From the NCBI GenBank assembly GCA_018971835.1, contig JAGWZW010000021.1, positions 1-46,443 of the forward strand: a stretch of 46,443 nt of DNA, in the 5' to 3' direction. A model generated the notes under the pieces. That model was not told the origin of the DNA. It worked only from the letters and a program-made list of their open reading frames with translations, and did not search any database. Made by a program: the position numbers and the translations under genes. Shown here piece by piece: positions 1-46,443 of the stretch (positions are counted from its first letter, which is position 1; the number at the start of each line of letters is the position of its first letter). The DNA is from Alphaproteobacteria bacterium. Lineage in GTDB: Bacteria > Pseudomonadota > Alphaproteobacteria > Micropepsales > Micropepsaceae.

Positions 1-246
1 GCCGAGATCAACGCCTTCCAGCCGGATATTGTGGGGCTTTCTGGCTTCCTGACGCTGGCCTTCGACTCGATGAAGGAAACGATCGCGGCCTTCGGTAACG
101 CGGGCATCCGCGACAAGTTCAAGGTGATGATCGGCGGCGGGCAGATCGACGAGACGGTGCGCGCCTATACCGGCGCCGATGCCTTCGGCGTCAACGCGGT
201 GGAAGCCGTCTCGCTCAGCAAGACCTGGATGGGAGTGGCCGCGTGA
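1..246 (+). CDS. Corrinoid (cobalamin-binding) methyl-carrier protein, C-terminal part
   Basis: The reading frame is open from the first base and ends at a TGA at 244-246, so only the last 81 residues are visible. The segment has the alternating strand/helix pattern of a B12-binding Rossmann domain: DIVGLSGFLT, then FKVMIGGGQID, then GADAFGVNAVEAV. These match the second half of the MtaC/MtbC/MetH-type cobalamin domain. The cobalt-ligating DxHxxG motif would lie upstream, outside the window. In corrinoid methyltransferase systems this small protein carries the methyl group on cobalt between two methyltransferases. The next gene starts inside its stop codon (TGATG) and encodes a UroD-fold methyltransferase, which supports the assignment. 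Substrate cannot be read from this fragment. Confidence 0.85.
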   Translation, partial: AEINAFQPDIVGLSGFLTLAFDSMKETIAAFGNAGIRDKFKVMIGGGQIDETVRAYTGADAFGVNAVEAVSLSKTWMGVAA

Positions 247-1547
247 TGGCGGAAGAGCAGGCGAAGGGCTTCCTGCCGCTGGCGCTGCAGCCCGACGAAG
301 GCTCGGCGGCCAAGCCGGCCTTCGATGCGCGCTGGAAGCGGCTGATGGACTGCGTCGAAGGCCGCATGCCCGACCGGCTTCCGGTGGCGCTGTATGCGAC
401 CTTCTGGCTGGCGAAATACGGCGGGATCAGCTGCAAGGAGCTGATGTACAATCACGAAAAGACCAAAGAGCTGGCGGAGCGCGCCACGCTGGAACTCGAT
501 CCGGACATCACAACCGGCGGCATGGTGGCGGCCTGCATCTACGGTCCTTCGCTGGACGCGATGGACTTCAAGCAGCTGCAATGGCCGGGCCACGGTATCG
601 GCGACAACCAGCCCTATCAGTATCTCGACCGCGAATACATGCTGGGCGACGAGTATGATGAGTTCCTCTTCGATCCCACCGCGTTCTATCTGCGCAAATA
701 CCTGCCGCGCATCGGCGGCGTGTTCGAGGGCCTTCAGGAGATGCCCTATATGCCGGGCATGCACTATTTTCGGCTGATCGCGGGACTGCGCGGCTTTGCC
801 AATCCGAAAGTGCGCCAGGCGTTCGAGAACCTGTTCAAGGTGGCCGAGGAAGTGGATCGCATGGCCGGCCATAACGCGGAATTCGCCCAACGTATCACGG
901 CGCTCGGCTATCCGCGGGACGTCGGCGGCAACACCGTCTCGCCCTATGATTTCGTGGCGGATTATTTCCGCGGTGCGCGCGGCATGATGACCGACCTGTT
1001 CCGCAAGAAAGACAAGCTGCTGGCGCTGCTCGACAAGGCCCGCATCTTCCTGACCAAGCTGACCATCGACAATGCCAGGGCGGCCGGCCATCCCATCGTG
1101 ATGATTCCGATTCACTGGGCGCCGGATGCCTTCATGTCCGACAAGCAGTTCAAGGAATTCTACTGGCCGCCGTTCCGCCAGATGCTGCTAGACATGATCG
1201 ACGCCGGCATCGTGCCCATGCCGCTGTGGGAAGCCGATTGCACCAAGCGGCTGGAGATCATCGCCGATATTCCGAAGAACAAGGCGATCTACTGGTTCGA
1301 GCGCACGGACATGGTCAAGGCCTTTGAGGTTCTGGGCGATACGGTGTGCCTGCGCGGCAACCTCTCGCCCTCGATGCTGACCACCGGCACGCCGGACGAC
1401 GTCGACAAGGCGGTGCGTCATCTGGTCGAGAATGTCTTCAACAAGGGCGGGCGCCTGCTGCTCGACGCGGCCTTCGGCCTGCCGGACGAGACGCCGGTGG
1501 AGAACGCACGCGCCATGTTCGCGGCGGCGAGGAAATATGCCGGCTGA
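246..1547 (+). CDS. UroD-superfamily methyltransferase (candidate substrate:corrinoid methyltransferase)
   Basis: The 433-residue protein has the uroporphyrinogen decarboxylase fold signature. It opens with a conserved block (MDCVEGRMPDRLPVAL) and ends with the family's GGRLLLDAAFGLPDETP block followed by ENARAM. True HemE is about 350 residues and unlinked to corrinoid genes. The UroD superfamily also includes methyltransferases working with corrinoid proteins (MtaA/MtbA, the CmuA N-domain). Its place directly after a corrinoid protein and before a reactivase makes it the likely enzyme that moves a methyl group from a donor to cobalt. The Cys usually found in the C-terminal block (G-C-G-x-P in MtaA/MtbA-like proteins) is replaced, since the sequence reads AAFGLP. 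The classic HxC...C zinc site therefore looks incomplete. I use the ATG at 246 (TGATG overlap); a GTG at 243 is also possible. The methyl donor is unknown; methoxylated aromatics are inferred from the neighbourhood. Confidence 0.8.
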   Translation: MAEEQAKGFLPLALQPDEGSAAKPAFDARWKRLMDCVEGRMPDRLPVALYATFWLAKYGGISCKELMYNHEKTKELAERATLELDPDITTGGMVAACIYGPSLDAMDFKQLQWPGHGIGDNQPYQYLDREYMLGDEYDEFLFDPTAFYLRKYLPRIGGVFEGLQEMPYMPGMHYFRLIAGLRGFANPKVRQAFENLFKVAEEVDRMAGHNAEFAQRITALGYPRDVGGNTVSPYDFVADYFRGARGMMTDLFRKKDKLLALLDKARIFLTKLTIDNARAAGHPIVMIPIHWAPDAFMSDKQFKEFYWPPFRQMLLDMIDAGIVPMPLWEADCTKRLEIIADIPKNKAIYWFERTDMVKAFEVLGDTVCLRGNLSPSMLTTGTPDDVDKAVRHLVENVFNKGGRLLLDAAFGLPDETPVENARAMFAAARKYAG

Positions 1548-2226
1548 AGTCTCCCAGTTCGATGCGCTGAAGGCCGTGACGCGAACGCCGCAAGTGAGCT
1601 TGCGTTCGCCCACGGCGGTGAAGCTGCGCGAGCGCGCACAGGGCCTCGTGCGCGAGGAAGGGCTGGGCGAAAGCCGCTACGCTCTGCGCATCGTTCCGCT
1701 GGAGAAGGAAGACGACGGCTATCTGACGCTGGAGGGCGAGACGGTGTTCGCCCCTTGGCTGGTGCCGGCCAGCGGCCGGCTCACCGCGCTGGGCGTCGGG
1801 TTGGTCACCCTGGGGCCGGCGCTGGAAGCGCGCGTGCGCGCGTTGTTTGCGGAGAAGCAGGCGGCGCTGGCGCTGGCGCTCGATCAGTTCGCGGGAGAGC
1901 TTTTGTTCGCCACCGGAGCGCGGCTGGAAGTGCGGCTGCGCATGCTGGCCAAGCGCCAGGGCCTCAGCCTGTCGGGCGAACTGCATCCGGGCGATCCGGG
2001 GCTGGCGCTGGAGGCGCAGCAGAACCTGATGCGCTGGATGGCGCCCGATACGCTGGAGATTTCGCTGCACAACGGCCATCTGCTCAATCCGCTCAAGTCT
2101 GGCAGCGTGATCTTCGGCATCGGCGAAAATCTGCCGGCGGCGACGTGGTCGCGCTGCGATCTGTGCCCGTCGCGCGCCAAATGCGCCAAGGCCGAGCGGC
2201 GCCACGAGGCGGGAGTGCCGGCATGA
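1537..2226 (+). CDS. Stand-alone MetH activation-domain-like protein
   Basis: The 229-residue protein overlaps the upstream methyltransferase by 11 bp; the ATG at 1537 follows a GAGGAA ribosome site. Near the C-terminus, LLNPLKSGSVIFGIG resembles the P-x-K-S-x-S-x-x-x-GIG segment of the vitamin B12-dependent methionine synthase activation (AdoMet-binding) domain. It then ends with a cysteine cluster, C207-x2-C210-x5-C216, as in many stand-alone versions of that domain. In MetH this domain reductively remethylates inactive cob(II)alamin using AdoMet. A separate copy between a corrinoid methyltransferase and an iron-sulfur reactivase suggests a role in keeping the corrinoid active, or in docking the corrinoid protein to the reactivase. 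The AdoMet-binding residues are not obvious by eye, so the biochemical role is inferred. The cysteines may bind a metal or cluster. Confidence 0.68.
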   Translation: MPAEVSQFDALKAVTRTPQVSLRSPTAVKLRERAQGLVREEGLGESRYALRIVPLEKEDDGYLTLEGETVFAPWLVPASGRLTALGVGLVTLGPALEARVRALFAEKQAALALALDQFAGELLFATGARLEVRLRMLAKRQGLSLSGELHPGDPGLALEAQQNLMRWMAPDTLEISLHNGHLLNPLKSGSVIFGIGENLPAATWSRCDLCPSRAKCAKAERRHEAGVPA

Positions 2227-3956
2227 GTTCGGCGGTCTATTTCAGCGATGTGGACCGCACGGTTCAGGCGCGCGACGGCGAGACGATTTATGAAACCGCG
2301 CGGCGCGGCGCGGTGCGCATCGTCGGCGCCTGCGGCGGGCGCGGCACCTGCGGCAGCTGCATGGTGCGCGTGAACGGCAGCCGGAAATGGGAACGCGCCT
2401 GCCAGCTCAAGGCGGACGGCGAGGTGTCGGTGAAGATCGCACCGCGTTCGCTGGCGCGCGTGGTGCGGGCAGAAGCCGAAGGCGGCCACGAAGTACTGTT
2501 GCTCGACAGCGCCATCGAAACCCGCCAGATCGCGCCCACGGCGCCCAGCCTTTCCAATCCCGTCGCCGATGACGACAACGCCGCAGCAGGCCTCACCATG
2601 ATGCCGGAAGCGGCGCGGGCGCTGAGCGAGACGCTGCGCGCTTGCGGCTGGCAGGCGGAACTGCGCCTTCGCGATGGCCAGTTGATCGACGCGGTGGAAC
2701 CGGGCCGCCCGCTGCTGGCGCTGGCGGTGGACCTGGGCACCACCAATGTGGCGGGTTTCCTAATCGACCTGCGCACGGGCGAGCGCGTCAGCGGCGTCGG
2801 CATCGAGAATCCGCAAGTGGGATGGGGCGCGGACGTGATCGCGCGCATCAACGCCGCGGTGAAGGACCGGCAGGCCGAGGCGGACCTGACCGCCACCATC
2901 CGCACCGCACTGGCGGCGCTGGCGCATGATCTGGCGCTCGCCATCGGCGCACGCGCGCGCGATATCGTGGATGTGGCGATCTGCGGCAACACCGCGATGC
3001 ACCACCTGCTGCTGGGCCTTCCGGTCTATCAGCTCGGCAAGGCGCCGTTCGTGGCCAGTGTACGCGATGCGATGACGCTGCCGGCCGCGGCGCTGGGGCT
3101 TGGCGTCTCGCCGGGGGCAGACGTGCATGTGGCAGCCAATATTGGCGGCTTCGTCGGCGGCGATCATGTCACGGCGCTCTTGGCCACGCGCGAGCGCTGG
3201 CTGGGCGATGGCGTCAGCCTGGTGATGGACATCGGCACCAACACCGAAATCTCGGTGATCCAGAACGGCAGGATCCTCTCGGCGTCCTCGCCCTCCGGCC
3301 CCGCGCTCGAAGGCGGCAACATCAGCAGCGGCATGCGCGCGGCTGAAGGCGCCATAGAACGGGTCTGGCTCGAGGATGGCCGCCTCGCCATCGCCACCAT
3401 TGCGGAGAAGGAGCCCATCGGGCTGTGCGGCTCGGGCGTGCTGGACATGCTGGCGGCGGTGCATCAGGCCGGGATCATCCAGTCCGGCGGGCGCATACAA
3501 GCTGGCCACGCCGACGTGGTGACCGAAGGTGGCAAGTCGCTGATCCGCCTGGCGGATGAGGTGCTGGTGAACCAGCAGGACATCCGTGCCATCCAACTCG
3601 CCAAATCCGCCATTCGCACGGCCACGCAGATGCTGCTGGCCGAAGCAGGGCTGCAGGAAGCCGATGTGGACCGCTTCCTCATCGCCGGGGCCTTCGGTGC
3701 CTATATCTCGGTGGCAAGCGGCATCGCCACGGGCCTCTTCCCCGATCTGCCGCGCGAACGCTTCGAGCAACTGGGCAATGCGGCTGGCCTCGGCATCCGC
3801 CAGATGGCGGCCAGCCGCAGCGCGCGCATGCTGGCGCGGAAGATCGCCGCCGAGGCGCGCTATATCGAGCTGAGCGCGCGGCCCGGTTTCCAGCAGGCCT
3901 TTCTGGCCAACCTTGCCATTCCCGAAACGAATCCGCTTGTCAGGAGAGCATCATGA
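2223..3956 (+). CDS. Reductive activator of corrinoid enzymes (2Fe-2S + DUF4445/ASKHA)
   Basis: The 577-residue protein starts with a plant-type [2Fe-2S] ferredoxin domain. Cys37, Cys43 and Cys46 lie in a CGGRGTCGSC context, with a fourth at Cys60. After a linker comes a large ASKHA-type ATP-binding domain, with phosphate-loop-like motifs LAVDLGTTNVAG and LVMDIGTNTEIS and a late GAFGAYIS segment. This is the architecture of the RACE/RamA-like proteins that use ATP to reduce accidentally oxidised cob(II)alamin back to cob(I)alamin in corrinoid methyltransferase systems. It overlaps the previous gene by ATGA (2223-2226) and the next gene by ATGA. An active Co(I) cycle therefore seems to be needed by the operon. 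The electron donor is not visible. RamA itself has a 4Fe-4S domain, so this is the DUF4445 bacterial type. Confidence 0.9.
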   Translation: MSSAVYFSDVDRTVQARDGETIYETARRGAVRIVGACGGRGTCGSCMVRVNGSRKWERACQLKADGEVSVKIAPRSLARVVRAEAEGGHEVLLLDSAIETRQIAPTAPSLSNPVADDDNAAAGLTMMPEAARALSETLRACGWQAELRLRDGQLIDAVEPGRPLLALAVDLGTTNVAGFLIDLRTGERVSGVGIENPQVGWGADVIARINAAVKDRQAEADLTATIRTALAALAHDLALAIGARARDIVDVAICGNTAMHHLLLGLPVYQLGKAPFVASVRDAMTLPAAALGLGVSPGADVHVAANIGGFVGGDHVTALLATRERWLGDGVSLVMDIGTNTEISVIQNGRILSASSPSGPALEGGNISSGMRAAEGAIERVWLEDGRLAIATIAEKEPIGLCGSGVLDMLAAVHQAGIIQSGGRIQAGHADVVTEGGKSLIRLADEVLVNQQDIRAIQLAKSAIRTATQMLLAEAGLQEADVDRFLIAGAFGAYISVASGIATGLFPDLPRERFEQLGNAAGLGIRQMAASRSARMLARKIAAEARYIELSARPGFQQAFLANLAIPETNPLVRRAS

Positions 3957-4879
3957 CACAAACCACTGCCGAAGCTGCGGCCACCACCGCGCCGGAAAAG
4001 TTCCCGAATCTCAAGCTCATCGGTGAACGCATCAACCCCGGCTTCAAGAGCACGCGCGCGCTGTTCGACAATGAAGACCTTGCCGGCATCCAGGCCCTCG
4101 CGGTCAAGCAGGCCGAAGCCGGCGCCGCCTACCTGAACGTCAACATCGGTTCGCGCGCGATGACCGACCCAAACTGGATGGCCGAAGTCATCAAGGCGAT
4201 CCAGCAGGTGACGACACTGCCGCTCAGCTTCGACTTCCCCTCGAAGAAAGTGCAGGAAATCTGCCTGTCCAACTACGATCTTGCCAAAGCGAACGGCGCG
4301 CTGCCGATCGTCAACTCCATCACTGAGCATCCAGATCGTTGGGAGTTGATGGACCTCTACAAGGACCACAAGTTCAAGGTCATCGTCATGGCCTCGGAGC
4401 GCATGGAAGCCGGGCGCTGCGTCGGCAACAAGACTGCCGAGGAAATCTACCAGACGGCCAAGCGCTGCGCAGGGCGGCTGGTGAGCGATTACGGCCTGAC
4501 ACTGGACGATGTGTTCCTCGACATGTCGGTTTCCGCCATCATCGCGGACAAGGAGGGCCTCAACCGCTCCACGATCGAAGCGATCGCTCGCATCGGCGAC
4601 GATACCGAGATGAGGGGCGTGCACATGATGGGCGGGCTGTCCAACATCGGCCAGCAGATGCCGCCCAAGGCCGCGGACGGCTCGGAGCTGAAGCACAATC
4701 TGGAATGCGCCTTCCTGACGCTGACCGTGTCGCACGGCTTCGATTACATCCTGGCCACGCCGTGGAAGAACTATCATCCGTTGCCGGAGGATTCCTACAT
4801 TCTGCAGGTTTACCGGAAGTTTCTGGAGGCCAAAGGCAGCGATGCGCTGCGCGCCGTGAGAAAGTTCTACAAGGCATGA
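3953..4879 (+). CDS. Pterin-binding methyltetrahydrofolate:corrinoid methyltransferase
   Basis: This 308-residue protein belongs to the dihydropteroate-synthase-like pterin-binding TIM-barrel family. It has LIGERINPGFK at the start (the family's GER(I/T)N motif), AGAAYLNVNIGSR (the D/N-V-N pterin site), LPLSFDFPS, and ANGALPIVNSI. Relatives are AcsE/MeTr, MtvA-type proteins and the folate domain of MetH. These transfer a methyl group between the cobalt of a corrinoid protein and N5 of tetrahydrofolate. Linked to the corrinoid protein and UroD-type methyltransferase, the likely direction is methyl-Co(III) to THF, giving 5-methyl-THF. It overlaps both neighbours by ATGA, so translation is coupled through the operon. 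Folate biosynthesis FolP is excluded by context and by the GERIN rather than GILNVTPDSF motif. Confidence 0.88.
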   Translation: MTQTTAEAAATTAPEKFPNLKLIGERINPGFKSTRALFDNEDLAGIQALAVKQAEAGAAYLNVNIGSRAMTDPNWMAEVIKAIQQVTTLPLSFDFPSKKVQEICLSNYDLAKANGALPIVNSITEHPDRWELMDLYKDHKFKVIVMASERMEAGRCVGNKTAEEIYQTAKRCAGRLVSDYGLTLDDVFLDMSVSAIIADKEGLNRSTIEAIARIGDDTEMRGVHMMGGLSNIGQQMPPKAADGSELKHNLECAFLTLTVSHGFDYILATPWKNYHPLPEDSYILQVYRKFLEAKGSDALRAVRKFYKA

Positions 4880-6078
4880 CCAAGTGTAAAGCGTTTGCCG
4901 TCGTCGCGGACGGCTGGTTCGACGGCGAGGTGTTCCATCGCCAGCGGACCAGCCTGCGTATCGCGGGCGGCGTGATCGAGGACATCCAGCCCGGCGATTT
5001 CGGCGTCGAGGCGAAGCAGGCCGATCTGGCTGTCGCCCGCGTGCCGTTCCTGATGCCGGGCCTCGTCGATGCCCATGTGCATTTGTTCCTCGACGGCGGA
5101 CCAACCGATTTGGCTGTGCGCTCGGCGCATCTGAAGAAGGCGCTGGACGAGCTGACTGAAGCCGCGCGGCAAAGCGCCCGCGCCTCGGTGGCGGCAGGCG
5201 TGTCGCTGGTGCGCGATGCCGGCGACAAGCACGGTATCAACAACGCGATCCGTGCCGAGGCGAAAGAGCCCGGCTCCGGCTTGCCGCAGGTGCGCTCTGG
5301 CGGCATCGGCATCCGCGCGCCCAAGCGCTACGGCGCCTTCATGGCCACGGAAGTGGCCGATCAGGACACAATCCGCAAGACCACTGTGCGCCTTGCCCAT
5401 GAGAACGACGAGGTCAAGCTCATCCTCACTGGCATTATCGATTTCGAGGCCGGCGCGGTGACGGACGAGCCGCAATTCAACCTGGACGATGTGCGCCTGG
5501 TGGTCGAAACCGCGCGCGCCGAGGGCCGCAGCGTGTTCGCCCATTGCAGCGGCCTCAAGGGGCTTCAGATCGCCGCGGCGGCAGGCGTGGGCTCGATCGA
5601 GCATGGCTTCTTCATGACGCGCGGAGTTTTGGAAACCATGCTGAAGAACGACGTGGCATGGAGCCCGACCTTCAGCCCCGTGCACGCCCAATGGGCCAAT
5701 CCGGCGCCGATGAACTGGAGCGAACAGACCATCGGCAATCTGGCGCGCATTCTTGACAGCCATGCCGCGCATCTGAAGTTGGCCCATGAGATGGGCGTGA
5801 CGCTGCTGCTGGGCACCGATGCGGGCAGCATGGGCGTGGAGCATGGCAAGGCGATGCTGACCGAGATGCGCTGCTATCTGGATGCCGGGCTGCCGCTGGA
5901 GGCGGTGCTGCGGTCCGCCACGTCGGTGGCGCGGCAGCGCTTCGGCGAGGCGTATGCGCGGCTCGAAAAGGGCGCAGCGTTCGACGCTTTCGGCTATGCA
6001 CGCGATCCCGCAGAGGGTATCGAGGCGCTGGCCCGGCCATTGGCCGGCTGGCTTGGGGGCATCCCCGTATCGTTGTAG
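4876..6078 (+). CDS. Imidazolonepropionase-like amidohydrolase of unknown substrate
   Basis: The 400-residue protein is a metal-dependent amidohydrolase. It has the MPGLVDAHVHL motif (metal ligands His67 and His69), a later FAHCSG histidine, SIEHGF and the LLGTDAGS aspartate. This fits the binuclear or mononuclear cyclic amidohydrolase group that includes imidazolonepropionase and prolidase-like enzymes. It starts in an ATGA overlap with the methyl-THF methyltransferase and is followed by folD, so it is embedded in the C1 operon. No hydrolytic step is needed in the textbook methyl transfer route. It could act on a folate species (for example formyl or methenyl), remove an ester or amide from the methylated substrate, or clear a by-product. 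None of these can be decided from sequence. No signal peptide, so cytoplasmic. Confidence 0.8.
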   Translation: MTKCKAFAVVADGWFDGEVFHRQRTSLRIAGGVIEDIQPGDFGVEAKQADLAVARVPFLMPGLVDAHVHLFLDGGPTDLAVRSAHLKKALDELTEAARQSARASVAAGVSLVRDAGDKHGINNAIRAEAKEPGSGLPQVRSGGIGIRAPKRYGAFMATEVADQDTIRKTTVRLAHENDEVKLILTGIIDFEAGAVTDEPQFNLDDVRLVVETARAEGRSVFAHCSGLKGLQIAAAAGVGSIEHGFFMTRGVLETMLKNDVAWSPTFSPVHAQWANPAPMNWSEQTIGNLARILDSHAAHLKLAHEMGVTLLLGTDAGSMGVEHGKAMLTEMRCYLDAGLPLEAVLRSATSVARQRFGEAYARLEKGAAFDAFGYARDPAEGIEALARPLAGWLGGIPVSL

Positions 6079-6109
6079 AGAGCAGCACGGAAATCTGAGG
6101 AGAGGCGCG

Positions 6110-6994
6110 ATGAGCGCGAAGATCATCGACGGCAAGGCGTTTGCGGCAGGGCTCAAGGGGCGGGTGAGCGAAGAAACCGCGCGCCTGAAAAGGGAACACG
6201 GCCTGGTGCCGGGCCTGGCCACCGTGCTGGTAGGCACGGACCCCGCCAGCGAAGTCTATGTCCGCAACAAGAACAAGACTGCCGAGGCCGTCGGCTTCAA
6301 GTCGGTGAGCCATCATCTGCCGGAAACGGCCAGCGAGGCCGAAGTGCTGGAGATGGTGCGCGCGCTCAACGCGGACCGGGGCGTGCACGGCATCCTGGTG
6401 CAAATGCCGCTGCCCAAGCAGGTGCGCGAGGCCGCGGTGCTCGACACCCTCGATCCGGCCAAGGATGTGGACGCGCTGACGCCGACCAATGCAGGCCTGT
6501 TGCTCAGCGGCCGGGCCAAGCTCGTCTCCTGCACGCCGATGGGCGTGATGATGCTCCTGAAGGAATATGTGGGCGACATCGCGGGAATGGACGCGCTGGT
6601 GATCGGCCGCTCGCTGCTGTTCGGCAAGCCGGCGGCGCAGCTGCTGCTGGCGGCCAACGCCACGGTGACGATGGCCCATTCCAAAACGCGCGATCTGCCG
6701 GCGGTGGCGCGGCGGGCGGATATCCTGGTGGCCGCCATCGGCCGACCGGAATACGTCAAGGGCGACTGGGTGAAACCCGGCGCCACGGTGATCGACGTCG
6801 GCATCAACCGCGTCGATACGCCGGATGGCAAATACAAGATCGTAGGCGACGTCGCCTATGACGAGGTGGCCAAGGTGGCCGGCGCGATCACGCCGGTGCC
6901 CGGCGGCGTCGGCGCCATGACCATCGTCTGCCTGATGCGCAACACCCTGATCGCCGCCTGCGAGCAGACCGGCGTGGCGATCCCGGCGATCTGA
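6110..6994 (+). CDS. folD: Bifunctional methylene-THF dehydrogenase / methenyl-THF cyclohydrolase
   Basis: This 294-residue protein is FolD. Tyr50 and Lys54 sit in SEVYVRNKNK at the positions of the catalytic pair in E. coli FolD. Next comes GILVQMPLP, the CTPMGVM substrate loop, VIGRSLLFGKP for NADP binding and TPVPGGVGAMT near the end. The enzyme converts 5,10-methylene-THF to 10-formyl-THF with NADP. The signature PGGVGPMT carries Ala269 instead of the usual proline. A GAGGAGAGG ribosome site precedes the ATG at 6110, 31 bp after the amidohydrolase. It is probably the last gene of the operon and would oxidise C1 units released by demethylation. No metF (methylene-THF reductase), which is needed to link methyl-THF to methylene-THF, is in the window; it may lie upstream or elsewhere. 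Confidence 0.93.
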   Translation: MSAKIIDGKAFAAGLKGRVSEETARLKREHGLVPGLATVLVGTDPASEVYVRNKNKTAEAVGFKSVSHHLPETASEAEVLEMVRALNADRGVHGILVQMPLPKQVREAAVLDTLDPAKDVDALTPTNAGLLLSGRAKLVSCTPMGVMMLLKEYVGDIAGMDALVIGRSLLFGKPAAQLLLAANATVTMAHSKTRDLPAVARRADILVAAIGRPEYVKGDWVKPGATVIDVGINRVDTPDGKYKIVGDVAYDEVAKVAGAITPVPGGVGAMTIVCLMRNTLIAACEQTGVAIPAI

Positions 6995-7006
6995 AGGCGG
7001 CCCGGT

Positions 7007-7915
7007 TCAGGCCGGGCGCCCGCAGGTGCGCACGATACCGAGGAAGTTGCGCTCTACGGGCGAGACGATCCTGCTGCGCGCCAGCAGCAGCACCTCGGTC
7101 TTGATCCGGGTGCCCTCGATCGGCCGCAGCACAAAGGCGCCGGTCGAGACGGCCGGCGGCAGATATGGAATCACGCTCACACCCAGCCCGGCGCCGACCA
7201 GCCCCAGTGCGCTCATCACGCTACCGGTCTTGAGTGCGATCCGGGGTGAGAAGCCCGCCTGCTCGCAAAGCTGAAACAGGCTGGCCATCAGCCCGATCCC
7301 CGGCGAATCCGGCAGGACGACGAACTTCTCCTCCTGCAGCGCCGACATGGGAACGCGGCGGCGGCGGGCCAGCGGATGCCCGGCCGGCAGCGCCACCACC
7401 AGCGGCGACTGCGCAAAGCGCTCCTGCTTGAGGCCCGGCGGCAGCGCGCCGATCGGCCCGCGCAAGAAGGCAATGTCGAGCCGCTGGTCCTGCAGCGCGC
7501 TCATCAGCTCTTCGACCGTATTCTCATGCATGGTGAGCGCCACTGCCGGATAGGCGGCGCGAAAGCGCTGCAGCACGGTGCTGAGCCGCGGCTCGAAGAC
7601 GGCTACGCCGGTGTAGCCGATATGCAGTTCGCCGGCGGTGCCGCGCTCGGCCTCCTGCGCCAGCCGGATGGCGCGCTGAGAAGCCAGCAGCAACTGTCTG
7701 GCCTCGGTGAGGAAGACTCGACCGGCCTCTGTCAGCTCGATGCGGCGGTTGGCGCGGCGAAAGAGCTGGACGCCGAGTCGCGTTTCGAGCGCCCGGATCT
7801 GCTGGCTGAGGGCGGGCTGGGCGATGCCCAGCTGCTCCGCCGCGCGGCCAATATGCTGCGTCTCGGCGGCAGCGACGAAATGGCGGAGGGCGCGGGTGTG
7901 CATTGGCCAATCCAT
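7007..7915 (-). CDS. LysR-family transcriptional regulator
   Basis: The 302-residue protein has the LysR N-terminal winged helix-turn-helix (RALRHFVAAAETQHIGRA followed by AEQLGIAQPALSQQIRALE). A periplasmic-binding-protein-like inducer domain follows. It resembles the group regulating aromatic catabolism (CatM/BenM-like), judged only from overall sequence. It is transcribed divergently from the UbiD-type decarboxylase gene across an AT-rich 84-bp gap containing a T-N11-A dyad at 7944-7964. This is the usual arrangement for a LysR activator and its target. Start choice is uncertain: the ATG at 7915 gives an extra MDWP, while the ATG at 7903 gives the common MHTRALRHF start; neither has a strong ribosome site. 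Its 3' end lies 12 bp from the convergent folD. Confidence 0.88.
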   Translation of the reverse strand: MDWPMHTRALRHFVAAAETQHIGRAAEQLGIAQPALSQQIRALETRLGVQLFRRANRRIELTEAGRVFLTEARQLLLASQRAIRLAQEAERGTAGELHIGYTGVAVFEPRLSTVLQRFRAAYPAVALTMHENTVEELMSALQDQRLDIAFLRGPIGALPPGLKQERFAQSPLVVALPAGHPLARRRRVPMSALQEEKFVVLPDSPGIGLMASLFQLCEQAGFSPRIALKTGSVMSALGLVGAGLGVSVIPYLPPAVSTGAFVLRPIEGTRIKTEVLLLARSRIVSPVERNFLGIVRTCGRPA

Positions 7916-7943
7916 ATAATATTACTTATCAAACTATCAAATA

Positions 7944-7964
7944 TCCATAATCGATAACAATGGA
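7944..7964. promoter_or_regulatory. Candidate LysR operator (TCCAT-N11-ATGGA)
   Basis: Between the divergent lysR and ubiD-like starts, TCCAT and ATGGA form a 5-bp inverted repeat separated by exactly 11 bases, so the T-N11-A consensus of LysR boxes is present. The whole gap is AT-rich, unlike the GC-rich genes on either side. The site lies 36 bp upstream of the ubiD ATG and 29 bp upstream of the lysR start. It is seen directly in sequence; binding is inferred. Confidence 0.5.
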
Positions 7965-7999
7965 ATTCGGCGCTAGTTCTTTGCCGGTCTGGAGGTTCC

Positions 8000-9544
8000 A
8001 TGTCCGTCATCGACCACAAGGGGTTTCACGCGGCCACACCCAATGCCGCCACGGCAATGGGCTGGCGCGTGCCGCCGATCGACGATCTGCGCTCGGCGAT
8101 TGCCTGCCTCAAAGCGCATGACGGCCAGTACCGCGAGACGGATCATCCCGTCGATCCGGCGGGAGAACTGGCCGGTGTCTATCGCCATATCGGCGCGGGC
8201 GGCACGGTGATGCGGCCCACGCGGATCGGACCCTCCATGACCTTCAACAACGTCAAAGGCTATCCGGGCATGCGCGTGCATGTCGGTATGATGGCCAGCC
8301 GCAAGCGCGTCAGCCTGCTGCTGGGCGCGCCCGAGCGCGACCTCGGCAAGCAGATGGGGCAGGCAGTCAAATCGTTCATCCCCCCGGTGGTGGTGCCGGC
8401 GGACGAGGCGCCGTGCCGCGAGCAGGTCTTCCTGGCCGACGATCCGGATTTCGATCTGCGCACGCTGCTGCCGGCGCCCACCAACACACCGGAAGACGCC
8501 GGCCCCTATTTCTGCCTCGGCCTGGTGCTGGGCAGCGATCCCGAAGACCCTGCGATTTCGGACGTGACGATCCACCGGCTGTGCGTGCAGAGCCGCGACG
8601 AGCTTTCGATCTTCTTCGTGCCTGGCCGCCATATTGACGTCTTTCGCGCCAAGGCCGAGGCGGCCGGCAAGCCGCTGCCGGTGACCATCAACATGGGCCT
8701 CGATCCGGCGATCTATATCGGGGCCTGCTTCGAGGCGCCCACTACGCCCTATGGCTTCAACGAGTTGGGCGTGGCCGGCGGCCTGCGCGGTCGCCCGGTG
8801 GAGTTGGTCGAGTGCCTGACCATTCCGCAAAAGGCGATCGCGCGCGCCGAAATCGTCATCGAGGGCGAAATCCTGCCGAACAAGCGCGTGGCCGAGGACC
8901 AGAACACCCATAGCGGCAAGGCCATGCCCGAATTTCCCGGCTATACGGGCGATGCGCATCCGTCCCTGCCGGTGATCCGCGTCAAGGCGGTGACCATGCG
9001 CCGCCATCCGATCCTGCAGACGCTGGTGGGGCCGGGCGAGGAGCATGTCAGCCTGGCCGGCATTCCCACCGAAGCCAGCATCTACAATGCCGTGGAAAGC
9101 GCGCTGCCGGGGCTGCTCTGCAACGTCTATGCGCACAGCGCGGGCGGCGGCAAGTTCCTGGCGATCCTTCAGGTCGCCACGCGCCAGCTAAGCGACGAGG
9201 GCAAGCCGCGGCAGGCCGCGCTCATCGCCCTGGCGGCCTATCGCGAATTGAAGAACGTCATCCTGGTGGACGACGATGTCGATCCGTTCGACAGCAACGA
9301 CGTGCTATGGGCGATGCAGACCCGCTACCAGGGCGACAGATCCACGATCTTCATCCCCGGCGTCGCCGGCCATGTGCTCGATCCCACGCAGGTGCCGGAC
9401 TATTGCGCCACCATTCGCGCCAAGGGCACCTCGTGCAAGACGATCTTCGACTGCACCGTTCCGGTGGCGATGAAGGAACGCTTCCGCCGCGCCCAGTTCA
9501 TGGACGTCGATCCGCGCCCCTTCGCGCCGGACCTGTTCGCCTGA
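8000..9544 (+). CDS. UbiD-family prenylated-FMN-dependent (de)carboxylase
   Basis: The 514-residue protein belongs to the UbiD family. It has MTFNNVKGYPGMRVHVG in the N-terminal domain, the EIVIEGEILPNKR block at about residues 284-296 containing conserved glutamates of the prFMN active site, EFPGYTG, and the C-terminal DVDPFDSNDVLWAMQTRYQ segment typical of non-ubiquinone UbiD enzymes. Such enzymes reversibly decarboxylate aromatic or alpha,beta-unsaturated acids (4-hydroxybenzoate, gallate, vanillate, cinnamates and others). The gene stands alone behind a GGAGG site (7991-7995), divergent from a LysR regulator, so it looks like an inducible catabolic function rather than ubiquinone synthesis. 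The prenyltransferase UbiX that makes prFMN is not in the window. A specific substrate cannot be assigned. Confidence 0.88.
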   Translation: MSVIDHKGFHAATPNAATAMGWRVPPIDDLRSAIACLKAHDGQYRETDHPVDPAGELAGVYRHIGAGGTVMRPTRIGPSMTFNNVKGYPGMRVHVGMMASRKRVSLLLGAPERDLGKQMGQAVKSFIPPVVVPADEAPCREQVFLADDPDFDLRTLLPAPTNTPEDAGPYFCLGLVLGSDPEDPAISDVTIHRLCVQSRDELSIFFVPGRHIDVFRAKAEAAGKPLPVTINMGLDPAIYIGACFEAPTTPYGFNELGVAGGLRGRPVELVECLTIPQKAIARAEIVIEGEILPNKRVAEDQNTHSGKAMPEFPGYTGDAHPSLPVIRVKAVTMRRHPILQTLVGPGEEHVSLAGIPTEASIYNAVESALPGLLCNVYAHSAGGGKFLAILQVATRQLSDEGKPRQAALIALAAYRELKNVILVDDDVDPFDSNDVLWAMQTRYQGDRSTIFIPGVAGHVLDPTQVPDYCATIRAKGTSCKTIFDCTVPVAMKERFRRAQFMDVDPRPFAPDLFA

Positions 9545-9551
9545 ACAGGAC

Positions 9552-9920
9552 TTACTGCTTACCTTGTGCCAACGTCGCCGTGCAGGTGCCCCCCATCGGA
9601 TCGGTCACCGTCCAGCTGTCGCCGATCTTGCGCGCTTGGGAGGAATTGCAGACCTGTTTCTCGTTCGGTCCCGGCGCCGGATTGGTCTGATTGTAGCAGA
9701 CGTTGCTGCCGTCGTCCTTCCAGGTTCCGCTGCTCTGCGGATGCCCGGTCGGTACGACGGTGAAGCTGCCGTCCTTTTCCACATAGATCTTCGTCACGTC
9801 GCCATTGGCATATTTGCACATGACTGTGTTACCGAAATAGCCCGACATGTCGCCCGCGTAGACAGCGGGGGCGGCGGCCAGGCCGGCGAGGAGCATCAAA
9901 GAGACGATTGAAAGCTTCAT
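9552..9920 (-). CDS. Small exported cysteine-containing protein, unknown function
   Basis: The 122-residue protein starts with a clear signal peptide (MKLSIVSLMLLAGLAAAPAV, predicted cleavage after VYA). The mature part of about 100 residues has four cysteines (in VMCKYA, NVCYNQ, KQVCNS and GGTCTA), enough for two disulfides. It also has several short beta-type stretches such as VTKIYVEKDGSFTVV and SGTWKDDG. It looks like a small periplasmic beta-rich protein. A strong ribosome site (GGGAGGGAAC on the minus strand) precedes the ATG at 9920. It ends 7 bp from the convergent ubiD-like gene. I do not recognise a family and suggest no function. Confidence 0.75.
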   Translation of the reverse strand: MKLSIVSLMLLAGLAAAPAVYAGDMSGYFGNTVMCKYANGDVTKIYVEKDGSFTVVPTGHPQSSGTWKDDGSNVCYNQTNPAPGPNEKQVCNSSQARKIGDSWTVTDPMGGTCTATLAQGKQ

Positions 9921-9965
9921 TTCTGTTCCCTCCCTTATTATGGCGCCGGCGGATGAAATTGCCGG

Positions 9966-11072
9966 TTACGCCTGATCCATGCGCAAAATCGGTTTGATAC
10001 ATTTGCCGGTTTCGGAATCGGCGATGGCCTGGTTGATGGCCGAGAACGGATAATAACCGATCATCTTGTCGTAGGGCAGATGCCCTTCAAGGTGCATCTC
10101 GATCAGCTTCGGGATGAAAACGTCCGGATCGGAGCTGCCTTCCACCACGCCGCGCACGCTGCGGCCCAGGCTCATCAACTGGCTGCCGTCGATCGGCAGC
10201 AGCGCGCCGGGTGTCACCGCACCGACAACCGCGCAAGAGCCGCGCGGCGCCAGGCATGACACCGCCTGGCCGATCACCTCGGGAACCCCGGTGGTGTCGA
10301 TCGCGTAATCGAGCCCTGCGGTGGTTGCGGTCATGATCTCCTTGGCGACATCGGCGCGGCGCGCGTTGATGGTGTGGGGGGCGCCGAGTTCGCGAGCCAT
10401 CGCCAGCCTGCTGTCCACCAGGTCCACGGCGATGATGGGGGCGGCGCCGGCATATTTTGCCGCCATCACGGCGCTGAGGCCCACCGTGCCGCTTCCGAAT
10501 ACTGCCACAGACTTGCCTTTGCGGACCTTCAGCGCGTTGAGCACCGTTCCGGCGCCAGTCTGGACGCCGCAGGCCAGCGGGCCGAGTTTTTCCAGTTCCA
10601 GGGTGTCGGGCACTTTCACGACATTGCGCACATGGCAGAGCGCATGGCTGGCGAAGGAAGATTGACCGAAGACGTGGCTGTGAATGGCTTCGCGGCCCTT
10701 CGACAGGCCGGTGCTGCCGTCCGCCCGGCCGGCAAGGAAATTCAGCGGCACGATCGCATGGCAATATGCCGGCTCGTGCTCGCTGCAGGAGGGGCAGGCA
10801 CCGCAGCTATCGAACGTCATCACCACATGATCGCCGGGCTTCACCTTGCTCACGGATTTGCCGACTCGCTCGACGATGCCGGCGCCTTCGTGCCCCAGCA
10901 CCGCAGGCAGGGGAATGGGCAGCAGTTGGTCGCGCATCACCATATCGGTGTGGCAGACACCGGTGGCGACCACGCGCACGAGCACTTCGTCGTCCCGGGG
11001 CTCGTCAATCTCGATGGTCTCGATGGTCATGGGGGCGCCCTTGGTGCGGGCGATGGCGGCGGTGATCTTCAT
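9966..11072 (-). CDS. Zinc-dependent alcohol dehydrogenase, aryl-alcohol type
   Basis: This 368-residue medium-chain dehydrogenase has catalytic-zinc ligands Cys40 (GVCHTD), His61-Glu62 (GHEGAG) and Cys168 (ACGVQTG). The structural-zinc set is Cys90, Cys93, Cys96 and Cys104. The NAD-binding glycine motif is FGSGTVGLSA, followed by an aspartate in IAVDLVDSRL that favours NAD over NADP. It resembles benzyl or aryl alcohol dehydrogenases (XylB/AreB-like). In this setting it may interconvert vanillyl, benzyl or coniferyl-type alcohols and their aldehydes; that is inference from the neighbouring aromatic genes. It is transcribed away from the AraC gene, and the exported protein downstream on the same strand lies 45 bp beyond its stop. 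The ribosome site before the ATG at 11072 is weak. Confidence 0.87.
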   Translation of the reverse strand: MKITAAIARTKGAPMTIETIEIDEPRDDEVLVRVVATGVCHTDMVMRDQLLPIPLPAVLGHEGAGIVERVGKSVSKVKPGDHVVMTFDSCGACPSCSEHEPAYCHAIVPLNFLAGRADGSTGLSKGREAIHSHVFGQSSFASHALCHVRNVVKVPDTLELEKLGPLACGVQTGAGTVLNALKVRKGKSVAVFGSGTVGLSAVMAAKYAGAAPIIAVDLVDSRLAMARELGAPHTINARRADVAKEIMTATTAGLDYAIDTTGVPEVIGQAVSCLAPRGSCAVVGAVTPGALLPIDGSQLMSLGRSVRGVVEGSSDPDVFIPKLIEMHLEGHLPYDKMIGYYPFSAINQAIADSETGKCIKPILRMDQA

Positions 11073-11257
11073 GTTGTTCTCGAAGCCGGCGTTGGCGGGT
11101 CATCAAGAATGGATCACGGCGCCTGGCCGTGCTTTGCCGGGGCGGCAGGAATTATATCCACAGGAGGCATTCGGAGGGCGCCGTCCGGGTTAGAGCCCGC
11201 TTGGTCGAATTGGTGCGCTGCAACATTAGGCGGATATAGATTTCAGCAAAATATGTC

Positions 11258-11274
11258 TGTAACATAACAATGTT
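11258..11274. promoter_or_regulatory. AT-rich dyad in the adh/araC divergent region
   Basis: The sequence AACAT-AACA-ATGTT (11261-11274) is a perfect 5-bp inverted repeat, 45 bp upstream of the araC start and 188 bp upstream of the alcohol dehydrogenase start. It overlaps TGTAACAT (11258-11265), an octamer that recurs in two other divergent promoter regions of this window (20214-20221 and, on the minus strand, 33149-33156). It is a plausible regulator site, but no binding protein can be named. The rest of the 247-bp gap (11073-11319) is AT-rich near araC and holds no other recognisable feature. Confidence 0.35.
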
Positions 11275-11319
11275 CTTGCAAAAAAATCTTAAAAAGACGG
11301 AGCGGGACGGGAGGGACGC

Positions 11320-12276
11320 TTGCTGACATATACGACCCGTGCGTTTGAGTCCTGGAAGCAGAAGCGCGCCTATTGGCACGAAGTGGTGGCGGAGAGTTTT
11401 ACCGTGCTCGATGTGGCGCCGCTCAGCACCAGGCAGTTCGACGCGGACATCGCGGTGATTCCGCTTGGGGATTATGGCCTGGGCAATGCGGTTTCCGAGC
11501 CGGCCGCCATCAACCGCACCAGGCGCATCGGGCCGCGTGAAGAACACCGCTATTTTCTGCATCTGCAACTGGAAGGACGGCTTCATGCCTTTCAGGATGG
11601 ACACAGTGCGATTCTAGACGCCGGCGACATGGTGCTCTGCGACAACGCGGCGCCGTACAACCTTTCATTCCGCGAGCGTGCGAGCACACTGATCTTCTCG
11701 ATTCCGCCCGGCGAGCTTTATAGCCGTCTGCCGTCCGCGGAGATGTTTCTCGGTGTGCGACTATGCGGTTCGGCGGGCCTTCCCAGCATAGTTTCGGCCA
11801 TGTTGAAAAGCCTGTGGGCGCGCGCGCAAAGCGGTGAGCGGTGGGGCGCGAACATCGGTCATCGCATTGCGGGCAATATCGTGGACGTGCTGGCGACGTC
11901 ATGCGCGGAAATCCAGAATCTACACGCGCACGAAAGCGCAGTCGGCAACGCGAGGCGTCTGGCTATTGTCCGCTACATCGAGAACAATCTGAAGGATCCC
12001 GAGCTTTCGCCGGCCAGCGTCGCGAGCGCGCAGTCGCTGTCGCCGCGCTATATGCGCCTGTTGTTTGCCAAGCAGGGCGAAACCGTGTCGCAGTACATCC
12101 TGCGGCGGCGGCTGGAAGTCTGCGGGAGGATGCTGCGGGATGCGGCCTGGCGCAACCGGACGGTTACCGAGATCGCGTTCGCCTGCGGGTTCAACAATGC
12201 CAGCCACTTTTCCAGAACGTTCCGCGAGCAATTTGGTATGAGCGCAAGGGAGTACCGCCATGATGGCGAGCGTTAA
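11320..12276 (+). CDS. AraC-family regulator with FeaR-type N-terminal domain
   Basis: The 318-residue protein has an N-terminal sensory domain of the AraC_binding_2 type: a beta-rich segment with EHRYFLHLQLEGRLHAFQDG and ILDAGDMVLCDNAAPYNL. This is joined to a C-terminal double helix-turn-helix (ELSPASVASAQSLSPRYMRL, then VTEIAFACGFNNASHFSRTF and REQFGMSAREYR). Related proteins include FeaR-like activators of aromatic amine or aldehyde catabolism. The only suitable start is a TTG at 11320 preceded by a GGGAGGGA ribosome site. It is divergent from the alcohol dehydrogenase and lies 161 bp upstream of the TonB-dependent receptor, so either or both could be its targets. Effector unknown. Confidence 0.87.
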   Translation: MLTYTTRAFESWKQKRAYWHEVVAESFTVLDVAPLSTRQFDADIAVIPLGDYGLGNAVSEPAAINRTRRIGPREEHRYFLHLQLEGRLHAFQDGHSAILDAGDMVLCDNAAPYNLSFRERASTLIFSIPPGELYSRLPSAEMFLGVRLCGSAGLPSIVSAMLKSLWARAQSGERWGANIGHRIAGNIVDVLATSCAEIQNLHAHESAVGNARRLAIVRYIENNLKDPELSPASVASAQSLSPRYMRLLFAKQGETVSQYILRRRLEVCGRMLRDAAWRNRTVTEIAFACGFNNASHFSRTFREQFGMSAREYRHDGER

Positions 12277-12392
12277 AATCGGGCGGCGGTGAGCGCCGCA
12301 GTCTGCGAGTTCTTCCTTCCGGGGAAGGTTTCTCTGCCGCTCCGGAAAAGTCCAGTGGCAGGGCGTACGCATAATCCCAGCAAATAGCTAAC

Positions 12393-12415
12393 GCGCCCAC
12401 AGGGGCGCCTGGTTT
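12393..12415 (+). terminator. Possible terminator or leader hairpin before the TonB receptor
   Basis: GCGCCC (12393-12398) and GGGCGC (12403-12408) form a 6-bp GC stem with an ACAG loop, followed by CTGGTTTTC. It could end the araC transcript, or act as a leader hairpin of the TonB receptor mRNA, whose ATG lies 30 bp further on. The stem is short and the T run is only four bases. Confidence 0.3.
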
Positions 12416-12437
12416 TCACATCCGAAGGGGGGATGAC

Positions 12438-14930
12438 ATGTCGTCAAATCGAAACGTTATTCGTACATGGCTTTTCGCCAGCGTTGCGCCGGTGGCTGTT
12501 GCCGCGGCGCTGCTGCCGGCGGCGGCGCTGGCGCAGCAGGCATCGTCCGATCAGCTTGAGACGGTGGTGGTGACCGCGCAGAAGCGCACCCAGAACGTCC
12601 AGAACGTGCCGATCGCCATCACCGCGATCACTGCCGCGACCCTGCAGAACAAGGGCGTGACCGACATCCACGGCCTGAACCAGATGGTGCCGAACGTCAG
12701 CCTGGATGCCGGTGCGCCGTTCTCCGGCGATACCTCGGTACTCTCGGCTTCGATCCGCGGCATCGGCCAGGATGACTTCGCCTTCAACCTCGATCCCGGC
12801 GTGGGCGTCTATGTCGATGGCGTCTATCTGGCCCGCACCATCGGCGCCAATGTCGGGCTGCTCGACGTGGCGCGCGTGGAAGTGCTGAAGGGCCCGCAGG
12901 GCACGCTGTTCGGCCGCAATACCATCGGCGGCGCCATCAGCATCGTTACCCGCACGCCGGGCGATCACGCGATGTTCGAAGGGCAGGTGACCACCGGCAG
13001 CTTCAACCGGCGCGACATCGCGGTGACGGCGGACGTTCCGCTCAGCGATACGGTGCGTACCTCCTTCACCTTCTCCTCGTTGCAGCGCGACGGCTACCAG
13101 AAGGTTATCCCATACAACATGGGCACTTACGCGGCCGACCAGATCACCCAGTACAATGGCGGAACCTGGACGGCACAAAACCTCGGCGGCCAGAACGTAC
13201 AGACCATGCGCGGCAAGGTGCTGTGGCTGGCCAGCGACAAATTCACCGTGACCGCGACTGCCGACTGGATGCATGAAGACCAGTCAGGCATGCCCAACAC
13301 GGTGCTTCAGTCCTTCCCGAATACGCCCAACGCGGCCGGCTCCATCGCGGGGCTCTACAACGCTTGCCTCGCCGGCGCCCCGATCGGTGTGCTGTGCACC
13401 TCGCGCCGCGCTGACGGGTTCCCGTCCAGCGGTGGCCTGCCGCCCTTGGCAGGTTCCAACCTGATGCCGATCACGGCCGCCGCCACGCAGACCGGCAATA
13501 TCGACACCACCTATGCCAACGGCCCGAACTTCGCGAAGGTCGATAATGTCGGTTTCGGCCTGACCCTCGAATATCAGCTGAACGAGGACATGACGCTGAA
13601 GTCGATCACCGGGTACCGGCACATCAACTGGAACATCGGCACTGACCAGGATGGGGCAGCCAACAACGGCATGTGGCTGGACATCATGGACAAGCAGGAG
13701 CAGAGCCAGGAATCCGAAGAACTGCAGCTCACCGGCAAGGCCTTCGGTTCCAGGCTGCACTATGTCGCCGGCGTGTTCTATTTCCACGAGTCGGGCTTCG
13801 TGCATGACTGGGTGCCGTTCGATGGCGGCCTCCTGATGGTGGACGGCAACAACCTGATGGATACGACCAGCTATGCCGGTTATGCCCATGCCGATTATGA
13901 GGTGACCGACAAACTCGGCATTACCGTCGGCGCGCGCTATTCCTACGATCACAAGCGCTTTATGGGCGAGCAGATCGACCAGAACGGCCTATCTTACAAA
14001 GCTTCCGGCTGCTATCCGCCCACCGCGTCCGCAGCTCTTCTCGGTGCGCCGGCGTTCCTGACCTGTCAGGAAGTCCTCGGCTTCCCGGTGGCAGGTCAGC
14101 CTTTCCGCTATTTCCCGGCGGGCTGGAACACGCAGGACTTCTATAATTTCTCGCCCACCGCCGGCGTCCAGTATCACCTGACCGACGACAAGATGGTCTA
14201 TTTCTCATGGTCAAAGGGTTACAAAGACGGCGGCTGGACCACGCGCCTGTCTCAGCCTATTTCCGACGCCCGCGCGGCCGCGTTTGCGCCCGAAAAAGCC
14301 GAAACCTATGAAGTCGGCCTGAAGTCGGAATGGCTCGATCACCGCCTGTTGGCCAACATCGCCGCCTTCTACACCAATTACAGCAATATCCAGCTCAACC
14401 AGCAGATTGGCGCCTCGCCTACCATCAAGAACCTGGGCGACGCCATCATCGACGGCGTCGAAGTGGAAAGTCAGGCTATTCTTGGTGGCGGCTTCACCGT
14501 GCACGGCAGCCTTGGCTACATCAACGACTACTACACCAGGACCGGCCCGGGCGTCGTCAATATCGCGAACGGCCTGCCGCCGTCGGTGTTGCCCAAGACG
14601 GCAAAGTGGAAGATCAACCTCAACCCGCAATACGACATGACGCTGGGCAATGGCGGCGATCTGAACTTCAGCCTGGATTATTCGCACATCTCCTCGATGT
14701 ATAACGACAGCGAGAACACGGCATTGCTGAAACGGCCGACATCGGACCTGCTCGATCTCTCGGTGCAGTACACCACACCGGACGGCAAATATTCGATCAT
14801 TGCCGGCGGCACCAACGTTACGGATGCCCGCTTCATCACCACCGGCAACGCCAACTACGCGGCAGGTTTCGTCACCGGCACCTATAGCCCGCCGGCCGAA
14901 TGGTACGTCACGCTGCGCGCCAAATACTAA
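12438..14930 (+). CDS. TonB-dependent outer-membrane receptor
   Basis: The 830-residue protein has a signal peptide ending at about AALAQQ. A TonB box-like stretch (ETVVVTAQKR) is followed by a plug domain with VGVYVDGVYLARTIG, VEVLKGPQGTLFGRNTIGGA and VTRTPG. A long beta-barrel domain ends in an aromatic-terminated last strand (EWYVTLRAKY). This is the large sphingomonad/caulobacter type of receptor, usually for non-siderophore substrates such as oligosaccharides or aromatic compounds. The start at 12438 follows a GAAGGGGGGATGAC ribosome site. Lying in an aromatic-catabolic island and behind an AraC regulator, it is a candidate outer-membrane importer for lignin fragments. A cobalamin or iron-complex role cannot be excluded. 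A strong terminator follows. Confidence 0.9.
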   Translation: MSSNRNVIRTWLFASVAPVAVAAALLPAAALAQQASSDQLETVVVTAQKRTQNVQNVPIAITAITAATLQNKGVTDIHGLNQMVPNVSLDAGAPFSGDTSVLSASIRGIGQDDFAFNLDPGVGVYVDGVYLARTIGANVGLLDVARVEVLKGPQGTLFGRNTIGGAISIVTRTPGDHAMFEGQVTTGSFNRRDIAVTADVPLSDTVRTSFTFSSLQRDGYQKVIPYNMGTYAADQITQYNGGTWTAQNLGGQNVQTMRGKVLWLASDKFTVTATADWMHEDQSGMPNTVLQSFPNTPNAAGSIAGLYNACLAGAPIGVLCTSRRADGFPSSGGLPPLAGSNLMPITAAATQTGNIDTTYANGPNFAKVDNVGFGLTLEYQLNEDMTLKSITGYRHINWNIGTDQDGAANNGMWLDIMDKQEQSQESEELQLTGKAFGSRLHYVAGVFYFHESGFVHDWVPFDGGLLMVDGNNLMDTTSYAGYAHADYEVTDKLGITVGARYSYDHKRFMGEQIDQNGLSYKASGCYPPTASAALLGAPAFLTCQEVLGFPVAGQPFRYFPAGWNTQDFYNFSPTAGVQYHLTDDKMVYFSWSKGYKDGGWTTRLSQPISDARAAAFAPEKAETYEVGLKSEWLDHRLLANIAAFYTNYSNIQLNQQIGASPTIKNLGDAIIDGVEVESQAILGGGFTVHGSLGYINDYYTRTGPGVVNIANGLPPSVLPKTAKWKINLNPQYDMTLGNGGDLNFSLDYSHISSMYNDSENTALLKRPTSDLLDLSVQYTTPDGKYSIIAGGTNVTDARFITTGNANYAAGFVTGTYSPPAEWYVTLRAKY

Positions 14931-14948
14931 GCTTGCGGGAGGGCACTG

Positions 14949-14987
14949 GGCGCGCGTCTGCTTCGGCAGGCGCGCGCCTTGTTTTTT
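14949..14987 (+). terminator. Rho-independent terminator after the TonB receptor
   Basis: A 13-bp stem pairs 14949-14961 with 14966-14978. It is perfect except for one U-G pair, is closed by a UUCG tetraloop, and is followed by TTGTTTTTT. It lies 18 bp after the receptor stop and separates it from the convergent alpha/beta hydrolase gene. This is one of the clearest terminators in the window. Confidence 0.9.
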
Positions 14988-15023
14988 AGGACGTTATGAA
15001 GTCGCCGCTGTGCCCGGGTGGCA

Positions 15024-15740
15024 TCATGCCGCCAGCCACGCTCTGAACGCCGCATTCACCGCATCCGGTGCTTCGAGCGTTGCCATATGGCCACAATCCT
15101 CGAAGATCGCGAGCGTTGCACCGGCAATGGCGGCGGCGATCTCTTGATGCCGCGCCGGCGGGCTCCAGCCGTCCTGTCGCCCGACGCCGACCAGGGTCGG
15201 GCAACGGATCGTGTCCAGCACCGGCCGCGCATCCGGGCGGGTGAGCAGCGCGGTCTGCTGATTGTCAAAGATATCGGGCGTCATTCGCCCCACCATCTCG
15301 CGCAGGCCGCGCATGAGGGCGCCGTCGCGCGCCAGGCCGGGGTGCACCATCGGCGGCAGCCAGACGTCGGCCAGCGCGGCCATGCCTTTGCTGCGCGCCA
15401 GTTCCACCAACCCCATGCGCTTGGCGCGTTCGTCGGCCAGCGCCGGATGCGTGCCAGTGTCGAGCAGCGCGAGCCGTTCGATGCGCTCCGGCGCGCGGCG
15501 GATCACTTCGAGGGCGACGCGCCCGCCCATCGAATGGCCGCACAGTGCAAAGCGCGCCGGCGCCTGGGCCAGCACATGCGCGGCCATCGTTTCGATCGAG
15601 CGGAAGGCAAACAACTCGGGAATCTGGATATCGTAAGCACCATCGAATGCCGCAAGCTGCGGCCCCCAGACATGGGCATCGCAGAGCAGCCCCGGCACCA
15701 GGCAGAGGGCAGGGCGGCTCGCCGGCTGTGCGCTCGCCAT
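15024..15740 (-). CDS. Alpha/beta-hydrolase
   Basis: The 238-residue protein is an alpha/beta-hydrolase with the nucleophile elbow GHSMGG (Ser70), an acid at Asp190 (GRQDGWSP) and a histidine at His218 (CGHMATLE). Early residues LVPGLLCDAHVW form the oxyanion region. It resembles the 3-oxoadipate enol-lactonase/MhpC-like group. There is no signal peptide, so it acts in the cytoplasm. The ATG at 15740 lies two bases beyond the stop of the acyl-CoA synthetase, so the two are cotranscribed behind marR. In hydroxycinnamate clusters a hydrolase can release free acids from esters or recycle CoA esters, but the substrate here is not determined. Confidence 0.83.
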   Translation of the reverse strand: MASAQPASRPALCLVPGLLCDAHVWGPQLAAFDGAYDIQIPELFAFRSIETMAAHVLAQAPARFALCGHSMGGRVALEVIRRAPERIERLALLDTGTHPALADERAKRMGLVELARSKGMAALADVWLPPMVHPGLARDGALMRGLREMVGRMTPDIFDNQQTALLTRPDARPVLDTIRCPTLVGVGRQDGWSPPARHQEIAAAIAGATLAIFEDCGHMATLEAPDAVNAAFRAWLAA

Positions 15741-15742
15741 GC

Positions 15743-17248
15743 TTAAACCGCGCCTTTCGCCGTGCTGCTCAGCTGCGTGCGTAGCGCGGCCTTCTGAATT
15801 TTTCCGGTCGAGGTGCGCGGCAAGCTTTCGAGAATGCGCACCGTTTTGGGCATCTTGTGGCGCGCGAGCCGGTCCGCCAGGAAGCCCAGCAGTTCGCCTT
15901 CGCCGATGGTGGTGCCCGCTTCCGGCACGACGGCGACGCAACCGCTCTCGCCCCAGCGTGCATCGGGCAGGCCTATCACCGTATATTCTGCAATACCGGG
16001 ATAGCCGACGAGCAGGGCCTCGATCTCCGCCGGATACACATTCTCGCCGCCGGAGATGTACATGTCCTTGCGCCGGTCCACGATCCAATAGAAGCCGTCC
16101 TCGTCGCAGCGGGCGATGTCGCCGGTGGCAAACCAATTGTCGGCGTCGATGGCCTTGGCAGTTTCCCCCGGATTGCGCCAGTAACCGGGCGTGATGGACG
16201 GCCCGCGCAGCAACAATTCGCCCGGTTCGCCTTTGGGAACGTCGCGGCCTTCGCTATCCACCAGCCGCGCTTCGATCGTCGGCGTGCCAATGCCGGCAGA
16301 GCCGCGCTTGCGGCGGATGGTGTCCAGGTCCACCGACATGCCGAACACCGTGCCTGCTTCACTCATGCCGAAGCCCTGGACCAGCGGAATGCCGTCAGCC
16401 AGCCAGGCTTCGAGATCGGCGGGGTTGTGGGGTGCGCCGCCCGAAACCAGCGCCGTCATGTGGCGCAGCTTCTCGGGATCGAAGCTCGGCTGGCGCCGGA
16501 AGGATTCCATCATCTGCGGCACGCCGGCGTAATGGGTGATGCTCAGCGCGGGATCGGCCAGCCGTTCCAGCGTGCGCGCGGCATCGAAGCCATCGGAAAC
16601 GTGAACGGCGCCGCCCTGCATCAGCACCGGCCGGAAGTTCGTGACCAGCCCCATGACGTGGAACATCGGCGCATCGCAGAGAAAGACGCTGTTGTTATCC
16701 ACGCGCGTCAGCACGCCGAAATTGATCGCGGTCTGCAACAAGTTGCGCTCAGTGACGATCACGCCCTTGGAGCGGCCCGAAGTGCCGGAGGTGAAGAGGA
16801 TCAGGCTCGGCCGGTCGATATCCAGCAGCGACGCGTCCAGCGGGGCCAAGCCTGCGCAGGAGTCCAGAAACCCGGCGAGCGGTTCAGCCTGCAACGTCCG
16901 GCGGGTTTCTTCGTCCTCTTTGCCGTCGCTCAGCACCAGGCGCGGGTCGGCCAGATCGGTCAGCACCTTCAGTTCCGATGCATTGAGCCGCCAGTTCAGC
17001 GGCGCATAGATCAGGCCGGCACGGCCGCAAGCAAAGTGCATCGCCAGCAGATGGACGCTGTTGCGTGCCAGTACCGCCACGCGGTCGCCCGGCGCGCAGC
17101 CGCGGGCCAGCAGCTGCGCAGCAATGCGCCCGATGTGATCGTCCAGCTCCTGGAAGGTCCATCGCTGGCCGGTGGTCAGCTCATGCGCGGCCAACCGCTG
17201 GGGCTGCAGGCGTGCCTGCACGCCGATCGAATCTGTTGGGTAACCCAT
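15743..17248 (-). CDS. Acyl-CoA synthetase, probably hydroxycinnamoyl (feruloyl)-CoA synthetase
   Basis: The 501-residue protein is an AMP-forming acyl-CoA ligase. It has the P-loop LFTSGTSGRSKG, GFGMSEAGTVFGMS, the ATPase motif WFATGDIARCDEDGF, the hinge DRRKDMYISGGENVYPAEIE and the C-terminal catalytic lysine in STGKIQKAALR. Its length fits the roughly 490-residue feruloyl/4-coumaroyl-CoA synthetases rather than the much longer Pseudomonas Fcs. The neighbours are a MarR repressor, an aldehyde dehydrogenase and a hydroxycinnamoyl-CoA hydratase-lyase. The likely reaction is ferulate or p-coumarate + ATP + CoA to the CoA thioester. A GGAG ribosome site precedes the ATG. It follows marR by 41 bp on the same strand and so is probably in the marR transcript. 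Substrate is inferred from context. Confidence 0.85.
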   Translation of the reverse strand: MGYPTDSIGVQARLQPQRLAAHELTTGQRWTFQELDDHIGRIAAQLLARGCAPGDRVAVLARNSVHLLAMHFACGRAGLIYAPLNWRLNASELKVLTDLADPRLVLSDGKEDEETRRTLQAEPLAGFLDSCAGLAPLDASLLDIDRPSLILFTSGTSGRSKGVIVTERNLLQTAINFGVLTRVDNNSVFLCDAPMFHVMGLVTNFRPVLMQGGAVHVSDGFDAARTLERLADPALSITHYAGVPQMMESFRRQPSFDPEKLRHMTALVSGGAPHNPADLEAWLADGIPLVQGFGMSEAGTVFGMSVDLDTIRRKRGSAGIGTPTIEARLVDSEGRDVPKGEPGELLLRGPSITPGYWRNPGETAKAIDADNWFATGDIARCDEDGFYWIVDRRKDMYISGGENVYPAEIEALLVGYPGIAEYTVIGLPDARWGESGCVAVVPEAGTTIGEGELLGFLADRLARHKMPKTVRILESLPRTSTGKIQKAALRTQLSSTAKGAV

Positions 17249-17289
17249 CTCGGTCTCCGTCCAATCTGTCTAATATGTCTATGTCAGGA

Positions 17290-17772
17290 TCATTCCGCGG
17301 TCATACCCGCTCCGGCTGCTGCACCCATGCCGATTTTCTTCAGCAGCCGCAGCAGCTCCGCCCGCTCCCGCGCGTTCAAATTCTGGCACAGGACGGCATC
17401 GGTCTTTTTCAGCAGTTCCAAGACCTCAAGCAGGAAGCGGCGGCCTTTGTCCGTGAGATAGAGGCCGTTGCTGCGCCGGTCGCGCCCGGCGCAGCGCTCC
17501 ACGAAGCCGCGCAGTTCCAGCCGGTCCACCAGCTTCATGACGCTGGACCGGTTGATGGACAGCAGGCGGCCTACGGTCGCTTGGTCGCAGCCGGCGCAAT
17601 CCCGGATATAGAGCAGCGCCGTGACCGTCGCCGGCGTGGTCTGGCGCTCGGCGAGTGCGGCCCGTGCGCCTTGCAGGGCGAAAAGATCGGTGAAATGAAT
17701 CTGGTAGCCGACAAGCTGATCCAGCTCGCCGCCGCTGGCGCGGCCACCCACAGCTTGCTTCGCTTCCAACAT
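17290..17772 (-). CDS. MarR-family repressor of the hydroxycinnamate genes
   Basis: The 160-residue protein is a MarR winged-helix regulator. It has GCDQATVGRLLSINRSSVMK as recognition helices, LVDRLELRGFVERCAGRDRR as the wing region and YLTDKGRRFLLEV after it. Two cysteines sit in the segment RDCAGCDQ. It is divergent from the aldehyde dehydrogenase gene and leads the acyl-CoA synthetase and hydrolase genes. A palindrome lies just upstream of its start (17778-17800). MarR proteins such as CouR, HcaR and FerC repress hydroxycinnamate genes and are released by hydroxycinnamoyl-CoA thioesters. The same logic is likely here, but ligand and targets are inferred. Confidence 0.87.
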   Translation of the reverse strand: MLEAKQAVGGRASGGELDQLVGYQIHFTDLFALQGARAALAERQTTPATVTALLYIRDCAGCDQATVGRLLSINRSSVMKLVDRLELRGFVERCAGRDRRSNGLYLTDKGRRFLLEVLELLKKTDAVLCQNLNARERAELLRLLKKIGMGAAAGAGMTAE

Positions 17773-17777
17773 CTCAT

Positions 17778-17800
17778 TATTGTATCCTTAGCATACAATA
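17778..17800. promoter_or_regulatory. MarR operator palindrome
   Basis: TATTGTAT (17778-17785) and ATACAATA (17793-17800) are a perfect 8-bp inverted repeat with a 7-bp spacer. It starts 6 bp upstream of the marR ATG (17772) and lies 57 bp upstream of the aldehyde dehydrogenase ATG. A repressor bound here would block both divergent promoters. The size and AT-rich arms fit MarR-family operators. Confidence 0.75.
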
Positions 17801-17856
17801 GGTCAAGCACGGGCCGCGCTTGGCCCCGGTGCGAAATGGTGGAGAGGAACCTCGCG

Positions 17857-19272
17857 ATGTCCCAGGAATTTGCCATGCTCATCAACGGTCGGGCGGTGAC
17901 CGGCGACGCCACGTTCGACGTGATCAATCCCGCAACCGGGGAAGCGTTTGCGAAGTGCCCGCGCGCCAATGCCGCGCTGGTCGACGAGGCCGTCGCCGCT
18001 GCGAAGGCGGCTTTCCCGGCCTGGTCGGCCAAGCCGATCGAAGAACGCGCGGCGCTGGTCGGCCGTCTTGCCGACGCGATGGAAGCGCGGGCGCAGGAAT
18101 TTGCCCATCTGCTCACCCGCGAGCAGGGCAAGCCGCTCGATCAGGCGATGTACGAGATGATGGGGTCGATCTTCACCTTGCGCGCCTTCGTGGAGATGCG
18201 GCCCGAGACGCGCGTACTCAAGGATGACGGTACCAACCGCGTGATCGAACACCGCACGCCGCTGGGCGTGGTGGCGGCGATCACGCCGTGGAACTTCCCC
18301 GTGATCCTGCTGATGAACAAGCTCGGCCCGGCACTGGTTGCCGGCAACACGATGGTGGCCAAGCCCGCGCCGACCACGCCGCTGACCACGCTGCTGTTCG
18401 GCGAGATCTGCCGCGAGGTTCTGCCGCCCGGTGTGGTCAACATCATCTGCGACCAGAACGACCTCGGCCCGGTGCTGACCGCCCATCCCGGCGTGGCGAA
18501 AGTGGCCTTCACCGGCTCGACGGCGACCGGCAAGAAGGTGATGCAGTCTGCTGCCGGCTCGGTGAAGCGCGTCACGCTCGAACTGGGCGGCAACGATGCG
18601 GCGATCGTGCTGGACGATATCGATCCGGTGGTGGCAGCCGGCAAGGTGTTCCAGGGCGCAATGACCAATGCTGGCCAGATCTGCGTGGCCATCAAGCGCG
18701 CCTATGTGCCGGAGTCGCTTTACGAGCCGTTTTGCGATGAAATCGCCCGGCTGGCCAAGGAAGCGGTGGTGGACGAGGGCACCAGGCAGGGCGCCCAGGT
18801 CGGCCCGGTGCAGAACCGCATGCAGTTCGAGAAGGTCAAGGAAATCCTGGCCGATGCGCGCCAGAAGGGCCGCGTGATTGCCGGCGGCGAACCGCTCAAC
18901 CGCCCAGGCTACTTCATTCCGCCAACCATCGTGCGCGATCTTCCCGAGGATGCGCGGCTGGTGCGTGAGGAGCAGTTCGGCCCGGTCTTGCCGGTGCTCA
19001 AATACAAGGACATCGACGAGGTGATCGCCCGCGCCAACGATTCGGAATACGGCTTAGCCGGAACCGTGTGGGGCCGTGACGTGGCGCGCGCCACCGACGT
19101 GGCGATGCGCATCGATTCGGGCACGGTGTGGGTGAACCAGCATCTCGCCATCGACGCCAATATTCCCTTCCGCGGCTCCAAGCAGTCGGGCATGGGGGCG
19201 GAACTCGGCCAGGAGGGGCTGCACGAATATACTCAGGCGCATATCGTCAACGCCGTGCCGCTGCAGGGCTGA
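17857..19272 (+). CDS. NAD(P)-dependent aldehyde dehydrogenase (aromatic aldehyde candidate)
   Basis: The 471-residue protein is an aldehyde dehydrogenase with ITPWNFPV, the nucleotide-binding FTGSTATGKKV, general base Glu242 (LELGGND) and catalytic Cys276 (NAGQICVAIKR). It is closest in feel to succinate-semialdehyde/benzaldehyde-type dehydrogenases. The ATG at 17857 is chosen because GGAGAGG (17841-17847) sits 9 bp upstream; an in-frame ATG at 17836 has no such site. Divergent from marR and controlled by the same palindrome, it probably oxidises vanillin or 4-hydroxybenzaldehyde released by the hydratase-lyase. A second, more vanillin-dehydrogenase-like enzyme lies at 31691-33106, so the two may share or divide the aldehydes. 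Confidence 0.87.
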   Translation: MSQEFAMLINGRAVTGDATFDVINPATGEAFAKCPRANAALVDEAVAAAKAAFPAWSAKPIEERAALVGRLADAMEARAQEFAHLLTREQGKPLDQAMYEMMGSIFTLRAFVEMRPETRVLKDDGTNRVIEHRTPLGVVAAITPWNFPVILLMNKLGPALVAGNTMVAKPAPTTPLTTLLFGEICREVLPPGVVNIICDQNDLGPVLTAHPGVAKVAFTGSTATGKKVMQSAAGSVKRVTLELGGNDAAIVLDDIDPVVAAGKVFQGAMTNAGQICVAIKRAYVPESLYEPFCDEIARLAKEAVVDEGTRQGAQVGPVQNRMQFEKVKEILADARQKGRVIAGGEPLNRPGYFIPPTIVRDLPEDARLVREEQFGPVLPVLKYKDIDEVIARANDSEYGLAGTVWGRDVARATDVAMRIDSGTVWVNQHLAIDANIPFRGSKQSGMGAELGQEGLHEYTQAHIVNAVPLQG

Positions 19273-19296
19273 CGCGCCGGGGCGGCAAGCAAAAGA

Positions 19297-19324
19297 AAAA
19301 GGCCGGACGAAAGTCCGGCCTTTT
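19297..19324. terminator. Bidirectional terminator between convergent genes
   Basis: AAAAGGCCGGAC (19297-19308) pairs perfectly with GTCCGGCCTTTT (19313-19324) around a GAAA tetraloop. The A and T runs on each side allow termination of both the aldehyde dehydrogenase (plus) and the hydratase-lyase (minus) transcripts. It lies 24 bp after the plus-strand stop and 19 bp from the minus-strand stop. Confidence 0.92.
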
Positions 19325-19343
19325 GTTTTGCCTGGGTGATGCC

Positions 19344-20177
19344 TCAGCGCTTGTAGCTCTGCAGGCCCGGCTTGATCGTCTTGTCGTCGAGGAACTGCTT
19401 CAGTCCTTCTTCGCGCCCGCCTTCGTGGTCGCGGAAGCGGCCCTGATCGGTTTTGGCGTACAGATAGTCTTCATTCTGGTCCCAGGTCAGCTCGCGGCAG
19501 CGCTTGAAGCCAACCTTGGCCATGCGCAACGCCACGGGGTTCTTGGCCAGCAGCGTCTTTGCCAGCTTGACGGTCTCATCGCGGAGTTGCGCCAGCGGCA
19601 CGGCCTTGTTGACGAGGCCCATTTCGGCGGCCTGTTCGCCGGTGAAGGTCTCGCCCGTCATGATGTAGTGCAGGGCCTTGCGGTGGCCGACGGTATCGGC
19701 CAGCGCCTTGCTGACGAGATTGCCCGGGGGAATGCCCCAATTGATCTCGGACAGGCCGAAAACGGCGGTTTCCGAGGCGATGGCGAGGTCACAGGCGACC
19801 AGCGGCGAGAAGGCGCCGCCGAAGCACCAGCCATTGACCATCGCGATGGTCGGCTTGGTGTACATGCGCAGGAGCTTCCATTGCCACAGCGAGGCCTCAC
19901 GACGCACGCGCTCTTCCAGAATTTCCGGGCCGTTGTCGGTCTCGCGGAAATATTCTTTCAGGTCCATGCCAGCGGTCCAGGCTTCACCCGCGCCGGTGAG
20001 AACCAGAACCTGGGCTTGGGCATCCAGTTCCAGCGTCAGCAGCACGTCCGCCATTTCGCGGTTCAGCGTGGGGCTCATCGCATTGCGCTTTTCCGGGCGG
20101 TTGAGAATGACCCAGGCGATGCCGTCTTCGATCTCAACCTTCACGCAGGTCCAGCGATTTTCGTAGGGGTTCGTCAT
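19344..20177 (-). CDS. ech: Hydroxycinnamoyl-CoA hydratase-lyase (feruloyl-CoA hydratase/aldolase)
   Basis: The 277-residue protein is a crotonase-fold enzyme. It shows the features of p-hydroxycinnamoyl-CoA hydratase/lyase: GMDLKEYFRE, LWQWKLLRMYTKPTIAMVNG, WCFGGAFSPLVACDLAIASE and LTWDQNEDYLY. Ser124, Glu144 and Tyr240 fall one residue after Ser123, Glu143 and Tyr239, the active-site residues of the Pseudomonas fluorescens AN103 enzyme, a match of both identity and spacing. It hydrates feruloyl- or 4-coumaroyl-CoA and splits the product into vanillin or 4-hydroxybenzaldehyde and acetyl-CoA. A GGAG site precedes the ATG at 20177. It is divergent from ligA (20368) and separated from the aldehyde dehydrogenase by a shared terminator. 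Confidence 0.95.
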   Translation of the reverse strand: MTNPYENRWTCVKVEIEDGIAWVILNRPEKRNAMSPTLNREMADVLLTLELDAQAQVLVLTGAGEAWTAGMDLKEYFRETDNGPEILEERVRREASLWQWKLLRMYTKPTIAMVNGWCFGGAFSPLVACDLAIASETAVFGLSEINWGIPPGNLVSKALADTVGHRKALHYIMTGETFTGEQAAEMGLVNKAVPLAQLRDETVKLAKTLLAKNPVALRMAKVGFKRCRELTWDQNEDYLYAKTDQGRFRDHEGGREEGLKQFLDDKTIKPGLQSYKR

Positions 20178-20212
20178 CCTGTGCTCCAGCCGGCGGCGCC
20201 GGCGAATTGATT

Positions 20213-20356
20213 ATGTAACATCACGGTTATATATTATATCTTTACAGCCGTCCGTTGGCAAGATGGTCGCAGGCCGCCATTCCGGGTGCCGGCATGACTT
20301 AAATCAAAGCGGCGGGGCCTCTCGAATCCGTATTGTTATATTTACAAACAGTTATA
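20213..20356. promoter_or_regulatory. Divergent ech/ligA control region with AT-rich repeats
   Basis: The 190-bp gap between the hydratase-lyase and ligA starts is strikingly AT-rich at both ends. Next to ech, ATGTAAC-N6-GTTATAT (20213-20232) is a near-perfect inverted repeat with one mismatch, and contains the octamer TGTAACAT. Next to ligA, GTTATA occurs at 20335-20340 and 20351-20356, exactly 16 bp apart, and also at 20226-20231. These look like binding sites for a dimeric regulator. Which protein binds is not shown by sequence. The ligA ribosome site AGGAGG (20356-20361) follows at once. Confidence 0.4.
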
Positions 20357-20367
20357 GGAGGATCATA

Positions 20368-20712
20368 ATGGCTGACCACGGGATACCGGGGACTACCATT
20401 TTCGACGGTGTCATGGCCCGGAAAGGCTATGCGCTCAACAAGATGTGCTACTCGTTCAACGATCCGGGTAATCGCGCCGCGTTTCTGAAGGACGAGGATG
20501 CTTACTGCGCCAAATACCACCTCACGGCGGAGCAGCGCGAGGCCGTACGGCACAAGAATGTGCTCGAAATGATCGCCGCCGGAGGCAATGTCTATTACCT
20601 GGCCAAGCTGGCGGGGATTTTCGGCCTCAACGTGCAGGATCTGGGCGCGCAGCAGACCGGCATGACGGTCGAAGCGTTCAAGGCGAAACTTCAGGAAGCG
20701 GGGAGGAACTGA
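20368..20712 (+). CDS. Protocatechuate 4,5-dioxygenase-type alpha subunit, copy 1
   Basis: The 114-residue protein is a LigA-family small subunit: GTTIFDGVMARKGYALNKMC, LTAEQREAVRHKNVLEMIAA and GGNVYYLAKLAGIFG are typical. It caps the active site of LigB in extradiol dioxygenases of the class III type. It is shorter than copy 2 in this window (131 residues) because its C-terminus stops soon after the conserved GMT motif. The ATG at 20368 has an AGGAGG site six bases upstream. Its stop overlaps the start of the beta subunit (TGATG). As a second, divergent ligAB pair next to the hydroxycinnamate genes, it may serve a different ring such as a methoxylated or hydroxylated protocatechuate, or be an inducible isozyme. 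Confidence 0.9.
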   Translation: MADHGIPGTTIFDGVMARKGYALNKMCYSFNDPGNRAAFLKDEDAYCAKYHLTAEQREAVRHKNVLEMIAAGGNVYYLAKLAGIFGLNVQDLGAQQTGMTVEAFKAKLQEAGRN

Positions 20713-21569
20713 TGGCCGAAGTTGTTGGCGGATTGGGGACGTCGCATGTGCCGGCCATCGGCAATGCCATTGCCAAGGGATTGCAGCAGGATCCGTACTG
20801 GAAGCCGTTTTTCGACGGCTTCATTGAGGCGCGGGCCTGGCTGAAGCGCATCAAGCCCGACGCGGTGGTGATGTTCTACAACGATCACGGGCTCAATTTC
20901 TTCCTCGACAAGATGCCGACCTTCGCCGTCGGCGCGGCGCCGCAGTATAACAATGCGGATGAAGGCTGGGGCCTGCCGGTCCTGCGCCCCTGCCGCGGCG
21001 ACGCCGAATTCTCCTGGCATCTGATCGAGGGCCTGGTCGGAGACGAATTCGACGTCACCACCTGCCAGGAAATGCTGGTGGATCACGCGTTTGTGGTGCC
21101 GCTTCAGCTGCTGTGGCCGGAGGGTGATGCGCCGCCGGTGGTGCCGGTCGCGGTGAACACGGTGCAGCACCCGCTGGCGTCGCCTGCGCGCTGCCTGAAG
21201 CTGGGCCGGTCGATCGGCCGGGCCATCGCCAGCTACAAGAAGGATATGCGCGTGCTGGTCATCGGCACCGGCGGCCTCTCGCACCAGCTCGACGGCGCCC
21301 GTGCCGGATTCATCAACAAGGAATTCGACATGGAGTGCATCGACAAGATCACGGCCAATCCCGAGGGGCTGATCAACTACACGGTGGATGACATCGTGCG
21401 GCTGTCCGGTACGCAGGGCGTGGAATTGCTGAACTGGATTGCGATGCGCGGCGCGCTTTTGGGCCGTGTATCCAAAGCGTTCTGCAACTATCACATCCCG
21501 ATCTCGAACACGGCTTCGGCATTGTTGGTTCTCGACAACGAGGCCGCCGAGGCACGCCGCGCGGCGTGA
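20712..21569 (+). CDS. Protocatechuate 4,5-dioxygenase-type beta (catalytic) subunit, copy 1
   Basis: The 285-residue protein is a LigB-type class III extradiol dioxygenase. Fe(II) ligands are apparent as His12 (GTSHVPAI), His59 (FYNDHG) and Glu238 (GVELLNW). The catalytic histidine is His191 (GTGGLSHQ). All match the spacing of SYK-6 LigB (His12, His61, Glu242, His195) within a few residues. It splits the aromatic ring of a catechol acid next to the hydroxyl pair with O2. It is translationally coupled to the small subunit just upstream. Compared with copy 2 it differs around residues 75-100 and at the C-terminus, which is why I do not assign protocatechuate firmly. Gallate or 3-O-methylgallate are the other natural substrates of this family. 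Confidence 0.9.
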   Translation: MAEVVGGLGTSHVPAIGNAIAKGLQQDPYWKPFFDGFIEARAWLKRIKPDAVVMFYNDHGLNFFLDKMPTFAVGAAPQYNNADEGWGLPVLRPCRGDAEFSWHLIEGLVGDEFDVTTCQEMLVDHAFVVPLQLLWPEGDAPPVVPVAVNTVQHPLASPARCLKLGRSIGRAIASYKKDMRVLVIGTGGLSHQLDGARAGFINKEFDMECIDKITANPEGLINYTVDDIVRLSGTQGVELLNWIAMRGALLGRVSKAFCNYHIPISNTASALLVLDNEAAEARRAA

Positions 21570-21601
21570 AGGCCGACGCTTGGCCGCAAGCGCCGTTCAT
21601 T

Positions 21602-22510
21602 TCAGCCGCCCTGTGCGGCGGTTTCGAAATGGCGCTTGCGGAAGGCGCGTGGCGAAAGACCGACGCCGTGCTGAAACACGCGCGAAAAGTAAGCAGGGTC
21701 GTCGTAGCCCAGATGATAGGCGGTTTCGGCGATGGTGGCGTTGGAATAAAGCAGCATGCGCCGCGCCTCCAGAAGGCGCCGCGCCTGGATCAGGCCGGAT
21801 GGGGGCTGTCCGGCCGCCTTCAGGCAGGCCGCGCGCAGGCGCGTCAGGCTGGTTCCCAGCCTGTCCGCGTAGGTTTCGAGCGGGTGAGGCGAGCGAAAGC
21901 TTTCCTCGATCATCGCCCGGAAGCGCGCGACGGTTTCGGCGTGCGGCCCGGGCGGGACCGGGCTGCGGCGGCGGCTGCCTTGCAGCAGACGGAGCACCTC
22001 CACCAGAATGACGACGAGGTGCGCCTCTACGGCAATCGCGTGGCCTGGCGCGGTCCAGTTCAGTTCGCGCGCCAGCCGCGCCAGCGCGCCATCGAAGAGC
22101 CGGGTTTCGGGGCTGTCCTCTGCGATCTCCAGCCGGTCTGCTTCTTCGAACAGGATGCGGAACTCGGGTTCCTGCGCGATCAGATCCTGAAGATAGGCAT
22201 CCGACAGTGTCAGTACCCAGCCTGCACTTTCCGGCTGCCAGTGAAAGGCATGAACGGTGCGGGCCGGAATCAGCAGCAGCGCCGGAGCGGCGAAGCTCAG
22301 TTGCACGCGCTCGGCCTCCATGACGCCGCCGCCGCTGCGGACCAGGAAGATGTGGCTCAAAGTGGCATGAGAGTGGGGCCGGATATTCCAGCCGCTGGGC
22401 CGGCTGCGTTCGTCCAATGTCTCCAAGTGAATGAAGTAGCCCCGTTCTGCCCTTGGCGGTTCGCCGTAAAGGAAAAAATCTTTAATACCAATATCTTGCG
22501 TAGAGAGCAC
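21602..22510 (-). CDS. AraC-family regulator, likely activator of pobA
   Basis: The 302-residue protein has an N-terminal cupin (RPHSHATLSHIFLVRSGGG, VHAFHWQPESAGWVLTLSD) and a C-terminal AraC double helix-turn-helix (ATIAETAYHLGYDDPAYFSR, FQHGVGLSPRAFRKRH). This fits PobC/PobR-type AraC activators that switch on 4-hydroxybenzoate hydroxylase in response to 4-hydroxybenzoate. It is divergent from pobA across 156 bp, the standard arrangement. The start is GTG at 22510, supported by a GGAGG ribosome site five bases upstream on the minus strand. The divergent region holds AT-rich tracts (around 22560-22600) but no clear palindrome by eye. It is convergent with ligB copy 1. Confidence 0.88.
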   Translation of the reverse strand: MLSTQDIGIKDFFLYGEPPRAERGYFIHLETLDERSRPSGWNIRPHSHATLSHIFLVRSGGGVMEAERVQLSFAAPALLLIPARTVHAFHWQPESAGWVLTLSDAYLQDLIAQEPEFRILFEEADRLEIAEDSPETRLFDGALARLARELNWTAPGHAIAVEAHLVVILVEVLRLLQGSRRRSPVPPGPHAETVARFRAMIEESFRSPHPLETYADRLGTSLTRLRAACLKAAGQPPSGLIQARRLLEARRMLLYSNATIAETAYHLGYDDPAYFSRVFQHGVGLSPRAFRKRHFETAAQGG

Positions 22511-22666
22511 GAAAGCCTCCGCCTTCTGCGGGAAGGAAAAATCCCCCTAGAAAAGTCCAAGAATATAACAATTCCGTCCATAGTATGGGTAGTGATTTTG
22601 GGTTGCAATCGCGAATTGAGAGCGTCGCGGCGAGGGCCGACGATGCCGGATGAAGAGAGAGGGCCG

Positions 22667-23836
22667 ATGCGCACCCAGGTCGCCATCATCGGAGGCGGGC
22701 CGTCCGGCCTGTTGCTCAGTCAGATTCTCCATCAAGCGGGCGTCGACAGCGTCGTGCTCGAACGGCGCAGCCGTGAGCATGTCGAAAGCCGCATCCGCGC
22801 CGGCGTGCTTGAGCAGGTTTCGGTCGACATGCTGGATCGCGCCGGCGTCGGCGCGCGGATGCACGCCGAAGGTCTGGAGCATGACGGTTTCAGCATTGTG
22901 TATGATGGCGTGCCCATGCGCATCGACATGCGCAGCCTCACCGATGGTGCGCACGTCATGGTCTATGGCCAGACCGAGCTGACCAGGGATCTGAACGACA
23001 CCATTGTCGGCCGCGGCGGCAATCTTATCTTCGAAGCCGAAGATGTGGCGCTACACGACATCGAAGGCCGGCCTTACGTCATCTGGCGCAAGGACGGTGC
23101 AGAACATCGCCTCGATTGCGATTTCATCGCCGGCTGCGACGGCTATCATGGTGCCAGCCGTGCCAGCATTCCGGCCGCCGTGCGCCGGGAATACGAGAAG
23201 GTCTATCCTTTCGGCTGGCTCGGTGTCCTGGCGGATGTACCGCCCTGTGACGAGGAGTTGATCTATTCCAATCACGCGCGCGGTTTTGCGCTGGCCAGCA
23301 TGCGCTCGCAGACACGCAGCCGTTATTACATCCAATGCCCGCTCGACGAGCACCTGGAAGACTGGCCGGACGAGAAGCTGTGGGACGAACTGGCCATCCG
23401 CCTGGGGCCGCAGGCCGCAGCGCGCATGACGCGGGGCCCCGCGCTGGAAAAGAGCATTGCGCCTCTGCGCAGTTTCGTCGCCGAGCCCATGCGCCACGGC
23501 CGGTTGTTCCTGGCGGGTGATGCCGCGCACATCGTGCCGCCGACGGGCGCCAAAGGCCTCAACCTGGCGGCCAGCGACATTCACTACCTGTCCGAAGGGC
23601 TGATCGCCTATTACCGCAGCGGCGCTACGGGCGGCCTCGATTCCTATTCCGGGAAGGCGCTGGCGCGGGTGTGGAAGGCGGAGCGGTTCTCCTGGTACCT
23701 CACCGGGCTGACCCACCGCTTCCCCGATGCGGCGCCGATCGAACGCAAGCTGCAAATCGCCGAACTGGACTACATCCGCTGCTCATCGGCGGCGCAGCGC
23801 GCCGTTGCCGAGAATTACGTCGGCTTGCCGTTGTGA
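22667..23836 (+). CDS. pobA: 4-hydroxybenzoate 3-monooxygenase
   Basis: The 389-residue flavoprotein matches PobA in length (394 in Pseudomonas) and layout. The FAD Rossmann motif is AIIGGGPSGLLL, with VVLERRS at the end of its second strand. The middle has a CDGYHGASR motif and TRSRYYIQCPLDEHLEDWPD. The FAD pyrophosphate/ribose motif is FLAGDAAHIVPPTGAKGLN. It hydroxylates 4-hydroxybenzoate to protocatechuate with NADPH and O2. In this window it links the p-coumarate branch to the ligAB ring-cleavage pathway. The ATG at 22667 follows GAGAGAGGG; an upstream in-frame ATG at 22643 is less likely. A 33-bp gap separates it from ligA copy 2, so it may lead the whole lig operon. Confidence 0.95.
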   Translation: MRTQVAIIGGGPSGLLLSQILHQAGVDSVVLERRSREHVESRIRAGVLEQVSVDMLDRAGVGARMHAEGLEHDGFSIVYDGVPMRIDMRSLTDGAHVMVYGQTELTRDLNDTIVGRGGNLIFEAEDVALHDIEGRPYVIWRKDGAEHRLDCDFIAGCDGYHGASRASIPAAVRREYEKVYPFGWLGVLADVPPCDEELIYSNHARGFALASMRSQTRSRYYIQCPLDEHLEDWPDEKLWDELAIRLGPQAAARMTRGPALEKSIAPLRSFVAEPMRHGRLFLAGDAAHIVPPTGAKGLNLAASDIHYLSEGLIAYYRSGATGGLDSYSGKALARVWKAERFSWYLTGLTHRFPDAAPIERKLQIAELDYIRCSSAAQRAVAENYVGLPL

Positions 23837-23869
23837 CCGGACAATCAATAACCCATAGAGAGGGACCGC

Positions 23870-26089
<2,220 letters not shown>

Positions 26090-26090
<1 letters not shown>

Positions 26091-27082
26091 TGCGGACACG
26101 CAAGATCGGCCCATTCGAGGTTTCAGCCATCGGACTGGGCTGCATGAACCTCAGCCACGCTTACGGGACGCCTCCGCCTGCGGAAGTGTCCGCTGCGCTG
26201 CTGCATAGGGCGCTTGATCTTGGCTACACCTTCCTCGACACCGCGGCGCTTTACGGCTTCGGCACCAACGAAACGCTGATCGGAAGCACGCTGAAGGAAC
26301 GCCGCAGCGAATACGTGCTCGCCAGCAAATGCGGCATGACGGGCGTGAATGGCGTGCGCGTGATCGACGGGCGGCCGGAAACGCTGAAGCGGACCTGCGA
26401 CGAAAGCCTCGCTCGTCTGCAAACCGATGTGATCGACCTCTATTATCTGCACCGGCTCGACAAGACCGTGCCGATCGAGGAGAGCGTGGGCGGGCTGGCC
26501 GCTCTGGTGAAAGCCGGCAAGGTGCGCACCATTGGGCTTTCGGAAGTGTCCGGCGCCACCATCCGCCGGGCTCATGCCGTTCATCCCATTGCGGCGGTGC
26601 AGACCGAATATTCGTTGTGGACGCGAAATGTCGAATACGGCGTGCGGCAGGCCTGTGACGCGCTGAATATCGCGCTGGTCGCGTTCTCTCCTTTGGCGCG
26701 CGCTTTCTTGACCGGCAAGCTGCGCGACATCTCCGGCCTCGCGCCCAAGGATCTGCGCCGCGGCATGCCGCGCTTCCAGCCGCCGCATTTTGCTGAGAAC
26801 CTGAAGCTGCTGGACGGTTTTGAAGTGCTGGCGCGCGAGGCCGGCTGCACGATGGGGCAGCTAGCGCTGGGCTGGCTGCTGGCGAAGGGCGAAAACATCG
26901 TGCCCATACCCGGCACCACCAATATCAAGCACCTGGCAGAGAACGCCGGCGGCGCGGACGTGACGCTGAGCGTCGATATGGTTTCGCGCCTCGATGCGCT
27001 GATCAACGTGAAAACGGTCCACGGACCGCGCTATAATCCGGCCGCGCAGGCCGATATCGATACCGAGGAGGTTCCCCAATGA
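26090..27082 (+). CDS. Aldo/keto reductase embedded in the lig operon
   Basis: The 330-residue protein is an aldo/keto reductase of the Tas/YhdN type. The catalytic tetrad can be seen as Asp and Tyr in [11 protein letters not shown], Lys in VLASKCG and His in YYLHRLD. The NADPH site is at [15 protein letters not shown]. It starts at ATG 26090, which overlaps the ligC stop (TGATG), and its stop overlaps ligK by ATGA. It is not part of the standard protocatechuate 4,5-cleavage pathway. Possible roles are reduction of a reactive semialdehyde or an aromatic aldehyde such as vanillin, or a redox step on a side intermediate. None is shown by sequence. Confidence 0.85.
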
Positions 27083-27768
27083 GCGTGGTGGTCCGCAATA
27101 TCAAGCGGGTGGAGTCCGGCATTGTCGAAGGCTATGCCGGCATCGGCGTGGCGACGGTGCACGAGGCGCAGGGGCGCAAGGGCCTGCTGGCCCCCACTAT
27201 GCGGCCGATCTATCCGGGCGCGCGCATTGCCGGCACCGCGGTGACAGTGGAGCTGGCGCCCTGCGACAACTGGATGATCCACGTCGCGGTCGAGCAATGC
27301 CGGCCGGGCGATATTCTCGTCGTCGCGCCGACGTCCTATTCCGATGCCGGTTATTTTGGCGAGCTGCTGGCCTGTTCGCTTCAGGCGCGGGGCGTCAAGG
27401 GCCTCATCATCGACGCGGGCGTGCGCGACATCGCCGAGCAGAAGGAAATGGGTTTCCCGGTCTGGTCCAAGGCCGTCTCGGCCCAGGGCACGGTGAAGGA
27501 GACGCTCGGCAATGTGAATGTGCCGGTGGTGTGCGCTGGCCAGCTGGTGAAGCCCGGCGATCTCATTGTCGCTGACGACGACGGCGTGGTGGTGGTTGCG
27601 CGCAAGGAGGCCGAATCCATCCTCAAGGCCAGCAAGTCGCGCGAGGAAAAGGAAGCGGGCACGCGCGCGCGCCTGAAGGCGGGCGAACTGGGCCTGGATA
27701 TCTACAAGATGCGCGAGCGTCTGGCCGAGAAGGGCCTGAAATATATCGACGCGCCGGACGAGGATTGA
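27079..27768 (+). CDS. ligK: 4-carboxy-4-hydroxy-2-oxoadipate aldolase / oxaloacetate decarboxylase
   Basis: The 229-residue protein is a class II HMG/CHA aldolase, the RraA-like fold. It has [15 protein letters not shown], the key catalytic pair Arg116-Asp117 in [23 protein letters not shown] and [15 protein letters not shown]. LigK of SYK-6 is 228 residues. It cleaves 4-carboxy-4-hydroxy-2-oxoadipate to pyruvate and oxaloacetate with Mg2+ or Mn2+, the last step of the pathway. It overlaps the upstream reductase by ATGA and is followed by ligU after 15 bp. Confidence 0.95.
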
Positions 27769-27783
27769 TCGGGAGACGTTGCA

Positions 27784-28875
27784 ATGCAGAAGGCGATTGC
27801 CTGCGTGATGATGCGCGGCGGCACCTCGAAGGGCCTTTATTTCCTGGCTTCCGATCTGCCCGCGGATCAGGAAACGCGGGATCGCGTGCTGCTGGCGGCA
27901 ATGGGTTCGCCGGATATTCGGCAGATTGACGGCATGGGCGGCGCTCATCCGCTCACCAGCAAGATCGCAATCGTTTCTCCGGCCAGCCGGCCCGACGCCG
28001 ATGTCGATTACCTGTTCCAGCAGGTGATGGTGGGCGAGCCGCGCGTGGACGGTTCGCAGAACTGCGGCAACATCCTCGCCGGCATTGGCCCCTTCGCCAT
28101 CGAGCACGGGCTGGTAAAGGCCAAGGACGGCGTGACCGAGGTGCGCATCCACATGGTCAACACGAAGTCCCTTGCCGTGGCGAGCGTGCAAACCCCCAGC
28201 GGCAAGGTGGAGTATCAGGGTGAGGCGCGGATCGACGGCGTGCCCGGCACGGCGGCGCCGATTCCGATCGATTTTCTCGACGTCGCTGGTTCGAGCTGCG
28301 GCGCGCTCCTGCCCACCGGCAATGCGCGCGACGTGGTCGAGGGCATCGAGGTCACTTGCATCGACAATGGCATGCCGGTGGTGGTGATGCGCGCCTCCGA
28401 TTTCGACAAGACCGGTTATGAAAGCCCGGAGGAACTGGAAGCGGACGCAATGCTGAAGGCCAAGGTTGAAGCCGTTCGCCTGAAGGCCGGCCTGCTGATG
28501 AATCTGGGCGACGTCGCCCGGAAGACCGTGCCGAAGATGTGCCTGGTGGCGCCGCCGCGGGCCGGGGGCGCGATCTGCACGCGGAACTTCATTCCGCATC
28601 GCGTGCATGAAGCCATTGGCGTGTTCGGCGCGGTGAGCGTGGCCACGGCCTGCGTCACGCCCGGTTCGATCGGGGCCGAGGTGGCGGGGATCACGGACGT
28701 CGAGGCCGTGAAAAGCCTGGAGGTCGAGCACCCTACCGGTTTCTTCACTGTGGCAATGGACGTGAAGCTGGAGAAAGGGGCGGTGAAAGTGCGCCGCTCC
28801 GCGCTGCTGCGTACGGCGCGCAAGCTGATGGCAGGCGAGGTGTATGTCCCGGCAAGCGTGTGGAGCGGCAAGTGA
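27784..28875 (+). CDS. ligU: 4-oxalomesaconate tautomerase (PrpF family)
   Basis: The 363-residue protein is a PrpF-family isomerase. MMRGGTSKGLYFLASDLP is the N-terminal family motif, with DGMGGAHPLTSKIAIVS, SQNCGNILAGIGPFAIE (catalytic Cys region) and DVAGSSCGALLPTGN. In the ring-cleavage pathway, LigU/GalD converts the enol or keto 4-oxalomesaconate into the isomer used by the hydratase. The context (ligK before, ligJ soon after) separates it from PrpF of methylcitrate metabolism. A GGGAGA ribosome site precedes the ATG. Its stop overlaps the GTG start of the next gene by four bases. Confidence 0.93.
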   Translation: MQKAIACVMMRGGTSKGLYFLASDLPADQETRDRVLLAAMGSPDIRQIDGMGGAHPLTSKIAIVSPASRPDADVDYLFQQVMVGEPRVDGSQNCGNILAGIGPFAIEHGLVKAKDGVTEVRIHMVNTKSLAVASVQTPSGKVEYQGEARIDGVPGTAAPIPIDFLDVAGSSCGALLPTGNARDVVEGIEVTCIDNGMPVVVMRASDFDKTGYESPEELEADAMLKAKVEAVRLKAGLLMNLGDVARKTVPKMCLVAPPRAGGAICTRNFIPHRVHEAIGVFGAVSVATACVTPGSIGAEVAGITDVEAVKSLEVEHPTGFFTVAMDVKLEKGAVKVRRSALLRTARKLMAGEVYVPASVWSGK

Positions 28876-29768
28876 GCGGCTTCGCGCGCATTGCACTTAT
28901 CGGCTTCGGCGAAGTGGGGCAGATTCTGGCCGACGACCTCGCTGCTGCGGGCATTACGGATATCGCTGCCTACGACATCAAATTTGCGGTTGCCGGAAGC
29001 ATTCCCGCCAGGGCGCTGGCCACCCACAGGGTGCGCGCCGCGGCTTCGGCGGCGGAGGCGGTGCGCGAGGCCGAACTGATCCTGTGTGCGGTAACGGCGG
29101 CCTCCGATCTCGATGCCGCCAAGTCCGTGGTGCCGGGGCTCAAGCCGGGCGCTTTCTATGTCGATTTCAATTCCGCCTCGCCGGGCATGAAAAAGACGGC
29201 GGCGGCGATCATCGACGGGGCGGCCGGCCGTTATGTCGAAGCCGCAGTGATGACGCCGATCGGCCCCAGGCGCATCGCCTCGCGTATGCTGCTGGGTGGC
29301 ACCCATGCAGCAGAATTTCAGACGCGCGCCGCGCCACTGGGCTTCAAGGGTGAGGTGTTCGCTGAGGAATTGGGCAAGGCCTCGGCCACCAAGATGTGCC
29401 GCAGCGTGATGATCAAGGGCATTGAGTCGCTGCTCACCGAATCCATGCTGGCCGCGCGGCATTATGGCGTGGAGCATGTGGTGCTGGGCTCGCTTTCCGA
29501 TCTGCTGCCGTTCGGCGACTGGGAAAAGCTGGCGCGCTACATGATCTCGCGCTCGCTGGAGCATGGCGTGCGGCGGGCTGAGGAGATGCGCGAAGTGGCC
29601 CAAACCGTGCGCGAGGCCGGACTCGATCCTTTGATGAGCGCGGCCTGCGCCGAGCGCCAGGACTGGGCCGCCGCTTACAAGTCGGCGCTTGCTGCGCCCG
29701 ATCTCGACGGCATGCTCGACGCGATCTTGAATAATATCGGCCAGTCGCCGGAAGGGAAGAAGCCATGA
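28872..29768 (+). CDS. 6-phosphogluconate-dehydrogenase-like NAD(P) oxidoreductase with DUF1932 domain
   Basis: The 298-residue protein has an N-terminal NAD(P) site (IALIGFGEVGQILADDL) of the 3-hydroxyisobutyrate dehydrogenase type. FNSASPGMKK and VEAAVMTPIGPRR follow, then a helical C-terminal domain like DUF1932 (KMCRSVMIKGIESLLTES). The start is GTG 28872 inside the ligU stop (GTGA), preceded by GGAGCGG. It overlaps ligJ by ATGA. I know of no defined step for it in the 4,5-cleavage pathway. It could interconvert a hydroxy and keto tricarboxylate intermediate, or handle a related branch such as the gallate route. Function is open. Confidence 0.82.
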   Translation: MSGFARIALIGFGEVGQILADDLAAAGITDIAAYDIKFAVAGSIPARALATHRVRAAASAAEAVREAELILCAVTAASDLDAAKSVVPGLKPGAFYVDFNSASPGMKKTAAAIIDGAAGRYVEAAVMTPIGPRRIASRMLLGGTHAAEFQTRAAPLGFKGEVFAEELGKASATKMCRSVMIKGIESLLTESMLAARHYGVEHVVLGSLSDLLPFGDWEKLARYMISRSLEHGVRRAEEMREVAQTVREAGLDPLMSAACAERQDWAAAYKSALAAPDLDGMLDAILNNIGQSPEGKKP

Positions 29769-30787
29769 TAATCGATTGCCACGGCCATTATACCACTGCG
29801 CCCAAGTTTCTCTGGGAGTGGCGCGACAGGCAGGTTGCGGCCTTCGACGATCCGGTGGCGCTCGCCACGCTCGCCGAGCCGCTCATCAGCGACGATCATA
29901 TCCGCGAAGGAATCGAAAATGCCCAGCTCAAGATTCAGCGCGAGCGTGGAACCGATCTTACCATCTTCTCTCCGCGTGCGTCTGCGATGGGGCCGCATCT
30001 CGGCAACGAGCAGACCAGCATGCAGTGGGCGCGGCTGTGCAACGACCTGATCGCGCGGGTCTGCCGTCTCTATCCCGAAAACTTCGTCGGTGTCTGCCAG
30101 CTGCCGCAATCGCCAGACGCGCCGCCCGCCCACAGCGCCGCCGAACTCGAGCGCTGCGTCAAGGAGCACGGCTTCGTCGGCTGCAATCTCAATCCCGACC
30201 CTTCTGGCGGTTATTTCACGACGCCACCGATGACGGACCGCTACTGGTATCCGCTGTACGAGAAGATGGTCGAGTTGGACGTGCCGGCAATGGTGCATGT
30301 TTCCGGCTCCTGCAACCCCGCCTTTCACGCCACCGGTGGCTACTACATCGCCGCCGACACTACGGCGTTCATGCAGCTGATAGAGGGCGACCTGTTCAAA
30401 GATTTCCCGACCTTGCGCTTCATCATCCCGCATGGCGGCGGGGCGGTGCCCTATCACTGGGGCCGTTATCGCGGACTGGCGGACATGCTGAAGCGCCCGC
30501 CGCTCATCCAGCATGTGATGAAGAACGTGTATTTTGATACCTGCGTCTATCACCAGCCGGGCATCGATCTGCTGCTCAAGGTGGTGCCCATCGAGAACAT
30601 CCTGTTCGGTTCGGAGATGGTGGGCGCGGTACGCGGCATCGATCCCGAAACCGGGCATTATTTCGACGATACCAAACGCTATATCGACGCGTCTACGCTC
30701 AGCGACGCGGACAAGCATCGCGTCTTCTGCGGCAATGCGCGGCGGGTCTACCCGCGGCTGGCGGCGAAGCTGGATGCCATGAAATGA
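29765..30787 (+). CDS. ligJ: 4-oxalomesaconate hydratase
   Basis: The 340-residue protein is an amidohydrolase-superfamily hydratase. It begins MIIDCHGHYTTAPKFLW, with GVCQLPQSPD, HGFVGCNLNPDPSGGYF, MVHVSGSCNPAFHATGGYY and FIIPHGGGAVPYHWGRYRG later. LigJ of SYK-6 (341 residues) has the same length and fold. It adds water to 4-oxalomesaconate to give 4-carboxy-4-hydroxy-2-oxoadipate, feeding LigK; a zinc bound by the N-terminal histidines is expected. ATGA overlaps on both sides place it within the lig operon. Confidence 0.94.
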   Translation: MIIDCHGHYTTAPKFLWEWRDRQVAAFDDPVALATLAEPLISDDHIREGIENAQLKIQRERGTDLTIFSPRASAMGPHLGNEQTSMQWARLCNDLIARVCRLYPENFVGVCQLPQSPDAPPAHSAAELERCVKEHGFVGCNLNPDPSGGYFTTPPMTDRYWYPLYEKMVELDVPAMVHVSGSCNPAFHATGGYYIAADTTAFMQLIEGDLFKDFPTLRFIIPHGGGAVPYHWGRYRGLADMLKRPPLIQHVMKNVYFDTCVYHQPGIDLLLKVVPIENILFGSEMVGAVRGIDPETGHYFDDTKRYIDASTLSDADKHRVFCGNARRVYPRLAAKLDAMK

Positions 30788-31668
30788 CGCGCATCGATCC
30801 CAAGGAGCATCAGTTTCATCCGAGTCCGTCGAAGCCGCACTTCGTGCCCCCGCCCGGTGCGGTCGATGCACATTGTCATGTCTTCGGGCCGGGTGACGTG
30901 TTTCCTTACGCAGCGCAGAGGAAATATACGCCGAAGGATGCGCCCAAGGAAAAGCTGTTTGCGCTTCGTGATTTCCTCGGCTTCTCGCGCAATGTGATCG
31001 TGCAGGCCACCTGTCACGGCCAGGACAATCGTGCGCTGGTCGATGCGCTGAAGGCATCGAACGGGCTGGCGCGCGGCGTGGCCACTGTCGGCCCGGAGAT
31101 TACCGATGCCGAACTGAAGGCGATGGACGCGGCGGGCGTGCGCGGCGTGCGCTTCAACTTCGTCAAACGGCTCGTCGATTTCACGCCGCGCGAGGTGCTG
31201 ACCGAGATTGCGGCACGGATCGCGCCCTTGGGCTGGCATGTGGTGGTCTACTTCGAGGCCGCCGACCTTGCGGAACTCGAACCGTTTTTCACCTCGTTGC
31301 CGACGGATGTGGTGGTCGATCACATGGGGCGGCCGGAGGTCGGCAAGGGGGTGGAGCACCCCGATTTTCGGCGCTTCCTCGCCTTCATGGAAAACAATCC
31401 GAATGTCTGGAGCAAGGTCAGTTGTCCGGAGCGGTTGTCGATTGCAGGCCCGCCTTACGACGACGTCGTCCCCTTTGCGCGTACAGTGGTGGAGCGCTTT
31501 GCCGACCGCGTGCTTTGGGGTACGGACTGGCCGCATCCCAACATGAACATGATCGGCTATGTGCCGGATGACGGGCTGCTGGTGGACGTGATCCCGAAAA
31601 TCGCGCCCACGCCCGAGCTGCAGCACATGCTGTTGGTGGACAATCCGATGCGGCTCTATTGGCGATAG
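30784..31668 (+). CDS. ligI: 2-pyrone-4,6-dicarboxylate hydrolase
   Basis: The 294-residue protein is LigI: VDAHCHVFGPGDVFPYA at the N-terminus, SRNVIVQATCHGQDN, GVRGVRFNFVKRLVD, VVVDHMGRPEVGKG and the catalytic aspartate in LWGTDWPHPN. It hydrolyses the lactone 2-pyrone-4,6-dicarboxylate, made by LigC, to 4-oxalomesaconate without needing a divalent metal. It is the last gene of the operon that starts with pobA or ligA. A gap of 22 bp separates it from the convergent vanillin dehydrogenase; I see no terminator in it. Confidence 0.95.
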   Translation: MTRIDPKEHQFHPSPSKPHFVPPPGAVDAHCHVFGPGDVFPYAAQRKYTPKDAPKEKLFALRDFLGFSRNVIVQATCHGQDNRALVDALKASNGLARGVATVGPEITDAELKAMDAAGVRGVRFNFVKRLVDFTPREVLTEIAARIAPLGWHVVVYFEAADLAELEPFFTSLPTDVVVDHMGRPEVGKGVEHPDFRRFLAFMENNPNVWSKVSCPERLSIAGPPYDDVVPFARTVVERFADRVLWGTDWPHPNMNMIGYVPDDGLLVDVIPKIAPTPELQHMLLVDNPMRLYWR

Positions 31669-31690
31669 AGCTGCATCGCCGCCGCGCCGG

Positions 31691-33106
31691 TCAGATCGGG
31701 TAGTGGCCAGGCGCGGTGTCGACGGTGATCCAGCGCAGTTCGGTGAACTGATCTATACCCGCCTTGCCGCCGAAGCGGCCATAGCCCGAGGCGCCTACAC
31801 CGCCGAACGGCATCTGCGCCTCGTCATGCACGGTCGGCCCATTGACGTGGCAGATGCCGGACTTGATGCGCCGCGCTACGGCCAGCCCGCGCGCCACATC
31901 GCGGGTGAAGACGGCGGCAGAAAGGCCATATTGGCTGTCGTTGGCCAGGCGGATGGCATCTTCCTCGTCTCTGGCGCGGATCACCGCTACCACCGGCCCG
32001 AAGCTCTCCTCCGAATAGAGGCGCATCTCTTTCGTCACCTTGTCGATCACGGTGGCGGGCATGATGACGCCATGTGCCTCGCCCCCAGCTTGCCGCACTG
32101 CACCATGCTCCAGCGCATCCGCGATCAGGCTTTCGACATGCACGACGGTCTTGTTGTCCACCACCGCGCCCAGCGGCGTGTTGCCGATTTCCGGATCGCC
32201 CGCCTTCATCGAGGCGGCCTTGGCCGCAAACTTGGCGACGAAGGCGTCCGCCACCTTGTCCGCCACGATGATGCGCTCGGTCGACATGCAGATCTGGCCC
32301 TGGTTCATGAAGGCGCCGAAGGCCGCGGCGGCCACCGCTTCGTCGAGATCGGCATCTTCCAGCACGATCAGCGGCGCCTTGCCGCCCAGTTCGAGCAGGA
32401 CCGGCTTCAAGTGCTCCGCCGCACGCCTGGCGATGATCTTGCCTACCGCGGTGGAGCCGGTGAAATTGATGCGGCGGATCGCGGGGTGGTCGATCAGCGC
32501 GCCCACCACTTCGCCCGCGTCCTGTGGTGCGTTGGTGACGACGCCGATCACGCCTTCCGGCAGCCCAGCTGCGGCAAAGGCCTCAACGATGATCTCGTGC
32601 GTTCGCGGACAGATTTCCGACGCCTTGAAGATGACGGCATTGCCGCAGGCCAGTGCCGTGGCAATGGCACGCACACCCAGAATCACCGGTGCATTCCACG
32701 GTGCAATGCCGAGAATCACACCGACCGGCTCGCGCAGCGCCATCGCGAGGCAGCCGGGTTTGTCGGAGGGAATCACCTCGCCGCTGATCTGGGTCGTAAT
32801 GGAGGCGGCTTCACGGACCATTCCGGTCGCCAGCATGATGTTGAAGCGGGCCCAGCCTTCAGTGGCGCCGATCTCCGCTTTCATGGCGGCGATGATGTCG
32901 TCGGTGCGCGCGTTGAGCGCGTCCGCCGCCGCGTTGAGTACGGCCCGTCGCGCATTTGGCCCCTGCGCAGCCCATGCCGGGAACGCTGCGGAGGCGCGTG
33001 CGGCCACGGCGGCCGCCTCGGCCGGCGTCATGGCCCGGGCCGTGCTCGCCGGTTTGCCGGTCAAGGGATTGGTGCGGGTGAACGTGGGGCTTGTCCCTGC
33101 GGTCAT
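31691..33106 (-). CDS. ligV: Vanillin dehydrogenase (salicylaldehyde/vanillin dehydrogenase family)
   Basis: The 471-residue aldehyde dehydrogenase has IAPWNAPVILGVRAIATALA, the NAD loop FTGSTAVGKIIARR, LLELGGKAPLIVLEDADLDE with its catalytic glutamate, and NQGQICMSTERIIV with the catalytic cysteine. The last two blocks are characteristic of the DoxF/Vdh/LigV type acting on substituted benzaldehydes. It oxidises vanillin, and probably 4-hydroxybenzaldehyde and protocatechualdehyde, to the acid with NAD. It is convergent with ligI and divergent from a MarR regulator across 89 bp, so that regulator may control it. It is a better vanillin dehydrogenase candidate than the enzyme at 17857-19272. 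Confidence 0.88.
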   Translation of the reverse strand: MTAGTSPTFTRTNPLTGKPASTARAMTPAEAAAVAARASAAFPAWAAQGPNARRAVLNAAADALNARTDDIIAAMKAEIGATEGWARFNIMLATGMVREAASITTQISGEVIPSDKPGCLAMALREPVGVILGIAPWNAPVILGVRAIATALACGNAVIFKASEICPRTHEIIVEAFAAAGLPEGVIGVVTNAPQDAGEVVGALIDHPAIRRINFTGSTAVGKIIARRAAEHLKPVLLELGGKAPLIVLEDADLDEAVAAAAFGAFMNQGQICMSTERIIVADKVADAFVAKFAAKAASMKAGDPEIGNTPLGAVVDNKTVVHVESLIADALEHGAVRQAGGEAHGVIMPATVIDKVTKEMRLYSEESFGPVVAVIRARDEEDAIRLANDSQYGLSAAVFTRDVARGLAVARRIKSGICHVNGPTVHDEAQMPFGGVGASGYGRFGGKAGIDQFTELRWITVDTAPGHYPI

Positions 33107-33141
33107 GAGCGGTTACCTCTGTTTCTGCGTCGCCTGTAGCG

Positions 33142-33169
33142 ATAATAAATGTTACAATACATAATAATG
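33142..33169. promoter_or_regulatory. AT-rich repeats between ligV and marR
   Basis: The gap contains ATAATAAATG (33142-33151) and ATAATAATG (33161-33169), a 19-bp-spaced direct repeat, around ATGTTACA (33149-33156), the reverse complement of the octamer TGTAACAT seen at 11258 and 20214. The region is strongly AT-rich within GC-rich surroundings. It is likely the shared promoter/operator of ligV and the MarR gene. No further inference is possible. Confidence 0.35.
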
Positions 33170-33195
33170 TCGCGCAATAAACTTTGGAGGCCAGT

Positions 33196-33708
33196 ATGAG
33201 CGCAGCCGCAAAAGCCAAGCGGCGCAGCCCGTCGGCAAAGACCGGTAAAGAGCGTGCACGCACCTTGCTGGAAACGACAGGACTGTCACGGTATGTCGGG
33301 TTTGTTCTGCGTTTCGCACACTCCGCCGTGTGGTCGGATTTGGTCAAGGCACTTCAGCCCTATGACGTGCGGCCGGTTCACTATTCGATGCTGTTGATCC
33401 TCAACGCGGCGCCGGGCGCACGCCAGCAGGAAATCGGCGAAGCGCTCAGCATTCAGCGGCCCAATCTGGTCGCGCTGATCGACGAGATGGAGGAACGCGG
33501 AATCGTCCGCCGCCAACCGCACCCGGCAGACCGGCGTAGTCATGCGCTATATCTGACCAATGAAGGTGCGGCGCTGCTCACCAAATTGAAGCAGGTGCAT
33601 CAGGCCCACGAACGCCGGCTCAATGCGCTGTTTACCACCGAAGAACGGCAGTCGCTGATTGAAGAACTGACGCGCCTGGCGCGGCTGGCCCCCGATATCT
33701 CCGTGTAG
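33196..33708 (+). CDS. MarR-family regulator divergent from vanillin dehydrogenase
   Basis: The 170-residue protein has a MarR winged helix. VRPVHYSMLLILNAAPGARQ leads to QEIGEALSIQRPNLVALIDE as recognition helices, then MEERGIVRRQPHPADRRSHA and LYLTNEGAALLTKLK as the wing and C-terminal helix. A basic N-terminal tail (KAKRRSPSAKTGKERAR) precedes it. The ATG at 33196 is chosen because GGAGG (33186-33190) lies five bases upstream; a TTG at 33184 in the same frame overlaps that ribosome site and is unlikely. Divergent from ligV, it probably represses or tunes it in response to an aromatic acid or aldehyde. The ligand is unknown. Confidence 0.85.
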   Translation: MSAAAKAKRRSPSAKTGKERARTLLETTGLSRYVGFVLRFAHSAVWSDLVKALQPYDVRPVHYSMLLILNAAPGARQQEIGEALSIQRPNLVALIDEMEERGIVRRQPHPADRRSHALYLTNEGAALLTKLKQVHQAHERRLNALFTTEERQSLIEELTRLARLAPDISV

Positions 33709-33785
33709 GCACCGGCAGCCGCAAAAGTCAGCAAGACGAAAGCGCCGCGCGCCGCATCGGCTACCGGCACGAAGTCGGCGTACGC

Positions 33786-35123
33786 TCAGTCGATCCTGGC
33801 AAGGACGGCGCGCAGCATGTCCGCCATCTGGTCGATTTGCTGCTTGTCCACGATCAGGGGCGGGGAGAGCGCGATGATGTCTCCCGTTACGCGGATGAGC
33901 AGGCCGGCGTCGAAGGCGGTCTCAAAGGCTTCAAGTGCCCGTTCGGTCGGCTTGCCGGGCCGCGGCTCCAGCTCGATGCCAACGATGAGGCCGAGATCGC
34001 GGATGTCAATCACATGGCGCGCATCCTTTAGGCTGTGCATCGCCTCCTGCCAGTAAGGCGCCAGCGCGGCCGCGTGTTCGAACAGCTTTTCTTCCTTGTA
34101 GGTATCAAGCGTGGCGATGCCGGCGGCGCAGGCCAGTGGATGGCCGGAATAGGTGTAGCCGTGGAACAGTTCGATGGGGGCGTCGGCGCGCTCCATCATG
34201 GTATCGTGGATCTTGCGGTCCACGGCGACGGCGCCCATCGGCACGGTGCCGTTGGTCAACCCCTTGGCCATCGTGATGATGTCGGGGCGGATGCCGAAAT
34301 ATTCCGAGGCGAACGGCGCGCCCAGGCGCCCGAAGCCGGTGATGACCTCGTCGAAGATGAGCAGGATGCCATGCTTGTCGCAAATGGCGCGCAGGCGCTC
34401 TAGATAACCCTTGGGTGGAAGGAGTACGCCGGTCGATCCCGCCACTGGCTCCACGATCACCGCCGCGATGGTGGAGGCATCATGCAACGCGACGATATCC
34501 TCCAGCGCGTCGGCCAGTTCAGCGCCATGCTCGGGCAGGCCGCGCGAGAAGGCATTGCGCTTGATGTCGTGGGTGTGCGGCAGGTGATCGACGCCGGTGA
34601 GCAGCGTGCCGAAATACATGCGGTTCCGGACGATGCCGCCGACCGAGATGCCGCCGAAACCGACACCGTGATAGCCGCGCGTGCGGCCGATCAGGCGCGT
34701 GCGTGTACCTTGTCCGCGGGCGCGCTGATAGGCGAGCGCGATCTTGAGCGCGCTGTCTACCGCTTCGGAGCCGGAATTGGCGAAGAAAATGCGATCCATG
34801 CCCCTGGGCGTAAGTTCCGCTACCCGCGAGGCAAATTCGAAGGCAATGGGGTGGGACAGATTGAAGGACGGCGCATAGTCCATCTCGCCGATCTGGCGGC
34901 GCACGGCCTCGATAATCTTCGGCCGGGCATGGCCGGCATTGACGCACCACAGCCCCGCCGTCGCGTCCAGGATGGCGCGGCCGTTCTGATCGTAGTAGTG
35001 CATGCCCTCGGCGCGGGCGAGCAGGCGCGGCTCGCGTTTGAACCGGCGGTTGGCCGTGAATGGCATCCAATAGGCGTCGAGGCCCGGCTGGCTGTTGATC
35101 TTGTCCGGCATGGCGACATCCAT
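33786..35123 (-). CDS. Class III omega-aminotransferase (beta-alanine/omega-amino acid:pyruvate type)
   Basis: The 445-residue PLP enzyme begins with DAYWMPFTANRRFKREPRLL and ILDATAGLWCVNAGHARPKI, as in Pseudomonas omega-amino acid:pyruvate aminotransferase (beta-alanine transaminase). Other landmarks are FFANSGSEAVDSALK, IFDEVITGFGRLG and the PLP lysine in IITMAKGLTNG. The product is likely alanine plus malonate semialdehyde or another semialdehyde. Start at ATG 35123; an internal ATG at 35111 (MPDKINS) is possible, and the ribosome site is not decisive. It is divergent from the PuuC-like dehydrogenase over a 180-bp gap holding a repeated operator-like motif, which suggests joint control of amine breakdown. 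Confidence 0.87.
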   Translation of the reverse strand: MDVAMPDKINSQPGLDAYWMPFTANRRFKREPRLLARAEGMHYYDQNGRAILDATAGLWCVNAGHARPKIIEAVRRQIGEMDYAPSFNLSHPIAFEFASRVAELTPRGMDRIFFANSGSEAVDSALKIALAYQRARGQGTRTRLIGRTRGYHGVGFGGISVGGIVRNRMYFGTLLTGVDHLPHTHDIKRNAFSRGLPEHGAELADALEDIVALHDASTIAAVIVEPVAGSTGVLLPPKGYLERLRAICDKHGILLIFDEVITGFGRLGAPFASEYFGIRPDIITMAKGLTNGTVPMGAVAVDRKIHDTMMERADAPIELFHGYTYSGHPLACAAGIATLDTYKEEKLFEHAAALAPYWQEAMHSLKDARHVIDIRDLGLIVGIELEPRPGKPTERALEAFETAFDAGLLIRVTGDIIALSPPLIVDKQQIDQMADMLRAVLARID

Positions 35124-35169
35124 AGAGAAAAAAGAACAGCTTCTCCGCCGGAAGCATTCCAGCAGATTT

Positions 35170-35182
35170 AGTGATCACAGTT
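35170..35182. repeat. Operator-like repeat AGTGATCACAGTT, copy 1
   Basis: This 13-bp sequence contains the 8-bp palindrome GTGATCAC. The same 13 bases occur again at 35281-35293 in the same orientation, 111 bp away. This copy is 47 bp upstream of the omega-aminotransferase start. A shared regulator for the two divergent amine-catabolic units is likely; none is encoded within the cluster itself. Confidence 0.6.
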
Positions 35183-35280
35183 CATAGGATTTTCGCGCTT
35201 GCGCGTCAACCGGTCGTCGCAAGTTGGCTGCGTGCTGTTATGGCACTCGGGCCCAAGCCCTCCAACACTTGACATACGAT

Positions 35281-35293
35281 AGTGATCACAGTT
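35281..35293. repeat. Operator-like repeat AGTGATCACAGTT, copy 2
   Basis: Identical to the copy at 35170-35182. It ends 10 bp upstream of the ATG of the PuuC-like gene, so a bound protein would sit on or right next to the ribosome-binding or transcription-start region, as expected for repression. The gap between copies contains no gene. Confidence 0.6.
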
Positions 35294-35303
35294 TAGTGGC
35301 GCC

Positions 35304-36803
35304 ATGCTGCTGGAATTGAAATTACGCGGAATTGAAGACCGGGCGGGTGCGCTGGCGCTGCCGTCGCAGGCGGTGATCGGCGGACGGCAGGTGCCGGCCC
35401 GTTCGGGCGCGACGTTCGACAATGTCTCTCCGCGCGACGGCAAGCTTCTGAATCGCGTGGCGTCGTGCGATCACGCCGACGTCGATCTGGCGGTCGCCAC
35501 GGCCCGCGAGGCCTTTGAGGACGGGCGCTGGCGGGGCCAGCCGCCCGGCGCGCAGAAGCAGGTGCTGCACCGGCTGGCCGACTTGCTCGAACAGCATATC
35601 GAAGAACTGGCGCTGCTCGAATCGCTCGATACCGGCAAGCCGATCCGCGAGGCGCTGGCCGTCGATGTTCCGCTCGCGATCAAGACGGTGCGCTGGTACG
35701 CCGAGGCGCTGGACAAGGTCTATGGCGAGGTCGGCGCCTCACCAGCGAACCGGCTCTCCTATGCGATCTATGAGCCGCTGGGCGTGATCGGCGCCATCGT
35801 GCCGTGGAACTTCCCGCTGCACATGGCGCTGTGGAAAGTGGCGCCCGCACTGGCGATGGGCAACTCGGTGGTGCTCAAGCCCGCCGAACAGTCGCCGATG
35901 ACGGCGCTGCGCCTGGGCGAACTGGTGCTCGAAGCCGGCCTGCCGCCGGGCGTGCTCAACGTGGTGCCGGGCTTCGGCGAAACGGCGGGCGATGCGCTGG
36001 CGCGCCATCACGATGTGGACATGATCGCCTTCACCGGCTCGGGCAGCGTGGGGCGCAAGCTGATGATCGCGGCGGGACAAAGCAATCTCAAGCGCGTCAG
36101 CCTCGAACTGGGCGGGAAGTCGCCGCAAATCGTCTTTGCCGGTTGCCCGGATTTGGATGCGGCGGCCGAGGCGGCATTCTGGGGCGTGTTCTACAACCAG
36201 GGCGAGGTTTGCACCGCGGCGTCGCGGCTTCTCGTGCAGAACAGCGTGAAGGACGAGTTGCTCGACCGCGTGCTGAAAATTGCGGCGGAGGTTCATGCCG
36301 GCGATCCGCTCGATCCTTCGACCCGTTTTGGTGCGCTGGTCAGCGAAGCCCAGATGAATACCGTGTTGCGCTACATCGAAACCGCGCGAGCGGAGGGCGC
36401 GGCGCTGAAGCTGGGCGGGGCGCGCGTGCGCAAGGAGAGCGGTGGGTACTACGTCGATCCCACCATCTTCGATGCGCTGGACAACCGGTCCACGCTGGCG
36501 CGCGAGGAGGTGTTCGGCCCGGTGCTGGCGGTGCTGAGCTTCACGGATGCCGAAGAGGCGCTTCGCCTCGCCAACGACACCGATTACGGCCTTGCCGCCG
36601 GACTTTGGACCTCGGACATCAACCTGGCCCATAAGGCCGCGCGGCGGCTCAGAGCGGGGCTGGTCTGGGTCAATGGCTGGGACGCCTGCGACATCACCAT
36701 GCCGTTCGGCGGGTTCAAGCAATCCGGCTTCGGGCGCGACCGTAGCCTGCATGCTCTGCATAAATATGCCGATCTCAAGTCCATTTCCATCACGCTGAGG
36801 TGA
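35304..36803 (+). CDS. PuuC-like aldehyde dehydrogenase (gamma-glutamyl-aminobutyraldehyde type)
   Basis: The 499-residue aldehyde dehydrogenase has VPWNFPLHMALWKVAPALAM, FTGSGSVGRKLM, LELGGKSPQIVFAGC with the catalytic glutamate, and NQGEVCTAASRLLVQ with the catalytic cysteine. The C-terminal MPFGGFKQSGFGRDRSLHAL is typical of PuuC/AldA-like enzymes. Directly downstream, overlapping by GTGA, is a PuuA-like ligase, so it likely oxidises gamma-glutamyl-aminobutyraldehyde or a related amino aldehyde. There is no clear ribosome site before the ATG at 35304, which lies just after an operator-like repeat. The transcript may have a very short leader or the start may be further in. Confidence 0.87.
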   Translation: MLLELKLRGIEDRAGALALPSQAVIGGRQVPARSGATFDNVSPRDGKLLNRVASCDHADVDLAVATAREAFEDGRWRGQPPGAQKQVLHRLADLLEQHIEELALLESLDTGKPIREALAVDVPLAIKTVRWYAEALDKVYGEVGASPANRLSYAIYEPLGVIGAIVPWNFPLHMALWKVAPALAMGNSVVLKPAEQSPMTALRLGELVLEAGLPPGVLNVVPGFGETAGDALARHHDVDMIAFTGSGSVGRKLMIAAGQSNLKRVSLELGGKSPQIVFAGCPDLDAAAEAAFWGVFYNQGEVCTAASRLLVQNSVKDELLDRVLKIAAEVHAGDPLDPSTRFGALVSEAQMNTVLRYIETARAEGAALKLGGARVRKESGGYYVDPTIFDALDNRSTLAREEVFGPVLAVLSFTDAEEALRLANDTDYGLAAGLWTSDINLAHKAARRLRAGLVWVNGWDACDITMPFGGFKQSGFGRDRSLHALHKYADLKSISITLR

Positions 36804-38215
36804 CGATCGTGTCGCGTATTCACAAATCCTTTCCCGATGCCGTCGCCGATGTTGAGGAAGCGCGACGCTTTATGGACGCCCATCCCGAGGCGCAGTTCTT
36901 CGAGCTGATCTTCACCTCGATGGCGGGCGTGGCGCGCGGCAAGCGGTTGCGGCGCGACGAGCTGATCGGCGCCTACGAATACGGCCGCTTCCTGCCGATC
37001 TCGATGACGGTATCCGACATCACCGGCCAGGATTGCGGCGAGACGGGGCTGGTGTTCGGCGACGGCGATGCGGACCGGCTGGCGCGGCCGGTGCCGGGCA
37101 CGCTGGTGCACGCGCCGTGGCTGGGCAGCGACACCGCGCAATACATCGCTTCGCTTTACGAACTGGACGGCACGCCTAACGACCTGGACCCGCGCACGGT
37201 GCTGCGCCGGGTACTCGACCGCTTCGCAGCGGACGGGCTGACGCCGGTGGTGGCCTGCGAACTCGAATTCTATCTCGTCGATGCGGCGCGCACCCAAACG
37301 GGCGGCGTGCAGGTGCCGCAGCTCAGGCTGGCGGGCGGCGAGCGGCCGCAGCTTCACAGCGCCTACGGTTTGCGCGATCTCGACGATGTGTCGCCCTTCC
37401 TGCGCGATCTGTGGGCCGCAGCCGATGCCCAGCGCGTGCCGCTGCAGGGCGCGATCTCCGAATATGCGCCCTGCCAGTTCGAGCTGACACTGAAGCACGG
37501 GCCGGATGCGCTTCGCGCGGGCGACGAGGCGGTGATGTTCAAGCGCATCGCCAAGGGCGTTGCCGTGCGCCACGGCCATGAGGCGACCTTTATGGCCAAA
37601 CCGTTTTCGGACCGCGCGGGCAGCGGGCTGCACCTGCATGTCAGCGTGAACGACAAGGCCGGCAAGAACATCTTCGCCAGCGAAGCCGCCGAAGGTTCGG
37701 TGGAACTGCGCCACGCCATCGGCGGCATGAAGGCGATGCTGGGCGAGGCGATGGCCATCTTTGCACCCACGGCCAATTCCTATCGCCGCTTCCGCGCCAA
37801 TTCCTATGCGCCGATTGCGCCCTCCTGGGGCGTGAACAACCGCACCGTGCCGTTGCGCGTGCCGGCGGGGCCGGCACCCACGCGCCACATCGAGCATCGG
37901 GTAGCGGGTGCGGATGCCAATCCTTACCTCGCGCTGGCGGCCATGCTGGCGGGCGTGCATCACGGCCTCAAGAACCGCATCGATCCGGGCGCGCCGGTAG
38001 TGGGCGACGGTTATGCCGCCGCGCTGAAGTCACCGGAGCGCCTGCCGCTCACTTGGTTCTCGGCGCTGGACGCTTTCGAGCGCTCCGAAACGCTGCACGA
38101 TTATCTCGGCAACCGCTTCGCGCAGATGTTCGCCTGCGTCAAGCGCACCGAATGCGAGCGCTTCCACGAGATCGTCTCGCCGCTCGATTACGACTGGTAT
38201 CTGAAAAACGCCTGA
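36800..38215 (+). CDS. Glutamine-synthetase-family gamma-glutamyl-amine ligase (PuuA-like)
   Basis: The 471-residue protein is a glutamine synthetase-fold ligase. It has FFELIFTSMAGVARGKRLRR at the N-terminus, VACELEFYLVD (metal-binding E-x-E), PLQGAISEYAPCQFELTLKH, FMAKPFSDRAGSGLHLHVSV (ATP/metal site) and SYRRFRANSYAPIAPSWGVN. The family includes PuuA, which joins glutamate to putrescine, and ligases for other amines such as ethanolamine or aniline. Fused in an operon with a PuuC-like dehydrogenase and a putrescine-type aminotransferase, it most likely gamma-glutamylates putrescine or a similar amine. The GTG start at 36800 overlaps the preceding stop by GTGA. True GlnA is excluded by length and motif differences. 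Confidence 0.87.
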   Translation: MTIVSRIHKSFPDAVADVEEARRFMDAHPEAQFFELIFTSMAGVARGKRLRRDELIGAYEYGRFLPISMTVSDITGQDCGETGLVFGDGDADRLARPVPGTLVHAPWLGSDTAQYIASLYELDGTPNDLDPRTVLRRVLDRFAADGLTPVVACELEFYLVDAARTQTGGVQVPQLRLAGGERPQLHSAYGLRDLDDVSPFLRDLWAAADAQRVPLQGAISEYAPCQFELTLKHGPDALRAGDEAVMFKRIAKGVAVRHGHEATFMAKPFSDRAGSGLHLHVSVNDKAGKNIFASEAAEGSVELRHAIGGMKAMLGEAMAIFAPTANSYRRFRANSYAPIAPSWGVNNRTVPLRVPAGPAPTRHIEHRVAGADANPYLALAAMLAGVHHGLKNRIDPGAPVVGDGYAAALKSPERLPLTWFSALDAFERSETLHDYLGNRFAQMFACVKRTECERFHEIVSPLDYDWYLKNA

Positions 38216-38241
38216 CCGATCTCACTTTCGAGGACGTCATC

Positions 38242-39654
38242 ATGACACGCCGCAATTACGACATCGCCGAACTTCGCCGCCAGGACGTCGCCCATCATCT
38301 GCCCGCGCATCAGAACCACAGGCTGATGCAGGAGATCGGCGGCAGCCGCATCATCACCCGCGCCGAAGGCTGCTATATCTATGACGGCGAAGGGCACGCG
38401 ATGCTCGATGGCATGGCCGGTCTGTGGTGCGTGCAGGTGGGCTATGGCCGCGAGGAACTGGCGCGCACCGCCTATGAGCAGATGCTGGAACTGCCGTTCT
38501 ACAACGCCTTCTTCAAGACGGTGGCGCCGCCGACGGTCATGCTGGCCACCAAGCTCTCTGCGCTTCTGGGCGGCGACTTCTCTCATATCATGTTCGCCAA
38601 TTCGGGTTCAGAAGCGATCGATACGGTCATCCGCACCGTGCGCTATTACTGGCAGATCAAGGGCCAGCCGGAGCGCAACATCATCGTGGCGCGCGTCAAC
38701 GGCTATCACGGCTCCACCATCGGCGGCACCAGCCTGGGCGGCATGGCGCCGATGCGCGCGCAGGGCGGACCGCTGGTTCCGGGCTTCGAGCATGTGATGC
38801 AGCCCTATCCGTTCGGCGAAGGTTTCGGCGAAGATCCGGAAGATTTCGCCAAGCGCGCGGCCGATGCCATCGAGGACCGTATTCTCACCGTTGGGCCCGA
38901 GCGCGTCGCCGCCGTCGTGGGCGAGCCGGTGCAGGGCGCGGGCGGCGTGATCATTCCGCCGGCCTCCTATTGGCCGCGGGTAGAAGCCATCTGCCGCAAA
39001 TACGGCGTGCTGCTGGTTCTGGACGAAGTGATCTGCGGCTTCGGGCGGCTGGGCAAATGGTTTGGCTTCCAGCATTTCGGCGTGAAGCCCGATCTGGTGT
39101 CGATGGCCAAGGGCATCTCTTCCGGCTATCTGCCGATTTCTGCGGTCGGCATGTCGGCGGAAATCGTGGAGGCGCTGCGCAGCGTCGATAGCGATTACGT
39201 GCACGGCTTCACCTATTCCGGCCATCCTACCGCGGCTGCCGTGGCGCTCAAGAACATCGAGATCATCGAGCGCGAGAACCTGGTGGAGCGCACGGCGAAG
39301 GAAACCGGCCCGCATCTGGCCCGCGCTTTGGCGGAACTGGCCAAGCATCCGCTGGTTGGCGAGGCCCGCTCGCTCGGCCTGATCGGCGCAGTGGAGATCG
39401 TCTCGCGCAAGGGTACCAACGAGCGCTTTGCCGAAGGCGACGGCAGCGCCGCGCTGATGGTTCGTGACCTCTGCATCGAGAACGGCCTGATGGTGCGCGC
39501 CGTGCACGACAGCATCGTGATGAGCCCGCCGCTTACCATCTCCTGCGAGGAGATCGACAAGCTGGTCGGCATCATCAAGAACGCGCTGGACCAAGCGGAA
39601 CCGGCGCTGCGCACGGCCGAAGCGGCGCGCCAACCGCAGCGCCGTGCGGGATAG
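38242..39654 (+). CDS. Class III aminotransferase (putrescine/polyamine:pyruvate type)
   Basis: The 470-residue PLP enzyme has DVAHHLPAHQNHRLMQEIG, MLDGMAGLWCVQVGYGREEL, MFANSGSEAIDTVIRTVRYY, WQIKGQPERNIIVARVNGYH, GEPVQGAGGVIIPP, VLDEVICGFGRLGKWFGFQ and the PLP lysine in LVSMAKGISSGY. This strongly resembles SpuC-type putrescine/spermidine:pyruvate aminotransferases, which give 4-aminobutanal and alanine. The ATG at 38242 follows a GAGG site; 26 bp separate it from the PuuA-like gene. A PuuB oxidase and PuuD hydrolase are not in the window, so the aminotransferase may replace the oxidase on glutamylated or free amine. The C-terminal tail (about 20 residues past QAEPAL) is low-complexity. Confidence 0.87.
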   Translation: MTRRNYDIAELRRQDVAHHLPAHQNHRLMQEIGGSRIITRAEGCYIYDGEGHAMLDGMAGLWCVQVGYGREELARTAYEQMLELPFYNAFFKTVAPPTVMLATKLSALLGGDFSHIMFANSGSEAIDTVIRTVRYYWQIKGQPERNIIVARVNGYHGSTIGGTSLGGMAPMRAQGGPLVPGFEHVMQPYPFGEGFGEDPEDFAKRAADAIEDRILTVGPERVAAVVGEPVQGAGGVIIPPASYWPRVEAICRKYGVLLVLDEVICGFGRLGKWFGFQHFGVKPDLVSMAKGISSGYLPISAVGMSAEIVEALRSVDSDYVHGFTYSGHPTAAAVALKNIEIIERENLVERTAKETGPHLARALAELAKHPLVGEARSLGLIGAVEIVSRKGTNERFAEGDGSAALMVRDLCIENGLMVRAVHDSIVMSPPLTISCEEIDKLVGIIKNALDQAEPALRTAEAARQPQRRAG

Positions 39655-40121
39655 CACTGCACCGGACACGCCAAAGCGGCGCGCGATCTTCGATCGTCCG
39701 CCGCTCTTGCGTTCGAATGCTCCGGCAGGCGAGCGGCCGCCGCCATCGCGGCCAGCCAACGGGCACCTTCACATTCTCCCCGGGCACTCTGGCGAGGAAG
39801 GGATGGATGCGTACTCTGCGGACCTCTCCTGAGCCATCCGCTTTCCGCATCGGCCTTCGTCGCCGCGGTCTCGCGCGTGAGGGCGCGATCTCTGTCCTGT
39901 CTGACGGTCTCACGTTGCTGGCGTTTCCATCTTCGCCTGCCCTTTGCGCTGCGGGCGCGGCTCGTCGCTCCTTCAAATTCATCGCGCGCATTTTACGCCC
40001 GGATGGCGGAGCGGGGATAAGTTCGGGCCAGGAAATTTAATCTGGTTTCAGATCATGCACTTGCCGATGCACATGCAGGTGCAGGGCGAGGATAAGTGTG
40101 GGGCGCGCGACACGAGTTCAA
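39655..40121. other. 467-bp stretch without a convincing gene
   Basis: Both strands carry open frames up to about 138 codons (for example 39575-39991 minus and 39717-40040 plus). None has a plausible ribosome site, family motif or codon pattern like the neighbours. The plus-strand frame contains an Arg/Ser/Pro-rich peptide, and the minus-strand frame is Arg-rich with many PRRRRP-like runs, as GC-rich noncoding DNA gives. It holds one strong hairpin (39675-39705). It may be a dispersed repeat or a decayed region; no RNA gene was recognised. Confidence 0.5.
39675..39705 (+). terminator. Two-part hairpin after the polyamine operon
   Basis: AGCGGCG (39675-39681) pairs with CGCCGCT (39699-39705). 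An inner CGATC/GATCG stem closes on a TTC loop, and the two stems are joined by a 2x2 internal loop. It lies 20 bp after the aminotransferase stop. It lacks a T run (CTTGCG follows), so it could be a Rho-type or weak terminator, or a 3'-end stabilising hairpin. Confidence 0.4.
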
Positions 40122-41129
40122 TCACACGACGAGATCGCGCAGCGCCGCGGCCGGGCGCTGCTGGCCGGCGACGGCGTTGCGCGTGTTGGTGATGGCCGGG
40201 CGGATCAGCGCCGCCGCGGCGACATCGCCGTGCAGCAGGCCCAGCTTATCCAGCAGTGCGGCGATCACGGTTTCGGACGCGCGGCCGGCGCCGTCGTCGA
40301 TCTTGAGGGCGATGCCGATCCCCAGTTCCGGCACCATCCCGGCAAAGACGCCCTCCGCCCCGGTCTTGACCGCGAAGCGCCCGCGCCCGGCGCGCATCAG
40401 GATGGCGCAGGCCCGGCCGGTGCCGGAAACGAGTTCGGGGTAGGTGGACATGGCTTTCACGATGCGCCGGGCCGCGGCGGCGCGCGGGGCCGGGAGGGCG
40501 GAGGGATCGGCCAGCTTCGCCAGCGCGCGGGCGAAGGCGGAAAGCGGGATGGCAAAGTTGGGCGCGGCGCAGCCGTCCACGCCCCAGGGCATGTTGACAT
40601 CGACACCGGCCAGCTCGGCCAGCGCGCGGGCCACGGCCTGCTGCACGGGATGATCGTGGCGCTCATAGCCGGCGGTGGGGGCGCCCAGGAATTTCGCCAG
40701 CGTGAGAAAGCCCGCATGCTTGCCCGAGCAGTTGTTGTGCAGGCGGCTGGGCGCCTCGCCCCGGGCGATCATCGCCTGCCACACCGGCTCGTAGCGCACG
40801 GCATGGGGCCCGCAGGCGAGATCGGCTTCGGAGAGGCCGAGGCGCTTCAGCCAGGCCGCCACCCGTTCGGTGTGCATCGGCTCGCCGGAGTGCGAGGCGC
40901 AGGCCAGCGCGACTTCCTCGTCGCTCAGGTGGAAGGCTTCGGCCGCGCCCGATTCGACCAGCGGCAGCGCCTGGAGCGGCTTGAGCGAGGAGCGCGGATA
41001 AACCTCCGCCTCGACATCGCCCAGCCCGACCATCAGCGCGCCGTCGGCCTTGGCGATGGCGATGGAGCCGCGATGGATGCTCTCCACCAGCTCGCCGCGC
41101 GTCAGTTCCACCAGCACCGGATTGGCCAA
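40122..41129 (-). CDS. Asparaginase (PF06089-type, AnsA/L-asparaginase II of rhizobial type)
   Basis: The 335-residue protein has RSSLKPLQALPLVESGAAEA, ALACASHSGEPMHTERV, HNNCSGKHAGFL and MPWGVDGCAAPNFAIPL. These motifs belong to the Rhizobium-type thermolabile L-asparaginase family, which is unrelated in sequence to E. coli AnsA/AnsB. It converts asparagine to aspartate and ammonia in the cytoplasm. I choose the TTG at 41129: a GGAGG site on the minus strand (41139-41135) lies five bases upstream. A longer frame from TTG 41141 would place that ribosome site inside its own coding sequence. The C-terminus carries a short run of hydrophobic and basic residues. Confidence 0.87.
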   Translation of the reverse strand: MANPVLVELTRGELVESIHRGSIAIAKADGALMVGLGDVEAEVYPRSSLKPLQALPLVESGAAEAFHLSDEEVALACASHSGEPMHTERVAAWLKRLGLSEADLACGPHAVRYEPVWQAMIARGEAPSRLHNNCSGKHAGFLTLAKFLGAPTAGYERHDHPVQQAVARALAELAGVDVNMPWGVDGCAAPNFAIPLSAFARALAKLADPSALPAPRAAAARRIVKAMSTYPELVSGTGRACAILMRAGRGRFAVKTGAEGVFAGMVPELGIGIALKIDDGAGRASETVIAALLDKLGLLHGDVAAAALIRPAITNTRNAVAGQQRPAAALRDLVV

Positions 41130-41191
41130 GACCGCCTCCAAAGGCTAAGACGGGCGGCACATAACGCCAAACGGAGGCGCAAGCGAGGGGC

Positions 41192-41731
41192 ATGCGGGGA
41201 TATTTCGCGGTCGGGATCGACGGTGTCTCCAAGCCCATGAACCTGGGCAATCTCCTGCGTATCGCCCATGCCTTCGACGCAAGTTTCTTCTTCACCATCA
41301 ACGCCCAGGTGAAGAACGCCGAGGTTCATCTCTCCGATACCTCGCACGCCGACGGACAGATTCCCGTCTATCGCTACGCCAGCGCCGAGGAGTTCCGCTT
41401 GCCGCAGGGCTGCCGGCTGGTGGGCGTGGAGATCACCGACGAGGCGGTGGAGCTGCCGCGCTTCCGCCATCCGCTGCGCGCGGCCTATGTCTTCGGCGCC
41501 GAGCGCATGTCGCTGTCGGGGCCGGTGCTGCAGGCCTGCGAGTTCGTGGTGAAAATCCCCACCAAGTTCTCGATCAATGTCGGCATGGCCGGGGCCATCG
41601 TGCTGTATGACCGGGTGCTGAGCCTCGGCGGCTATCCGCCCCGGCCGGTCCGCCCCGGCGGCAAGACCGACGAAGTGCCGCCGCCCCACCGCTGGGGCGC
41701 GCCACTCGCCCGCATCGCGCAGAACAAATAG
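41192..41731 (+). CDS. SpoU/TrmH-family RNA methyltransferase
   Basis: The 179-residue protein is a short SPOUT methyltransferase, with NLGNLLRIAHAFDASFFFTI (motif 1), YVFGAERMSLSGPVLQ (motif 2) and KFSINVGMAGAIVLYDRVLS (motif 3, the AdoMet-binding knot). It 2'-O-methylates a ribose in tRNA or rRNA; the target is not defined by sequence. It is divergent from the asparaginase gene (62 bp). The tail after the knot (PPRPVRPGGKTDEVPPPHRW) looks disordered. A GAGGGG site precedes the ATG. Confidence 0.87.
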   Translation: MRGYFAVGIDGVSKPMNLGNLLRIAHAFDASFFFTINAQVKNAEVHLSDTSHADGQIPVYRYASAEEFRLPQGCRLVGVEITDEAVELPRFRHPLRAAYVFGAERMSLSGPVLQACEFVVKIPTKFSINVGMAGAIVLYDRVLSLGGYPPRPVRPGGKTDEVPPPHRWGAPLARIAQNK

Positions 41732-41830
41732 CGCCCGGGCCGTGCAACGCCGGTAAGCGTTCGGCGCGGGTTTCGCCGCGGCGCGCGATCTGTATAGTGA
41801 CGCCCCGTTTGGCAGACGCACGAAAGTTTC

Positions 41831-42583
41831 ATGGAACCGGCACTTTCCATTTCCCATCTGCGCAAGGTCTATCGCGGCGGCACCGTGGCCGTGGAGGATC
41901 TGTCGCTCGACATCGCGCCCGGCGAGTTTTTCGGCTTCCTCGGGCCGAACGGCGCAGGCAAATCCACCACCATCCACTGCATCACCGGCATCGCCACGCC
42001 GACCTCGGGCACCATCAAGGTCTTCGGGATCGACGCGGTGCAGAACTACCGCGAGGCACGGCGGCAGATCGGGCTTTCCCCGCAGGAATTCAATGTCGAC
42101 ACCTTTGCCACCCCGGTGCAGATTCTCGACTGGAGCGGCGGCTATTTCGGCATGGGGCAGGCCGAGCGCAAAGCGCGCGTCGAGATGCTGATCGAGAAGT
42201 TCGATCTGGTGCCCCATGCCAGGAAGCAGTTCCGGCAATTGTCCGGCGGGCTCAAGCGGCGCGTGATCCTGGCCCGTGCCCTGATCCACGATCCGAAGCT
42301 GCTGATCCTCGACGAGCCGACCGCCGGCGTGGACGTGGAGTTGCGCATGGACCTCTGGCGCTACCTCAGGGAGCTGAACGCCGAGGGCAAGACCATCCTG
42401 CTCACCTCGCATTACCTCGAAGAGATCGAGCGGCTGTGCCGGGTCGTGGCCATCGTCAATCACGGGCGCATCGTCAGCTACGGCACCAAGGACGCGCTGG
42501 TGCGCGAATCCGGCGGCGTGGAGCGCGCCTATCTGCAGGCCACCGGCGCCGCGCCCGAACACGTCGCCGCGGCGGGGAAATAG
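41831..42583 (+). CDS. ABC-2 transporter ATP-binding protein
   Basis: The 250-residue ATPase has Walker A GPNGAGKST (38-46), signature LSGGLKRR (from 137), Walker B LLILDEPTAGVD (from 157) and a switch histidine in LTSHYLEE. It forms an exporter with the membrane protein encoded four bases downstream. The pair resembles the YadG/YadH and multidrug/ABC-2 group. The exported substrate is not known. Confidence 0.92.
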   Translation: MEPALSISHLRKVYRGGTVAVEDLSLDIAPGEFFGFLGPNGAGKSTTIHCITGIATPTSGTIKVFGIDAVQNYREARRQIGLSPQEFNVDTFATPVQILDWSGGYFGMGQAERKARVEMLIEKFDLVPHARKQFRQLSGGLKRRVILARALIHDPKLLILDEPTAGVDVELRMDLWRYLRELNAEGKTILLTSHYLEEIERLCRVVAIVNHGRIVSYGTKDALVRESGGVERAYLQATGAAPEHVAAAGK

Positions 42584-42587
42584 CGCC

Positions 42588-43361
42588 ATGAGCCTCGCCA
42601 TCAACTGGATCGGCCTTTCGACCATCATCCGGCGCGAAGTTTCGCGGCTGATGCGCGTGCCCATCCAGGCCTTCCTGGCGCCGTGGATTTCGGCGCTGCT
42701 CTTCATCTTCATCTTCGGCTATGTGGTGGGCGGGCGCATTTCGCTGATCGCCGGGCACCGCTATATGGATTTCGTGCTGCCGGGCATCGTGATGCTGAAC
42801 GTGGTCAATGCCGCGTTCCTGCAGGCTTCGTCCCAGGTCTATTTCGCGCGCTTCATGCGCTACATCGAGGAGGCGCTGGTGTCGCCGCTCTCCTATGCCG
42901 AGATGATCCTGGGCGTGATTGCGGTGGTCATCATCCGCTCGCTGGCGACGGCGATCGGCATCCTCATCATCGCCGCCCTGTTCGGCGCGGCGCGCATCAG
43001 CGGCATCGGCGAGTTCGTGTTCTGGATTCTGCTGGTGGCCGTGGTCTTCGGGCTGATCGGCCAGATCGTGGGGCTGTGGGCCAACAATTTCGAGCAGCTC
43101 ACCATCCTCAACATTTTCTTCATCACGCCGCTTTCCTTCGTGGGCGGGGTGTTCAACACGGTGTCGATGCTGCCGGCCTGGCTGCGCTGGATGGCGTGGG
43201 GCAATCCGTTCTTCTATTTCATCAACGGGCTTCGCCACTCCATGATCGGCTTCACCGAGGCACCGGAAGGGCTGGGCGCAGCGGTGACGATGACACTGGC
43301 CTGCGTGCTCGGCGTTGTCGTCTGGCGGCTTTACAAGGTGGGCTACGGCCTCAGGGAGTAA
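42588..43361 (+). CDS. ABC-2 type membrane permease
   Basis: The 257-residue inner-membrane protein has about six hydrophobic segments, for example FLAPWISALLFIFIFGYVVG, AVVIIRSLATAIGILIIAAL, FWILLVAVVFGLIGQIVG and AAVTMTLACVLGVVVW. It has the ABC-2 signature region around LNIFFITPLSFVGGVF and LPAWLRWMAWGNPFFYFING. YadH-like. It pairs with the preceding ATPase, with the start 4 bp after its stop, to form an exporter. Substrate unknown. Confidence 0.92.
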   Translation: MSLAINWIGLSTIIRREVSRLMRVPIQAFLAPWISALLFIFIFGYVVGGRISLIAGHRYMDFVLPGIVMLNVVNAAFLQASSQVYFARFMRYIEEALVSPLSYAEMILGVIAVVIIRSLATAIGILIIAALFGAARISGIGEFVFWILLVAVVFGLIGQIVGLWANNFEQLTILNIFFITPLSFVGGVFNTVSMLPAWLRWMAWGNPFFYFINGLRHSMIGFTEAPEGLGAAVTMTLACVLGVVVWRLYKVGYGLRE

Positions 43362-43378
43362 CGCGGCAGGAGGTGGAA

Positions 43379-44104
43379 ATGGCGCGCAATGCCACCGTGG
43401 CGGTCGTCGGTGCCGGAGACTATATCGGCGCCGCCATCGCCAAGCGTTTCGCGGCCGAGGGCTATCTGGTGTTCGCCGGCCGGCGTACCGCGGACAAGCT
43501 CGCGCGGCTGAAGGCGGAGATCGAAGCCGCCGGCGGGCGCTGCGAGGTGCGCGGCCTGGACGCCCGCAAGGAAGACGAGATCGTCACCTTTCTCAGCGAA
43601 GCCGATGAAGCCGCGCCGCTCGAAGCCTGCATCTTCAATGTCGGCGCCAATGTGAATTTCCCGCTCACCGAGACCACCGAGCGCGTCTTCCGCAAGGTGT
43701 GGGAAATGGCCTGCTACGCGGGCTTCCTCACCGGCCGCGAGGCAGCGCGGGCCATGCTGCCGCGCGGGCAGGGCTCGATCTTCTTTACCGGCGCCACCGC
43801 CTCCTTGCGCGGCGGCAGCGGTTATGCGGCCTTCGCCAGCGCGAAGTTCGGCCTGCGCGCGGTCGCGCAATCGATGGCGCGCGAGCTGGGGCCGCAGAAC
43901 ATCCACGTCGCGCATCTGGTGATCGACGCCGGCGTCGATACGGCGTTCGTGCGCGAGCGCATCAGGGCGCGGGGCAACGAGCCGGCGCCCGGCCAGCTGA
44001 TGAATCCGGCGTCGATCGCCGAAACCTACTGGCTGCTGCACAACCAGCCGCGCGATGCCTGGACCTTCGAACTCGACCTTCGGCCCAGCGGGGAGAAATG
44101 GTGA
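43379..44104 (+). CDS. Short-chain dehydrogenase-fold protein with altered active site
   Basis: The 241-residue protein has an SDR Rossmann fold with VAVVGAGDYIGAAIAKRFA as nucleotide site. Its active site deviates. At the YxxxK position it reads FASAK (Phe152, Lys156), so the catalytic tyrosine is replaced. By alignment of IFFTGATASLRGG with the usual ISS strand, the catalytic serine position is Ala139. Such proteins may bind NAD(P) without normal catalysis, or use another residue. The ATG at 43379 follows GGCAGGAGGTGG and 17 bp after the ABC permease, and its stop overlaps the next gene by TGATG, so it may be co-transcribed with both. Function unknown. Confidence 0.85.
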   Translation: MARNATVAVVGAGDYIGAAIAKRFAAEGYLVFAGRRTADKLARLKAEIEAAGGRCEVRGLDARKEDEIVTFLSEADEAAPLEACIFNVGANVNFPLTETTERVFRKVWEMACYAGFLTGREAARAMLPRGQGSIFFTGATASLRGGSGYAAFASAKFGLRAVAQSMARELGPQNIHVAHLVIDAGVDTAFVRERIRARGNEPAPGQLMNPASIAETYWLLHNQPRDAWTFELDLRPSGEKW

Positions 44105-44715
44105 TGGCGAAGGCGGAATTCCTGTTCGATTTCGGCAGCCCCAACGCCTATCTGGCCCACAAGGTGCTGCCCGAAATCGAGGCGCGCACCGGCGTCCAAT
44201 TCGATTATGTGCCGATCCTGCTTGGCGGCGTCTTCAAGCTCACGGGCAACAAATCCCCGATGCTTGCCTTCGCCGGAATCCGCAACAAGCTGGAGTACGA
44301 GCAGCTGGAGACGCAGCGCTTCGTCGCCCGCCACAACCTGACCGCGTTCCGCTTCAACCCGAACTTCCCGGTCAACACGCTGACCATCATGCGCGGCGCG
44401 CTGGCGGCGCAGGAGCAAGGCTGCTTCGCCCCGTACCTCGAAGCGATGTTCCGCGCCATGTGGGAAGAGGGCCTGAAGCTGGACGAGCCGGAGGTGATCG
44501 GCGCCACGCTCGAGCGGGCGGGGCTGGACGGGGCCGGGCTGCTCGCCCTGACCCAGGACCAGAACGTCAAGGCCAAGCTTGCGGCCAATACCGAAGCCGC
44601 CGTGGCGCGCGGGGTGTTCGGCGCCCCCAGCTTCTTCGTGGGCGGCGAGCTTTTCTTCGGCAAGGACCGGCTTGGCGCGGTCGAGGACGAGCTTCGCAAG
44701 ATGTCGCAGCCGTAA
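44104..44715 (+). CDS. DsbA-fold 2-hydroxychromene-2-carboxylate isomerase-like protein
   Basis: The 203-residue protein has the NahD/kappa-GST signature FLFDFGSPNAYLA with the likely catalytic serine Ser12, FRFNPNFPVNTLTIMRGALA in the helical domain, and RGVFGAPSFFVGGELFFGKDRL at the C-terminus. NahD isomerises 2-hydroxychromene-2-carboxylate in naphthalene breakdown with glutathione. Many family members are found outside such pathways and act as glutathione-dependent isomerases or transferases. There is no other naphthalene gene here. It is coupled to the SDR-like gene by TGATG. The specific reaction is unknown. Confidence 0.85.
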   Translation: MAKAEFLFDFGSPNAYLAHKVLPEIEARTGVQFDYVPILLGGVFKLTGNKSPMLAFAGIRNKLEYEQLETQRFVARHNLTAFRFNPNFPVNTLTIMRGALAAQEQGCFAPYLEAMFRAMWEEGLKLDEPEVIGATLERAGLDGAGLLALTQDQNVKAKLAANTEAAVARGVFGAPSFFVGGELFFGKDRLGAVEDELRKMSQP

Positions 44716-44879
44716 TCCCGCAAGCTGCGGAAATTCCTTCGTCCCTCATGGACATTGCCGGGACGGCGCCTCTATTCTCGCGCCGTTCGCGACCACATTG
44801 AGGCCTGAATCTCCTGCCAGAAACGGCCCCGCTGGCCGCCATGCCGATTCCGCGTTCCGCTTTCCGAGGGTTGAATTCC

Positions 44880-45437
44880 ATGATCCGCCATTCCGTACGT
44901 ACCAGCCTGTTTGCCGTCCTTGCCGCAGGCGCGCTGCTTGGCACGCTGTCGTCTGCCGCTTCCGCCGCCGGCCAGGACAAGCCGGCGAATCTGGGCGCCT
45001 TCAAAAGCTGGACGGCCTACGCCACGGGCACCGGCGACAGCCGCACCTGCTACGCCCTGGCCCAGCCCGCTTCCAGCCTGCCCAAGCACGCCAAGCGCGA
45101 CCCCATCTTCTTCCTCGTCAGCGACTGGCCGGCCCGCAAGGCCAAGGCCGAAACCGAGGTGGTGCCGGGCTACAAATACAAAGACGGCAGCAAGGTCACC
45201 GTCGAGGTCGGCCCGGACAAGTTCACCTTCTTCACCAAGGACGACGGCAAGGGCGGCGACGGCACCGCCTGGATCGAGGATCTCGCCAGCGAGGGCCGGC
45301 TGGTGGACGCCATGCGCCGTGGCGCCCAGATGAGCGTGACCGGCACCTCCGCGCGCGGCACGCTGACCCGGGACACCTACTCGCTGGGCGGCATTTCCGA
45401 GGCGCTGGACGCTATCCACAAGGCCTGCGGGATGTGA
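44880..45437 (+). CDS. IalB-family exported protein
   Basis: The 185-residue protein has a signal peptide (SLFAVLAAGALLGTLSSAAS with cleavage near ASAAG). An invasion-associated locus B-like domain follows: FKSWTAYATGTGDSRTCYAL, DPIFFLVSDWPA, GPDKFTFFTKDDGKGGDGTA and an ending in IHKACGM. IalB proteins are common in alphaproteobacteria and probably periplasmic; the function is poorly defined. The ATG at 44880 follows CGAGGG; an in-frame ATG at 44841 lies upstream of that site and would bury the signal peptide, so it is rejected. It precedes rlmN by 42 bp. Confidence 0.83.
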   Translation: MIRHSVRTSLFAVLAAGALLGTLSSAASAAGQDKPANLGAFKSWTAYATGTGDSRTCYALAQPASSLPKHAKRDPIFFLVSDWPARKAKAETEVVPGYKYKDGSKVTVEVGPDKFTFFTKDDGKGGDGTAWIEDLASEGRLVDAMRRGAQMSVTGTSARGTLTRDTYSLGGISEALDAIHKACGM

Positions 45438-45479
45438 GGGCGGCGGGACATCGGCCCGCCCGCACCCTATATTAGGCGC

Positions 45480-46443
45480 ATGGACACGACCTCTCTCATC
45501 GGCCTCGGGTTCGCCGAGCTGAAGGCCGCGCTGGCGGATGCCGGCGTGGACCCCAAGGCCGCGCCCATGCGCGCGCGCCAGCTCTGGAACTGGGCCTATG
45601 TCCACGGTGCGCGGGATTTCGCCGCCATGACCAACCTGGCCAAGGGCTTCCGGGCAGAGATGGAGGCGCGCTTCACCCTGGCCCGGCCGGAGGTGGTGAC
45701 CGAGCAGATTTCCAGCGACGGCACGCGCAAATGGCTGCTCAAGTCCGGCGGGCAGGAGTTCGAGACGGTCTATATCCCCGAGGCGGACCGGGGCACGCTG
45801 TGCGTCTCCTCGCAGGTCGGTTGCACACTCAACTGCCGCTTCTGCCACACCGGCACGCAGGCGCTGGTGAGGAACCTCACGTCCATGGAAATCGTGGGGC
45901 AGGTGATGGTGGCGCGGGACTCGCTCGAAGACTGGCCGTCCACCGCCGAACCCCGCCGCATCACCAACGTGGTGATGATGGGCATGGGCGAGCCGCTCTA
46001 CAATTTCGACAATGTGAAAGCCGCGCTGGCGATCGTCACCGATGGCGATGGGCTGGCGCTCTCCAAGCGCCGCGTCACGCTGTCCACCGCGGGCGTGGTG
46101 CCGATGATTCCGCGCGCAGGCGCGGAGATCGGCTCAGCGCTCGCCATCTCGCTGCATGCGGTGCGCGACGAGGTGCGCGACGTGATCGTGCCCATCAACA
46201 AGAAATACAAGATCGCGGAACTGTTGCAGGCCTGCCGCGATTATCCGGGGCTTTCCAATGCGCGGCGCATCACCTTCGAATATGTGATGCTGAAGGGCGT
46301 GAATGACAGCCTTGCCGACGCGCGCGAGCTGGTGCGCATCATCCGGGGCATTCCGGCCAAGATCAACCTGATCCCGTTCAATCCCTGGCCCGGCGCGCCC
46401 TATGAATGCTCCGACTGGGCGCAGATCGAGAAGTTTGCCGAGA
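45480..46443 (+). CDS. rlmN: 23S rRNA (adenine-2503)/tRNA adenine C2-methyltransferase RlmN, partial
   Basis: The frame is open to the end of the window (321 codons seen, 3' end missing). It is a radical-SAM enzyme with the cluster motif Cys115-x3-Cys119-x2-Cys122 ([14 protein letters not shown]), then [20 protein letters not shown] and [19 protein letters not shown]. RlmN methylates A2503 of 23S rRNA and A37 of some tRNAs, and needs a second catalytic cysteine near the C-terminus, which is outside the window. The N-terminal helical domain begins at ATG 45480. Family identity is clear. Confidence 0.95.

Follow-up and report, generated by a model that had tools for sequence, protein, structure and literature searches.

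A candidate corrinoid-dependent demethylase operon for methoxylated aromatics in an alphaproteobacterium equipped for O2 respiration

Gene content and order of the operon

The window, by which we mean the whole stretch of 46,443 nucleotides that was analysed, is a contig (G000:C150) from an alphaproteobacterium of the family Micropepsaceae. It opens with seven overlapping or closely packed plus-strand genes, and the coordinates and Pfam or profile matches (Table 1) bear out the set described in an earlier note, which had been made from the letters alone. Successive genes overlap by 4, 11, 4, 4 and 4 bases, followed by a 31-base gap before FolD. The corrinoid protein, with its cobalamin-binding domain, is encoded separately from the methyltransferase, and the activase matches RACo_C_ter, Raco_middle and Fer2 in Pfam, all at or above the cut-off. 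Pfam searches of the operon proteins returned neither an MttB-type or MtmB-type methyltransferase domain nor GCV_T, the family of LigM and DesA, and Rfam gave no match at gathering score in the window or in L013 and L121, the stretches on contigs C114 and C80 of the same genome.

Table 1. Positions in the window of the operon and its neighbours, with the matches behind each assignment
Feature	Position	Strand	Matches and remarks
Corrinoid protein, C-terminal 81 aa	1..246	+	PF02310 32.7 bits
UroD-fold methyltransferase (MT I), proposed donor-specific	243..1547	+	PF01208 77.4 bits; CdmB best PDB match; UroD/MtbA fold, Z ~26
Stand-alone MetH-reactivation-domain-like protein	1537..2226	+	profile match 1j6r; model and Foldseek; invariant Cys tail
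2Fe-2S RACo-type ATP-dependent corrinoid activase	2223..3956	+	PF14574, PF17651, PF00111; 3zyy 220 bits
Pterin-binding methyltransferase (MT II), methyl-corrinoid:THF	3953..4879	+	PF00809 51.1 bits; PDB 2yck, 4o0q, MetH
Amidohydrolase, role unassigned	4876..6078	+	PF01979 (Amidohydro_1) 74 bits; kept in operon
FolD, methylene-THF dehydrogenase/methenyl-THF cyclohydrolase	6110..6994	+	PF02882, PF00763; NF010785 437.6 bits, cut-off 396
LysR-type regulator adjoining operon	7007..7915	-	PF03466, PF00126
UbiD-type decarboxylase, VdcC-like	8000..9544	+	PF01977; NF041204 400.4 bits, under VdcC cut-off 650
LigA and LigB pair, protocatechuate 4,5-dioxygenase	20263..21569	+	PF07746, PF02900; NF009918 193.6 bits, cut-off 161; NF009901 472.9 bits, cut-off 290
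Second LigA and LigB pair	23870..25140	+	PF07746, PF02900; NF009903 461.5 bits, cut-off 317
LigK aldolase and 4-oxalomesaconate tautomerase	27079..28875	+	TIGR02798 350 bits, cut-off 304.5; NF033377 547.9 bits, cut-off 440

The first ORF has no start codon and runs off the start of the contig. Its missing 5' portion is found on another contig, C114 (L013, positions 19484-19999), whose last 100 bases are identical to the first 100 of the window. The protein joined across the two is 220 aa long and contains the sequence HGDLHDIGKN, which we take to be the cobalamin-binding motif. A near-identical corrinoid end is also present on contig C71, accompanied by only a fragment of an activase.

The third gene by itself matches no Pfam family. 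A profile built from 45 relatives retrieved TM0269, a MetH activation protein (1j6r, E 4.2e-8), and the predicted structure (pLDDT 93.8) has the same fold as 1j6r (Foldseek E 1.0e-10). Its C-x2-C-x5-C tail has cysteines that are invariant in all 45 rows. Further downstream, the aerobic ring-cleavage island of the earlier note proved real, with LigA, LigK and 4-oxalomesaconate tautomerase over curated cut-offs and two LigB-type subunits.

The methyltransferase and its likely donor

In a search with a 50-row profile, the nearest PDB match of MT I was CdmB at 192 bits, the runner-up being an ordinary UroD (E 3e-9); CdmB is absent from the Foldseek and VIA match lists for this enzyme. The available excerpt of the published description of CdmB groups it with the O-demethylases MtoB, MtvB, OdmB and VdmB (PMC13222342). 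The profile search tentatively places MT I nearest to the O-demethylase/CdmB branch, through CdmB itself and, for MtvB, OdmB, VdmB and MtoB, through the published grouping. Four residues of the MT I family, H291, E330, C333 and E353, are invariant in 50 of 50 rows, and in our reading of the alignment the zinc-free CdmB has W, Q, H and D at these positions. This pattern fits a published rule, as worded in the portion of the source available, that zinc-site carboxylates accompany oxygen donors (PMC10418091). An unreferenced zinc motif for acetogen enzymes, E-x14-E-x20-H, occurs in 0 of the 50 rows and carries no weight.

From these affinities and the neighbouring genes we consider, with moderate confidence, that the operon is a corrinoid methyl-transfer system and that its most likely donor is one or more methoxylated aromatics. 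The same machinery could instead serve another donor, such as a methylated amine, a sulfide, an aliphatic ether or a larger natural product. The genomes carry several UroD copies each, the source genome four, which suggests several donors, and the corrinoid fragment is weakly similar to MtbC and MtgC too. Against such donors stand the lack of MttB-type and MtmB-type domains among the operon proteins, on which ground MttB-type betaine demethylation was rejected, and the MT I alignment, in which no His-Cys-Cys pattern was recognised; we regard this alternative as unlikely.

Both hutI and folD are genes of the cmu clusters, and the amidohydrolase and FolD genes lying near the methyltransferases here resemble that pair. 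Along with CdmB being the best PDB relative of MT I, this raises the prospect of a haloalkane donor, for instance chloromethane, as with CdmB in Acetobacterium or CmuA in aerobic methylotrophs. The operon shares its three-part layout with CdmBCA of Acetobacterium dehalogenans, and CdmB uses haloalkanes and is inactive on methoxyaromatics, according to the accessible part of that report (PMC13222342). However, CdmB lacks three residues that never vary in the MT I family (H, E and C), and the neighbouring genes are for ring cleavage, with no halide genes. Corrinoid-to-THF transfer in aerobes is likewise shared with CmuAB, but CmuA has its methyltransferase and corrinoid domains fused and doing both jobs, as the same excerpt describes (PMC13222342), whereas the genes are separate here and the match to the MtaA/CmuA model TIGR01463, at 33 bits, falls short of the cut-off of 235.4. 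Membership in the CmuA family was rejected on these two grounds, and a haloalkane donor seems to us quite improbable.

Reverse flow, i.e., methylation of an aromatic ring as by EmtABCD in anaerobic estrogen degradation, would be very surprising. Like the operon, the Emt methyltransferase of denitrifying bacteria does have a corrinoid protein and, close by, a RACE-like activase, per the part of the Emt report available (PMC7448270), and Sterolibacterium records are among the loci discussed below. Nevertheless, that same part describes EmtA as MtmB-related, with SAM as the methyl donor (PMC7448270), whereas the methyltransferase here is of the UroD type and the pterin enzyme, together with MetVF and FolD, speaks for THF; estrogen-type methylation was rejected accordingly. 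Least probable of all is a decaying or misassembled acquisition that is functionless in the source organism: the contig breaks within the corrinoid gene, the C71 copy retains only part of its activase and, among 96 genomes of the order, just one has a homologue at E 1e-20, but the window ORFs are intact, genes 1 to 6 stand in the same order in the nearest relative, locus L024, and the asparaginase at the housekeeping end of C150 is 72% identical to that of a congener, which assigns the contig to the genus and also led us to reject a contaminant contig. A plasmid search with the UroD protein gave no match.

Demethylation and methyl oxidation elsewhere in the genome

The earlier note had stated that vanAB and ligM are lacking from the island. 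This holds for the 39 window ORFs run against Pfam, which include no Rieske or GcvT/LigM domain, but not for the genome. There, a whole-genome search for ligM found on contig C70 a LigM equivalog (NF047885, 810.6 bits, cut-off 580), and five Rieske genes were found that we label VanA-like, one with a weak score of 70 bits. The label is our own: these proteins fall under every NCBIfam cut-off, and the highest-scoring model, methylsterol monooxygenase, gives 84 to 107 bits where 600 are required. On C114 a VanA-like gene precedes the corrinoid gene at a distance of 52 bases, and on C6 another directly precedes a UroD copy; Rieske genes are also on C121, C47 and C105. LigM, a GcvT-family enzyme, needs no corrinoid. 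Like LigM and DesA, the operon would convert methoxyaromatics to methyl-THF, and the LigM equivalog lies outside it.

The notion that nothing else covers the demethylation step is therefore not supported, and the presence of vanAB or ligM, which the earlier note had named as telling against its idea, is partly borne out. Given these genes, the operon would be dispensable for vanillate in air, which we count against the preferred reading, and it is probably a second, O2-independent demethylation route beside LigM and the Rieske enzymes. The corrinoid O-demethylase idea keeps the corrinoid-to-THF system, the putative position of MT I near the O-demethylase/CdmB branch and the VanA-like and ring-cleavage neighbours in its favour; what weakens it is that the step is probably covered elsewhere too.

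A check for metF, which the earlier note had suggested, found metF and MetVF genes. On contig C80 (L121, 6893-15062, minus strand), genes for HdrA (with a GltD-like insert), MvhD, MetV, MetF and a fused HdrCB form one run. A XylR_N sigma-54 activator precedes the operon in L024, and its 87% counterpart in the source genome adjoins this C80 run. The same genes make up the Hdr-type methylene-THF reductase HdrCBA-MvhD-MetVF of Moorella and Sporomusa (PMC9430772); here, where they would encode such a complex, they occur with heme-copper oxidases, which the source genome also encodes, and the oxidative direction would be expected. Neither FTHFS nor CobN was found in the draft genome, which has 2.4% contamination and in which a same-cell origin of C6, C70 and C80 is assumed. 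An F420-dependent Mer-like route was dropped because metF and MetVF genes are present and the LLM protein encoded on C114, at 72.7 and 79.9 bits, stays below the cut-offs of the Mer models (348.7 and 276).

On the methoxyaromatic reading, the UroD-fold enzyme would transfer the aryl-ether methyl group to Co(I) of the corrinoid protein, freeing the phenol, and the pterin-binding enzyme would pass it on to tetrahydrofolate. The RACo-type activase would restore Co(I) after oxidation, with the MetH-like protein as a putative docking or electron-transfer partner. Methyl-THF may then be converted to methylene-THF by the C80 module and oxidised onward by FolD, while the freed phenol would enter the LigAB ring-opening route.

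Recurrence in other genomes and relation to known systems

We examined 79 loci in which the gene set recurs, drawn from the best 80 of the 126 stretches that were confirmed; they are mostly proteobacterial and thinly spread. Of 56 related loci with sufficient flanking sequence, 43 keep the complete order of corrinoid protein, UroD enzyme, MetH-like protein, activase and pterin enzyme, so the arrangement is not due to chance, and the amidohydrolase is present in 41 of the 56. Carriers among the best 80 of 126 include the isolates Azospirillum sp. TSO22-1, Aromatoleum anaerobium LuFRes1 and Paramagnetospirillum caucaseum SO-1; Thauera phenylacetica B4P is another carrier, the contig in its record stopping just past the UroD gene. 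Several carriers belong to genera known for anaerobic degradation of aromatics. The earlier note had called such a system unusual in an O2 user. It is no lone oddity, given its thin spread over proteobacteria, and with several of them from genera of anaerobic degraders, what looked unusual may mean use when O2 is short.

In the 79 loci (from the best 80 of 126), VanA-like Rieske genes lie beside the operon in 16 and are absent from the examined stretch in 63, the latter number weighing against the methoxyaromatic reading; VanB-like genes occur in 9, LigA in 5, LigB in 5, a MetV-MetF fusion in 45 and a curated PobA in one. A background expectation was computed for the Rieske genes, the LigA, LigB and MetVF counts being raw. 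It covers 50 of 65 genomes, 15 having been dropped, mostly for short contigs, after the Rieske-bearing loci were known. A VanA-like gene is on 14 of the 50 stretches against 0.2 expected, for which the Poisson value of 1.2e-21 is overstated because the genomes include close kin (e.g., Sulfuritalea) and the cut-offs for genome-wide and local hits are unequal.

The operon shares with MtvABC, OdmABD and MtoABC a UroD-superfamily MT I, a separate corrinoid protein, a pterin-type MT II and a 2Fe-2S RACE activase, and in the bacterial ones among them, as would follow from the genes here, the methyl group ends on THF. It differs from them in its O2-respiring or facultative proteobacterial hosts, in its extra stand-alone MetH-reactivation-like protein and amidohydrolase, and in adjoining O2-dependent ring-cleavage genes, with a donor proposed from context. 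To our knowledge, acetogen O-demethylase operons lack the MetH-reactivation-like and amidohydrolase genes. Among the matches listed, titles and abstract openings describe no proteobacterial operon of this type; the subscription literature is mostly uncovered.

Judging from the genes, an acetogen-style B12 gene set in a bacterium equipped for O2 respiration and for oxygenolytic opening of lignin rings probably demethylates wood-derived aromatics without O2. More tentatively, and with less than even confidence, we suggest that O2-respiring proteobacteria run acetogen-type methoxydotrophy with MetVF reversed into the respiratory chain, LigM and the Rieske enzymes serving in air and the operon at low O2, and that the MetH-like partner and the amidohydrolase distinguish this version from that of the anaerobes, possibly adapting it to O2. 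The literature has not settled how lignin aromatics are demethylated by facultative proteobacteria when O2 is absent, and for Rhodopseudomonas palustris the oxygenase VanAB is still invoked for anoxic demethylation in the available part of a recent source (PMC12366328); the operon offers a concrete candidate for other proteobacteria. If this is true, lignin methyl groups would supply both energy and C1 units by way of a pathway regarded as characteristic of acetogens, and strains for lignin valorisation could gain an O2-free demethylase.

Layout of the operon and joining of the corrinoid gene

The draft genome (3.67 Mb in 162 contigs, 96.7% complete, 2.4% contamination) contributes the window as one entire contig, C150, and the seven-gene operon that the earlier note had described is indeed present on the plus strand of its first 7 kb, where neighbouring genes overlap by 4 to 11 bases except at a single gap of 31 bases. 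The genes encode, in order, a corrinoid protein, a UroD-fold methyltransferase, a MetH-reactivation-like protein (gene 3), a 2Fe-2S RACo-type activase, a pterin-binding methyltransferase, an amidohydrolase and FolD. Only the C-terminal 81 aa of the corrinoid protein lie in the window. Contig C114 carries the missing 5' end of the gene, its final 100 bases being exactly the first 100 of C150, and the joined protein is 220 aa long and contains HGDLHDIGKN, which we take to be the type of cobalamin-binding motif known for the corrinoid-protein family. Because contig C71 begins with a corrinoid end 98.9% identical over 182 bases and has 36 bases in common with the end of C114, a C114-C71 join would be an alternative, though a weaker one than C114-C150. 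From its sequence, this start of C71 is a broken duplicate of the operon (see table). The G+C content of C70, C71 and C80 is 0.63 to 0.67, but 0.575 in part of C71, and is compatible with origin in the same organism, which is assumed for C6, C70, C71 and C80.

Coordinates of features in the window and in other contigs of the source genome (G000)
Locus	Positions	Strand	Feature
Window (C150)	243-1547	plus	UroD-fold methyltransferase
Window (C150)	1537-2226	plus	MetH-reactivation-like protein (gene 3)
Window (C150)	30784-31668		Amidohydrolase resembling 4-sulfomuconolactone hydrolase (226.6 bits, cut-off 500)
Window (C150)	33786-39654		Aminotransferase, aldehyde dehydrogenase, glutamine-synthetase-type and second aminotransferase genes
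L013 (G000:C114:38673-58672)	10555-16985		LLM-class oxidoreductase, NADPH:F420 reductase (npdG, 175.3 bits over 149.8); further ORFs resembling cofE, cofD, cofC and fbiC on inspection by eye
L015 (G000:C71)	1-1830		Near-identical corrinoid end, UroD copy, activase fragment
L016 (G000:C6)	3132-7986		VanA-like Rieske gene directly before UroD copy
L017 (G000:C70:1-20000)	4958-6316 and 11876-13270		Distant UroD homologue (30% identity) and LigM equivalog, a few kb apart
L121 (G000:C80:30000-48000)	5107-15062	Hdr run minus	XylR-type regulator and HdrA-MvhD-MetV-MetF-HdrCB

The UroD-fold methyltransferase and its partners

Both the profile and the fold identify gene 3 as a free-standing MetH reactivation domain. 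Its profile has PGD where TM0269 has PGY, and gene 3 thus lacks the Tyr of the AdoMet motif, and its tail carries a C-x2-C-x5-C pattern invariant in 45 rows; we infer that it aids the ATP-driven activase and does not itself use SAM. The activase is RACo-like (match to 3zyy, 220 bits), and the pterin enzyme resembles both methyl-THF:corrinoid methyltransferases and MetH.

For the UroD-fold protein, the top PDB relative by far is CdmB (9rui), with 119 bits from the single sequence and 192 bits from a 50-row profile, whose second match is an ordinary UroD (E 3e-9). The predicted model (pLDDT 93.8) is a UroD/MtbA barrel (best Z 26.0, rmsd 3.6, 319 residues). PMC13222342 places CdmB near the O-demethylases MtoB, MtvB, OdmB and VdmB, with CmuA, MecE and MecC as early-diverging, and describes CdmB as zinc-free. 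H291, E330, C333 and E353 are invariant in 50/50 family rows of the enzyme studied here, whereas CdmB, as read from the alignment, has W, Q, H and D at these positions. For UroD-superfamily methyltransferases, PMC10418091 associates a zinc site of His-Cys-Cys with sulfur donors, and carboxylates replacing Cys with oxygen donors; by this rule the His/Glu/Cys site, if these residues bind a metal as we infer, would fit an oxygen donor.

Distribution and gene neighbourhoods of relatives

A scan of 84,980 species genomes gave 126 relatives of the UroD enzyme, and the counts of loci refer to the best 80 of the 126, in 79 distinct loci. By record title these are mostly alpha- and betaproteobacteria; some gammaproteobacteria are present as well, and there are three records of Geobacter type and one from Terriglobia (Acidobacteriota). 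Bacterial groups are intermixed, as would be expected from gene transfer, in a tree of 86 proteins whose bootstrap is incompletely settled and which has several long branches; the C150 copy pairs with that of its closest relative, L024 (82%), at 100/100. A homologue was found in 1/96 genomes of its own order (E 1e-20) and 1/385 of a class sample (E 1e-60), each time the source genome itself, so the enzyme is rare and patchy. Among loci with enough flank, the corrinoid protein is kept in 58/68, the MetH-like protein in 56/74, the activase in 54/68, the pterin enzyme in 51/64, the amidohydrolase in 41/56 and FolD in 4/52 (6/79 anywhere in the stretch). UroD copies are solitary in some loci or accompanied by a corrinoid gene only, and a genome may hold several (four in the source genome, on C150, C71 and C6, plus the distant one on C70), which looks like multiple donor-specific methyltransferases with one common reactivation set.

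A MetV-MetF fusion occurs in 45/79 loci, and in 33/60 it lies no more than 3.5 kb 5' of the UroD gene; HdrA lies 3' of the corrinoid operon in L072 (80%) and L025 (67%). The L024 operon is preceded by a XylR_N/V4R sigma-54 activator, to which the regulator adjoining the C80 Hdr run is 87% identical. The HdrA of that run (1525 aa) has a GltD-like insert like that of Moorella (PMC9430772), and the run is predicted to form a methylene-THF reductase module of the Moorella type, within a genome that also encodes heme-copper oxidases. As such, an acetogen-like step from methyl-THF to methylene-THF is provided for. FTHFS was not found in the source draft genome, so formyl-THF would go to biosynthesis or hydrolysis; speculatively, the operon amidohydrolase could act in its fate. 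CobN was not found in that draft but CobS was, and the corrinoid may therefore come from outside the cell.

Rieske proteins reaching no curated cut-off, here called VanA-like, are encoded in 16/79 loci (12 on the operon's strand), VanB-like reductases in 9/79 (six of them with at least 35% identity), LigA and LigB in 5/79 each, and L071 has a 4-hydroxybenzoate hydroxylase equivalog. Fifty genomes totalling about 213.6 Mb contain 47 VanA-like copies, and 14 of the 50 stretches around the UroD genes have one against 0.2 expected; the Poisson value for this (1.2e-21) is overstated, since several of the genomes are close kin and genome-wide and local cut-offs differed. The 50 genomes are those left of 65 once 15, mostly with short contigs, had been dropped with the Rieske-bearing loci already known. 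On C114, a VanA-like gene stands immediately 5' of the corrinoid gene.

Further genes were observed around these loci. The Rieske-UroD pair of C6 has beyond it the gene of a PhlG-like hydrolase (108.8 bits against a cut-off of 600) and one with an EthD domain. The L013 genes at 10555-16985, which lie a few kb 5' of the C114 VanA-like and corrinoid genes, read as a putative F420 synthesis cluster. In the window, the amidohydrolase at 30784-31668 is perhaps the lactonase of the ring-cleavage island, and the genes from 33786, which separate the island from the housekeeping genes, resemble a cluster for amine use.

Putative demethylases elsewhere in the genome and the likely role of the operon

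The earlier note had proposed the operon as the methoxyaromatic O-demethylase of an island without vanAB or ligM. Methoxyaromatic O-demethylation is the best-supported function and is fairly probable, but the idea of a sole demethylation route is not supported genome-wide: C70 encodes a LigM equivalog (810.6 bits, cut-off 580), and five VanA-like Rieske genes are present, the weakest at 70 bits. Beside the LigM equivalog is a weakly MetF-like gene (43.5 bits, cut-off 293.7); the C70 UroD copy matched no curated model and has no recognisable corrinoid gene as a neighbour. Heme-copper oxidase genes are on C32 and C14, and a nitric oxide reductase is on C112. Vanillate can probably be demethylated in air even if the operon takes no part. 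Given the LigM equivalog, the VanA-like Rieske genes and the respiratory oxidases in the same genome, the operon most likely serves as a second route, used when O2 is low or on other methoxyaromatics. The system is no isolated curiosity but a proteobacterial version of a known type of corrinoid methyl transfer.
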